Shown piece after piece: positions 1-47,638 of a DNA stretch of 47,638 nt. Each line of letters starts with the position of its first letter. Within the stretch, counting starts at the first letter, position 1. The translations under genes were made by a program, and so were the position numbers. The notes below the pieces were generated by a model, which searched no databases, had not been told where the DNA came from, and was given only the letters and a program-made list of their open reading frames with translations. Source of the stretch: a virus; IMG/VR virus record IMGVR_UViG_3300008450_000063, positions 1-47,638 of that record. One strand, 5' to 3'.

Positions 1-933
1 CGCGCCTGTAAGCGACTGGTGCTTGGTGGAAGCCCAGTCCTTAGCCATTGCCATGACTCGGTTCGGGTCAGAACCGGTCTTCAACTTGCGCTCCCACGCG
101 AACTGTGCCGCCGCCTTGGCGATGGCGACACGGGCACGCATCCACTCGTTGTGCGCCTTGGCCCAGTCCAGAATACGCTGGACAGGCGGCACACCAAACT
201 TCATCTCGCCGGTTGACCCGATCTTGACGTGGAAGATCTTGCCCTTGGCAATTTCGTTCTGGCCATTCTTTGCAGGCGGAGGCTTGAAACCACGCGGAGG
301 CTCGTGCTTCCAGTCCTGATACCACATGACCTTTGGCTCGCTGGCAGGCTGGTAAGCACCCGACTTGAAGTCGTACACCTGCTCGACATACCGGCGCTTG
401 TACCAAACCGGACGCAGACGGTTCTCTGGGTCGGTTACGATATCCACCACTTCTTCGTGGGGGAGAGTGCCGACCTTGATGCCCTCTTCAGTCTCGAAAA
501 TTACGAAGTAGATGTTGGCCTGCAACTGCAATTCAACGCAACGAGAGAACTGGGCCTTGAACGTAGTCATGGCCAATTTGTTGTCTTCGTCGTCCCAGAA
601 TTTGTCGATCGCCTGCTGGACCAACGGATTGCTTGATTCGGGGCGAGGAAGCCCACGACCAAACACATAATGAGGCTGCATGTCCACAGCCCGCATGACG
701 AGGGGATCTTCTAGATAATACTTGAGTGTGCGACGGTAAAACTTCTCACGCTGGACCGGCTTTAGATCGATGTCTCCGATCTTAGCGTTGAGAAGGTAAT
801 ACCCAACATCTTCAAGTTCGCGTCGTAAGAGCCGGTAGGAATCAGCAGCCTCACGCAACTCGTCTAATTCATTGCGAGTGACAGTCTCTTTTGGCTCCGA
901 GGGTTCCGGCCTAAAGAAATCAGCGATACCCAT
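1..933 (-). CDS. Portal-like protein, 3' part off the window
   Basis: An open frame of about 311 codons starts at ATG 933 (N-terminus MGIADFFRPEP) and runs off the left edge without a stop, so the C-terminal part is missing. The start overlaps the stop of the upstream gene as TAATG. It follows the small and large terminase genes, which is where the portal normally lies. The mixed, charged N-terminal sequence, including VWYKRRYVEQVYDFKS around residues 175-190, is compatible with a portal (the dodecameric ring at the capsid vertex through which DNA is packaged). I do not see a decisive portal motif, so the call rests mainly on position. It could instead be another head protein. Confidence 0.6.
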   Translation of the reverse strand, partial: MGIADFFRPEPSEPKETVTRNELDELREAADSYRLLRRELEDVGYYLLNAKIGDIDLKPVQREKFYRRTLKYYLEDPLVMRAVDMQPHYVFGRGLPRPESSNPLVQQAIDKFWDDEDNKLAMTTFKAQFSRCVELQLQANIYFVIFETEEGIKVGTLPHEEVVDIVTDPENRLRPVWYKRRYVEQVYDFKSGAYQPASEPKVMWYQDWKHEPPRGFKPPPAKNGQNEIAKGKIFHVKIGSTGEMKFGVPPVQRILDWAKAHNEWMRARVAIAKAAAQFAWERKLKTGSDPNRVMAMAKDWASTKHQSLTGA

Positions 934-1250
934 TAATTCTCCGTGTTCAGTACGTCGTCGATGGTAGCGCCAGTTCCTTCCATAAACGAATCCGCAACGT
1001 CATCCTGCGGGCCGTACTTCTCTTCGATGACTTCCTTGCGCCTCTGCTCAACGTAAGTCTCGCGGTCGCGCCAGCGATCCGCATTGTGACTACGCCAAGT
1101 TGGACAGGCCGAGTAGTCCCCGTGGCACCACAGCCAATAGGAATTGTCGCCCTCTGGAACAAATTGCTCTTCAATACGACAGACGACGCCCTTCCCCTCC
1201 GGCCTTGCGCCGTGGATCTGAGCCGCCGCCCAACAAAAGTGCCTAGGCAT
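933..1250 (-). CDS. Hypothetical 105-aa protein between terL and portal
   Basis: Small ORF starting at ATG 1250, 20 bases after the terL stop, and overlapping the portal-like start as TAATG. It has four cysteines in the first half (near residues 6, 24, 43 and 49) and a tryptophan- and histidine-rich stretch (YWLWCHGDYSACPTW) that could bind a metal. The C-terminal half is charged and helical. Function is not recognised. Its place between large terminase and portal suggests a head or packaging accessory role, which is inference. Confidence 0.7.
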   Translation of the reverse strand: MPRHFCWAAAQIHGARPEGKGVVCRIEEQFVPEGDNSYWLWCHGDYSACPTWRSHNADRWRDRETYVEQRRKEVIEEKYGPQDDVADSFMEGTGATIDDVLNTEN

Positions 1251-1270
1251 ATTTTACTCTATTCACCGGT

Positions 1271-3055
1271 CTAGTCGAAGTATCCATCGAACATTGTTCC
1301 TTCGTCATCCTGCGTAAACAGCGAATTTACTTCATCCCAAATCTCTGCGCCTGCTGGGTTATCATTGAAAGCCATGGACGGTGGTGCCGGGTTCATATTA
1401 GGTTGCAGAGTAGAAGCAACCGTGGCATACGTCAGCGCGTGGTCAAAGTGGTCCGGCTTGCCATCAGGGTGAACGTAAACACGCCTTGGGTTGCCCATCG
1501 AGTCCGGTACAGTCACCGCTGTCTGGGCAATCAACTGAGCATACATATCGCCGTGATCTTTTCCGGGGTTAACCAAGTGCCTAGCGTTAGCCGGGAACTT
1601 CATGCGACCCTTTGAAATCATGTTGTGCGCGGTGTCAATGGCCATCGTGCGGTCAATGCGCACCGAATTGTGCGCCTTACCAGAGAAAGGATCTGCGGGC
1701 GACCACGCCGCGAGGTTGCTCATGCCCTTAGGGTCGTGATAGTAGGCCAGCCAAAGATTGTTGACAAATTCGCGAGCCATACCCTCGGCCATGGCCTTTT
1801 CGGGTGCAGCATCCATCACAGCGGTCCAGTAGATCTTGCGATCGTTAAGCATGTGGAACATTGCCCGAAGACCAGCCCACGTCTCGATTCGCACATCAAA
1901 CACTTGCCGGGGCAGATCGCCGTAACCAGACAGGACGAATACGTGCAGATCTTTACCGACGTCAACACCAATCGAAAGAGGCGTGCCCATCGTGGCCCCA
2001 TTGATCGTTGGCATCCGATATCCAGAATCTCGAGCGGCGTCGATGACTTCCGGAGTCAACCGGTCACCCGGCGCGGCCCATGGCAACCCGAGAGCCGAGT
2101 TCCACAATTCGCGAGAGGCGTCTACGTCACCACGAATCTCACCCTTATACCAAATCTCGGCTAATTCGGTGATAGACCTAGTTGGCGACACCAACTGATT
2201 GATGTAATAGCCATGAATCTCGCGCCCCGGCTCCTGTGCATCCCAGAATCCGTCCTCGGCCATCTCCATAACCTGACCATGAGTCCACGGCTTCTTGCAC
2301 TTTTGACAATGCACATAAGTTGTTTCTTTGCACTTGTCGATAGACTCAACGTCCCCGATGTGAACATTTAGATGCCAGTCAAGGAACTGGGCGTGATTGC
2401 AGTACAGACACCGAATAGTCCACTCGCGCTTGTCGGAGTCCTTGTATTCTGCATCGACGCCCCAATTCTCGGCAGTCGGCGTAGAAAGAGTAGCCAAGTG
2501 CTTGTGGGGCGAGCCGTCCATACGAGTAAGCGCAAGGTGCAAGTTAGACGCGAGCATCTTGTCGCGCTCGTCCCAGATCTCAAAGTCTACTGGAATCTCT
2601 CGGAGGTCAGTAGCAACGGTAGAACCACGAAAGTAGAGGTTATTCTGGTTTGTGCGCTTGTGAGTTACCGAATCAAGATTGGCAAAGCGCTCTTTAATGA
2701 GTGCATTCTCGTCGATGATCGGGTTGAAACGACCTTGCACGAATGGAACCACACCGACCTTGGTCGGCAACAAGTACAGACCGTTCCACTTCCAGAGCAA
2801 CACGCGGTGAAGCGTTTTAACCAGAAATGCGACAGTAAAGCCCATCTGCGCTGACTTGCGACAGACGATCCTCTGGGCATTGTCCCGGTACACATCGCGC
2901 AGGTAGGCCCGCTGATTCAGGTCCCACGGGCGACCGTCTACCCGCAAGTGCATAACCTCAGCCCAAATGTCTGAGTAAGCCTGAGACAGGACGGCTTTGC
3001 GCCCAGCAGCCGACAACTTGGTTGGGTCGACTATTTTATTTGGGGCATCGGCCAT
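1271..3055 (-). CDS. terL: Terminase large subunit (GpA-like)
   Basis: DNA-packaging ATPase/nuclease of 594 aa, normal for the lambda GpA-like family. A deviant Walker A (RKSAQMGFTVA) is at residues 66-76 and Walker B with the catalytic acid (FEIWDERDKM) at about 158-167. A four-cysteine zinc-ribbon-like insert has C216/C219 and C250/C253. The C-terminal nuclease domain shows the expected acidic residues: D365 in IGVDVGKD, D415 in AVMDAAPE and D538 in DHFDHALTYA. It starts at ATG 3055 behind a GAGGG-like ribosome site and follows the small-subunit-like gene by 24 bases. The motor would dock on the portal and pump DNA into proheads. GpA-type terminases usually pair with gpT- or gpE-type capsids, which fits the capsid gene here. 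Confidence 0.92.
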   Translation of the reverse strand: MADAPNKIVDPTKLSAAGRKAVLSQAYSDIWAEVMHLRVDGRPWDLNQRAYLRDVYRDNAQRIVCRKSAQMGFTVAFLVKTLHRVLLWKWNGLYLLPTKVGVVPFVQGRFNPIIDENALIKERFANLDSVTHKRTNQNNLYFRGSTVATDLREIPVDFEIWDERDKMLASNLHLALTRMDGSPHKHLATLSTPTAENWGVDAEYKDSDKREWTIRCLYCNHAQFLDWHLNVHIGDVESIDKCKETTYVHCQKCKKPWTHGQVMEMAEDGFWDAQEPGREIHGYYINQLVSPTRSITELAEIWYKGEIRGDVDASRELWNSALGLPWAAPGDRLTPEVIDAARDSGYRMPTINGATMGTPLSIGVDVGKDLHVFVLSGYGDLPRQVFDVRIETWAGLRAMFHMLNDRKIYWTAVMDAAPEKAMAEGMAREFVNNLWLAYYHDPKGMSNLAAWSPADPFSGKAHNSVRIDRTMAIDTAHNMISKGRMKFPANARHLVNPGKDHGDMYAQLIAQTAVTVPDSMGNPRRVYVHPDGKPDHFDHALTYATVASTLQPNMNPAPPSMAFNDNPAGAEIWDEVNSLFTQDDEGTMFDGYFD

Positions 3056-3079
3056 GCCACCCTCGCCTTATTTAGTTAT

Positions 3080-3589
3080 CTATTCTGCTTCGGAAGCAGG
3101 CTCAGGAGCCGAATTCGCCAGCAACTCCAACTTCTCAATAGCAGCGGCAAATTCTGTCATCTGGTCGGGTGACAGTTCTGACATGCGGTCCACAATCGCC
3201 TTGTCTTCATCCTTGTCAAGGAGAGCGTGAAGAATTGGCATATTCGGGTCGCCCTGAATCTTCTGTACAGTCTCAGCCGGGAGAGCCTTGTCAAGCAGAC
3301 GAGCCGCAGCGTCGAGCCTCACACGCTCGGTCTTACCATTGCGCATGATGTCGGCCATGGTAAACAGGATCTCGGGAAGCAGATGGTCAAGGTAGTCCCT
3401 TGCCGCACCCCGAAGGTCCACCTCGACTTCGTTTCGGAACTCGCGGATCAACTTGTCCTTGCCCCAGTTGATGCAAGTGTTGAGCGAGTACCCCAAGATG
3501 TCGGCAGTCTCTTGGTTAGAGTAACCACCGATCCTGAAAAGGATGTATGCTACGTGCCGGTGATTTAACTTGGTAAGAGGCTTAGCCAT
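3080..3589 (-). CDS. terS: Terminase small subunit-like HTH protein
   Basis: A 169-aa protein with an N-terminal helix-turn-helix (about residues 12-45, including GYSNQETADILGYSLNTC) like the DNA-recognition domains of small terminases. Long helices suited to oligomerisation follow, then an acidic Ala/Glu-rich tail. It sits directly upstream of terL. There is no Shine-Dalgarno sequence before ATG 3589. Instead a -10 box ends 7 bases upstream, so the mRNA probably begins at the start codon (leaderless). The role, recognising pac/cos DNA and feeding the large subunit, is inferred from the fold and position. Confidence 0.75.
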   Translation of the reverse strand: MAKPLTKLNHRHVAYILFRIGGYSNQETADILGYSLNTCINWGKDKLIREFRNEVEVDLRGAARDYLDHLLPEILFTMADIMRNGKTERVRLDAAARLLDKALPAETVQKIQGDPNMPILHALLDKDEDKAIVDRMSELSPDQMTEFAAAIEKLELLANSAPEPASEAE

Positions 3590-3595
3590 ATATGT

Positions 3596-3624
3596 ATTAT
3601 ATCACACAGAGTGGGCGCTGGAAA
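3596..3624 (-). promoter_or_regulatory. Extended -10 promoter for a leaderless terS mRNA
   Basis: Reading the minus strand, a perfect TATAAT (3601-3596) is preceded by TGA, giving an extended -10. A weak -35 TTTCCA (3624-3619) lies 17 bases upstream. The box fills the gap between the 89-aa gene and terS. The predicted start site, 7 bases past the box, is the A of the terS ATG at 3589, and no ribosome site exists between them. Confidence 0.7.
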
Positions 3625-3894
3625 CTACGATTTATCTCGCAAATTATCGTCGACGAGCCTCTTAAAGCGCCTAGTCGGCGGACGAACAGCCCTTTGATGC
3701 TGCTTATTTAAATGCTTACGAATAGACATAAACAAGACGTAGTAGCAATGCTCTACTTTGGCAATCGCAAGCATCAACTGTTCGGGGTCATCTACAAAGT
3801 CTTCGCATTCCATGTCAATTTGATGCATGGCCTGCTCGAACATGTCCATGCCCAAAGACTCGTGCCAGTCTTCACGATACTTGCGCTTACCCAT
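3625..3894 (-). CDS. Hypothetical 89-aa protein
   Basis: Starts at ATG 3894, overlapping the DnaE C-terminal gene's stop as TAATG, so it is the last gene of the replication operon. The N-terminus is acidic and helical (HESLGMDMFEQAMHQID). The C-terminus is strongly basic (PPTRRFKRLVDDNLRDKS). No family is recognised. The basic tail suggests possible nucleic-acid or polymerase contact, which is only inference. Confidence 0.7.
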   Translation of the reverse strand: MGKRKYREDWHESLGMDMFEQAMHQIDMECEDFVDDPEQLMLAIAKVEHCYYVLFMSIRKHLNKQHQRAVRPPTRRFKRLVDDNLRDKS

Positions 3895-6227
3895 TAGTAG
3901 ATCGCCATCACTCGGTCGACTTTAAAACTCGAGCGACCGTTCCACTCTTCATCCTTGCCTTGCATAACGACAATCTTTCCACGCGTAACGTTGTGGCAGT
4001 TGGCCCAGACAGAGGAGAACACTGTCGCAGAGCAGCGCCCCTTGTCTGGGTGGTCGACAGTAAGGAAAGCCATGAGATTGCCGTTTTTGTCAGTCTTGGT
4101 TCGAATTCCGTTGACAGTACCCATCAACACGGCATCGGGTGGATATTGGGATATCGTTTCCCGAATATCTGCGAAAGGATCCATGGAGATGAAAAAGCCA
4201 AGAATCTCGCGCTCTTTCTCCATGACTTCCTGCCTGCTAAGCAACTCCTCAGCCATCGGATGTTGCTTCTTCTTCAACTTGGTGTTGGCCTTGATAATAC
4301 GAGCATTAGTCAACAACCAAGCCCGGTCGTGGCCCTCAGACGAATCATCTGTAAGATCGTCAAAGGCACCGGCACCAATCAACGACTCAACGATGTTGAC
4401 TGGAACAGAGGGACAGCGCAGATAGAAATCCTTCAGAGAAAGGAAGGGGTCATCCTCGCGTCCTTCTGCAATCTTTATGGCCACAGAATCGCCAAGACCA
4501 GAAATGCCACCAAAACCAAAACGAACAGCACCGCTATCTCCTCGACCGCTAACATCGAAGTCCACTCCTGATTCATTAATATTCGGCGGAACCAACTTGA
4601 CTCCGGCGTTGCGCATCTCTCCGATGACCTGCGCAATCTTCTCCTTGTCATTCAGACTGCGTAGGAGAGCGGCATACCAAGCGACCGGGTAATTAGCCTT
4701 AAGCCACATACAGCGAAAAGTGATGATGCCATAGGCCACAGAGTGCGACTTGTTCCACGAATAGCGAGATGCAGCGGCAATGTTGTCCCACAAGAGGTGA
4801 GCCAAACGCCGGTCGCGGGCCTCGTCCCCGAAAGGCTGATTCGCAATCACACCATCAATAAACTTAGGCTCGAGTGCCTCCATGTCCTTCTTGCGCTTCT
4901 TGCCGATAGCCTTGCGCAGTTTGTCGGCCTCATTCTCGGTGAAACTAGCGAAATCCACCGCGATCCGCATGGCCTGTTCCTGATAGAGGATGATGCCTTG
5001 CGTAGCACCAAGAATCGGCTCCAAATTCGGGTGCAAATAGGTTAGTTCCACCCGATCGTGAAGCCGCTCTACATACAGGTCCACCATGTTGATCCGCTTG
5101 ATGGACTTGTCTTCTGGCTCGAGCGATGCATCTTCAGTGTCGACGAGTTTGCCGTCCTTGACCCACACGTACGCTTCCAGACAGCCGGGGCGGTAGAGAG
5201 CATTGAGGGCCGCTACATGCTCGAATTCCCACGGCTTCAACGACTGGCACAGTTTGGTGTAGCCCCAGCCCTCCAACTGGAAGACGCCAAGCGTGTCGCC
5301 AGCGGCGAAATGGGTCTTGGTGGCATCGTCCATCGTGTCGTGGTCAATGTCGTCGGGGTGAATACCCGCCCAGTCGCACGCATTCTGAATTATATCGAGC
5401 GTGCGGATGCCAAGGAAGTCGAGTTTGAGCAGGTTAAGCCGCTCGATGTCGTACATGTCCCAGCCGGTGACTAGCACTTCCCCATCGGGGGACGCCAACG
5501 GCACGAGGTCACGGGAGGTCGGGTCCATCACGAGGATGCCCGCTGCGTGGCGGGTCATGTGCTGATAACCACCGTCGGCAGCGAGGAGCGCCTCGGCGTA
5601 CTTCGGGTGCGCGTCCATCCATTCCTGAACCTTGGGCACTTCCTCGCAGACGAAGGCCAACTCGCGTGCAATCTTGCGGCCACCCAAGATCTGGGCCGGA
5701 ATCATGCCGCGCAATTCGTGAATCTCATCGTCGCTCATACCGGCAATGCGGCCGATGATCTCGATAGAAGCCTTCCACCCGTAGCGCTGAAACGCACCAA
5801 TCTGGATGGTCTGGTCGTGTCCGAACAAATCGCGGGCCAGATCGAGGACTTCCTGCCTGCGTACCTGCGAAAAGTCAACGTCCACGTCAGGGAGTTCCGA
5901 CCGCTCCTCAGACAGGAACCGACTAAACAGCAGATCGTACTTGAGTGGGTTGATCTGCGTGATGCCGAGAACGTAAGCAACCAGTGAACCACCAGATGAA
6001 CCACGACCGGGGCCAACCGGAATCCCCGCCTCTCTCACCCTTTGGATGAAGATGGATAGCATCAAGAAATAAGAAGCAAAGTCCTTGGTGCGAATGAGGT
6101 CAAGTTCAGTCTTTAGCCGGTCCACCACTCGCTGGTCGCTGGCCCAATCCTCCCCAAAGATGCGTCGCGCACCCATTTCGGTGCGGTACACAAGGAATTC
6201 ATATTGGGTGTCGGCTAGACTGGACAA
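3894..6227 (-). CDS. dnaE: DNA polymerase III alpha subunit, palm-to-OB half
   Basis: 777 aa corresponding to the palm, thumb, fingers and C-terminal OB-fold of bacterial DnaE. PVGPGRGSSGGSLVAY is at residues 70-85. The catalytic aspartates are D114 and D116 in PDVDVDF and the third is D270 in LKLDFLGIRTL, so the polymerase site is complete. The C-terminus has an OB-like segment (GTVNGIRTKTDKNGNLMAFL). The PHP domain is missing here and is encoded separately at 6869-7954. Together the two halves total 1138 aa, a normal DnaE length. The start is TTG 6227: in-frame stops lie just upstream and no earlier ATG exists. It overlaps the dCMP deaminase gene by 13 bases. Replicates phage DNA, presumably as a two-chain enzyme. 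Confidence 0.93.
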   Translation of the reverse strand: MSSLADTQYEFLVYRTEMGARRIFGEDWASDQRVVDRLKTELDLIRTKDFASYFLMLSIFIQRVREAGIPVGPGRGSSGGSLVAYVLGITQINPLKYDLLFSRFLSEERSELPDVDVDFSQVRRQEVLDLARDLFGHDQTIQIGAFQRYGWKASIEIIGRIAGMSDDEIHELRGMIPAQILGGRKIARELAFVCEEVPKVQEWMDAHPKYAEALLAADGGYQHMTRHAAGILVMDPTSRDLVPLASPDGEVLVTGWDMYDIERLNLLKLDFLGIRTLDIIQNACDWAGIHPDDIDHDTMDDATKTHFAAGDTLGVFQLEGWGYTKLCQSLKPWEFEHVAALNALYRPGCLEAYVWVKDGKLVDTEDASLEPEDKSIKRINMVDLYVERLHDRVELTYLHPNLEPILGATQGIILYQEQAMRIAVDFASFTENEADKLRKAIGKKRKKDMEALEPKFIDGVIANQPFGDEARDRRLAHLLWDNIAAASRYSWNKSHSVAYGIITFRCMWLKANYPVAWYAALLRSLNDKEKIAQVIGEMRNAGVKLVPPNINESGVDFDVSGRGDSGAVRFGFGGISGLGDSVAIKIAEGREDDPFLSLKDFYLRCPSVPVNIVESLIGAGAFDDLTDDSSEGHDRAWLLTNARIIKANTKLKKKQHPMAEELLSRQEVMEKEREILGFFISMDPFADIRETISQYPPDAVLMGTVNGIRTKTDKNGNLMAFLTVDHPDKGRCSATVFSSVWANCHNVTRGKIVVMQGKDEEWNGRSSFKVDRVMAIY

Positions 6228-6625
6228 ATTCGGACCGGAACTCCCGCCTCGAAGAGCAATTCAAGACCCCTATCGTCTCGGTACTTTTCGCCGTAGTATA
6301 CGTGCTGCACATCAGCATTCACCAACAACGCAGCACACACCACACAAGGATTGTGAGTAATATAGGCAATCTTAGGCCCGCGATTCGCTTTTGCAATCGC
6401 GTTAACTTCTGCATGAATGCACCCACAGCCACCGGGCGTGTTGTGATCACCTCGACAACTATTGGGACCGCCCTTGTACGAACCGTTATAACCTACAATA
6501 AACGTTTCAAGAGTAGGATCTGCAAACACCGCACCGACTTTAAGCCGCTGACAGGTTGAACGCTCTGCTGTCAGAAACGCCACCTTCATGAGGTATTCGT
6601 GTTTGCTTGGCCTAGTCTCGGGCAT
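6215..6625 (-). CDS. Deoxycytidylate (dCMP) deaminase
   Basis: 136 aa from ATG 6625, chosen because GAGG lies about 9 bases upstream; in-frame starts further up would overlap the neighbour more. Zinc-dependent CMP/dCMP deaminase signature: CIHAEVNAI (H71, catalytic E73) and NPCVVC (C94, C97). An extra Cys/His-rich loop (SCRGDHNTPGGCGC) resembles the second zinc site of T4-type enzymes. Converts dCMP to dUMP, feeding dTMP synthesis together with the dUTPase in the same operon. It lies between the two halves of dnaE and overlaps both neighbours. Confidence 0.9.
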   Translation of the reverse strand: MPETRPSKHEYLMKVAFLTAERSTCQRLKVGAVFADPTLETFIVGYNGSYKGGPNSCRGDHNTPGGCGCIHAEVNAIAKANRGPKIAYITHNPCVVCAALLVNADVQHVYYGEKYRDDRGLELLFEAGVPVRICPV

Positions 6626-6869
6626 AGAAAAAAGCCTCACCATTTTCCTCGCGCTTCTGGTCCTCATATGGACCAGTGAAACGACGGTAGTACTCCAACT
6701 TCAACGTCTCCAACACGCCAACAACTTCCGCATGCTTAGCATAGTTAACGATTCTGTGACTCAGATATTCGTCCACTACCTGCGACAGAACATATGCCAA
6801 CTCACCGGAATCTCGGGGAACTCCACCCTCGTCTAGCGCGGTTCGTACGTCTTGTCTAATATACGGCAT
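6612..6869 (-). CDS. Small conserved protein resembling DUF6899
   Basis: 85 aa, starting at ATG 6869, which overlaps the stop of the DnaE PHP gene (TAATG). MPYIRQDVRTALDEG, GELAYVLSQVVDEYL and VVGVLETLKLEYYRR with a PYEDQK.ENG tail match a small phage/environmental family I recall as DUF6899, whose function is unknown. No enzymatic motif is visible. It is wedged inside a split polymerase gene, so a role in replication or dNTP supply is possible but unproved. Confidence 0.8.
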   Translation of the reverse strand: MPYIRQDVRTALDEGGVPRDSGELAYVLSQVVDEYLSHRIVNYAKHAEVVGVLETLKLEYYRRFTGPYEDQKREENGEAFFYARD

Positions 6870-7954
6870 TAGATTAGCACCTTATCGTTAGATTTTTGCC
6901 ACATTTCAAACAACCAAAAATCATCCACCGAATCCAACGGAGCCGGTGGCATCGAGAAGTTGAGGTCAATCGGTGTAAATCCAGCCGACACACACCGCTC
7001 AGCGATCTCTACCGACGTCTCGATTTCTATCTCCGAGAAACCAGTGTCGCGCATATCATCTGCACTTTTAAGATAAAACTCGTCCGAGCCGTACCAACCG
7101 AAGCGTGATCGCTCGCCTTCGACCTCTTCGGCTGGACGGCTCTTCAGAGGATCATTACCGTACCTAGCGCAACTGTAGATGTGGTGTGCACCATACATCT
7201 TGCCCTGCGACTGGGTTAGATAATGAACGTCGTTAGTCGCTACTGTGCGCAGTGCACCCTTGCGACAAATCTCGCGCTGCCTGTGCAGGATAGCCCGCTG
7301 TTCATTGGTATTCCCCATCAACTCCACGTAGTACCGGTCCTCAAAGACTTCCCGGTACCACTTCATCGAGTTAAGTAGGTGTTGGTCGTCCTTGTTGACG
7401 TCCGGATTCATGAATTCACGCTGTACACGACCACCAAGACAGGCAGACATGCAGACGATCCCCTCGCTGTGCTGCTCCAGCAGTCGCCGGTCAACACGCG
7501 GATACACACGGGAGCCGGTGCGTGCCTTCAAGGCGTACGGGGCCTGATGGCTCTTGGTGTGTATCTGACACAGATTCTCCCACCCCTTGCGATTCATGGC
7601 CAAGAGGGTCAAGTGGGCCGGATAGGTGTCGTCATCGGCTTCATGAAGATCGTCGATGTGCGACTCGTATGCTTCCATTCCAAAGATGGGTGCGATCCCG
7701 GCGTCTCGACAAGCAAACGCATGTCGAATGGAACCAAACATGTGGCCATGGTCAGTCAGCGCGAGAGCCTTCTGACCACGAATAGCAGCCCACTTAGCAG
7801 TTTCCTCCACGACATTAATACTATCTTTAAAAGATAGATTCGAATGTACATGAAGGTGTACAAACTCACCAAGATCACCGACTGATACCTTAGACGCAGG
7901 TGCCTTCGGAACTTCTCTCTCTGGCTCATACCACTCTGGCTTAGGTTCGGTCAT
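6869..7954 (-). CDS. dnaE: DNA polymerase III alpha subunit, PHP-domain half
   Basis: 361 aa matching the N-terminal PHP domain and the start of the linker of DnaE. The metal-binding set looks intact: H35 and H37 (HLHVHS), D68 and H69 (ALTDHG), E94 (GMEAY), H114, a Cys in IVCMSACLGG, and D242 and H244 (NDVHYL). E. coli DnaE has lost this set, whereas active PHP exonucleases such as those of Thermus and Mycobacterium DnaE1 keep it. The protein ends in FWLFEMWQKSNDKVLI, in the helix before the palm, and its partner gene resumes there. No intein motif is present at either break. Starts at ATG 7954. Probably the proofreading half of a two-chain polymerase. Confidence 0.92.
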   Translation of the reverse strand: MTEPKPEWYEPEREVPKAPASKVSVGDLGEFVHLHVHSNLSFKDSINVVEETAKWAAIRGQKALALTDHGHMFGSIRHAFACRDAGIAPIFGMEAYESHIDDLHEADDDTYPAHLTLLAMNRKGWENLCQIHTKSHQAPYALKARTGSRVYPRVDRRLLEQHSEGIVCMSACLGGRVQREFMNPDVNKDDQHLLNSMKWYREVFEDRYYVELMGNTNEQRAILHRQREICRKGALRTVATNDVHYLTQSQGKMYGAHHIYSCARYGNDPLKSRPAEEVEGERSRFGWYGSDEFYLKSADDMRDTGFSEIEIETSVEIAERCVSAGFTPIDLNFSMPPAPLDSVDDFWLFEMWQKSNDKVLI

Positions 7955-8135
7955 TGTAATAAGTGTAGATTGTGTTTTGAAGTCGTTCTAACTCTGTTAG
8001 CGCCATGCCCGCTATCAGCCTGTACTCATGAACAGCCACGTCGAGAATACGGGGGTCGTGAGGATTCTCTCGAACACGCTTGTTCAGGCGCTCGAAATCG
8101 TCATGTAACTTAGCGACCAGTGGATCCGAAGCCAT
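7941..8135 (-). CDS. Hypothetical 64-aa helical protein
   Basis: ATG 8135 (MASDPLVAKLHDDFERL) is preferred; longer in-frame versions start inside the dUTPase gene. It overlaps dUTPase by 26 bases and the DnaE PHP gene by 14. Predicted all-helical and charged, with no cysteines and no known motif. Coding is supported by the overlap-coupled position in a tight operon. Confidence 0.6.
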   Translation of the reverse strand: MASDPLVAKLHDDFERLNKRVRENPHDPRILDVAVHEYRLIAGMALTELERLQNTIYTYYNDRT

Positions 8136-8802
8136 TTGAGTCTCGTTCCGTCGGCATCCAAAACGAATCCACATAACTGATATTAATAGGCAGGCGAGGC
8201 TGAAATATAACCTGCGCAACTCGATCACCCTCTTCGATTGTAACGTCTTCGTCCGTCATGTTTAGCACCTGTGCAAACAGAGGACCACGATAACCAGCAT
8301 CAAGAATACCGTTGGGTATCATCAACAGCCTACGTGCGGTGGATGATCTGGCAGTAATCCAGCCAAAGATCGTCGGAGGCATCTGGAGCCTGACGTTCGA
8401 ATCCACCAAGGCAAACCCCTTAGCCGGAATCAGCGTAGACTTAGCGGAAATCAAATCGTGCCCCACGTCACCAAACAGCCTAGGCTCGTTCAGATTGTAG
8501 ACGCCATGACCAGCGTCGCCGTCTGAGGTCCAGTAGACAGTGTGTGCGAAGTACTTCATAGCATTGCGTGCTTCGACTCTATCTCTAGGCACTACCAGCA
8601 CGTAGTAACCAGCATCAAGCATCTGTTCCTCGAGCCTAAATTCCGGCATCTCGTGAACATAAACAGCCAGACGCATCTGGGGCAGGAAATATGGGATTAC
8701 ATGCCTATCAACAGTGCCATCAAGACTTGTTGACAAGATGTCCTGCATCACGGGACACCTAAACACCAGACTTAAATCACTGGCTTTGGTGTCGCTCACC
8801 AT
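8110..8802 (-). CDS. dut: dUTPase with a long N-terminal extension
   Basis: 230 aa from ATG 8802, which overlaps the kinase stop as ATGGTGA. The C-terminal part carries all five trimeric dUTPase motifs: 1 VGHDLIS (113-119), 2 ARSS (152-154), 3 NGILDAGYRG (164-173), 4 GDRVAQ (192-197) and 5 SNGFGSTG (222-229). It hydrolyses dUTP to dUMP, keeping uracil out of DNA and supplying dTMP synthesis. About 105 residues precede motif 1 where ordinary dUTPases have few. This extension (e.g. MRLAVYVHEMPEFRLEEQM) is not recognised. A related dCTP deaminase is less likely because motif 5 and the NGILDAGYRG loop are dUTPase-like. Confidence 0.88.
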   Translation of the reverse strand: MVSDTKASDLSLVFRCPVMQDILSTSLDGTVDRHVIPYFLPQMRLAVYVHEMPEFRLEEQMLDAGYYVLVVPRDRVEARNAMKYFAHTVYWTSDGDAGHGVYNLNEPRLFGDVGHDLISAKSTLIPAKGFALVDSNVRLQMPPTIFGWITARSSTARRLLMIPNGILDAGYRGPLFAQVLNMTDEDVTIEEGDRVAQVIFQPRLPINISYVDSFWMPTERDSNGFGSTGR

Positions 8803-9326
8803 TCGGCGCTGATCGCGATCTGACGACAGTGAATCTCGTCGTTGTTCGGCACCACCAAGTAATCCTCCCACACATCCCCTCCCTGAATTGCAGCCATTAC
8901 TTCACCCACAATGCGCTGGTGTTCGCTGATGCGGTTGCCGATGCTATCGGCGGTATCGTCCTGCCTGCCTCTGCCGATAAGACGCCGAATACAAGTCATG
9001 ATCGGTGTCTCCATGATCACGTGGAGAGGCCGATCGAGGATCTGCTCAGCCAACACCAACTGGGGCAGAGTCCTAGGAAAGCCCTCCATTACCACAACCA
9101 TGCCTGTCTCGCGAGCGTGATCTACTTGCTCATTGATGCGACGGCGCATTTCGTCTTCTGGTGCGAACGCTCCTGTCTCACGAGACTCCTTGGAGATCTC
9201 ACGAGCGATGTCGCCGGTCACAATCACGCAGCACTCAATCCCCATGTCCACTGCAAGAGATTGTAGGTTAGTGGCTAGAGTGCCTTTGCCAGCACCGGGC
9301 AGTCCAGTAATGCAAATATCTCTCAT
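8796..9326 (-). CDS. Adenylate-kinase-like (d)NMP kinase
   Basis: 176 aa, P-loop kinase. Walker A GLPGAGKGT is at residues 8-16, the EGFPRT nucleotide-binding motif is mid-protein, and the RGRQDD segment resembles the adenylate kinase lid. The lid domain is short. ATG 9326 follows the primase-helicase stop by one base. It phosphorylates a nucleoside monophosphate with ATP; the substrate is not readable from sequence. In a phage with a PurZ-like enzyme, a modified purine monophosphate is conceivable, but that is speculation. Confidence 0.85.
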   Translation of the reverse strand: MRDICITGLPGAGKGTLATNLQSLAVDMGIECCVIVTGDIAREISKESRETGAFAPEDEMRRRINEQVDHARETGMVVVMEGFPRTLPQLVLAEQILDRPLHVIMETPIMTCIRRLIGRGRQDDTADSIGNRISEHQRIVGEVMAAIQGGDVWEDYLVVPNNDEIHCRQIAISAEW

Positions 9327-9327
9327 G

Positions 9328-11964
9328 TCAACCTCGTGGCTTCAAGCGGTAAGATGGGTACTTCGCTCCGTTCTCAGACTCACGAATGATCTGTGTCGGA
9401 CGGTCGAAGTACATCGGGATTAGAATGTCTTTGTGCCCAGCGCGATTCTTGTCTACCAGCAGATCGACAACTGTAGCGTTGCCCTCAGCCTCACTCATAA
9501 TGAGGAAAGTGTCGGCTGTCTGTGCGATCTGGTATGAATCGCCAATGTTTTCCGCCGTGGGCCTCTTCTCCTTGGCCCCTTCACGGTTCAACTGCGCGGC
9601 GGTGACGAAGGCCACGTCCATGTGTCGAGCAATCTCCAACTTCATGGTCTTCGCGACTTCACCCATGACCTCATAGCGATTCATCCGCGCTTGCCCCTTA
9701 GATGGGGCCGTCAACTGTGCATAGTCATAGAACACGACCTGAATGTTGTGGCGGAGTTTGTAGCCTCGCACCATCAACTTCAAGTCTTCCATCGTCATGA
9801 AGTCGGGAGTCTCGATGTGCAGCGGAGAATTCATCAACTTCACAGCAGCCCGATTCAGGAGTTCTGACTCCGCATCATTGACCCGGCTCGAATCGATGCG
9901 GGAAGCGTCGATACCCGTCATCTGTGCCAGAAGCCGGGTGTGGTACTCGGTGTAATTCATCTCCAGCCCAATCAGCAGACCCGGCACGTTATTGTGGATG
10001 CAGATCTGGGCGACTAGGTTATTCAAGAAACTAGTCTTACCGACCGACTGAGCAGCGGCGATAACGTGGAGCCTTCCCTTTTGAATACCACGCAGCGTGC
10101 TGTTCAACTTGGGGAAGCAAGGGCCGATGTCTAGACCGATGATCTCGTCAGGATTGTCCCGGCGAGCCATGATCAGATCAATCGTCTCCTGAACCTTCTC
10201 TTCCTTGGACTTGGCCTCAGTCATACCCTTGCGCCAAAAAGTCAGCCCAACGACGTCGCTGGTGAAAGACGCTGACACCTGATCAGACGAAATATTCGCG
10301 TTCTCGAGTTCCTGCAACAGGATCTTAGCGCCATCCGAGACTCGACGACGGAAGGTGGCATCGATCATCTGCTCTAGTGGATAAGCGTCGGTAGTGAACC
10401 TCTCGACGATCGAATCAAGAAAGTCACGGTCAACGATTTCAGCGGCGTAGCCATGTCTATCGGCAAAGTCGGCCAAAGCCACGAAATCGTCCGTGGTCAC
10501 GTCACGCTCTGCAGCGTGATTCAGCAAACGCCAAAGCAACTGATGCCGAATATACTGGAAATCGCCGTCACTCACCCGGCTGGCTGTATCCAACCCCCAC
10601 TGCGGATCGCGCATGAACCTTGCCAGCACGGCCTGCTCGATGGTCAGCGTGGAGATCGGCGTCGCCTCGTCGATGAACAAATCGCTGACTTCAAGCGTCG
10701 GCATATTAAACCGTTCGGCCATCCAAGCAACGATCAACTTCTTGTGGTAGCCACCAGCCGAAGACATCTTTAGGCCATGAAGCGCTCTCTCAATGAAAGC
10801 GCGACGACCCGAGAGTGTGCTGATGTCAAACTCCTGCTCCAAACCACGCAAGAGATACTCGGTTGAATCAACAAGCCTGCCCGGTTCGTAACCGGTACCG
10901 GCAGGGGGCCGACTCAAAGCCAACATCAACGCTAGCGAGTCGCCGTTCGTTATCATGGCGTCTGGATCGGCACCATCGGGCAATTCGGCTACTGACAGGA
11001 TGATCGAAGGAGAATTCCACCGCCGTTGCGTAATAGTGCGAGTGGCGGTGCGCCCTCCTTCATCACCGTCAAGACAAAGGGTAGCCTCCTTGATGTGCCA
11101 CCGCTCCAACAGTCGCCACTGTTCGTCCGACATGGTAGCGCCCCGAAGACCCACCACGTTAGCGATACCCTCGCTGCACATAGCCATCACGTCGGTCTGG
11201 CCCTCGACCAAGATCAACTTGTGTCCGTAGTGTCGCAATTTGCCGCGAGCCTGACCGAGACCGAACAACACGTCTTTCTGGGAACCCGGCCACGAATTCG
11301 GATTGTTGCGAGATTCATGTGAATCGCTCATACTGCGGGTGGTCCAGCCCACCAATTCGCTCTCGTCATTGAAAAGCGGAATGATGATCATGTCATCAAA
11401 TTCCGTCTGTTCCCACTCGAGGGCGCTTCGCCAAACCAAATGACCGGGAGCCTTGCGCACGCCGAATTCCTGCAAAGTCTCTGGAGAGATGGACTTACCC
11501 GGCCACTCACTCAGGAAATCCAGTTGGCTGAGCGTGAACACTGCCTCACTGCGTGCCCTGTCTCGTTCAACCTCCTCCTCGGTCGGCTTTGCCAAATAAG
11601 GCTCAACATCAATGTCAGCAATCTGACAGATGTTGCGCACAGCCTCCATGAAGGACCAGCCAAAAAGTCTGCGTGCGAACGTGATTAGATCGCCGCCCGT
11701 CTTGACCGGCTCTCCCTCTTTGTTGTAGGAGACACACTTGGCCGACCGACAAAGCCAAACACCCTTGGCGTCGTTCACGTCAAGCGATGGGTCATGGTCG
11801 TCGTGGAAGGGACACAACATCTTCCACTCGCCACCCCCAGCCTGTTGCCATGGGACAGCCTTTAAGCCCTGACTGACAAACAACTTGTCGATCCCCTCTG
11901 AGAGGGGAAGTGTGTCATTAATCAGTTGACGGAGTTCATCTTGGTTCTTTAGTCGTCGCGCCAC
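9328..11964 (-). CDS. Primase-helicase fusion (DnaG-like zinc/TOPRIM plus DnaB-like)
   Basis: 878 aa, GTG start at 11964. Domains in order: CHC2-type zinc finger (C51, H54, C72, C77), TOPRIM primase catalytic core (E254 in LVEGQTDV, D299/D301 in LCLDGDEGG), a helical DnaB-N-like linker (about 365-560), and a RecA-fold hexameric helicase with Walker A QSVGKTS (639-645), D747 in VVFYDYAQL and motif-3 Gln in AAQLNREG. The architecture is like T7 gp4: one polypeptide unwinds the fork and lays primers. It sits in one operon with the split DnaE and the UvsW-like helicase. No separate DnaG is seen in the window. Confidence 0.93.
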   Translation of the reverse strand: MARRLKNQDELRQLINDTLPLSEGIDKLFVSQGLKAVPWQQAGGGEWKMLCPFHDDHDPSLDVNDAKGVWLCRSAKCVSYNKEGEPVKTGGDLITFARRLFGWSFMEAVRNICQIADIDVEPYLAKPTEEEVERDRARSEAVFTLSQLDFLSEWPGKSISPETLQEFGVRKAPGHLVWRSALEWEQTEFDDMIIIPLFNDESELVGWTTRSMSDSHESRNNPNSWPGSQKDVLFGLGQARGKLRHYGHKLILVEGQTDVMAMCSEGIANVVGLRGATMSDEQWRLLERWHIKEATLCLDGDEGGRTATRTITQRRWNSPSIILSVAELPDGADPDAMITNGDSLALMLALSRPPAGTGYEPGRLVDSTEYLLRGLEQEFDISTLSGRRAFIERALHGLKMSSAGGYHKKLIVAWMAERFNMPTLEVSDLFIDEATPISTLTIEQAVLARFMRDPQWGLDTASRVSDGDFQYIRHQLLWRLLNHAAERDVTTDDFVALADFADRHGYAAEIVDRDFLDSIVERFTTDAYPLEQMIDATFRRRVSDGAKILLQELENANISSDQVSASFTSDVVGLTFWRKGMTEAKSKEEKVQETIDLIMARRDNPDEIIGLDIGPCFPKLNSTLRGIQKGRLHVIAAAQSVGKTSFLNNLVAQICIHNNVPGLLIGLEMNYTEYHTRLLAQMTGIDASRIDSSRVNDAESELLNRAAVKLMNSPLHIETPDFMTMEDLKLMVRGYKLRHNIQVVFYDYAQLTAPSKGQARMNRYEVMGEVAKTMKLEIARHMDVAFVTAAQLNREGAKEKRPTAENIGDSYQIAQTADTFLIMSEAEGNATVVDLLVDKNRAGHKDILIPMYFDRPTQIIRESENGAKYPSYRLKPRG

Positions 11965-12170
11965 GCTTGCTCTCGTATCTCGTCCCAGTCGGTGTTGGCA
12001 GAGTCGATCATCTCCCGTATCTGCTTCCGGGCTTTCTCGCTATCAGCGATTTGCCCAGTGTAAGGCTTGGGACCAGCCTCACGCATAGAACGCCTAATCT
12101 CCTGCTCTCGCTTTTTGTGTTCTAGATATCCAGCGAGGGTAGTTAGGCGACGGGGGTCACTTAAATCCAT
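11949..12170 (-). CDS. Hypothetical 73-aa charged protein
   Basis: ATG 12170 is preferred (GGGAGAG 9 bases upstream); an in-frame GTG at 12188 would add six residues. The ATG overlaps the stop of the UvsW-like helicase, and its end overlaps the primase-helicase start. Highly charged and helical (EHKKREQEIRRSMREAG, TDWDEIREQAWRDD). No family recognised. The position between two helicases hints at a replisome accessory, which is inference. Confidence 0.6.
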   Translation of the reverse strand: MDLSDPRRLTTLAGYLEHKKREQEIRRSMREAGPKPYTGQIADSEKARKQIREMIDSANTDWDEIREQAWRDD

Positions 12171-13663
12171 ACTGCGCTGCTCTCCCACTCGGCATGCTCA
12201 ATTTTGCGCCGAGCCTTGGTGTGTGCGTCAAACCAACCGGGGGAAGTCACTGTACCCTCCCGGCCCTTCTTCTCCTTTACGTGTGCCCAAGAATCGTCGA
12301 AGTCAACTACGATTCCGTAGGTTTTATCTTTGTGAGGCCGACAGACACGGCCAATCCGCTGCAAATGCCGGGTGGACGACTTACCGCCACCAGCCAGCAC
12401 CAAAGCGTCTAGAGCCGGTACATCCACACCCATATCAGCAACAGAAGTAGCAATAACACAACGTACATCACCTCGACGGAGATCATTCAGGATCCTTTCG
12501 CGATCACCAGACTGATGGAACGCCTGGATTTCAGCCGGTGAGGACCCGGCAATAAACACCGACTTTGGAATCATCTTACGCAACTTCTCGCCGTGCTTTA
12601 ACTGCTTGACCAAGAGCAAGACAATACGGCCCTGATCAACCAAATCATTGACAGTCTTGACCACCAAATCATTGCGGTGTTTGTTATCCACCACAACAGA
12701 CCGATATGCCTTAGCCCAAGATTCGTAGGTCTTGCCCTCGGCATCAGGGGTGGGCTTGGTGTCAATGATTCGAAACATAGGGGGCACCAAGAAGCCCTCC
12801 TTAACCAGTGTCTCAACGCCTACTCGATAGACAATTGGACCCAAGGCCGCTTCGATCTTAATGTCGGCATTATCATCGCGCCATGGAGAAGCCGACAAGC
12901 CAACCTTAATGGCCACGTTCAAGTTGGTGGCGATGTTGTAGGCGGTGTCGGCGGCTACCACATGGCATTCGTCTACGATCAACAACCCGAGCGATTTCAG
13001 CCATTCGCCCATGTCTGATTCGACTTCGGTGAAATCATCATCGCCAATGTCGTCATACTTGAACTGGTAGTAGGTGGTATCGAGGACCTTTGCCATGGTT
13101 CGTGTCGTGGCGACCGTCACCGGCTGGGGATCGACAACACCAGCGCCCATCATACCCACTTTGGTTCCGAATGCCCACTCGAGAAATTCGCGGGTCTGAT
13201 ACAAAAGATCAATCGTCGGCACAAGGACGACCGCGGTGACACCGGCATCTTTGATGATTCGGGCGGCGATCACTGTCTTGCCCGATCCAGTGGGTGCCCG
13301 TACTACGCCGCCACCGTGCGCCAGAGCCGCCTCCGCTGCTTCCTGTTGGTACCAGCGCTCCTGTACCCCCTCATTAATAGAGAGCGAAAGAGGAGTGCCC
13401 TTCCGTGGCTCGGAGACTATATCCACCGTGTACGCGACCTTTTCCTTATCTAGGATGCCGGTCACACGGTCAATCAGGCCAACAGGAAACTGACAATCGT
13501 CGACGAACAGATTAATCCATCCGTCCCACTTCTTGTACTTATACGCAGGTTCGTACATGTAACCGGCAGGCCGATACCGCAACGCCCGCCGCAACACATG
13601 CAAAACACGGTGCGGAACATCGGTGATGACCGCATCGCGTTCTCTGACCTGAATAAACGCCAT
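12161..13663 (-). CDS. SF2 DNA helicase, UvsW-like
   Basis: 500 aa. An N-terminal domain of about 95 residues resembles the UvsW wedge domain. A superfamily 2 core follows: Q-motif ERWYQQEA (102-109), Walker A APTGSGKT (123-130), DECH box (231-234), SASP motif III (257-260) and motif VI QRIGRVCRP near residue 435. T4 UvsW unwinds branched DNA, drives fork regression and clears R-loops, so a role in recombination-dependent replication beside RecA and the RuvC-like nuclease fits. Starts at ATG 13663, one base after the upstream gene ends. Confidence 0.88.
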   Translation of the reverse strand: MAFIQVRERDAVITDVPHRVLHVLRRALRYRPAGYMYEPAYKYKKWDGWINLFVDDCQFPVGLIDRVTGILDKEKVAYTVDIVSEPRKGTPLSLSINEGVQERWYQQEAAEAALAHGGGVVRAPTGSGKTVIAARIIKDAGVTAVVLVPTIDLLYQTREFLEWAFGTKVGMMGAGVVDPQPVTVATTRTMAKVLDTTYYQFKYDDIGDDDFTEVESDMGEWLKSLGLLIVDECHVVAADTAYNIATNLNVAIKVGLSASPWRDDNADIKIEAALGPIVYRVGVETLVKEGFLVPPMFRIIDTKPTPDAEGKTYESWAKAYRSVVVDNKHRNDLVVKTVNDLVDQGRIVLLLVKQLKHGEKLRKMIPKSVFIAGSSPAEIQAFHQSGDRERILNDLRRGDVRCVIATSVADMGVDVPALDALVLAGGGKSSTRHLQRIGRVCRPHKDKTYGIVVDFDDSWAHVKEKKGREGTVTSPGWFDAHTKARRKIEHAEWESSAVWI

Positions 13664-14062
13664 TTAGAGGCGGTGCCTCGTCATCTGCGCTTCCTCGGCC
13701 ACACCAAGTGCAAGTGTGATCTCCCGGCTAGCACCCTGATAACGCAATTTGGCGCTCGATGCCGCACGCTCAGCCGCATCCCGGCGCTGACGCGCTTCCC
13801 GGTAACGAGAATCAGACTGGCCATACAGTTCCTTACATCTGTCGGTGAGCCAGTCGAACACGGCAAAACAGTGATTAAACCAAGCGTATACGTCCGGCAT
13901 CTCGTCCAGCGTGCGCGACCACCGATCCAACTTCTGGTCGCGAGTCTCGCCCTGCTTGGCCTCGTAGGGCTGCATCATCGCGTCGATGTGGTCCAACAAA
14001 TCGAACATGGTGATGTTACGCAGGTCGTGGCTCGAAATCCTTTTAAGCGTAGACTGTTCCAT
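13664..14062 (-). CDS. Hypothetical 132-aa helical protein
   Basis: ATG 14062, overlapping the end of the Cys-rich gene by 20 bases. Predicted almost entirely helical, with a probable coiled coil in the C-terminal half (RYREARQRRDAAERAASSAK). One Cys pair in NHCFAVFDWLTDRCKEL. No family recognised. It is the second gene downstream of the 14.7-kb promoter and directly upstream of the UvsW-like helicase. Confidence 0.65.
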   Translation of the reverse strand: MEQSTLKRISSHDLRNITMFDLLDHIDAMMQPYEAKQGETRDQKLDRWSRTLDEMPDVYAWFNHCFAVFDWLTDRCKELYGQSDSRYREARQRRDAAERAASSAKLRYQGASREITLALGVAEEAQMTRHRL

Positions 14063-14681
14063 CCTCTTCCTTCAGCGTCTTCGGCTCGAGGTTGTCAATG
14101 TGGCGGGCCTTCAGCCTCAGGAAATTCCGCGCCACCGTGATGCTCTCTGGCCGGTTCATCATGCTCAGGCGCTCGTCTACGCGAGCGTCATGGTAAACCC
14201 TCTCCCAGTCCAGCGCCCGCAACTTCTCCAGCGCCGCCTCAAAGTGGGGCCAAGCCAGTTCGGAATCGTCGGTCCTCTTGGAGTGACAGAACCAGCACTC
14301 GTCCGACGTTCCCGACACCATAATCCGACCGAAGCCAGAATGGTCGTCAGGGCAATACCAAGTGATAGCCGTGGGCGGATTCACCAAGATGCTCACCTCA
14401 AACTCGCTCATGCCGTAATAGGCCGGAGCCAACTGGGTGGGCTTCTTAACCGTCCGCTTGATCTCCTCGGTAGTCTTCTTCTTGCCCTTCTCGAGGAACT
14501 TCTCCCAGCCCTTAGCCTTCAGCGTGGCAAGGGCCTCCTTGTCGCCGTCACGCCCAGCCTTTACGAGCGCCGACTTGTGCTTGGCGTCATGTCCACCCGG
14601 CGCATAGTTGGCATACGTGCCATCCTTGCGCTCCTTCAAGGGAGTACCGCAACCGCAACCGCATTCTGGAATAGGGGCCAT
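14043..14681 (-). CDS. Cys-rich protein with CGCGCG N-terminus
   Basis: 212 aa, ATG 14681 behind a strong AAAGGAG site. Two candidate metal centres: an N-terminal ECGCGCGTPL followed by YAPGGHDAKH, and a mid-protein CPDDH ... CWFC pair (about residues 109-132). The N-terminal CGCGCG...GHDAKHKSAL pattern recalls small proteins I have seen in actinobacterial phages (memory, not checked). The middle is lysine-rich. It is the first gene of its own transcription unit under a near-consensus promoter. Function unknown; a zinc-binding DNA or regulatory protein is plausible. Confidence 0.7.
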   Translation of the reverse strand: MAPIPECGCGCGTPLKERKDGTYANYAPGGHDAKHKSALVKAGRDGDKEALATLKAKGWEKFLEKGKKKTTEEIKRTVKKPTQLAPAYYGMSEFEVSILVNPPTAITWYCPDDHSGFGRIMVSGTSDECWFCHSKRTDDSELAWPHFEAALEKLRALDWERVYHDARVDERLSMMNRPESITVARNFLRLKARHIDNLEPKTLKEEDGTVYA

Positions 14682-14711
14682 TTGAGTCTCCTTTCATAGG
14701 CCGTACCCGGT

Positions 14712-14740
14712 ATTCTACCACGCGATGCTGCGTCTGTCAA
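14712..14740 (-). promoter_or_regulatory. Near-consensus sigma70-type promoter
   Basis: On the minus strand TTGACA (14740-14735) and TAGAAT (14717-14712) are separated by exactly 17 bases. The -35 overlaps the stop codon of the RuvC-like gene, in the only gap of this region. The predicted start site near 14705 leaves a roughly 24-base leader containing AAAGGAG before ATG 14681. It gives the replication genes a promoter independent of the early operon upstream. Confidence 0.85.
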
Positions 14741-15186
14741 GTCCCCGATTCAATCAGCCACCCAGCGTAAGCGATGCAGAGTGCGTCGGCCTCATCTTGC
14801 GTCCCGAAATCCCGGCCAGCAACTTCCATGGCCCATTTCATAACAGCGTCTTTGTCGGCACGACCATTCTGCAACGCTTTGGCTTTCCATGTGGAAGTGT
14901 TGATTTCCTCACAGCGAATCTGATGCGCAGCCAGCCCACCAACGAACGCGCCTAACAATTGCATCAAAGTGGACTGGCTGTTGCGGTTAATTCCGTACGC
15001 TCGCTCAACATAAACAACGTCGGCTTGTTCAAACCAAGGCACAGACTCCGAAATTTCAATCAGGGCATGAAGCCGCTTGTTTCGCAGCAGCGAATCGTCT
15101 TTTTTACGGAACTTTGGCAACTTCACGAATTCCGTATGCATCGACGGCCAGACAGCAACCGCCACGCCAGACGACTGCAAATCCAC
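14737..15186 (-). CDS. RuvC-like Holliday-junction resolvase
   Basis: 149 aa from GTG 15186. RNase-H-fold resolvase pattern: first Asp in VDLQSSG (residue 2 from this start), Glu61 in VYVERAYG, and D131/D134 in TQDEADALCIAY. It would cut recombination and replication junctions before packaging. The start is doubtful: the preceding in-frame residues (LICG) make the conserved first beta strand, but between the upstream TAG at 15222-15220 and this GTG there is no ATG, GTG or TTG, only an ATT at 15195. The gene lies 13 bases after recA. Confidence 0.82.
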   Translation of the reverse strand: MDLQSSGVAVAVWPSMHTEFVKLPKFRKKDDSLLRNKRLHALIEISESVPWFEQADVVYVERAYGINRNSQSTLMQLLGAFVGGLAAHQIRCEEINTSTWKAKALQNGRADKDAVMKWAMEVAGRDFGTQDEADALCIAYAGWLIESGT

Positions 15187-15199
15187 ACCACAAATTAAT

Positions 15200-16231
15200 C
15201 TATCGGTAGACTTGCTTATCTAGGATGTCCCTATATTCCATGATGCCAGTCGTGGCTGCATACCGGCCATTCCACTTTGCCACTGACTCGCCAGTTTCCT
15301 TGTCAATGAAGTGGAACCACGAACTAACCTGCTTGATGTAGCCAAGGGTTAGCGCAAGTTCTAGGTAAGAATCGCCAACGTCCACACCGGGGGTGACTTC
15401 ACCGTATCCGGTGTGGTTGCCCTCGCGGTAGTAGAAATTGAAGAAAGAGGTGAAGTGTGGTGCGCTCACCTTGTTCTTCTTTACAGTGATCTTTACCTTG
15501 TGTCCTAACTGCACACCATTGTCGTCCTTGAACCGCTCAGCCACACGTACGTCTAGACGAACGGACGAATAGAACGGCAGGGCACGCCCACCGGGCTGGT
15601 ACTCAGGATTGCCAAAAGAGACACCGGGGCGGGTACGGATCTGATTGTTGAAGATGACGATCGCGTTTGAATCATGAACGATGGGGGTCAACTTGCGAAG
15701 ACCCTGCGACATCAACTTGGCCAGAGGAGCCATGTGATTGTCGGCGTAGTCACCGTCGAGTTCCTGCTCAGTGACAAGCGCGGCCACAGAGTCAATACCA
15801 ATCACGTCATAGTCGTTCGACCGGCAAAGCAACTCAGCCATCTCAAATGCCTGAAATCCATTGTCCGGAAGACCAACCCGCAAAGCCTCGTAATCCACAC
15901 CCGCAATCTCCATGAAAGAAGGAGATAACGCTTGCTCAGCGTCAATGATCGCACCCTTGCCATCAGCCCTCTGGGCACCGGCAACAAAGAGGCCAATGAT
16001 GAGCGTCTTGCCTGTACCCTCGGGGCCATAGATTTCGACCACACGACCACGGGGCAGACCCCCGACGCCGAGAGCATAATCAAGGGTCGGCACGCCCGAC
16101 GGAATGACTGAGACATCAAAACCGTCCATGCGCTCCGACCCCGTGACCAACGCACCCTCGCCAAACAACTCGAGGGCCTTGCTGTCTAGGTCAAAGTTAC
16201 CTGACGGCTTTGCCTTCTTAACTTTTGCCAT
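15200..16231 (-). CDS. recA: RecA recombinase
   Basis: 343 aa, full length for RecA. Walker A GPEGTGKT (69-76), IDAEQAL with catalytic E99, Walker B with D147 in VIGIDSVAAL, loop L1, and FNNQIRTRPGVSFGNPEY with Q197 preceding the L2 region. It catalyses homologous pairing and strand exchange, supporting recombination-dependent replication with the UvsW-like helicase and ssDNA-binding protein. ATG 16231 overlaps the HTH gene stop (TAATG), so the two are probably translationally coupled. C-terminus is shorter and more basic than in E. coli RecA. Confidence 0.95.
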   Translation of the reverse strand: MAKVKKAKPSGNFDLDSKALELFGEGALVTGSERMDGFDVSVIPSGVPTLDYALGVGGLPRGRVVEIYGPEGTGKTLIIGLFVAGAQRADGKGAIIDAEQALSPSFMEIAGVDYEALRVGLPDNGFQAFEMAELLCRSNDYDVIGIDSVAALVTEQELDGDYADNHMAPLAKLMSQGLRKLTPIVHDSNAIVIFNNQIRTRPGVSFGNPEYQPGGRALPFYSSVRLDVRVAERFKDDNGVQLGHKVKITVKKNKVSAPHFTSFFNFYYREGNHTGYGEVTPGVDVGDSYLELALTLGYIKQVSSWFHFIDKETGESVAKWNGRYAATTGIMEYRDILDKQVYR

Positions 16232-16461
16232 TATGGGTCCTTAATTCCGTGTATTTCGTAACTCCAGTACTCCCAACCGAATGCCGTACAGATCCGGTCG
16301 AAGATGGTGTCACTAACGTACTTCTGCTTACCGCTTAGAATTCGCCTAAGCCCTCTATCCGACACACCCGTCATTTCAGCCGCGAGCAAGATGCCCCCGT
16401 CCAATTTGACAATCTCGTTAGAAAGTGTGTCTCTGAAGTCTTCGACTAATACGTACGGCAC
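16231..16461 (-). CDS. Small helix-turn-helix regulator
   Basis: 76 aa from GTG 16461, with GGGAT just upstream. A TTG at 16479 would add six residues, but it abuts a stem-loop and has no ribosome site. A Cro/XRE-type HTH is visible in LLAAEMTGVSDRGLRRILSGK, followed by a helix ending in DRICTAFG. The family binds operator dyads as dimers. It sits directly upstream of recA and is the only obvious small DNA-binding regulator in the window, so it is a candidate for binding the dyads at the early promoter (inference). Confidence 0.75.
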   Translation of the reverse strand: MPYVLVEDFRDTLSNEIVKLDGGILLAAEMTGVSDRGLRRILSGKQKYVSDTIFDRICTAFGWEYWSYEIHGIKDP

Positions 16462-16483
16462 AGGAATCCCATTGAACAATTGA

Positions 16484-16509
16484 GGGCGAGCCGCGTTTGC
16501 AGCCCGCCC
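16484..16509 (-). terminator. GC-rich stem-loop between ssb-like and HTH genes
   Basis: Minus-strand RNA folds into an 11-bp stem (two G-U pairs) with an AAAC loop. On the plus strand the same positions are A-C mismatches, so the structure favours minus-strand transcripts. The downstream tract (UCAAUUGUU) is only weakly U-rich. It could be a partial terminator or attenuator, or it could shield the upstream TTG start of the HTH gene. Confidence 0.5.
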
Positions 16510-16538
16510 CCAATTTTAGTCAATGCGAGTCACTCTGG

Positions 16539-17669
16539 CTAACCGACAATTTCTGCCAAGATAGCCTCTAGTTCGGAACGCTCACACTTAGCAACGTCGT
16601 GCTTAACCGGGTTGGTGTTCTTCTCGAAAAGGCTAATCACTTTCCGGAAGTCCGACCACTGCTCCTTGGTCAATTCTGCCTTGATCTTGGAGCGCAACTC
16701 GTCGTCGCTAATGCTTTCGTCTGCCGGTAGCAAAGTCTCCTGCTCTGCCTTAACCGGCGCTGCGTCCTTCTTCTTGGTGGCAGGCGACGCCTTGACCTTC
16801 TCGACTTCAGAGGCAGTCGCCTCTGAACTCTCGTCAGTCGAAGGAGTGGTGTCGTCGTCACCTGCCACCACACTAGGGTTTGAGGACTCGCCCTCCCCAA
16901 TCGTAAACGAGTTGGGGTCATACTCGCCGTTTGTGGCGAGCGTCTTCAAGGCGATGTAGATCTCACGGCCCACATCGCCATTCTTTTCGCACTGACCAAT
17001 GAACCAATCGGCCCACCCCGGCTCGTCGGCAACCAGATCGCCAAGCGGCATGCCCTTGTGCTTGCCGAACGGCATCTCCATTGCCTTGGCCTCGTCGATC
17101 GTGTAAGTGGGCAACTTGATAGAGTCGAAGTCAATCTCCAACTCCTTCAAGAGGCGCAGCACTTCCTCGTCAGACGGAGCCTGATCGAAAAAGGAAAGGT
17201 CGTGCAGATCGTCAAGGCTGATCTTCTCGTCAAACGGCGACGTGTCCATGCGAATGACGGAGTAACCCGTGTCGCGACCAGAACCCGTGCGAGTAATCAG
17301 AACGTCGGAGGCCTGAATATCGATCCCCGACTCCTTCCACGCGTTAAACTCGTTGAAGATCTGGGGACCGCCAACGAGGACACAGATGCGGTTCTCATCA
17401 TAGGACCAGACATTCACCGCGTTGCGACGGGTGGAACGGAAGCCCTTACGGCTCAGCAGATCGCCATTGCGCTGAACCACAAAACGAACGATGTTAGAAT
17501 CGCGCTCGTTCTGGAACCGAAGGGTATACTGTCGCCATGTCTCGACAAACGACTCGAGGATGCGAATGCGATGCTTTTCGCGGGCGCGGAGGTCGAGAAT
17601 GCGGTTGTCGCCCCCACCACTACTGGATGTCTGCTTCTCAGCGGACTCACCAAACGGAATACGTGCCAA
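16539..17669 (-). CDS. ssDNA-binding-like protein with an FGKHKG domain
   Basis: 376 aa. TTG start supported by AAGGAG 7 bases upstream. The N-terminal part (35-145) resembles the gp32-type ssDNA-binding fold, including the typical LITRTGSGRDTGYSV at 124-138. Residues 198-225 (MPFGKHKGMPLGDL...WADWFI) match the short FGK-x-KG domain seen in DUF3820 and exonuclease X C-termini. A low-complexity Ser/Thr/Glu/Lys linker (about 255-318) and a helical C-terminus follow. Coating of ssDNA during replication and recombination fits its place between PurZ and RecA genes. No canonical acidic SSB tail is seen. Confidence 0.75.
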   Translation of the reverse strand: MARIPFGESAEKQTSSSGGGDNRILDLRAREKHRIRILESFVETWRQYTLRFQNERDSNIVRFVVQRNGDLLSRKGFRSTRRNAVNVWSYDENRICVLVGGPQIFNEFNAWKESGIDIQASDVLITRTGSGRDTGYSVIRMDTSPFDEKISLDDLHDLSFFDQAPSDEEVLRLLKELEIDFDSIKLPTYTIDEAKAMEMPFGKHKGMPLGDLVADEPGWADWFIGQCEKNGDVGREIYIALKTLATNGEYDPNSFTIGEGESSNPSVVAGDDDTTPSTDESSEATASEVEKVKASPATKKKDAAPVKAEQETLLPADESISDDELRSKIKAELTKEQWSDFRKVISLFEKNTNPVKHDVAKCERSELEAILAEIVG

Positions 17670-17728
17670 AATTACACTCCTTGAACGCGGCTCTTAGGCC
17701 ATAACAGTGGTATATTGAAACTATCGTG

Positions 17729-18799
17729 CTAACTAGCGACACCGTATAGGTAGTCGCGAACGGGAACCACAGACTGCGGGCCGGTTCCAAAGCCCATCAA
17801 CTCGACACCAATGCGCGAGAATCGCCCGATGAACGCATCCGCCTTGTCCATCTCGTCGCGGTCGAGGCCCTCAAATGACTCTTTGCCGTACAGTTCCGGA
17901 ATCTCGTAATCTAGGAACGTCACGTATGCGTGGGTCATACCATTCAGCAGAGCCGAATACTCCATCTGCTGACTGGACCACGTAGCAATGCGGCGCTTCA
18001 ACTTCGTCACGGTCGTCTTCTCAGGCTCGACACCGAGAGTGTCGAAATCAATCTCCTCTGAGTCAGCGAAGAACGGCCCGCTATTACCTGCGACACGAAT
18101 TGGGAACGTACGGAACACACCGATCGACCGGTCTAGCCTGTTGGCCGGAATACCAGCGTCGGCCATCAACCCGGTAGCGGTGGTGTTGCGACTGGTTGTA
18201 TAAGGGAACTGGCCCGTGGTCAGCGAAAGCCCCGTCCCCTGTGTGCCCTCGAGCAGAATAGAATCTTCCTGCGACAGGATGTACGGAACGTCTGCGGCGT
18301 AAATAGCCAGTTCGGCTACCTCGTCCACGGTGACACAACTAGCCGAACGCATCACCCGGTCGCTGGTAGCAGTACCAATACCTTCCCGCGCAATGGTCGA
18401 GGTGGACCCTATGCGGTCGGCTAGGTCTGTGCGACCCTCACGCTCGATCTGGTCCTCGGTGATGATATGGGCACGATAGTCGATGAAAAGATTCTCGGAG
18501 GGGATACCAGTCTCCGCAATCTCTCGCTGCAGGATCTCCAGAGAGATCACAGCACCGGGACCGATGTAGCACTTGACACTCTCGCCGGTCTTGTGTGCCC
18601 AAGCAGCCATAGGCAACTGCTGAGACACCAACTTTACACCATTGATCCACCCGGTGTGACCGGCATTGGCCGCGCCGACCCGCACGTGGTTTCGGTAGTG
18701 CTGCCAGATCTTTGACACTACCAAGCCCTTGCCCTCAGAGCCATACTGGCCCCCAATAACGGCAACTACGCCTTCGTCGTGCACTCTCTCGCCTTTCAT
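17729..18799 (-). CDS. purZ: PurZ-like adenylosuccinate synthetase
   Basis: 356 aa, shorter than bacterial PurA (about 430) and in the range of phage PurZ. Family motifs: GGQYGSEGKG (16-25), NAGHT with catalytic His48, EGTQGT (184-189), TTSRNTTATG (201-210) and a C-terminal GTGPQ. The catalytic Asp of PurA in GDEGKGK is Ser21 here, the substitution described for PurZ, which joins aspartate to dGMP to make the precursor of 2-aminoadenine deoxynucleotide. ATG 18799 overlaps the sigma-like gene by 4 bases (ATGA). DatZ and MazZ partners are not visible in the window. A PurA-like role for host IMP is the alternative. Confidence 0.85.
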   Translation of the reverse strand: MKGERVHDEGVVAVIGGQYGSEGKGLVVSKIWQHYRNHVRVGAANAGHTGWINGVKLVSQQLPMAAWAHKTGESVKCYIGPGAVISLEILQREIAETGIPSENLFIDYRAHIITEDQIEREGRTDLADRIGSTSTIAREGIGTATSDRVMRSASCVTVDEVAELAIYAADVPYILSQEDSILLEGTQGTGLSLTTGQFPYTTSRNTTATGLMADAGIPANRLDRSIGVFRTFPIRVAGNSGPFFADSEEIDFDTLGVEPEKTTVTKLKRRIATWSSQQMEYSALLNGMTHAYVTFLDYEIPELYGKESFEGLDRDEMDKADAFIGRFSRIGVELMGFGTGPQSVVPVRDYLYGVAS

Positions 18800-19425
18800 G
18801 CTGCGGTGTACTGGGTGTATGCGCTTTGCAAACGATTCATGATTTGGGACACGCGTCCGGCTGAGACGCCAAACCGGACTGCCAACTGCGCCCGGTCCAC
18901 ATCGGCCACGTACCCAAGGAGGATTGCTCGGTCCCTATCGTCCCTGAGTGTTCCTAAGAACTCCTCCACGAACACAGAAGTGTGATCGTCCACCACGACT
19001 CGCGCTGTGGTTTCGTGGTCAACTGCTGCGTCTATAAATGATTTAGATTCGATGGATTCGCAGCCAGCGCCACACTGCTTGCAACAGCGCTGGTTTCTGG
19101 GCTTGATTGGCATGCGATGACCGCACTCCTCACAAGTCATGAACGCGTGCCTGCGCACCGTCATGCCGATCCAATCGCGAATCCGGTTCATGGTGTACCA
19201 CTTGATGTAGTACAGAATGTCACCAAGACCTTTGTCCTGATCGACGGCCTCTAATACGTAAACCCACGTCTGCTGCTTAACGTCTTCACGGTCGTACAAG
19301 CGATTGTCACGAACCAAGGACATCACAGCGGGGAGGGTGTACTCATAGCCGATTGTCGCCAACTCGTCGCGAGCGGTAGCGTTCTTCTTTGCCACTGCCC
19401 TCAATGTCTGTGCCCTGCAACGCAT
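18796..19425 (-). CDS. Sigma-factor-like protein with inserted zinc ribbon
   Basis: 209 aa, ATG 19425 behind a perfect AGGAGG. Residues 42-92 resemble sigma region 2 (YDREDVKQQTWVYVLEA ... IRDWIG). A zinc ribbon follows (C98, C101, C114/C115, C118, C122). Residues 150-203 resemble region 4, ending in a helix-turn-helix (RAQLAVRFGVSAGRVSQIM). Such a protein could direct host RNA polymerase to late phage promoters. Region 3 seems replaced by the ribbon and an acidic stretch. An ordinary HTH DNA-binding protein is the alternative. Third gene of the early operon, upstream of purZ. Confidence 0.7.
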   Translation of the reverse strand: MRCRAQTLRAVAKKNATARDELATIGYEYTLPAVMSLVRDNRLYDREDVKQQTWVYVLEAVDQDKGLGDILYYIKWYTMNRIRDWIGMTVRRHAFMTCEECGHRMPIKPRNQRCCKQCGAGCESIESKSFIDAAVDHETTARVVVDDHTSVFVEEFLGTLRDDRDRAILLGYVADVDRAQLAVRFGVSAGRVSQIMNRLQSAYTQYTAA

Positions 19426-19435
19426 TTCCGGCCTC

Positions 19436-20386
19436 CTACTCTAAAATGGTAAGGCCCAACTCGGCCTCGCACTGCGGCGCAAAGTCACAGTGCTTGCAAG
19501 TGTATGAATAATTAGGCATGTAAAGCCCCTGCCCGTTGATCACAGCCTCTAGATGCTTTCGGCGCTCAACGAGCATGGGGTAGTGCTTGTCGGGGTCTAC
19601 CTTCGCCTTCACGGTTTCGCCTCGCCTGAGGATGCGAAAGTGAACTTCGTCCAGAGAAAGGCCAAACCCAACGTTAATCGCCAAGTGGTAGATCACCGCT
19701 TGGTAGAAGATCTCCATTGCCGACGGAGGGTTCTGCGACGTCTTCCAGTCAATGAGAATTGGCTCGACTTCGCCTTCTTTGGTGGTCGGACCGTAGAGGT
19801 CAATCCGCCCACGCCAGACTAGATCATCGTACTCAAAATGAAAAGAACTCTCAACAAGCAACGGCTTGGGTCGTTCAATCCATTCTACTTCAAGATCAGC
19901 ACAAATTCGCTGAGCCACCAACCACGACTTCAGCGGTGGTTCAGTCTTCGACCAACGGATAGACGCTTCATTGGCCTGCAACCACTTAGCAGTCTTTTCG
20001 CTGGCTTCGGCCAAAGCCTGTGCTTCCCTAGACTCCTTGTACTCTTTCGTCGCCGTAGGATTGCTGACGTTGGGTCGAGTCAGACGGATGGCGGCGATGA
20101 CCTTCTCAGTCTCATGGTAGCACTTGATCTCTTCCAACACTTTGGACTTCAGCCCGAGGGGCAACTGCTCCTCCCAGACTTCATCCATGCACTGCCACAA
20201 CCTACCCGGCTTTAAACGCTCCGGATCGTCGAGTTCAAACCACGCCTCGATACCATTGTGCACCGTGTTGCCCAGAATGAACGCACCCGCGTCCTTCCCG
20301 CGCATATTGTGGACATACTGATATTGAAATTTTTTGCCACACCCGGTAGCCAGAGCCAACCGGGAGGCCGTGTCTATAGCAGGCAT
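19436..20386 (-). CDS. Cas4/AddB-like PD-(D/E)XK nuclease with Fe-S cysteines
   Basis: 316 aa from ATG 20386 (MPAIDTASRL); a TTG at 20434 would add 16 residues deep into the upstream gene. RecB-family nuclease motifs in order: H43, D196 in GRIDLYG, D213-x-K215 in LIDWKTS and QAVIY (229-233). C16 plus C297, C300 and C306 form the 4Fe-4S pattern of AddB and Cas4. It would trim DNA ends to make 3' ssDNA for RecA. No CRISPR array or other cas gene is present, so a phage recombination exonuclease is meant. Confidence 0.85.
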   Translation of the reverse strand: MPAIDTASRLALATGCGKKFQYQYVHNMRGKDAGAFILGNTVHNGIEAWFELDDPERLKPGRLWQCMDEVWEEQLPLGLKSKVLEEIKCYHETEKVIAAIRLTRPNVSNPTATKEYKESREAQALAEASEKTAKWLQANEASIRWSKTEPPLKSWLVAQRICADLEVEWIERPKPLLVESSFHFEYDDLVWRGRIDLYGPTTKEGEVEPILIDWKTSQNPPSAMEIFYQAVIYHLAINVGFGLSLDEVHFRILRRGETVKAKVDPDKHYPMLVERRKHLEAVINGQGLYMPNYSYTCKHCDFAPQCEAELGLTILE

Positions 20387-20790
20387 GAAAATGCGGCAAT
20401 TTCGTTCTGTACCAGTTGGGCCATATCTTCCCAACTATAGGCATACTCGTCCGCTACATAATCAATGTAGATCGAAACGGGCAGGTCCTTGTCGTACAAA
20501 ACGAACACGGGCTTCTGGTGTTCGTGAGCGATCCACATCTCGATCGGGATTCCGACCGAACGCTTACGCATGTCAGCCACAAACACGTCGCAAGCCTCGA
20601 TGGCAGCATGGTGGATAGAAATGGCCCCAGCCATGTCCATCATGGTCATGCTCTCAACTGAAGGGGCCACGAACGTGGTGGTGGCGTCGTAAACGATCGC
20701 CTTTTTGCCGATATCCGCGACGAACAGTTCCCTGTCGTCGCTGTTGTTGGTCCCGTAATCAATGGGACCGGCAAGGTAAACAACCGACAT
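20374..20790 (-). CDS. Nucleoside 2-deoxyribosyltransferase-like protein
   Basis: 138 aa. VYLAGPI at residues 4-10, CDVFVADM (67-74) and SVGIPIEMWIAHEHQKPV (78-95) match the NDT/RCL fold, with E84 at the position of the catalytic glutamate. Members transfer deoxyribose between bases or hydrolyse deoxynucleoside monophosphates. The substrate here cannot be read. It is the first gene after the early promoter, with a roughly 100-base leader and no strong ribosome site before ATG 20790. Its company, PurZ-like enzyme and dNMP enzymes, suggests nucleotide-pool remodelling. Confidence 0.8.
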   Translation of the reverse strand: MSVVYLAGPIDYGTNNSDDRELFVADIGKKAIVYDATTTFVAPSVESMTMMDMAGAISIHHAAIEACDVFVADMRKRSVGIPIEMWIAHEHQKPVFVLYDKDLPVSIYIDYVADEYAYSWEDMAQLVQNEIAAFSCLL

Positions 20791-20885
20791 AACGCCCCGC
20801 TTTCTAACGGAACGCGCTGCCTATGACTCGGGAGGACTTTGGGGAGTTTCCACGAGAGAGAGGACATACGCGGAGAGGATGGATG

Positions 20886-20901
20886 TATGATCGGTATCAT
20901 A
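20886..20901. promoter_or_regulatory. Perfect dyad overlapping the -10 box (putative operator)
   Basis: TATGATCGGTATCATA reads as two 6-base arms around a 4-base spacer. One arm is the -10 element of the early promoter and the other falls at the predicted start of transcription. A dimeric repressor bound here would block RNA polymerase. Confidence 0.6.
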
Positions 20902-20925
20902 GCATCCCGGCCCCGTGGACGTCAA
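20896..20925 (-). promoter_or_regulatory. Early promoter with extended -10
   Basis: Minus-strand TTGACG (20925-20920), 18-base spacer, TATGAT (20901-20896) preceded by TGC, giving an extended -10. It is the only good promoter in the 235-base gap between the lysis cassette and the early operon. Predicted start near 20889 gives a roughly 100-base leader that is pyrimidine-rich in patches and contains UCCUCCC, complementary to a ribosome site. Confidence 0.75.
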
Positions 20926-20932
20926 TCTAGAC

Positions 20933-20948
20933 AGCAACGACCGTTGCT
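20933..20948. promoter_or_regulatory. Second perfect dyad upstream of the -35
   Basis: AGCAACGACCGTTGCT has 7-base arms around 2 bases. It lies 7 bases upstream of the -35 box and 14 bases from the terminator stem. It is a candidate operator or activator site; I saw no second copy elsewhere in the window. It could also act as a small hairpin in read-through RNA. Confidence 0.5.
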
Positions 20949-20962
20949 ATCAGAATACAGAC

Positions 20963-20999
20963 GGGGCCAACACACCCGGCGAGTAGGTGTGCTGGCCCC
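20963..20999 (-). terminator. Rho-independent terminator after the lysis cassette
   Basis: GGGGCCAGCACACC pairs with GGTGTGTTGGCCCC in minus-strand RNA: a 14-bp stem with one G-U, which would be an A-C mismatch on the other strand. The loop is 9 bases. It is followed by GUCUGUAUUCUG, moderately U-rich. It separates late genes from the early promoter. Confidence 0.85.
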
Positions 21000-21025
21000 T
21001 AAGAATCTAGAACAGGCCGGTTGCT

Positions 21026-21310
21026 CTAGACCCCTCTTTGTGCCCCCAATAGTGAATCGATGAAATCTGGGTAGCAAACTTCGATACGCTTCAAACCGGC
21101 CTTATAGACATCAAATTGTGTCTTGTACGCCTGATCTGAACCCGGCACTAAATCAATTTCACGGTGACCATTTGTGTGCATGATAACTTCCAGACGGAAC
21201 ATCTCTGCCTGAATCTGCTTAACCTGCTCACCAATAATGGTAAATTCGTCTCGCCTTGTTAGCATGGAGGGGACGAAAGGAGTGTCCCCTTCTTCCAAGC
21301 GGATAGCCAC
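21026..21310 (-). CDS. Hypothetical 94-aa protein, last gene of lysis cassette
   Basis: GTG 21310, with GAGG 5 bases upstream, directly after the holin-like stop. Mostly helical, with a possible short coiled coil (TIIGEQVKQIQAEMFRLEV). No signal peptide or membrane segment. Family not recognised. It lies just before the terminator. Confidence 0.65.
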   Translation of the reverse strand: MAIRLEEGDTPFVPSMLTRRDEFTIIGEQVKQIQAEMFRLEVIMHTNGHREIDLVPGSDQAYKTQFDVYKAGLKRIEVCYPDFIDSLLGAQRGV

Positions 21311-21556
21311 TTAGACCTCGGGTGACTCGGCGTCCTCAGAGATCTCGATGCCGTTGTACTTTACCTGAGTGTCTAGAATGATCTGCTGAACCACGCGAAC
21401 AACCGCGAGAGCGCCAAGGAGAACGGCGGAAAGCACAGTCTCCTGTGTAGGCATAGCCCCGCTTGAAATCCAATCGCTCACCGTGGGGATCAGCGACGCT
21501 AGAAAAGTGGTAAGGAGCAACTTAGAAGTAGCACCCCAAGCAACAGTTGACTGCAA
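21311..21556 (-). CDS. Holin-like membrane protein
   Basis: 81 aa, TTG start at 21556 with AAAGGCGAG upstream. Two hydrophobic segments (KLLLTTFLASLIPTV and TVLSAVLLGALAVVRVV) are separated by a short turn, and the C-terminus is acidic. Size, topology and position after the endolysin fit a holin that forms membrane lesions releasing the endolysin. Small phage membrane proteins of other function cannot be excluded. Confidence 0.7.
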   Translation of the reverse strand: MQSTVAWGATSKLLLTTFLASLIPTVSDWISSGAMPTQETVLSAVLLGALAVVRVVQQIILDTQVKYNGIEISEDAESPEV

Positions 21557-21568
21557 TTTCTCGCCTTT

Positions 21569-22393
21569 CTACTCGAAACGAATGAATGCTGAAACGACTG
21601 ACAGTGGACGATTCTTTCGTAGAACCGCACCACCGTTGTCCTGACTACCGGCAGCCGACGTGTTGCCTTCTACCGTTTCCACCCAACCACCCGCAGGTGC
21701 CTTGGTGACCATGCCGATGTGATCCACTCGAGGATCCCCACCGGGAAAATTGATCATAACGAAATCGCCGGGTTTTGCCTGCGATGCCCCGACAACCCGC
21801 ATGCCATAGTTGTTGCGTCCGGCATGATAAAGAATGTCTGGTGTGTACAAAGCGTTGAACTTGCCCTGACGCAGGCCATATGTTGCTGTCTTCGAGTCGT
21901 GACGCAGAGCGGCCAACATGACAGCAAACGCACACCACGGCCATCCCATGTTCGTGTAGAAGGATGACAAATTCAAAGAACGCGATAGAGCCTGCAGCGT
22001 TGGAACCTTGTTGCTGCCTGACGGACTCTCCATCACGCCGGAGTTGGCCCAAGCAACCATAAGGTCCATAGCCTTAAGTCGCGCAGGACGAGCAGCCACG
22101 GCCTTCTTGGCAGCCTTTGCGCGACTCTTGGCTCGGATCTTAAATGCTACAGGAAGTGGCTTTGTTCCGAACAAATACTGCTGCCCAGTAATTCCCAACA
22201 TGGGCAGAATCTTGTCAGAAGGATAACCTGCCCGACGCTTCCAAGCGGCCACAGCCGAAGCAGTGGCCGGTCCGAACTCTCCGTCTTCCTTCAACTTTAG
22301 ATAGTGCTGTACCTTGCGCACATCATCACCGCGCATAAATGGGGTGGTCCGGCGCAACTGGCGGTACGGCTTGATCTTAGCGTAATCAGCCAA
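21569..22393 (-). CDS. Endolysin: PG-binding plus CHAP amidase/peptidase
   Basis: 274 aa, TTG start at 22393 supported by AAGGGG 5 bases upstream. The N-terminal peptidoglycan-binding repeat (about 15-60, GDDVRKVQHYLKLKEDGEFG) is followed by a basic Ala/Lys linker. The C-terminal CHAP domain has C154 in WPWCAF, H225 in RVDHIGMV and EGN (242-244). It cuts cell-wall peptide bonds at the end of infection. No signal peptide, so holin-dependent release is expected. It overlaps the XhlA-like gene by 8 bases. Confidence 0.9.
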   Translation of the reverse strand: MADYAKIKPYRQLRRTTPFMRGDDVRKVQHYLKLKEDGEFGPATASAVAAWKRRAGYPSDKILPMLGITGQQYLFGTKPLPVAFKIRAKSRAKAAKKAVAARPARLKAMDLMVAWANSGVMESPSGSNKVPTLQALSRSLNLSSFYTNMGWPWCAFAVMLAALRHDSKTATYGLRQGKFNALYTPDILYHAGRNNYGMRVVGASQAKPGDFVMINFPGGDPRVDHIGMVTKAPAGGWVETVEGNTSAAGSQDNGGAVLRKNRPLSVVSAFIRFE

Positions 22394-22742
22394 TGATACC
22401 CCTTGTAATAATGATCATCAAAATCGCTATAACGAAACTAAGCACAGTGTTGATGACCGAAAGCCGAACCGCCCAACTCTGATTCGACTTGTTCGTCATC
22501 TTTTCCTTCTTCTCTTCCACCTGCGCCTTCAGAGTCTCGATCTGATAGACCTGAAGTTGGTGACGCATTCCATCGATGGCCTCGCCCATACGACTGTTGT
22601 CGTGTGAAATCTTCTCAGAAATCTGAAGCATCTGCTCGCGCAATTCGTTACGGTCCTGTCGAAACTCGGCGCGAAAGTCGTCAAATTCACGGTAGGTTAC
22701 GTAACGCGCCGCGTTTTCGCCCATGTGGTCGTTTTCTACCAT
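22386..22742 (-). CDS. XhlA-like coiled-coil protein with C-terminal membrane helix
   Basis: 118 aa. A charged coiled-coil region (residues 15-85) is followed by a C-terminal membrane segment (INTVLSFVIAILMIIITRG). The layout matches XhlA-type proteins that act with the holin and endolysin in Gram-positive phages. ATG 22742 overlaps the collar gene stop (TAGATG). Order XhlA-like, endolysin, holin-like resembles PBSX-type lysis cassettes. Confidence 0.7.
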   Translation of the reverse strand: MVENDHMGENAARYVTYREFDDFRAEFRQDRNELREQMLQISEKISHDNSRMGEAIDGMRHQLQVYQIETLKAQVEEKKEKMTNKSNQSWAVRLSVINTVLSFVIAILMIIITRGIIG

Positions 22743-23471
22743 CTAGAACTTGATGATGTAGTTAACGACCAGAAATGGGATCATGTTCTCTGATGCACCC
22801 TTGCCAGAACGCGAATGGTCAGCAGATGTACCACTGACGGTAACACTAAATCCGTGGGTGTGATTCAGATTCCGGTAATCAGTTCCCGTTCCGAAAGTTG
22901 CCCAGTTGTAAGTTGCCGTATTCGGTCCAGCAGCAAACCCATGCGAACCGTTACGATCATAAGACGCAGTGTAGCCGTGATTGTGGTTCAAATCTCCGTT
23001 ATTTGTATTGGTGGTGCCAGAACCAGAAGAAGAAACAGTGTGCGTGTGCGACTGAAGCCGCTCGTCGCCACTCCATTGTCCCCGAGTGCGGGCCGAAAGA
23101 GCCGTTCCACTTGTAATCGCGCCTGTGCCAGAGCCACCATTTTGTGCGCCAGTACCCTCTCCGACAGGCACACGCCCCAACAAATTAGGCAAATTAAAAG
23201 TGCTAGAACCGTCACCTTGTCCATAAGGACTTAGCGCACCACCAAGAACAGTGTACAGATCGGCATATGTCGTTCGCGACACCGCAGTGCCATTACAGAC
23301 AAGAAAGCCGGAAGGCGCAGATTCTCCAGCAAACGGCAAAACCGAACCAGTAGGCACCAAAAACTGCTGCAGCGACGCCGCCAATTCCGCTACGGTTAGG
23401 GAGCCGCTTTCTACGGCTCCACCGGGAAGAGGCAAAGCACTGGACTGACTTCCTAGAGGGGCGTTACCCAT
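22743..23471 (-). CDS. Tail collar-domain fibre protein
   Basis: 242 aa. The collar domain is clear: VLPFAGESAPSGFLVCNG, LYTVLGGALSPYGQGDGSS, FNLPNLLGRVPVGEG, then a Ser/Thr/Asn/His-rich stretch with HTHTVSSSGSGTTNTN, and an ending in SENMIPFLVVNYIIKF. Such proteins trimerise at the end of fibres. Its end closely resembles the collar protein at the right edge of the window. ATG 23471 overlaps the upstream stop (TAATG). Confidence 0.88.
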   Translation of the reverse strand: MGNAPLGSQSSALPLPGGAVESGSLTVAELAASLQQFLVPTGSVLPFAGESAPSGFLVCNGTAVSRTTYADLYTVLGGALSPYGQGDGSSTFNLPNLLGRVPVGEGTGAQNGGSGTGAITSGTALSARTRGQWSGDERLQSHTHTVSSSGSGTTNTNNGDLNHNHGYTASYDRNGSHGFAAGPNTATYNWATFGTGTDYRNLNHTHGFSVTVSGTSADHSRSGKGASENMIPFLVVNYIIKF

Positions 23472-24397
23472 TAGCCGATAATTCCTGTCGCTTTGAGGTC
23501 AGTGATCAAAGTGCCCAACACATCGGCCAACTCGTCCACGCTCGTCGCGTTGGCATTAAACGTCCTGTCAGTAGCCACGTTAGACACTGTGTATGCCGAA
23601 GACCTAGCAACAGGTGTCACACCGTAAAAACCAACAGAACCACCTGAACCACCCAGCGTTGCATTGCCGCTGACAGTTAAGTTAGCATCCACGACAAAAG
23701 AGTCGTCGGTTCGGAGAGTGTTGGCAGCGGATCTGTACAAATTGGCATCGCCACCAATTACGATGCCACCGCCAGACCCGGTGACAGGCAGATAAACCTG
23801 ACCTGCAGCGGACACAGCCAGCCGATCGCCAGCGGCAGCAGAACTGCCTACCTGCACCAAATCTGCTGTCTGCCCTGAAACACCCCGAACACCTAAAGGG
23901 GTGCCTCCGGCGTCAACAGGCGTAATCACAAATGCGTTTCGCAAATCTGCTGGGGGCTGCTGACCAGCCACGAAGCGGATGTTGGAAACAACCGTACCGC
24001 TCCAGTCGCACGTACCAAGCAGACGCGTGTTTGTGCCGGATGGAGTGGTAGTGGTTGCTGCTTCTAGCGTAAAGGCTTTGTTGGTGTTAGTAGCCGGGTC
24101 GCCTAGATTGGAATCAGGACCACCTACAGCATAAAGATACCTAGCCCCAGCAGAACCAGAAACAGTCACCGAAGGCGGTGTGGTCACATATCGCCACTTA
24201 TTGCGATTAACCCCGCCATCAACATAACTGTCGGTTACGATTGAGCCTTGAACATCGATGCCAGCGCGAATTTGGGTGTTGTTTACGCGCTCGAGGTAAA
24301 CGCCATCAATGTGCCGCGACATCAATTCCTGAATGTCGTCAAGCCAGTCTTCGGTTACTACCGAACTGTTGTTGATGAAGTCTACACGTTTTGCCAT
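23471..24397 (-). CDS. Tail fibre / baseplate appendage protein
   Basis: 308 aa, ATG 24397. The N-terminal region (RVDFINNSSVVTEDWLDDIQELM) resembles the baseplate-attachment end of phage fibres. The middle is low-complexity and beta-rich, with GTNTRLLGTCDWSG and Gly/Ser/Ala runs, ending in a helix (DELADVLGTLITDLKATG). It is followed by the collar fibre gene. Role in host attachment is inferred from composition and position. A 34-base gap separates it from the upstream baseplate gene. Confidence 0.75.
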   Translation of the reverse strand: MAKRVDFINNSSVVTEDWLDDIQELMSRHIDGVYLERVNNTQIRAGIDVQGSIVTDSYVDGGVNRNKWRYVTTPPSVTVSGSAGARYLYAVGGPDSNLGDPATNTNKAFTLEAATTTTPSGTNTRLLGTCDWSGTVVSNIRFVAGQQPPADLRNAFVITPVDAGGTPLGVRGVSGQTADLVQVGSSAAAGDRLAVSAAGQVYLPVTGSGGGIVIGGDANLYRSAANTLRTDDSFVVDANLTVSGNATLGGSGGSVGFYGVTPVARSSAYTVSNVATDRTFNANATSVDELADVLGTLITDLKATGIIG

Positions 24398-24431
24398 GAT
24401 GTCCTATCTATTTTAATACCCGAAATGGACA

Positions 24432-24992
24432 TTAAATCTTGGTAAATCCAACCTTGCCAACGTTGACGACCAGACCGCTTGAAGCGTCGTCCGAATTAAT
24501 CTCCCATTGATAATGCGCCGGACCCGACTCTTCACAATAAATAATAATCCGGCTTACTTCTGCGGAAGTTAAACCTACCGCAAAAGTCAACGTGGCTGTT
24601 CCAGTGGTCGTGTTGACACTGATCGATGGAATCGAACCATATGCCAACCGCGACAGATTCTTCAAAAAATCTGAGCCGACATAATTAAATCGCCCAGACA
24701 GATGCGCAGTAAGCCGCTCCCTGCGCTGATCTACAGTGAACCCCTCAGGATTAACAGATAAGCCAGCGGCAGCCTCTAGCCGACTTAAATGCTCACCTGA
24801 TGTCGTAGCAACAAACTGCCCAGCAAACCACAAGCGCAAAGCCTCTTCAACTCGCGACAACTCATTTGCAATTGAATTAAGAATGTTATGTCCATAATGC
24901 GAATATGCCAAATCACTCGGCATGGCCTCGCGCATGCGCTGCAAGATCTCCGTCACCTCAGACGGCACGGCTGCGGGCGGGGTGCTAGCCAC
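24432..24992 (-). CDS. Baseplate protein, XkdU / DUF2313-like
   Basis: 186 aa, GTG start at 24992 overlapping the baseplate J stop (TAGTG). SEVTEILQRMREAMPSDLAY, ELSRVEEALRLWF and DQRRERLTAHL match the XkdU/YmfQ-like proteins that follow baseplate J in contractile phages. A second half rich in beta strands and Thr ends in VNVGKVGFTKI. It would help complete the wedge and connect fibres. Confidence 0.8.
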   Translation of the reverse strand: MASTPPAAVPSEVTEILQRMREAMPSDLAYSHYGHNILNSIANELSRVEEALRLWFAGQFVATTSGEHLSRLEAAAGLSVNPEGFTVDQRRERLTAHLSGRFNYVGSDFLKNLSRLAYGSIPSISVNTTTGTATLTFAVGLTSAEVSRIIIYCEESGPAHYQWEINSDDASSGLVVNVGKVGFTKI

Positions 24993-26473
24993 TAAACGAA
25001 GGTGTGAGAGATCAGCGTGGGCACTTGGTTATCAGCAATGGCCACATTTGCTGTTCCGCTATTAATCTGGAAAGAACTAACGTCTGCCACTCCATCAACA
25101 GTAATCACTCGAGCAAGAACTTCTGCCCAAATAACGTCGCCACCAGCAGGTAGAGAGCGGAAGTAGGCGTTAATTGAATCGACAATTTCGTCTCGCGTGG
25201 CGCTTGTGCCGTTAGCACCGTCAAGACTGTATTGGCTTTCATGGGTAATCGTTGCCGACACGGAGATGTTCACTTGGGCTACCGACACGACAGTGACTTC
25301 AGCACCGACCGGCGCATAACCTTGACCCGAACCATCTGAATCAGGGTCGAGCAACTCTTGAACTTCGCTTACAACAGCCGCACTTACGGCAGTGTTGTCT
25401 GGACCTACAAGGATGACCTTCACAGTGTTGTCGCCGTCCCACTGGGGAATTACTGCGGCACCATCAACACCATCCACGGTCTTAGCCCACCGAATGTAAT
25501 CGGCCTTGTTTCCCTGCCCCGCGTCAGAAGAAAGAGCGAAGATCAAACGCGCTTGATACTCTTCGTCGGTTTCTTCATCTGTTCCACTAACGAATGGGTT
25601 GTCATTAAGCACGCTGGCCACACCATCAATAGAGTCCACCAACTGGTCAACCTCTGAAGAGCCTAGGTTGTTGTCGATGCCACCGTTAAGACTCTCACAA
25701 TCAATGTCCACACGATCGGTGGTGTTGGTTGCAGGGGCCACTGCCGTCGCCAACAACGTGTTTAGCGTGTCGGTGTAGACTGTGGTGGTGTTATTAGCGA
25801 GTGTGGTTAGCAAGCGGAAGTCACCGCTTGTGTTGTCCATTCGCCAGATCTTGCGCGAAGTAGTACCGGCAGGTCCAACAGGAATGTCCGTTAGCAGAAT
25901 GACCTTGTTATTAACGCTTAGCCCAGACGAAGCCGGTCCCATTTCCGTTTCGCCACCACGCCCCACAAAAGACACAGCATATCTTAGAGGCTCGAGTGCT
26001 AGTCCTGTACCTGAAACAACCGTGCCAGTTCCCCCAGCCACAACAGTCGGCGCTGTGAACGGGGCGCTCATTCCAATTTCTTCGTCCGCCAAAGTCTGGA
26101 ACTGGTACAACTCGTCGTCAACTACCTGTGGCGTGTTTGAGACGATTGTGCCCGAAGAAATAAACGTACCTCGATCACCCACGAACGTGACCACGCCAGT
26201 AGCAGTCGTGGCAGTAAGACGGGCTAGCCCAATCTCGTACAAGCCTTTGTAGTCCAGATAGATCCCGTTGGACCAAGGCAGAAAAGTAAGCGCTGCATAA
26301 TAATTGAGCGAGTCCCACAGACGCTCAATCTCAAAAATAATTGGCGACGTAATGTCGTAAAAAATCTCACCGGCACGCTTGTCGATGTCGGTATCAGCCG
26401 CCGCCTCGACGCGAGCGCGGATAGAATTTACGTCTTCTTCGTAAATACTCTGGAAGTCTAAGATGCTCGCCAT
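24992..26473 (-). CDS. Baseplate J-like wedge protein (XkdT-like)
   Basis: 493 aa. N-terminus IYEEDVNSIRARVEAAADTDIDKRAGE.. and FYDITSPIIFEIERLWDSLN, then GTFISSGTIV and later VDSIDGVASVLNDNPF, GTDEETDEEYQARL and the wedge end region, all typical of baseplate J. Residues about 150-250 (AVSFVGRGGETEMGP, GTTSRKIWRMDNTSG) look like an inserted FN3-like or carbohydrate-binding domain absent from plain J proteins. Start is ATG 26473, one base after the preceding stop. Confidence 0.9.
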   Translation of the reverse strand: MASILDFQSIYEEDVNSIRARVEAAADTDIDKRAGEIFYDITSPIIFEIERLWDSLNYYAALTFLPWSNGIYLDYKGLYEIGLARLTATTATGVVTFVGDRGTFISSGTIVSNTPQVVDDELYQFQTLADEEIGMSAPFTAPTVVAGGTGTVVSGTGLALEPLRYAVSFVGRGGETEMGPASSGLSVNNKVILLTDIPVGPAGTTSRKIWRMDNTSGDFRLLTTLANNTTTVYTDTLNTLLATAVAPATNTTDRVDIDCESLNGGIDNNLGSSEVDQLVDSIDGVASVLNDNPFVSGTDEETDEEYQARLIFALSSDAGQGNKADYIRWAKTVDGVDGAAVIPQWDGDNTVKVILVGPDNTAVSAAVVSEVQELLDPDSDGSGQGYAPVGAEVTVVSVAQVNISVSATITHESQYSLDGANGTSATRDEIVDSINAYFRSLPAGGDVIWAEVLARVITVDGVADVSSFQINSGTANVAIADNQVPTLISHTFV

Positions 26474-26474
26474 A

Positions 26475-27077
26475 CTAAACTCCGCCTACCGGCTCGTTAA
26501 TTGACAACAATTCGCCCTGTTCTATCTTGACGTCTGCGCTAATAAAAATTGTACCGTTCTGATCGGTCACACGAACATTGCTTACATATTCGATTCGGTC
26601 GTGATAAGTAAGTGCTTCCTGAACCGTTGCGACGATCTGAGCCGTAGCGGCTGGACCCGACAACGCCCCACTCAAAACGGGCAACAATTCAACACCGAAA
26701 TTTTGCGGGTAGATGCTGTATGCCAAACGCTCTGTGACCAAGGCACGCCGAATCCACTGCTGAATAATCAATGTATCGTTGTTAGACACACGACGCGGTG
26801 TTCCACCGGCAGCCGAAGCGAACTCGCCCTTCTCAAAGTCGAACATCCAAGTACGACCAATAGGCTGCTGCTCAACAGCAGACTCGGTTTCATATTCAAG
26901 GATGTTGCCGTATTCATCGTAAGTAGCAACAATCTGTGGGTCGAGAATCTGGTCGTCGAACACAGGCACGATCGCCTGCGGAAGATCCAACTGTGGCTGG
27001 ATCTCAAACTCCTGCTCACTCTCGGGGTCAGGAGGAAGATTTTCAATGTCTAGATCGCTGATGTCATTAGTGCTCAT
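26475..27077 (-). CDS. Baseplate wedge protein, XkdS / DUF2634-like
   Basis: 200 aa, ATG 27077. After an acidic, proline-rich N-terminus (about 1-70), the segment GRTWMFDFEKGEF, SNNDTLIIQQWIRRALVTE and YSIYPQNFGVEL is the gp25/DUF2634-type wedge fold found before baseplate J in Xkd cassettes. The C-terminal half has strands (VRVTDQNGTIFISADVKI). It is part of the baseplate that triggers sheath contraction. Confidence 0.85.
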   Translation of the reverse strand: MSTNDISDLDIENLPPDPESEQEFEIQPQLDLPQAIVPVFDDQILDPQIVATYDEYGNILEYETESAVEQQPIGRTWMFDFEKGEFASAAGGTPRRVSNNDTLIIQQWIRRALVTERLAYSIYPQNFGVELLPVLSGALSGPAATAQIVATVQEALTYHDRIEYVSNVRVTDQNGTIFISADVKIEQGELLSINEPVGGV

Positions 27078-27098
27078 TTGAATGCTACCCCAGTATGC

Positions 27099-27992
27099 TT
27101 ATGCCGCAAGGTTGCCGAATAGCAACCAATTGTTGGATGACATCTTAATTAACGAACCAACCGCGTACGTTCCCGTTGTCTTCATTTTTGCACCCTGACT
27201 GTTTATGGTGACACCACTGGCTGCCGCCACAGTAACCTGCCCAGCCCCCAACTGTGTAAAGTTGATCGACGATCCAACAGGGAAATTAACCGAACTCTCA
27301 TTGGGCACAGTAAGCGTGATGGCTGACGCATTACTTAGTGTAAGCATCAACCCGAAATCTGCATCAGACAACCCCAAAGTATACGACGTGCCGGTTTGAG
27401 CATTAAACGCCTGTAAAGCCGTCGTGGACGCTAATTTTGCTTTAGTAACTGAACCGTCGGCAATCTTGGCAGTGGCAACAGCACCGTCGGCAATCTTGGC
27501 AGTGGCAACAGCACCGTCGGCAATCTTGGCAGTGGCAACAGCACCGTCGGCAATCTTGGCGGTAGCAACCGAACCGTCTGTGGGAGTACGATTATTACTT
27601 AAACGGGCGTCGCTAGTATAAACAAGGTTAGCGGTGTTGCTGATACCATGCACATTTGTGGTTGCATCTCCGTGAGTGAACTTTCCCAGACGATCACCCT
27701 TGTCGTTGTCAGTGCGAATCAAAGCAGTCATGACAATTGTGCCAAGGTAGGTTTCTACCATAAGCACTTCATCACCCGGCTTTAAATTAGCAACTGACAC
27801 ACTTTTAGCAATTCGAAAAGACGTACGCTTTAGTTTTTGCTTTCCGATCTGCACAACAGGCGCGTCCACACCCTTTACGCTCACAACCCTGCCAAGCATC
27901 GTCTTGGCGACGTGATAATCAGTCTCGGAGCGCATACGCCCCGTCATCGTGTCAGCAAAAGTCTGAGCCAATCTGGAAAGATCGTTACTCAT
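27099..27992 (-). CDS. Baseplate spike-like protein with tandem repeats
   Basis: 297 aa, ATG 27992 overlapping the hub stop (ATGA). The N-terminal 95 residues ([38 protein letters not shown]) look like the OB-fold of DUF2577/spike-type baseplate proteins. Residues 136-180 are tandem 10-residue repeats (consensus [10 protein letters not shown]), an extended beta-structure common in fibre shafts. The C-terminal part resembles a small-molecule- or surface-binding beta domain. Probably the tip or an appendage of the central spike. Confidence 0.7.
27451..27570 (-). repeat. Four 30-bp tandem repeats within the spike-like gene
   Basis: Units at 27451-27480, 27481-27510, 27511-27540 and 27541-27570. 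The middle two are identical, the first differs by one base and the last by a few. Each encodes ten residues ([10 protein letters not shown]-type), so copy-number change would keep the frame. Confidence 0.95.
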
Positions 27993-30568
27993 CGGTACCT
28001 AATCGTAACTGTAAACTTCTGCATAGGCTTGTCTCGTATGCCCAACAACGTAGCGACGCCTCTACCAACCAAAATGTCAACACCATTGGCTGGTGCCGAC
28101 ATAGATTTTTTAGTGTAAACGATAGTCTTCCTGTCGCCGTTGTAGATCTCAATAGTTCTATCAGAAGCAACACGCTGTACGTAGACGTAGGGAGAAATAC
28201 CGCTCGTGGCTGCTTCGGCTGAATTTGTCATAACAACAGGATGATACATTAATCTAAAAGTCTGCACCGCATCTCCAGGAGGTGCTGTCGGCGGCAAGGT
28301 ACCCCCACCGCCGCCCCCACCGCCTGCGCCGCCATCAGAAGCAGGACACAGGTGACTCACACGACGAGCAAGCACATGGTCGCTTCGGGCGTACTCACGC
28401 ACGCCGCCACCTCCTCCACCGCCAGCATTTAATATCATGCCGGGGCCTGACCAAAGCGCAGTGTGCCCGTACCTTGACCCGGCTCCATCGCTCGTGCTGT
28501 AAAGCAAGATGTCACCGGGCTGCTCTTGCCCCAACGGAACAGACTGTCCAACAGTTGCGAGAGCGTCCGTGTGTCTTGGAACGCTTACCCCCGCTTGTGC
28601 CCAACAATACTGCACAAAGCCAGAGCAGTCGAAGCCCTTGATGTTCGCCCCGCTTGGCCCATTCGACCTCGCGATGCCATAAGAAGGACCGGAAGACCCA
28701 CCACCGCCCCAAGAATATGGCGTGCCAATGTACTTTCGCCCAGCCTCCAGCGCCTTTTCTCCACACGAACCACCGGTAGTAGTCGTAGTGGCTTTCTTGA
28801 TGCCCTTGTCTTCGTCAGTTAGCAAGGCACTTGGAACCATATCCAGCCAATTTAGCCCGATTGTTGTTGTGCAACCAGACGCAGTAAGCGAGTGTTTAAC
28901 ATCAGAACAATAAAATTTTCCTACGAGTCTGGCCGCTTTATCTCTTACGAAAATCGGAGCGCCCGCCCTAAGACGTGGCATGAAAAAGCATGTTACCGAA
29001 CCTTCAACATTCTCGCGCAGATTCGCTCTTAGAACTTCTTGCGCTTTGATCTTGGCGTCTTTTTGGGTGATAGCCTTGTCGAGTTTAACCAGTTTGTGAA
29101 TGTAGCCGTATCGATCAACACGAGATTGATTTTTAACCGTGGCTAAAATACCACTGCTCGCTCCGCCAGACCTTCCATCATACAGACGCCACTCAACAAC
29201 AACCTTACCCAAATCACGATTGATGCCGAAAGCATCCCAAGCGGCAGCAGTAAGGTCCATCACTCGAGGAATTGCGCCGATACCGGTACCACCGGCACCA
29301 ACATCTACCTTCGGCAATTGCATCGTCTTGCCGTTGTAACGAACTTCAATTACAGTGCCACAAGGAAGAGTGCCCATGGCATTGAAGGGTCCACTTGAAG
29401 ACATGCTCTTGGCAGCCTCACCAAACCCCATAAGAGAAGCGTTCTTTTCAAAACCAGAACAGGCCAGTCCCCCTTCGTCTTCAACTGTGAAGAAAGAAGC
29501 CACTTCCTTTTTCCACTGGCCTCCACCTGTTGCTGGATAAGTGTCCTCTCTTGTGGTTTGAGTAGTAGAAGTGGTGCGGTCGGTTGATTGCGTAGAACTA
29601 CTGGTTGAATTACTTTTAGGATCAGAAACAACTGTAACTGCAGTAGCCATACCCTCGAGCGAGTCGGTAAATGTGCTACTAATTAAGTTTTCGCCTTCTT
29701 GGACTGAATGAAGTACCGGCTGTTCACGCTTTTGAATAATCTTTAACTTGTCATTCTCAGCGCGAATTACAAATTTAGTACCTGTGGCACGCCGTTCTTC
29801 TGTCCACACCTTCAACAGCAACTCGTACACCGACCCACCGCTGATCTTAATCAGCGGATTGCGATGCTTGCACTCAGGCAGATCTGTCGTTGTAATAAGA
29901 AACCGCTTCTTCTTCTTTTTCTTGGATCCCTTAATTTTAACTTTTTTGGTAACCCAAATCCTCTTCTTGCCAAGAGGAATACCGTACCGCTTGCACACTT
30001 CCTCGGTAATCTGCTTAGCCGTCCAACCAGCCTTGTATGCTTTCTTCTTAGGGTCTTTCTGGAAAAGCCAGTCGTCTTCAGACTTCTGCAAATAAACAAG
30101 AATATCACGGAAAGAAATGCTGAGCGAAGCGTCATTGCGAGAATTGCGTGTCTTCTCCCAAATAATAAAACGACCGAGTTCAGTTAAGTTGTTTTGATCG
30201 TTAATTATCGAAATGCGAATGCGCTGACCCTTTTTGATGTCTAAGAGTCGGCGCTCTCCCGTAATCGGAGAGACTGGATCGTACAGTTCAAGCGTACCCT
30301 CAACCGCAGCCTGCTCTAGACTATCTGACCAATCAATACTAACAACCGCTTCAGTAATATCGATCTTGCGCATCGCTTTAGCCGAGGGGCGCCCATTGAT
30401 CTCGGTGCTTCCCTGCGTGTACAACTCGACCTTGAAACCGCCTGGGCCAGTAAAACGCCGATCGTCAATTGGGTATCTAGGTCCAACATAGTCCTGATTA
30501 AGGACGATGATCTGACCATCACCCGTACGCTTAACCTCTTCGCGCTTTGTTGGACTAATGTAAGCCAT
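27989..30568 (-). CDS. Baseplate hub with RlpA-like and NlpC/P60 domains
   Basis: 859 aa, ATG 30568. Order of parts: XkdQ-like hub (1-340, with a Lys-rich stretch at 203-222), a double-psi beta-barrel of RlpA type (about 350-466: [44 protein letters not shown]), the hub's second part (470-590, [18 protein letters not shown]), an NlpC/P60 peptidase (605-745: C648 in [10 protein letters not shown]702 in YGHTALW), a poly-Gly linker, and an unrecognised 100-residue end. The hub sits at the tail tip; its wall-cutting domains would pierce peptidoglycan during DNA entry. Confidence 0.85.
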
Positions 30569-31407
30569 TAGGCAGAATCGTTATCGGTCTGGTCGTTTTC
30601 CTTGCCGATGTCAAAATCGTCAATGGCATCAATGACGCCCGTTTTGGTTCTTAGACGAACGACGGTACCCCGCTTGATCGTCTGCTTCTGATTAGTGACC
30701 TTCTTGGGCTTCTTGCCTTTTTTCTTATCTGCCTTGGTAAGAGGCTGCTTTAGATTCTTGTTTAGTCGTAGCAAGTTCTGCCAACGTACGTCGAATTGAC
30801 GATAGCCGTTAGCAATCTGCTCCAGCGTTTTGTACTTGTCAACTTTATACGTTAGTGGCCCGAGTTCACGCGCAACCGTAGAGTAAGTTAGCACCCTGTA
30901 CTCGGTGAATTCGATGGCATACCACAGACAATCACCCTCTTCATCGGTGATTGAAAAGGAACTAATCATGGCTTTCATGTCGACAGCCAGCCGATTATCA
31001 CCGACACCACCCTCTAAGTACCCAGCCCCACCACCAGCAGGCTCAGACACAACAAGCCTAAAAATGTCGTTGGTAGAACCGAGAGTCCTAAGCAAGGTGG
31101 CGTACCAATTGACGTCGCGCCACGGATACTGCCCATTCGGCGTGTGTGCCCATCTCGGAGTGTTTTCGATGGGCAAGAGACTGTCATAAGACACGTTCAG
31201 AAGGCCAGGACCCCCACCAAACACCACTGAACCAGAAAGGGGCAAGACTTGACTGTTGATGTTGATGTCTTGGGTAATATTAATCGTGTCCAAGGGCGCA
31301 ACCGGCAACCGGACACCAGCCAACCCGGCACTTTTGAGTGTCTCATTCTTGGTCAGCCCCTCTAGACACAAGAGGAAGACCGCTTTCCCATTTTCGCCGC
31401 TAGCCAA
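30568..31407 (-). CDS. LysM-containing baseplate/tail hub protein (XkdP-like)
   Basis: 279 aa, TTG start at 31407 overlapping the tape measure stop (TTGGCTAG). N-terminal two thirds are beta-rich. Residues about 185-260 (YKVDKYKTLEQIANGYRQF, LLRLNKNLKQPL, IKRGTVVRLR) form a LysM-like module interrupted by a lysine-rich loop (KADKKKGKKPKK). XkdP-type proteins lie between tape measure and hub and bind the cell wall or tube end. The C-terminus is acidic. Confidence 0.75.
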   Translation of the reverse strand: MASGENGKAVFLLCLEGLTKNETLKSAGLAGVRLPVAPLDTINITQDININSQVLPLSGSVVFGGGPGLLNVSYDSLLPIENTPRWAHTPNGQYPWRDVNWYATLLRTLGSTNDIFRLVVSEPAGGGAGYLEGGVGDNRLAVDMKAMISSFSITDEEGDCLWYAIEFTEYRVLTYSTVARELGPLTYKVDKYKTLEQIANGYRQFDVRWQNLLRLNKNLKQPLTKADKKKGKKPKKVTNQKQTIKRGTVVRLRTKTGVIDAIDDFDIGKENDQTDNDSA

Positions 31408-33784
31408 CGCTCATTCCAGTGCTAGATTCACGCGGAAGGTTGGACACATACTTCTGAACTTCAGTTACGAACTGATCAAGATTCTGAACGCCGGTAATGT
31501 GAATGTCACCTGAGATCTGCACAGGTGCACCCGCTCTGTTGTCCAACGACAACCTGCGAGAACCTCGAGTTGCCGAAAGCGGGACAACCGCTTCTGGGCC
31601 TGATTCGCCAATCAGAGCGCGAGTCGGCCTTGTGACAATTGCACCGGACGCACCATTGCCACTGCCACCACCGAAAATCGGATTTGTAGTTGGAGGTGGG
31701 GTAAGTGCCGGATTTAGCGGGTCACCAGAAGGTGTGTACCCTCGATTAATAAGATCTTGTCTCTGACGATTAACAGCATCTACTCTGTCTTGGGCGTTAG
31801 CAGCGGGATCACCTCCACCGAAAAGCCAACCCGCCGCTTCTTTTAACCACTTGATGCCGCCAATAATTTTATCTACTACTGTTGCTACTTTATCGATAGC
31901 ACCCTTAATTACTTCAAACACGCTAGCGATTGCTTGACCGACAGCCGAATCTTTAAGCGCGGTAAACATTTCTTGGGCCGCGCTAAGCACACGCTTTATA
32001 ACTTCTAGCACCAAGTTAAACGGGTACAATATAATTTCAAGTGCAATTCTGATAATGTCAATAACGTGAGAAATTTCTGCAAGTCGCGATCCAGCGCGGA
32101 ACATTTCAATCACAACTTCAATTATATTTAGACCTATATCAACAATAGGCTCAAAGGCATCATACAACTTGGTGGCTATATCCCAGACGATGCCAATTGC
32201 GTTGCCGACTGCCTTAAAGACACGCGCAAGAAACGGACCATACTTATCGACAGTCTCATTAATCCACTTTACAAAGACACTGCCAACTTCACCTAGCCAC
32301 TTAATCATGCTAAGAAGTTCAGGCGCGTTCTGACGACCTACTTCAACAAACCCACCAACGAAGTCTTTAAGCAGAACAACCAAACCCTTAAATACTGGGT
32401 ACATCTCAGCGAAGAAATCGCCCAGACCCCTCAGGCCACCGGGCTTAGACAAATTGTCGCTAATCTGGTTTAACCAACCAACGAAATCTTTAAGCATCGT
32501 CTCTGCAATCGGCCCAACAGCAACGCCAATTTGCATAAATATTTTGCCTAACAACCCAAGAGCGTTAGCCATGGGTTGAATTAATTTGGCTCCTGTTTCA
32601 AAGAAACTCATAATAAGAGCCAGATTTTCAGGGTCTTTGGTGAATTGCCTAAAGTTTTCGGCTACTTTAGCAATTTCTGTAGCAAAGACATTAACCAATT
32701 TGGTAAGGATAGGCAACAAAGGCTCCAAAGCCTTCATGCCACTTGCCAGAATGTCTGTAAACAATTGTGTGTTTTTATCCGTAAACACAGCATTGCTTAC
32801 TTTATCACCGAATTGCTGCATCTGACGAAACACACCCTCAGCGCCAGACTTATTTAGTTCTTTCTGAATCTCATTAAGACGATCCTGCGTCTGTGTGTAT
32901 TCTTTTGTAGACTTGTCAAGAGTCTTGATTTTCTTATTAAGTTCATCTTTTTCATCCACCAATTTTTTGGTATCTGAAATCCACTTAATCATTGGCACAG
33001 CAACAAAGCCAATAACCCCGACCACAGCACCAATACCCGCTGTCAAAGCAGCCAGCGGAACCAAAAGTGACGTTAGAGCAGCGGCGATCAAACCTAGAAC
33101 AGCGGCTAACGTCGTGCCAATCGCTACAAGCGCAGCCGCTGCAACAGTTAACGTGGTAATAGTACCCGCAAGTGACGCGGCAAGCGGAACAGCCGCTCGC
33201 AACGCCGCCCCCACTTGAGCAGTATTTTTGCCAAACAGTTCAAAAACTTTTAAACCGTTTTCTAGAACTGTTGAAAACAAAAACCGAAAGCCCTGTGTAA
33301 CAGGTTCAATAACCGTATTGAGGTTACGCAAGGCACGGTAAGTTACAATAGCGAAGCCTAAGATGCCATTGTCCGCCTGCCCAATTCCGACCCTACGCGC
33401 CCTGCTGGTATCCACGATCTTGGCCATGGGACTTTCTTCGGCGTCCCCCGTGACCGCTGGCATGGCATACCCGCTGGGCACCATTAATCCGCCCGCAGAC
33501 ATCGCATAACCACCAAGACCGCCACCGCCACCAACATCGGCCAGTCCAGCCACCTTCGCTCGAGCCATCAATGCGGCCAACTGACTGTCGAACGTAGAAG
33601 TGTCAAGCGTCACCCGCATGGACACCTTCATGCGGGACAACGCCTGCATCTTAGCCTCAATTTCCGTTAACTTATGGTCAACGGCATCGAGTTGCTCTTC
33701 AAAGGCTTTGGCAGCGGCAGTCATCCGAACAAACTTGTCGGATGCCCTATCGTGAATGTCAACTACTGCTTGTAGCGTAGCCAC
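31400..33784 (-). CDS. Tape measure protein
   Basis: 794 aa, GTG start at 33784 (GGGAG upstream). It has an N-terminal coiled coil (1-60), Gly-rich stretch (80-100), several hydrophobic segments (about 195-275, Ala/Leu/Val-rich), a long coiled coil (DEKDELNKKIKTLDKSTKEY) and repeated amphipathic helices. The C-terminus has a Pro/Gly linker and a small beta domain. It spans the tail tube, sets its length, and may help DNA cross the membrane. It follows the frameshifted chaperone genes, as is usual. Confidence 0.92.
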   Translation of the reverse strand: MATLQAVVDIHDRASDKFVRMTAAAKAFEEQLDAVDHKLTEIEAKMQALSRMKVSMRVTLDTSTFDSQLAALMARAKVAGLADVGGGGGLGGYAMSAGGLMVPSGYAMPAVTGDAEESPMAKIVDTSRARRVGIGQADNGILGFAIVTYRALRNLNTVIEPVTQGFRFLFSTVLENGLKVFELFGKNTAQVGAALRAAVPLAASLAGTITTLTVAAAALVAIGTTLAAVLGLIAAALTSLLVPLAALTAGIGAVVGVIGFVAVPMIKWISDTKKLVDEKDELNKKIKTLDKSTKEYTQTQDRLNEIQKELNKSGAEGVFRQMQQFGDKVSNAVFTDKNTQLFTDILASGMKALEPLLPILTKLVNVFATEIAKVAENFRQFTKDPENLALIMSFFETGAKLIQPMANALGLLGKIFMQIGVAVGPIAETMLKDFVGWLNQISDNLSKPGGLRGLGDFFAEMYPVFKGLVVLLKDFVGGFVEVGRQNAPELLSMIKWLGEVGSVFVKWINETVDKYGPFLARVFKAVGNAIGIVWDIATKLYDAFEPIVDIGLNIIEVVIEMFRAGSRLAEISHVIDIIRIALEIILYPFNLVLEVIKRVLSAAQEMFTALKDSAVGQAIASVFEVIKGAIDKVATVVDKIIGGIKWLKEAAGWLFGGGDPAANAQDRVDAVNRQRQDLINRGYTPSGDPLNPALTPPPTTNPIFGGGSGNGASGAIVTRPTRALIGESGPEAVVPLSATRGSRRLSLDNRAGAPVQISGDIHITGVQNLDQFVTEVQKYVSNLPRESSTGMSVG

Positions 33785-33785
33785 G

Positions 33786-34507
33786 CTAGCTTACTCCCGC
33801 TTGTGCCTTCAACTCCTCGATATGATCCTCCCTAGCCCTTAACGCGCAAGCGTAAATAAAAGACTTCACACGATCAGGGTAAGGCGGAGGCTGTTGTGCT
33901 GCTGGTGTTCCTGAGTGATAGAGCCGGTAGGGATTTTCGCCGCCGTATCTCCAAGCAAGATACAATACGTAAGCCTCCCCACCGGCTCCTATTAGTTTCC
34001 CGCTTCTACAACCGCGTTAGTCTCGTAGCCAGCGAGATCCGTCACGACGTCAGCCAACTGAGTACGCTCGCCGGGAAGCAACCACTTCATAACTACTTCG
34101 TGAGGACGAGGACCCCAACGATCAAGAAGAGCGGTGTCCGTCAACTGCACGGCCTCAGCAAACTCGGGCTTGCCAGTAGCCTCGGCTTCAGTCTGTGAAA
34201 GAAGTCGCTTCTTTACACCCACACAAGCCTCGACAATCACCAGAGACTCCATGAGAGCCGAATCGCGCTCAGGAGCCATCCCACGCTGCTTCTCCATCTT
34301 GGTCTGGCGCTTCTCAGAACGCTTCATGCAGTTCTTTAGCGCCTCGTCCTCAATGGCCTTTACAGTGAAAACCAAACCTAGGCGCTTCACCTCGATGTCT
34401 CGGGTGAAGTCAGCCTCAGGCTCGGAAGTAAGGAAGAAATCGAGGGTGGACTTGCCAGACATGTCCACGGCCTCACCCTCGTAATCCTCCATCACGTCAT
34501 CCATCAT
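33786..34507 (-). CDS. Tail assembly chaperone long form by -1 frameshift
   Basis: If ribosomes slip -1 at GGGAAAC (34001-33995), the first chaperone frame continues past its TAA (33994-33992) into an open frame ending at TAG 33788-33786, giving about 240 aa. The extension of about 70 residues (LIGAGGEAYVLYLAWRYGG... to the end AQAGVS) has no usable start codon of its own near the junction. It occupies the classic second-chaperone slot before the tape measure gene, so it should be read as the G-GT style fusion that guides tape measure assembly. Confidence 0.85.
33992..34507 (-). CDS. Tail assembly chaperone, short form (XkdN-like)
   Basis: 171 aa, tandem ATG at 34507/34504 with AAGGCGAG upstream. 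DIEVKRLGLVFTVKAIEDEALK resembles the XkdN-like chaperone family, and the remainder is helical and charged, ending VVEAGN. Position between the tube and tape measure genes is diagnostic. It binds the tape measure protein during tail assembly. The frame-0 stop comes immediately after the slippery heptamer. Confidence 0.88.
   Translation of the reverse strand: MMDDVMEDYEGEAVDMSGKSTLDFFLTSEPEADFTRDIEVKRLGLVFTVKAIEDEALKNCMKRSEKRQTKMEKQRGMAPERDSALMESLVIVEACVGVKKRLLSQTEAEATGKPEFAEAVQLTDTALLDRWGPRPHEVVMKWLLPGERTQLADVVTDLAGYETNAVVEAGN
33995..34001 (-). promoter_or_regulatory. Programmed -1 frameshift slippery site GGGAAAC
   Basis: Reads G GGA AAC in frame 0, a perfect X XXY YYZ heptamer, followed directly by TAA TAG in frame 0. 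The -1 frame stays open for about 70 codons. Double stop codons directly after the slip site favour a pause. Confidence 0.9.
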
Positions 34508-34534
34508 AAAAACTCGCCTTTCGTACTATTGTTG

Positions 34535-35065
34535 CTAAGTGGTAGAAACCGGCTCGTCGCCGTCCTGATAAATCCACGTAGACTGCTGAACGTCCTCCCA
34601 CTCCCACGTGAACTGCAACTCAGTCTGACGCATTTCGCCTAGGGAGAATCCGATCGGCAAAGTCCAGAACTCGCAGTTCTGAAGGACGATCTCTTCCTTT
34701 CCCCACGCATCTGGATCGTCTAGGGTGACGATCATGCGAAAACGAGGAAACCACAACGAATTGTCCGTGTCACGCGCTACGCGACGAGCCTCTAGAGTCT
34801 TGTTAGCATTTGTGAGAAATTCCTTCTCCAAACGAGAATCCACCTTGTCAAACTGAAGTGAACCCTCACGGGTAACACGCCCGCGCTTGTTGTAAGTCTG
34901 AACAGAACCAGCCGGGTTTACCGGCTTGCGCTCTACCGTAATGGTACCGCTGACGTTTACCACGTCACCGAACCACTTGATAGTCTCTTTCGAGTCGCCA
35001 ACCCAGACTTCGCCGTACATTCCGTCAATACGCTTCTCGGCGGAAATGATTGACTTCTCTGCCAT
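34535..35065 (-). CDS. Tail tube protein (XkdM-like)
   Basis: 176 aa, ATG 35065. KRIDGMYGEVWVGDSKET, VNVSGTITVERKPVNPAGS and TREGSLQFDKVDSRLEKEF are typical of XkdM-type tube proteins of contractile tails. The end carries FSLGEMRQTELQFTWEWED. It forms stacked hexamers inside the sheath. It lies directly after the sheath gene with a 34-base gap holding AAGGTGG. Confidence 0.9.
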   Translation of the reverse strand: MAEKSIISAEKRIDGMYGEVWVGDSKETIKWFGDVVNVSGTITVERKPVNPAGSVQTYNKRGRVTREGSLQFDKVDSRLEKEFLTNANKTLEARRVARDTDNSLWFPRFRMIVTLDDPDAWGKEEIVLQNCEFWTLPIGFSLGEMRQTELQFTWEWEDVQQSTWIYQDGDEPVSTT

Positions 35066-35099
35066 TTAGACTATACCACCTTTCCTAGTCGAATCATTC

Positions 35100-36539
35100 C
35101 TACGCAAGAACGATCGTGTTGAAGATACGCTCAATGGACTTCACGGTAGAAATACCGTACTTCAAGTGAAGTGAGTTTCCGGTGTTGTCCTGCTCGGGGT
35201 CAAGGACCACCGTCCACCCATCGCGAATCACTCCACCCTCTTCAAGATCGCGCAAGTAACTAGACACGCCCGAAAGAATGACCGTCTGGACAACTGGAAT
35301 GTTAACGTTATCGCCACCCAGCCAGCCATTGTTAGCCGCAAGCGAAAGATCGTTCTCGATCTGGTGGTGCGTGCGCACCGACTTGATCTTGCCGAACTCG
35401 GCGCGAGGCTTGGTCGGGGTGTTGGCAACGTACGTGGTCATGTCCTGATGAATGCGAGGACTCACAGAGTCCGACACAAACATCACAACACCAGCCGCGT
35501 AAGCCGTGGCGATGTCGTCGTTGGTCGGCACAACCTTCAGAGTCACATCAGTTACACGCTGCTGTGTGATTGAGCGAGTCACACCAGCATCCGCAATGAT
35601 GCCAGCCAGACGCGGAGCAAAAGCAGCAGTTGAAATCGTGTTTCCATCTGCATCTAGAAGGTCCGTGTAGCCAAGAGTCACAACGTTCTCGTTGGCTGCA
35701 CCAGAAGCCCGCGTTACCGCATTGGCAAGAGTCTCACCAGCAGTACCACCGATAACCAGCATAAAACGCTGACCAAGAGTGTTGCGAGAAACCGTCCACG
35801 TAACTAGAGCGCTACGAATGGTTCCGTCGGTAAGGCTAGCAGGAGCCAAGACGTTGAAAGTCTGCGACTCAGCAGCAGACTGAAACGCTGTCCAGTCAGC
35901 CTGAAGCAGAGAAATTCCAGAATCACCAGTAGTGGCCGTGTTGAAAGCCACACTCGAAACGTTGGCAACGTCAGTAGCAGCACCAGCAGTAATCGTGAAG
36001 TACAGAGACGAAATGCTCGACACCCACGCAGCAGGCGAACTGGCCGAGAGGTTAGAGTGGCGCTCAATCTCAACACCACTCTCTAGAAGGATAAGATCCT
36101 TCTTGGTGTTGTCGACCGGGTTAGCCTGAACCGTAATCGTCCAGTTGTTGGCACGTGCGCCCTTGTACTTAGCAGTAAGAGTTGCGAACGTGGTCGTCGA
36201 CGCACCGTTCTGCAACACTCTACTTGCGGCAGCGCCACTTGAACCAACCATGCGGTAGCAAAGCACGCGAGCCGCGCCGGGACGCGCCCCCAGACCCTTC
36301 AACGCACCGATCACAGCAGCACGTCCAGTGCCGTTGGTCGAAGTTGAGAACAGGCTGTCGTACTGGGCAGCACTAGTTACTGAAACAAAAGTCTTCTCGG
36401 GTCCCCAATCAGCAGTGAACGGCACCAAAACGGTTCCGTTGCTACCACCATTGACTACAGCCCTAGCAACCGCCTCAAAATTGACGTAAAAGCCGGGGGC
36501 CGTGGGGAGAGAGGTCGACGTAAACGAACCGCCAGCCAT
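35100..36539 (-). CDS. Tail sheath protein (XkdK-like)
   Basis: 479 aa, ATG 36539. Sheath signatures: N-terminal APGFYVNFEAVARAVV and GTVLVPFTADWGPEKTFVSV, KYKGARANNWTITV in the variable domain, and a C-terminal region with THHQIENDLSLAANNGWLGG and the final KSIERIFNTIVLA strand that threads to neighbouring subunits. Defines the particle as a contractile-tailed phage. Overlaps nothing but abuts the 76-aa gene. Confidence 0.95.
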   Translation of the reverse strand: MAGGSFTSTSLPTAPGFYVNFEAVARAVVNGGSNGTVLVPFTADWGPEKTFVSVTSAAQYDSLFSTSTNGTGRAAVIGALKGLGARPGAARVLCYRMVGSSGAAASRVLQNGASTTTFATLTAKYKGARANNWTITVQANPVDNTKKDLILLESGVEIERHSNLSASSPAAWVSSISSLYFTITAGAATDVANVSSVAFNTATTGDSGISLLQADWTAFQSAAESQTFNVLAPASLTDGTIRSALVTWTVSRNTLGQRFMLVIGGTAGETLANAVTRASGAANENVVTLGYTDLLDADGNTISTAAFAPRLAGIIADAGVTRSITQQRVTDVTLKVVPTNDDIATAYAAGVVMFVSDSVSPRIHQDMTTYVANTPTKPRAEFGKIKSVRTHHQIENDLSLAANNGWLGGDNVNIPVVQTVILSGVSSYLRDLEEGGVIRDGWTVVLDPEQDNTGNSLHLKYGISTVKSIERIFNTIVLA

Positions 36540-36770
36540 TTAGCCCTCCACTTCCATCTTGTGCTTAGCAAAAGTGTCGACGAGGCCAGTAACCTGCTCC
36601 GTCGATAACTGCTCATCCTCAGGGAAATCCATAAGGACATGCTCGATTAGCCACTGGGGCTGACCGTGCATAGCCGCAGCGTGGAGGATATGCTCAGACT
36701 TAGGCCAAGTGCCCACGCTCGGCTTAGGCTCTGCTGCCTTCTCAGGCTCTTCTGGGCTAGCCTTAGCCAT
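36540..36770 (-). CDS. Hypothetical 76-aa protein before the sheath
   Basis: ATG 36770. A Pro/Glu/Lys-rich N-terminus (PEEPEKAAEPKPS) is followed by a helical region (HILHAAAMHGQPQWLIEHVL, TEQVTGLVDTFAKHK). The length and place, two bases after the tail completion gene and directly before the sheath, are like small head-tail joining or sheath-associated proteins. Function unknown. Confidence 0.7.
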   Translation of the reverse strand: MAKASPEEPEKAAEPKPSVGTWPKSEHILHAAAMHGQPQWLIEHVLMDFPEDEQLSTEQVTGLVDTFAKHKMEVEG

Positions 36771-36772
36771 AT

Positions 36773-37279
36773 CTAAATTACTCCAATCTCTACAGAGTCA
36801 ATGACTGTAGCGTTCGTTACATTACCGTAAGAGCGCTTACCTTCAGCGGACAAGTTGCACATCACATTGTACAAGTCTTGGTCATCCAAATCGGGAATTA
36901 ACTGACAAGTGGCCTCTTGGATCCTTAAATGATCCTCAGTAGCAACTGGTGATTTAACATCGGAATAATCCCAAACAGGAATCCGATTGTATTTCCAAGC
37001 CAATGAAGACAACTTGTCCAGAGCATCCTGCGCATCGCTGAAATCGCTGGCGTAGTACGCAATCACGAAATCAATGACTGGGTACGCTACATACGTATTA
37101 TGACGTTGCGTAGAATGACTTACCATAGTAACAAGCATGAACGGACGCGCTTCAAACACACCCTCTACAAACCTACGCCGAATTTCTGTGTCAGGGAACA
37201 TCCCTGCAAGAAAACGCTGCAACGAGTAGTGTTCTGAAGAAGCACTAACATCGTCAAAGCCTGACGAGGAAGTAGTCAT
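36773..37279 (-). CDS. Tail completion / terminator-like protein
   Basis: 168 aa, ATG 37279. The sequence (RRFVEGVFEARPFMLVTMVS, TYVAYPVIDFVIAYYASDF, DLYNVMCNLSAEGKRSYG) has no catalytic motif. Its order, after the gp10-like protein and before the sheath, is that of tail terminator or completion proteins. There is no ribosome site; a TGCTATCAT element 8 bases upstream could make a near-leaderless transcript. Confidence 0.55.
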   Translation of the reverse strand: MTTSSSGFDDVSASSEHYSLQRFLAGMFPDTEIRRRFVEGVFEARPFMLVTMVSHSTQRHNTYVAYPVIDFVIAYYASDFSDAQDALDKLSSLAWKYNRIPVWDYSDVKSPVATEDHLRIQEATCQLIPDLDDQDLYNVMCNLSAEGKRSYGNVTNATVIDSVEIGVI

Positions 37280-37287
37280 TGGGTTTT

Positions 37288-37296
37288 ATGATAGCA
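37288..37296 (-). promoter_or_regulatory. Possible extended -10 upstream of tail completion gene
   Basis: TGCTATCAT on the minus strand, in the 33-base gap before ATG 37279. No -35 match. A start 7-8 bases on would leave almost no leader, and no Shine-Dalgarno exists. Weak compared with the terS promoter. Confidence 0.3.
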
Positions 37297-37312
37297 GAAC
37301 TACCGGACAATT

Positions 37313-37816
37313 CTACCCGGTTTGCGCCCACTTCTGCATATGAACGGAACCTATGCGCCCGACCTTGGGACGAATAGTGGCAACACCTCTTGTGAACATC
37401 AAGACAGGCTTGGTGCCGGGGTGTTCTACTTGCTTGGAGCCTTCCTGATCACCCTTTAAGTAGTAGACCAACGAAGACCCCGGCTTGGCGTTGATAATGT
37501 GGGGCGACGTGCCATACTCGACATATGGGGCATACGACTTGTTGGTGCTGACTGTCCACATATAAGAAGAGCCAGCCCACTTCCCTTTTCGATCTTTGTC
37601 GATAGACTTGATCAAATTGCTAGTTCGAACAGGCGCAGCAAACGGGGCACCAAATGGCACCCACTTTACACCATGCGGCGTACGCCTCCGAATTTCATCT
37701 TTCAGCGCTTGCGCAATATCGCTTGCAATATCTGGAATGACGTCTTTGTGGAGTTGGTCTTTTTTGTGGTCTAGAAATTCGTGGGGCTTACGATTACGCT
37801 CCCAGCGAACGCCCAT
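37313..37816 (-). CDS. HK97 gp10-like neck/tail protein
   Basis: 167 aa from ATG 37816, which overlaps the upstream stop (TGATG). DIASDIAQALKDEIRRRTPHG, then YAPYVEYGTSPHIINAKPG and HPGTKPVLMF match the HK97 gp10-like family of head-tail connection proteins. It follows the adaptor gene as expected in this module. Confidence 0.8.
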   Translation of the reverse strand: MGVRWERNRKPHEFLDHKKDQLHKDVIPDIASDIAQALKDEIRRRTPHGVKWVPFGAPFAAPVRTSNLIKSIDKDRKGKWAGSSYMWTVSTNKSYAPYVEYGTSPHIINAKPGSSLVYYLKGDQEGSKQVEHPGTKPVLMFTRGVATIRPKVGRIGSVHMQKWAQTG

Positions 37817-38175
37817 CACATATCCACAATCTGGACGACCGTAGCCGTCTTCCCAATAATAGAACGCTTTCGCCTGAGCAACTGCGGCTGGTTTTCAACG
37901 ATCCACACCGTTGTGCCAAGTTCCTGCGATTCAATCTCGAGTCGATCATTAAGATCGAGATCGAAGTCTTTAGGCAAGAGAATCTCAGCCGTGATGCGAT
38001 TCTTGACTGCCTCGCTGGCTGAACGGTTCTCATTTGAATCAGGAGGATTCAACCTGCACTTGCCCCACTCACCATACTGGACCACCTGCTCCGACTCACC
38101 AAGATCCGGATTGCGGTATCCAACCAGTCGGTGGACACGACGAGCGCGATCGACAAGTGCAGACTGAAACGACAT
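37816..38175 (-). CDS. Head-closure/stopper-like protein
   Basis: 119 aa, ATG 38175. Beta-rich: DLDLNDRLEIESQELGTTVW and IGKTATVVQIVDM suggest the small beta-barrel of head-closure proteins that follow the adaptor (gp16/DUF3599-type). It overlaps the gp10-like gene. The family assignment rests on size, fold impression and order, not on a decisive motif. Confidence 0.6.
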   Translation of the reverse strand: MSFQSALVDRARRVHRLVGYRNPDLGESEQVVQYGEWGKCRLNPPDSNENRSASEAVKNRITAEILLPKDFDLDLNDRLEIESQELGTTVWIVENQPQLLRRKRSIIGKTATVVQIVDM

Positions 38176-38703
38176 CTAGAACCACCAACCCCCGGCGCGA
38201 ATGTAGATGTTGTCTGTAGGAGCGAACCAATCGGCTTCCTGCACGTACTCCATGGGCACCGGCTCTCCGGCGAGGGCACGCACTTCGCGCTTACGCTCGT
38301 CGGTCATCAAGTACCACAACTTACGCGCAATCTCAGGAGAAGAATTGGCCATGCGAACGAAAAGAGGGTTGCGATCCTTCAGCGACGGCTTGTTCTCTGA
38401 GTAGCCAGACACGCTGAAAGACTGGTACGTGTCGTCGTATTCTGACTCCATCACATCTTCGCGGCGCTTAACGAAGCGCTGCTCCATGAGCATCTGCCAC
38501 ACTTCTGTGACACAATCAGCGGCAAGAGACTCATCATCCAACTGGTCGAAATACGTCTTTTCACGCCCAGTCTCGATTGCAATCTCTGCAATGGTGGCCT
38601 TGGACCACGCATCGTAGCGCTGGAGTGAAACAGACTGGTTAGACCAGTCGAAATTTGATATTGCTGTAAGATACGTACGGTTGGGCCAAGTGTATAGCGC
38701 CAC
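38176..38703 (-). CDS. Head-tail adaptor-like protein
   Basis: 175 aa, GTG start at 38703 supported by AAGGTGG. Mostly helical (SKATIAEIAIETGREKTYF, VTEVWQMLMEQRFVKRRED), aromatic ends (WPNRTYLTA and AGGWWF). It is first in the connector group after the capsid operon terminator, where the adaptor that binds the portal is usually found. No diagnostic motif. Confidence 0.5.
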   Translation of the reverse strand: MALYTWPNRTYLTAISNFDWSNQSVSLQRYDAWSKATIAEIAIETGREKTYFDQLDDESLAADCVTEVWQMLMEQRFVKRREDVMESEYDDTYQSFSVSGYSENKPSLKDRNPLFVRMANSSPEIARKLWYLMTDERKREVRALAGEPVPMEYVQEADWFAPTDNIYIRAGGWWF

Positions 38704-38724
38704 TAATCCACCTTAAATAGCATT

Positions 38725-38761
38725 GGGGCCGATGTCGAATTTAATCATCAACACCGGCCCC
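38725..38761 (-). terminator. Stem-loop terminator after the capsid operon
   Basis: Minus-strand GGGGCCGGTGT pairs with ACATCGGCCCC (11 bp with one G-U), loop of 15 bases, then AAUGCUAUUUAAGG. It lies between the acidic 170-aa gene and the adaptor gene, insulating the highly expressed capsid genes. The tail is only moderately U-rich, so read-through is likely. Confidence 0.75.
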
Positions 38762-38784
38762 ATTACTTTGGTCCTAAAGAAGTG

Positions 38785-39297
38785 CTAAGCCTGAATCTTC
38801 TTAGCGTGCTTCTCCGCATCACGGGTAACAATGATAAGGAAAACCTCATCACTGGCCAACTGACCGAACTCGTCTGGGACACCGCCACGGACAGAGTACG
38901 ACAGCACTTCCTTGGGGTCGACATCAAACGCCTTGGCAGCACTCTCGCGAGTGTAATTCTGCATCAGGGTTACGTTGATCTGGTGCTGCGAAGAAATGTC
39001 GGCGGCAGTGAGCGTAGTGCCCATGTCGTCTACAATTTCCTTCGTGTCACCGATCCCCAGAAGATCCTTGAGCCGACCCACTAGACTCGGGTCCTTCTCG
39101 AGCGCGTCCACAATTGCAGCCTCGCTCTCAGAAGGCTCGTCACCCTTGTCGGAAGGAGCCGCAATAGTAGCGTCCCGCTCCGCCTTTAGTTCCTCGTTGG
39201 CAGCGATGGCCTCGGGGGTCGGCTCGTCAGCGACGACCTCGACCTCCTCAACCTCATCAACCTTCTTGGAACGGCTAGTGCCCTTGGAAGTAGCCAT
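38785..39297 (-). CDS. Acidic hypothetical protein after the major capsid gene
   Basis: 170 aa, ATG 39297, three bases after the capsid gene. Residues 1-70 are low-complexity, with acidic runs (DEVEEVEVVADEP); the C-terminal 100 residues are ordered (LVGRLKDLLGIGDTKEIVDD, PKEVLSYSVRGGVPDEFGQL). No family recognised. Its place before the terminator suggests a virion or head-completion component. Confidence 0.65.
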   Translation of the reverse strand: MATSKGTSRSKKVDEVEEVEVVADEPTPEAIAANEELKAERDATIAAPSDKGDEPSESEAAIVDALEKDPSLVGRLKDLLGIGDTKEIVDDMGTTLTAADISSQHQINVTLMQNYTRESAAKAFDVDPKEVLSYSVRGGVPDEFGQLASDEVFLIIVTRDAEKHAKKIQA

Positions 39298-39300
39298 ATG

Positions 39301-40302
39301 TTACGCCACCACCGACTTAACGCCACCACGCCACTCGCCAGCAGCAGTGGCGAAGTCGTAGCGGGTCTTGTACTCGATCTTGTCGAAGTGGAACGAGTAG
39401 GGGTCGTTACCACCCAACTGAAGCCGCATGCCGGGGTCCTTCAGCATGATGTCCGGCTCCTGCTTCCCGTTGAGGAAGCCGACCGTCACAAGAGCAGTCT
39501 CCTGATTCGGGTCAGTGATCACGTACCAGTCGTTGGCGTCCGTGAGGTACGGGTCCGTCACGGGACGGAGGGCCGAACGCATCACGTTCAACTCGGTGCG
39601 ACCGTAGAGCGGAGTAGCCTCGTCAGCCGAACCCGCACGCGGGATCATGGTGCCGTTGAGGATACGCTGAATGGTGAACTCCAACTCGATGGGACCAAGG
39701 AACTTGGTCGCCTTCAGGTCAATACGGAGGCCATTCTGGTCCGTCTGCAGACGCAACTTGTTGATGGCCGAAGGCAGGTTGCCCTCAGTCAGTGCAACGT
39801 TGAGAAGGTTGTTGTGGTTAGCGTGGAACAGCGCCGTGCCGTCGTAGGCAGTGGCGTTGGCAGCAATAACCGACGTGACCTTCTTAGCAAGCGTACGACG
39901 CGAAGCGCGACCCAGACGGGCCGGAATGTCGTTGATCTGGTTGAGCATGTCATTGATGATGACACGACGACCAATTGAGAACGAACGACCGAAGGTCTGC
40001 AACTGAATCTTCGGGCCGGTGTACTCCGACATCTTCGCGTCCGTGTACTCGCCGTCCTCAGGGACGAGGAGTAGGTCGGGGAGTTCACCCAGACCGACGC
40101 TGGTCATCTCACGGAAGTCAGGCACGTTCTGGACGTAAGCGTACTCACGCCAAGCCGGGTCCACTTCCTTGAACGCCATTAGAAAACGGCGACGAATCTT
40201 ATCCTGCAGGTAAGTTGGGAAGTCAGACGTGGTGCCTGCCTCCTGCAACTCCTCTAGATATCCCTCGTAGAGGAGGACCTGCTTACCGACGTTACCATAC
40301 AT
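39301..40302 (-). CDS. Major capsid protein (Mu gpT-like)
   Basis: 333 aa, ATG 40302 (AAGGAG 12 bases upstream). GRSFSIGRRVIINDMLNQIN, then YDGTALFHANHNNLL, a hallmark of Mu gpT-like heads, and the C-terminal EPDIMLKDPGMRLQLGGNDP. HK97-fold shells of this type are processed by a protease/scaffold, which is encoded two genes upstream. It lies between decoration protein and terminator. Confidence 0.9.
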   Translation of the reverse strand: MYGNVGKQVLLYEGYLEELQEAGTTSDFPTYLQDKIRRRFLMAFKEVDPAWREYAYVQNVPDFREMTSVGLGELPDLLLVPEDGEYTDAKMSEYTGPKIQLQTFGRSFSIGRRVIINDMLNQINDIPARLGRASRRTLAKKVTSVIAANATAYDGTALFHANHNNLLNVALTEGNLPSAINKLRLQTDQNGLRIDLKATKFLGPIELEFTIQRILNGTMIPRAGSADEATPLYGRTELNVMRSALRPVTDPYLTDANDWYVITDPNQETALVTVGFLNGKQEPDIMLKDPGMRLQLGGNDPYSFHFDKIEYKTRYDFATAAGEWRGGVKSVVA

Positions 40303-40331
40303 CTTGGTAAATGTCTCCTTGTACGAAGGGA

Positions 40332-40694
40332 CTAAGCGGTGACGCCCTGCGGCTGCAGAGCAATCAGGGTCTTGCCGGTGGGGGTGCCATAGTTGGAACC
40401 ACCCTCAGCCTCAACAACCTTGGCAAACAGACGCTTGCCGGTACCACCCGAGAGCGAAAGAGCGCTGGTGGCAACGGTGACGTAAACATAGTCGCCCTTG
40501 GCCTCTGCACCGATCTTGTCGATCTCGTACTTAATGCCGGGACGGCAGTCTAGTGCGTAAACAGCACCAGAGGCAGCGTCGGTGGTGGCAACGCCAACCC
40601 AACCCTCCTCAACGACGACCGAACCGCTAGTGCGGGCAGCGGCGGCGGTAACGTGGACTACCCCCGCTGAACCCTCACGAAGATTTAGAGCCAT
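40332..40694 (-). CDS. Capsid decoration protein, DUF2190-like
   Basis: 120 aa, ATG 40694. EGWVGVATTDAASGAVYALDC and GDYVYVTVATSALSLSGGTG, ending in LIALQPQ, resemble the DUF2190 family of small beta-rich capsid-associated proteins. Lies between protease/scaffold and major capsid protein, the normal place. It would stabilise the expanded shell. Confidence 0.75.
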   Translation of the reverse strand: MALNLREGSAGVVHVTAAAARTSGSVVVEEGWVGVATTDAASGAVYALDCRPGIKYEIDKIGAEAKGDYVYVTVATSALSLSGGTGKRLFAKVVEAEGGSNYGTPTGKTLIALQPQGVTA

Positions 40695-40724
40695 GTTGGT
40701 TCTATCTCCTAACTATCGGGGTGA

Positions 40725-41858
40725 TTACTCGCCGTCGCTGTCAGTCTCAGACTCAACAAGAGTCTCTAGACCTAGGCGACCGTCGATCACGGAGTTGACA
40801 CCTGAGCGACCCCGCGAGGCCTCCTGCATGTCAACCGGCATTGAGGAACCAAGACCCTCAATGACGCGAACGCCACCAAGTGCCTCCTGAATCTCCGAAC
40901 GACGCTCCTCAATGGCGTCAGTCAGAGCCTCCGTTAGAAGGTCGATCGAGTCGAAGTGACGACCGTCGAACTCCTTGCGGATAGCCTCACGCGACTTGGC
41001 CGGAAGGTCCGAGGCAGCCTCAGTAAGGCTCTCGATGGTCTTCTGGCTGTCAGCCTCGTGCTTGTACTGGTCGATGGCGGCGGTGGCGATCTCTCGCGCC
41101 CGCTCCTCCACCATGTCCTTGATGGCCGCTTCGGTGAACTGAGCAACCTCAGGGGCGTCAGTCTCATCAGCATCAACATCTGAGGAGACAGAGGCCTCTT
41201 CCATTGTCTCAGTTACAGGCTCCGCGTCGTGCTGAGTGCGGAACTCGTTGAGCGGCCCTTCAAGGATATCCTTCACTAAGTCAGGGCGAGCCTCAACCAA
41301 CTGCTCGACCGTCATCTCCTCTAGCATGTTAATGCGTTCCTCCAAATGAGCCTCGAGAAGGGCATCCACTTTACCGCCAGCACCACCAACTACAACCCAA
41401 TCAACAGAAGTCGCCTTTTCGATAGACTCGACAAAGCGGGCCTGTTTCCCGTCGATCAACTTAGGTGTGGCGCGGCCAGCGGCATTGATTGACGCCTCGA
41501 CCAGTTCAGGGTCAGAGGCAACCATTTCATAAAACCACGGGACCAACTTTGCACGACCTTTTAGAGTCTTAGACTCTTCGTCGTACCAAGTTTCCTTGAC
41601 ACGTCCAACAAGGTCGCGGACCGAACGAGGCAGACCACCCAGCATTCGGCGCTGTGACTCGGACAGGTGGTCAACGAACATCTTCACATTCGCAAACGTC
41701 TGCCGATCAGCCGCTTCGCGCAAAGCGCTAGGCGGATAATAATGGTTGTGGGCTTTGTTGCCCCAACCAGACTTGATGATTGTAAGAATTACTTCGCGCT
41801 TTGGGGAACCCTCTTCCGAGGCCTCCATCAAAACATCGCTAGTTATATCCTGTTTCAT
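40725..41858 (-). CDS. Capsid maturation protease fused to scaffold
   Basis: 377 aa from ATG 41858. Residues 20-165 resemble phage prohead proteases: ILTIIKSGWGNKAHNHYYPP, a histidine in KMFVDH (about residue 64) and a serine in LVEASINAAG (about 123). The rest (190-345) is acidic, helical and coiled-coil-like, as in scaffolds. It would build the prohead, cleave itself and the shell, and leave. No ribosome site is seen; a 10-codon ORF ends at the overlapping TGATG. Confidence 0.72.
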   Translation of the reverse strand: MKQDITSDVLMEASEEGSPKREVILTIIKSGWGNKAHNHYYPPSALREAADRQTFANVKMFVDHLSESQRRMLGGLPRSVRDLVGRVKETWYDEESKTLKGRAKLVPWFYEMVASDPELVEASINAAGRATPKLIDGKQARFVESIEKATSVDWVVVGGAGGKVDALLEAHLEERINMLEEMTVEQLVEARPDLVKDILEGPLNEFRTQHDAEPVTETMEEASVSSDVDADETDAPEVAQFTEAAIKDMVEERAREIATAAIDQYKHEADSQKTIESLTEAASDLPAKSREAIRKEFDGRHFDSIDLLTEALTDAIEERRSEIQEALGGVRVIEGLGSSMPVDMQEASRGRSGVNSVIDGRLGLETLVESETDSDGE

Positions 41859-41910
41859 CACTTGAAAAGTAAAGCAACCATGTCGGACATTTCCAAGTCA
41901 AATACCGTGA

Positions 41911-41945
41911 TATAAAGAAGCCCGGAAGTCTTTCGACGACCGGGC
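41911..41945 (-). terminator. Rho-independent terminator after ribonucleotide reductase
   Basis: GCCCGG pairs with CCGGGC around an internal GUC-GAAA-GAC hairpin with a stable GAAA tetraloop, followed by UUCUUUAUA. Positioned between the reductase stop and the capsid protease gene, it separates the two units. Confidence 0.85.
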
Positions 41946-41983
41946 CTCTGAATTAAATACTATAAAACTGTCAACTACCAGTC

Positions 41984-43576
41984 TTACATCTCGCAGACAC
42001 CACCAACACAATCCACCTGCTGCTTGTCCTCGATGGTGGGCAGATCCTCGTCGTTGTCATGCTTGCCGCTGTGATCCTTGATGACGACCTTCACACGGCT
42101 GTTCTTGCGAAGAATAGTAATGCCCTTTGCTCCACCCTCGTAGGCCGTGACAAGAGCCTCCTCAACCTGCTCCGGCGTGGTGGCCTCCGGAGCGTTGCAA
42201 GTCTTGGACACAGCCTGATCGGTGTGAGCCTGAATTGCCGTGAGGATATCGATATGCTGCTGGAGCGAGATCTCGTCTGTCGTGACGAAGTACTCACTGT
42301 CACGAAGTGGGTGCTTGTCGATAAACGGCTCGGTACGACCAAGAATGTACGACTCCTGCACACCGGCATAGATCGGCTCAATACCGAACGAGCACTTAGC
42401 AAGTCGCGAAATAGTGCCGGTAGGAGCCACAACCTGCACCACGATGTTGCGGCGCTCAGGAAGACCGGGCTGCCAGCCGGGATAAAACCCACGCTCCTGC
42501 CCCAACTTGGCCGACTCGTCCCACGACACCAACTGAACGAACTCCATCCACTCCTTGGCAAGGCGGATGGACTCTGGCGAGCCATAAATTACCTTGTTCA
42601 GAATAAACGCGTCGGCCAAGCCCATAATCCCGACGCCGATCTTGCGATACTTCTGGTGCTGGGCCTTGATCTGCGGAAGCGGGTAATCCTGCTTGTCCAC
42701 GACATTATCAAGCATGCGAGTGAGGATGCGCACTGTGCGCTCGAGGCTTGCAAAGTCCATCTTGCCTTCGTACATGTGCTTGGCCAAGTTAACTGAACCA
42801 AGGACACACGCCTCGTTCGGAAGAAGCGGCACCTCGCCGCACGGGTTGGTCGCCTCGATCTTCTCGGGGTGCGGAGCCGCATTGTTGATGGAGTCTAGGA
42901 ATAGCAGCCCCGGCTCACCATTAAGCCAAGCCCCGTAGACGATCTGCTCCCACAACTCCTTGCCACCATTGGTGCGGTCGTACTGCATAAACTTGTCGCT
43001 CATACCGACAGAAATATTGAAGTTGTAGATAGGCGACTTGTCGCTGTTGCCCTCAAACTCCTGATTCTTGCAGGTAATAAACTCCATGATGTCTGGGTGA
43101 TCCACAGGAAGGACGCCCATGTTGGCACCCCAACGCACACCACCCTGCGACACCTGACCGATAACCTCAGAGTACAGACGAAGCCATCCGACGGGACCCA
43201 GCATAGCCGGACGCCCGTTGGACTGAATCAGCGAACCAGCGGGTCGAATACGCCCAAACGAGAAGCCCGTGCCTCCACCAGTGGCATGGACTCGAGTGGC
43301 ATTGTCGAGCGTGCGCATAATAGCCGCGTCACCCTCGTTGAGCGAATCGTCAACCGGAAGCACGAAACAAGCCGAACCCTGCTGCCGCGCTCGGCCCGCA
43401 TTAGCAATCGCCGGGGTATTCGGTAGAGCCTTAAGTTCTGACATCATTTCGAACTGATCTTCGCGCTCTTTGTCGTTAGAAGACCAAGCACGAGCGGTGC
43501 GATCCCACACCTGACTCTCGTCCTGCTCACCATCATGCATGTAGCGCTGTTCTAGAATTGCAGTACGAGAGTCCAA
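41984..43576 (-). CDS. nrdJ: Class II (adenosylcobalamin) ribonucleotide reductase
   Basis: 530 aa. TTG start at 43576, supported by AAAGGAG. Active-site pattern: C70 in GSACFVLP, C246 in NPCGE (thiyl radical site), C257 in NEACVLGSVNL, and a C-terminal redox pair C523/C528 in DCVGGVCEM. N-terminal LPNTPAIANAGR is typical of NrdJ. There is no ATP cone and no NrdB gene alongside, as expected for the B12-dependent class. It makes deoxyribonucleotides for replication. The gene stands alone between structural genes with its own terminator. Confidence 0.85.
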   Translation of the reverse strand: MDSRTAILEQRYMHDGEQDESQVWDRTARAWSSNDKEREDQFEMMSELKALPNTPAIANAGRARQQGSACFVLPVDDSLNEGDAAIMRTLDNATRVHATGGGTGFSFGRIRPAGSLIQSNGRPAMLGPVGWLRLYSEVIGQVSQGGVRWGANMGVLPVDHPDIMEFITCKNQEFEGNSDKSPIYNFNISVGMSDKFMQYDRTNGGKELWEQIVYGAWLNGEPGLLFLDSINNAAPHPEKIEATNPCGEVPLLPNEACVLGSVNLAKHMYEGKMDFASLERTVRILTRMLDNVVDKQDYPLPQIKAQHQKYRKIGVGIMGLADAFILNKVIYGSPESIRLAKEWMEFVQLVSWDESAKLGQERGFYPGWQPGLPERRNIVVQVVAPTGTISRLAKCSFGIEPIYAGVQESYILGRTEPFIDKHPLRDSEYFVTTDEISLQQHIDILTAIQAHTDQAVSKTCNAPEATTPEQVEEALVTAYEGGAKGITILRKNSRVKVVIKDHSGKHDNDEDLPTIEDKQQVDCVGGVCEM

Positions 43577-43616
43577 CTCGGCTCCTTTGTAATTATAAAA
43601 GACAGATGTGGTGACA

Positions 43617-43635
43617 GGGGTGCCATTGACACCCC
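43617..43635 (-). terminator. Short stem-loop upstream of the reductase gene
   Basis: GGGGTG pairs with CACCCC, loop of 7 bases, in the 82-base gap before the reductase. There is no U-tract after it in minus-strand RNA, so it is more likely a processing or attenuation hairpin than a full terminator. Confidence 0.35.
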
Positions 43636-43658
43636 GAAGATTAATTAACTAAAAGACT

Positions 43659-44105
43659 CTAAGCGGAGTCTTCAGCGGGGGCTTCTGGCGGCATTTCGCC
43701 CGCCCCCATCTCGGCCTGCATTACAGGGTAAAACAACTCGCTCTTGATCACTTCATACTGCTGACCTTGTTCGTCAACAACATCGTAGCGATCGCCCTGC
43801 GGTGGACTAACGATCGAAGCCCGAATCAAAGAGCCATCGTCGTCGTAAAAGTTAACTTCTTCACCGGGCTGATAGGCATACCGGTGGGTGTTAGGGGTAA
43901 ACCGGGGGATATTAACAGGTCGTGCCAGCCCCATCTGTGGCTGGGCCTCAGGCGCTTGGTTGGGCTGCAACTCCGGCGCATTGGGGGCCTCTTGCATAGA
44001 TGGGTCTTGCTCAGCCGGTACCTGAGACTGGTCTACAGGTTCGCCCGCTGCTTCAAGCAGCCGCCTGTAGTGTTCCCTCAGATTATCAGCATTCATACTT
44101 GCCAT
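43659..44105 (-). CDS. Hypothetical 148-aa Pro/Gln-rich protein
   Basis: ATG 44105, or a second ATG at 44096. After a short helix (LREHYRRLLEAAGEP) residues 25-65 are Gln/Pro/Glu-rich and disordered. Residues 70-125 form a small beta domain (YAYQPGEEVNFYDDDGSLI, RYDVVDEQGQQYEVIKSEL). The end is Glu/Ala-rich. No family recognised; it sits with the 432-aa protein and the tail genes and may be a virion-associated protein. Confidence 0.65.
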   Translation of the reverse strand: MASMNADNLREHYRRLLEAAGEPVDQSQVPAEQDPSMQEAPNAPELQPNQAPEAQPQMGLARPVNIPRFTPNTHRYAYQPGEEVNFYDDDGSLIRASIVSPPQGDRYDVVDEQGQQYEVIKSELFYPVMQAEMGAGEMPPEAPAEDSA

Positions 44106-44123
44106 GCACTCACCATATCGTGA

Positions 44124-45422
44124 CTACTTCTTTTTCGCGTCAGCGCGATCGCGGCGCTCTTCTCGGGCCTCGTTCGGAGTCTGACCAATCTTGATAAAGA
44201 CCGGGGTCTTGTCAACTGTACGCCAGACACCCCGACCGCCATCCGGACCACGAACAATACTTTCACCACGACGCGGCTTTAGCGGCATGTTGTTCTCATC
44301 GTCGGCTGCACTTAGTCCGGGACTGTTGACGTTGCCTTCAGGCTTTGGCAACTTACCAGCGGACTGACCGGCCACCATTGAAGCAGAAGCATCACTCAGG
44401 GGGCTGATCGACCCCTGTTGCGCTAAAGGGTCGATGGATAGTTCCCCCATTCCGCCGACCCCGGCCTTCGAATAAGCCTGCTTGACCACAGAATTGATCA
44501 ACTCGTCAACACTTGCAAAGTCCTTCAAGGCCAGTCCAGCGGGTCCAGCCTGAAACAGACGTGCGCGGTCTTCCTTGCTCATAGGCTGCAACACTAAAAG
44601 CGACGCCAAAGAGCCGGGTCGAGCCACGGACCCATCATCATACCTGACCGACCCATCCTGATACACATGGACCGGGTACTTTACAAGCCCCGTGCGAGAG
44701 TCCTTAATAGACCCATCATCATAGACGATCGTGCCATTCTCCGGACGGGCGACTTCTCTCGGGTTCTTAGGACCCTTACCGCCGCTGCTTTTCTTACCGG
44801 GAGATCCGGCAGCAGCCTCAGCCTCACCTGCGTCACTGGCCTTCTTGTCTGCGTCGCTGATTCCTTTAAGCCATTCCTTCTTCTCTTCTTCAGTGGCGTT
44901 AGAAGGAAACTTGGGATCCGGCTTTACTTTGGCTTCAGACAACTGTGTCTGCATGAAATGCTTGGCCTTATGATTTTCAAGAGCCTCGTGCATCTCGTCA
45001 CAGTCGCAGTCGCCCCACTCGCCACAGCCGGGGCACGCACTATCATAACCGCTTGAATCGTAATCGATGCCGAGATTCTCACACATCTGCTCAGCCATTT
45101 CACGACTTGGCGGGTATTCGACTTCTTGATCCCAATCCGTGTCGTAAATAATGATTTGAATATCGGCTTCGGTCATGCCTTCTTCGAGCATCATGCCACG
45201 AAGTTCGGCTTCCTTGCCGCGCCAGTAAGTCGTGCCCTTGATTTGGTCCTTGACCCACGCACACACGTTGTTGACTCGAGGACCAAAGCGCTTACGATTA
45301 TCTTTTACGCAAGAGCGAAAGATGTGCGGCTTGGTTGAGTAATACTTAAGTAGCGAGCGAATAGGACCGTACTTCTCAGGGTCCTGCCCGCCCATCGAGC
45401 CGCCTACATCTGGACCGGCCAA
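44124..45422 (-). CDS. Uncharacterised 432-aa protein with Cys cluster and YDDGS repeats
   Basis: TTG start at 45422 with GGAGG 5 bases upstream. N-terminal RSCVKDNRKRFGPRVNNVC and AWVKDQIKGTTYWRGK recall a motif I have seen in actinophage proteins of unknown role. Residues 135-147 (CPGCGEWGDCDC) could bind zinc. A Lys/Ala/Gly-rich linker follows, then IVYDDGSIKD and RYDDGSVARPG, two copies of an xYDDGS motif, and a Pro/Gly-rich C-terminus. Function is not recognised. Confidence 0.65.
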   Translation of the reverse strand: MAGPDVGGSMGGQDPEKYGPIRSLLKYYSTKPHIFRSCVKDNRKRFGPRVNNVCAWVKDQIKGTTYWRGKEAELRGMMLEEGMTEADIQIIIYDTDWDQEVEYPPSREMAEQMCENLGIDYDSSGYDSACPGCGEWGDCDCDEMHEALENHKAKHFMQTQLSEAKVKPDPKFPSNATEEEKKEWLKGISDADKKASDAGEAEAAAGSPGKKSSGGKGPKNPREVARPENGTIVYDDGSIKDSRTGLVKYPVHVYQDGSVRYDDGSVARPGSLASLLVLQPMSKEDRARLFQAGPAGLALKDFASVDELINSVVKQAYSKAGVGGMGELSIDPLAQQGSISPLSDASASMVAGQSAGKLPKPEGNVNSPGLSAADDENNMPLKPRRGESIVRGPDGGRGVWRTVDKTPVFIKIGQTPNEAREERRDRADAKKK

Positions 45423-45489
45423 CTATGCCTCCAACGACAATTCTTCGTACATGGCTATTGAACCATCCAGACCGGACACACGACTTGTA

Positions 45490-46935
45490 CTAATTAAAGG
45501 TGATTGACCACGTTCCAACAGAAGTCCATGTGTACACGCGGTCTGTTCCAACTGTAGTGACCGAAGGACTTCCGGTAACTGTTGCAGTGGGGAAAATGCT
45601 TGGGTACCGAACCACGACGATGCCTGAGCCTCCGTAGCCCCCACGCTGCGCGGCTTCATTTGCGTTCGTACAACTTCCACCGCCGCCGCCACCCGTATTT
45701 GCAGTGGCGTTGGCACCGGTAGCAGTCCCGGCAGCGCCCGTGCCTCCGCCACCTTCTCCGCCTTTGCCCCCCACAGCGTTACCACCACCGCCACCACCGC
45801 CTGCGTACATAACCCAAGTTCCGGTAATGTCAGATGCGCGTCCGTCGCCGCCCGAACCTCCAACCCCTGCGGCGTTTGCCTGCACGTCGTAACCCGAACC
45901 ACTAGCCCCTCCGCCCCCGGCTCCAACGCTTCCTGTGCCAGAGTCATAGGACTGGTCGTTCCCGCCACGGTAGCCCTGACCTGCTGTGCCAGCACCGCCG
46001 TCAAGGCCTTGTCCGTTCTCGCCAGCGCCTCCACCAGAGCCACCGGAACCGGCTTGGTTGCCCCACGTTCCACCACCACCGCCACCTGTGCAAATGATGG
46101 TGTCAAAGCGGCTCTGACCGCCCGCCGTGCCCGTGTAGAAACCAGTAGCAGCGTTTGCGCCGCCGCCACCGACAATCACTGTGTATGGAGTTCCGGCAGA
46201 AACAGGATGGCGCGTTCCAGTCAGACGGTTTGTCAACATTCCACCTGCGCCGCCGCCACCTGATGCGATGGACTGGCCCGCAGAACCGCCCGCCTGACCA
46301 CCACCAGCAACGACAAGGTACTCAACGCTCAATGCCTGCGGCGCAATGGAGTTCCACCCAAGATTCGACACATACACACGCATCAAGTTCGTATCCGTTT
46401 CCCAGATCAACTGACCGGGGAACGGAGCAGAGGGCCGCGTGCTGCTGGTGCAGATGATCGTGCCGGTGGTGACGGCGGGCCACTGGGTTGCGGTGACGAT
46501 CTTGCTGACTCGGAGGAAGATCGGTGCATTGTTTGTTCCGGTTGCCTGCATCTGCGGGCTAGAAGGGCCATACGCTTTGACGCTAAATGTGTGCGAACCG
46601 GCAGGCGGTGTCGTCCTGTATGAAGCGTAAATGGGCGGGTAGGCAGAGCCTGATGACGAGGGGTTATGCACGACCGACCACTGGCGGTGGACCTCTGCGC
46701 CATCCCTGTAGAGAGAAACAGATATTTGGCCCGAGGCGGGGAGGACTGTCTGCCCGCACCAGAACTCAACGAGTACCGGCGACCCGTCACACACGACAGT
46801 AAGCGGAGCGATAACTTCGGTGCCTGATCCCGCCGTGTTGCTGCTGATCGTTAGGTTGCTCGTAATCTGCGAGTACCCCAACTCCACCAGCCCGCCGCTC
46901 GCGGTGATGACCTGTGTATCGGTGAGGGTGGTCAT
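45490..46935 (-). CDS. Glycine-rich tail adhesin
   Basis: 481 aa, ATG 46935 overlapping the upstream stop (ATGA). The N-terminal part is a beta-rich domain with PGQLIWETDTNLMRVYVSN, a common fibre motif (about residues 175-195). Residues 205-430 are dominated by Gly runs (AGGGGAGG, TGGGGGGTWG), as in polyglycine-sandwich adhesins such as gp38 of T-even relatives. The end (YPSIFPTATVTGSPSVTTVG) is a beta strand repeat. Likely a host-receptor-binding tip protein. Confidence 0.8.
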   Translation of the reverse strand: MTTLTDTQVITASGGLVELGYSQITSNLTISSNTAGSGTEVIAPLTVVCDGSPVLVEFWCGQTVLPASGQISVSLYRDGAEVHRQWSVVHNPSSSGSAYPPIYASYRTTPPAGSHTFSVKAYGPSSPQMQATGTNNAPIFLRVSKIVTATQWPAVTTGTIICTSSTRPSAPFPGQLIWETDTNLMRVYVSNLGWNSIAPQALSVEYLVVAGGGQAGGSAGQSIASGGGGAGGMLTNRLTGTRHPVSAGTPYTVIVGGGGANAATGFYTGTAGGQSRFDTIICTGGGGGGTWGNQAGSGGSGGGAGENGQGLDGGAGTAGQGYRGGNDQSYDSGTGSVGAGGGGASGSGYDVQANAAGVGGSGGDGRASDITGTWVMYAGGGGGGGNAVGGKGGEGGGGTGAAGTATGANATANTGGGGGGSCTNANEAAQRGGYGGSGIVVVRYPSIFPTATVTGSPSVTTVGTDRVYTWTSVGTWSITFN

Positions 46936-47638
46936 CAGGCGCTCACTCGGATCGGGGTTACACGCATAAACCTTTGACCGAAGATCATCCCGGCACCGGC
47001 TGGCGACTTGTACCTAGCGACCAGAGCCGTTGATGCGGCTATGCCGGTCTTACGGCTTGGCTTGCTGTTTGTGTGGTTGTAGCCGGGTCCGCGAGTCTGC
47101 ATCCAAACAGCGTCGTCGTCTGATGCTGCGGTTGCGCCAACGAGGAACGACATCGCGGCGGGGATATCGTTTCCCGCCCCGCTGTTGAAGTTGCACCCGA
47201 TCAGCACGTCGTAGTCACCCGCGACAGGCACGGTGATCTGAGGGCCAGCCGTCGTAAGTGCGACGTAACTGGAACTAGCCGTAGACTCCCCGGCAGCGAT
47301 TGTATTGAGTAACGGCGCACCCCCCACGAACTTCCACGGGTACGTCCCGCTCGCGTCGTACTGAAGGTTCCAGGCAACGCCGTTCGTCGCATCAGCGATG
47401 TACGTCACAACATCACCGAACTGCGGGTTACTCGGCAGCGCCGTGACAATCGGGGGCGTGGAGCCGTAGGCAAGGCCCGAGCGCGGGGCGTCGGCAACGG
47501 CCCTGATGATGTAGTTCGTGACGAGAAACGGGGGCATGTTCTCGCCGGAACCTTTCCCTGTGCGGGAATGGTCGGTTGTTGAGTTAGATAGCCCGTCAAC
47601 ACCCGGAGCGTTCCATCCTTGCAGAGGCGATCCGCCCG
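46935..47638 (-). CDS. Tail collar-domain protein, 5' end off the window
   Basis: The frame stays open to the right edge: before the ATG at 47537 it reads QGWNAPGVDG and HSRTGKGSGENMPPFLVTNY, a collar-domain end, so the start is outside the window. After the collar end comes a beta-rich C-terminal domain (TVPVAGDYDVLIGCNF). Its collar end matches the 22743-23471 protein (ENM.PFLV.NYII), indicating two paralogous collar proteins. Part of the host-binding fibre system next to the glycine-rich adhesin. Confidence 0.8.
   Translation of the reverse strand, partial: GGSPLQGWNAPGVDGLSNSTTDHSRTGKGSGENMPPFLVTNYIIRAVADAPRSGLAYGSTPPIVTALPSNPQFGDVVTYIADATNGVAWNLQYDASGTYPWKFVGGAPLLNTIAAGESTASSSYVALTTAGPQITVPVAGDYDVLIGCNFNSGAGNDIPAAMSFLVGATAASDDDAVWMQTRGPGYNHTNSKPSRKTGIAASTALVARYKSPAGAGMIFGQRFMRVTPIRVSA

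Follow-up and report, generated by a model that had tools for sequence, protein, structure and literature searches.

A PurZ-type synthetase and a split DnaE polymerase in the replication block of an uncultured phage suggest a route to 2-aminoadenine DNA

Gene content of the replication block

The window, by which we mean the whole stretch of 47,638 nucleotides analysed here (IMG/VR record IMGVR_UViG_3300008450_000063), is a linear and incomplete record, and the gene absences given below hold for the record or for its contiguous block only. Its replication (early) block extends contiguously and in a single direction from approximately 3.9 to 20.8 kb and includes the purZ-type gene (Table 1). 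The early-operon location assigned to this gene in the initial annotation, which gave no strand, agrees with its ATGA overlap with the upstream sigma-like gene and with the common direction of the block. The order NDT-RecB-sigma-PurZ-SSB-RecA is common to the window and to a relative, L225 (IMG/VR record 3300044724_008842), while the order of PurZ, RecA, primase-helicase, Dut and DnaE is matched in three other PurZ records (L037, L272 and L273). In L037, an intein or a homing endonuclease, recognised by a LAGLIDADG match, appears to be inserted into the RecA gene (12162-14201).

Table 1. Coordinates of the window features discussed in the text
Feature	Position	Strand	Remarks
DnaE polymerase piece (family C NTPase/palm, fingers, HHH), 777 aa	3894..6227	minus	PDVDVDF catalytic motif
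dCMP deaminase gene	6215..6667	minus	between the two DnaE pieces
85-aa ORF	6612-6869		also between the DnaE pieces
DnaE N-terminal piece (PHP domain), 361 aa	6869..7954	minus	
DutZ-type dUTPase homologue	8110..8802	minus	likely ATG at 8802 (listed ORF to 8871); overlaps the NMP kinase gene
Adenylate-kinase-like NMP kinase	8796..9326	minus	7 bp overlap with the DutZ-type gene
Primase-DnaB-type helicase	9328..11964	minus	
RecA-like recombinase	15200..16231	minus	
SSB-like protein	16539..17669	minus	next gene downstream of purZ; order shared by L225 and L021
PurZ-type synthetase, 356 aa, ATG start	17729..18799	minus	Ser21 in place of the catalytic Asp
Weakly sigma-factor-like protein	18796..19425	minus	directly upstream of purZ; ATGA overlap
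PD-(D/E)XK nuclease (RecB-like)	19436..20434	minus	
DmtZ-like protein, NDT/DNPH1 fold, 138 aa	20374..20790	minus	
B12-dependent ribonucleotide reductase NrdJ (dNTP supply)	41984..43576	minus	

A phmmer search of the window revealed no DatZ, MazZ, PurB, PolA or PrimPol, and thus neither a DatZ nor a MazZ gene near purZ. No match was obtained with tRNA and Rfam scans, with a DNA megablast search in which the left half of the window was compared with phages, or with PADLOC for the PurZ-type, Dut and NDT proteins of the window; single-protein scans of viral contigs with the PurZ-type and Dut proteins also gave no match, so that alignment-based scans were needed. A closely related contig (L089), 98.8% identical over 5 kb, runs at least 6 kb past the left end of the window, and this additional stretch encodes a portal protein and other late-type genes, among which a Dps/ferritin-like ORF (8225-8758 of L089) was noticed by eye. 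A PolA or DatZ gene could lie outside the incomplete window record. Homologues of the NMP kinase are present in two PurZ records (L016 and L021), and it is possible that the window kinase acts on dZMP or dGMP.

The synthetase and its Dut and DmtZ-like companions

The PurZ-type synthetase is predicted to join dGMP and aspartate, yielding N6-succino-2-amino-dAMP. Its motif GGQYGSEGKG occupies residues 16 to 25 and puts Ser at position 21, where PurA has its catalytic Asp (Asp13), a residue that is 99% conserved in PurA (PMC12884076). The other features initially described for this protein were borne out as well: His48 is kept within an intact NAGH motif, the length is some 75 to 90 aa below that of bacterial PurA (about 80 had been proposed), and the fold is intact as judged from a match to Pfam PF00709 (E = 2e-39) and from AlphaFold/Foldseek matches to PurA and PurZ structures. 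In addition, Thr133, Arg151, Gln187, Thr202, Arg235 and Arg269-270 align with the PurA/PurZ active site, and the product matches PHROG 1211, "2-aminooxy adenylosuccinate synthetase", with an E value of 3e-62. The AlphaFold model, for which 30 phage and window sequences served as input, reached a pLDDT of 90; its best Foldseek entries were the short archaeal PurA of Pyrococcus (5k7x, E = 2e-30), PurZ of phiVC8 (6fko, 2e-26), PurZ0 (7vf6, 3e-26) and PurZ of S-2L (7odx, 1e-25). Pyrococcus PurA was the best phmmer match, too. With the NCBIfam PurZ model NF038379, the protein scored 212.8 bits against a curated database cut-off of 300, approximately equal to its score with the archaeal PurA model; we took the score below the cut-off as a sign of divergence and therefore did not file the protein inside the named PurZ or PurZ0 subfamilies. 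It does share with phage PurZ proteins the string PIRVAGNSGP, in which GNSGP is inserted after PIRV, and a TTVTK loop, which reads GTVTGR or GTTTGR in PurA. Comparison with the 75% identical relative in L225 gave a pN/pS of 0.26 for the purZ-type gene, and Ser at the Asp position is conserved, under purifying selection, in both L225 and a second relative, the viral contig L009.

The dUTPase homologue consists of an N-terminal extension of about 105 aa, for which no match was found (8500-8802), and a dUTPase domain with an ARSST motif. DutZ of the PurZ0 phages, itself homologous to dUTPase, hydrolyses both dATP and dGTP (PMC12884076), and the window protein is likewise predicted to be a dATP/dGTP diphosphatase. 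It matches 971 phage records, the best 60 of which all belong to Microbacterium, Arthrobacter, Streptomyces (Hiyaa-like) and Micrococcus phage groups, all four of which yielded PurZ0-type genes here; scores were 81 to 104 bits in the listed and spread rows of these 60, with other phages first appearing at 73 bits. The window Dut has five of the six residues that separate the Duts of PurZ phages from canonical ones, in particular RSST for PRSG, and reads LF at the ELF-type motif 3 of DutZ. In the Dut tree, 44 Duts of PurZ phages, the window protein included, split at 99/98 from 16 others, namely 15 of cellular or other-phage origin and one (L058) from a PurZ contig. An AU test holding the window Dut with the canonical Duts did not discriminate, since this constraint also fits the window as a basal branch of DutZ, which it may represent.

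The product of the NDT-type gene was matched by a DmtZ profile, built without the window protein, at 46.8 bits (E = 1e-12). Its model (pLDDT 87) resembles in Foldseek a bacterial 2-deoxyribosyltransferase (NDT; 6evs) and human DNPH1. The active-site residues Tyr5, Asp11 and Glu84 correspond to Tyr6, Asp12 and Glu103 of DmtZ; the catalytic Asn77 of DmtZ is replaced by His and its Pro57 by Ala, for which reason we call the protein DmtZ-like only. The L225 copy, 53% identical, has the same His. The DmtZ of PurZ0 phages, a member of the NDT family, hydrolyses dAMP and is able to pass deoxyribose-5-phosphate on to Z, and the DutZ and DmtZ types together make up a published Z-nucleotide toolkit (PMC12884076).

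The polymerase and the proposed route to Z-DNA

A search of the window record for family A polymerase (PF00476; DpoZ-type PolA) was negative, and phmmer found no match to the polymerase/primase of Ghobes in the window. The replicase in view is a family C DnaE encoded in two pieces (Table 1). Whole-record searches of 39 PurZ records disclosed DnaE without PolA in three (L021, L034 and L037), each with DnaE in one piece, so that the PHP/polymerase split is not general; two more PurZ records (L272 and L273) have DnaE with no PolA found. The window is thus joined by at least five uncultured records, of up to 103 kb, that pair PurZ with DnaE and show no PolA. An RSST-type Dut is present in four of these five (all except L021), and also in L045, a short contig with its polymerase only partly in view. 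By comparison, PolA lies within about 10 kb in 47 of the best 80 PurZ loci of IMG/VR. Z phages are reported usually to encode PolA and PrimPol (PMC8599892), with PolA in all except S-2L (PMC8342488), where a non-selective PrimPol together with dATP removal suffices (PMC8342488, PMC8599892). In the open-access literature, we found no report of PurZ with DNA polymerase III that was relevant by title and abstract, and the DnaE-based polymerase appears to be the new part of the pathway.

The best explanation of these sequence data is that the window belongs to a phage with a 2-aminoadenine (Z) genome, made via a route with a split DnaE replicase, a reading to which we give a probability of roughly 0.78. 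It is built on the observed sequence, fold, motifs, gene order and homology, from which we infer all enzyme activities, the extent of A-to-Z replacement in the phage DNA and the copying of Z-DNA by DnaE. Very probably, the phage makes dZTP. In the proposed route, the DutZ-type protein would strip dATP and dGTP to dAMP and dGMP, thereby depleting dATP and supplying dGMP, which the PurZ-type enzyme would join with aspartate to give dSMP; host PurB would convert dSMP into dZMP, and the phage NMP kinase, host kinases or both would raise dZMP to dZTP. The DmtZ-like protein would destroy dAMP and may recycle the Z base into dZMP. The two-gene DnaE, rather than a Z-selective PolA (DpoZ), would then copy the genome with Z opposite T, and would incorporate Z because dATP is scarce, as with PrimPol in S-2L. 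We see slightly better than even odds for a whole class of Z-genome phages that replicate with a family C DnaE (split here into PHP and polymerase pieces), in which discrimination between A and Z is left to DutZ-type and DmtZ-like control of the pools instead of DpoZ, or in which DnaE itself is Z-selective.

An ordinary Z-DNA route, with a DpoZ-type PolA encoded in genome sequence that the record lacks and DnaE in a secondary role, seems unlikely to us. The incompleteness of the linear record would allow for it, and the sister contig L009 has both PolA and PrimPol; against this, DnaE takes the place in the contiguous block that PolA has in others, the 6 kb by which L089 extends further to the left are occupied by the portal and other late-type genes, and the five DnaE records described above show the same pairing without PolA.

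Ser-type paralogues and comparison with known systems

Scanning genome contigs with Ser-type patterns yielded 390 relatives. We retained 79 loci, which for the most part are short Ser-type paralogues from the genomes of bacteria and archaea. A full-length PurA was also present in 15 of the 16 genomes checked among the Ser-type carriers, and the Asp-to-Ser change alone is therefore insufficient for a Z-DNA call. From this change, the initial annotation had argued that the phage makes dZTP and may replace A by Z; the conclusion stands by way of the DutZ-type and DmtZ-like genes, the phage-type motifs and the conserved gene order, but the argument from the substitution alone does not.

The cellular Ser-type enzymes are often fusions of about 540 aa, which combine a P-loop kinase-like domain with the synthetase (e.g. 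L096, L110, L115, L129, L164 and L166), and the fused genes share an operon with a DUF7002 protein; among the 79 kept loci, the kinase part was seen in 68 and DUF7002 in 63. In a subset, an upstream protein combines an ImmA/IrrE-type peptidase with a macro-like region and matches capP in PADLOC (E = 1e-21 to 7e-24), with DarG-like matches in addition. This fused kinase-synthetase/DUF7002 operon is a candidate new system. In L103, a second cellular PurZ-like gene of the Ser type, which is unfused, is immediately preceded by the gene (7891-9972) for a Nostoc protein that has both an RNase H-like and a kinase-like domain.

In a synthetase tree of 85 rows, the window enzyme and that of L009 form a separate branch (100/99), outside the clade of Asp-type PurA (100/99), as the annotation as a PurZ-like enzyme had led one to expect. 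The best tree sets this branch beside phiVC8-type PurZ (91/84) and then PurZ0 (83/83), with deep nodes that are not firm: AU tests rejected neither a grouping of the window enzyme with PurZ0 (p = 0.48) nor a position as sister to the Asp-type PurA clade (p = 0.37) nor a grouping with the fused cellular Ser-type clade (p = 0.19). The sequence details (PIRVAGNSGP and TTVTK) favour a place with the phage group.

These data bear on whether the window enzyme could be a PurZ-like paralogue with a role other than Z-DNA, like the cellular Ser-type enzymes, in nucleotide signalling or defence evasion. The large cellular Ser-type clade beside PurA, much of it fused to the kinase-like domain in an operon, and the AU value of 0.19 speak in favour of such a role, which we nevertheless regard as distinctly improbable, as the window protein is unfused and located in a replication block, has the phage-type TTVTK at the site where the fused cellular enzymes show TSTTK, is accompanied by DutZ-type and DmtZ-like genes, and has phage PurZ and PurZ0 as its neighbours in the best tree. 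An auxiliary PurA that boosts adenine supply (IMP to adenylosuccinate), with a neutral or divergent Ser, was rejected as highly improbable, since, despite Pyrococcus PurA as best phmmer and Foldseek match and equal NCBIfam scores for PurA and PurZ, a nearly invariant catalytic Asp is lost, the Ser is kept in L225 and L009 under purifying selection, and candidates for a DutZ-type dATPase and a DmtZ-like dAMP hydrolase are unexpected in a phage that raises ATP/dATP.

If the Z-genome reading with DnaE is true, a family C replicase, the type responsible for copying the chromosomes of bacteria, is able to operate on Z-DNA, and Z specificity is perhaps set by nucleotide pools, which bears on the building of Z-DNA cells. 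This would also point to a Z toolkit that is passed among replication modules unrelated to one another. Z genomes are not to be called from Asp-to-Ser alone.

Among the systems compared, L225 has a 75% identical PurZ-type protein, the same gene order and the same His in its DmtZ-like protein; it is a 17.5 kb fragment, with the polymerase region outside the record. The PurZ0 phages (Gordonia phage Ghobes, Arthrobacter phage Wayne) share with the window the Ser-type synthetase and the DutZ and DmtZ types, and neither they nor the window have DatZ or MazZ; as in the window, DmtZ and DutZ are separate genes in Ghobes. However, the PurZ0 phages have DpoZ (PolA) in place of DnaE, their DmtZ has the Asn77 and Pro57 that the DmtZ-like protein lacks, and the best tree does not place the window synthetase within the PurZ0 clade. 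Wayne Dut carries a DmtZ domain at the position of the N-terminal extension, whereas that of the window Dut is, as judged from its sequence, no NDT domain. The PurZ phages of the phiVC8 and SH-Ab 15497 type also have a Ser-type synthetase, and join the window enzyme in the best tree at a support (91/84) that is not conclusive; they differ in that no DatZ, MazZ or PolA was found in the window. Like cyanophage S-2L, finally, the window phage would rely on pool depletion and on a polymerase for which no Z selectivity is known, with PrimPol, DatZ and MazZ serving in S-2L, and DnaE, the DutZ-type protein and the DmtZ-like protein in the window.
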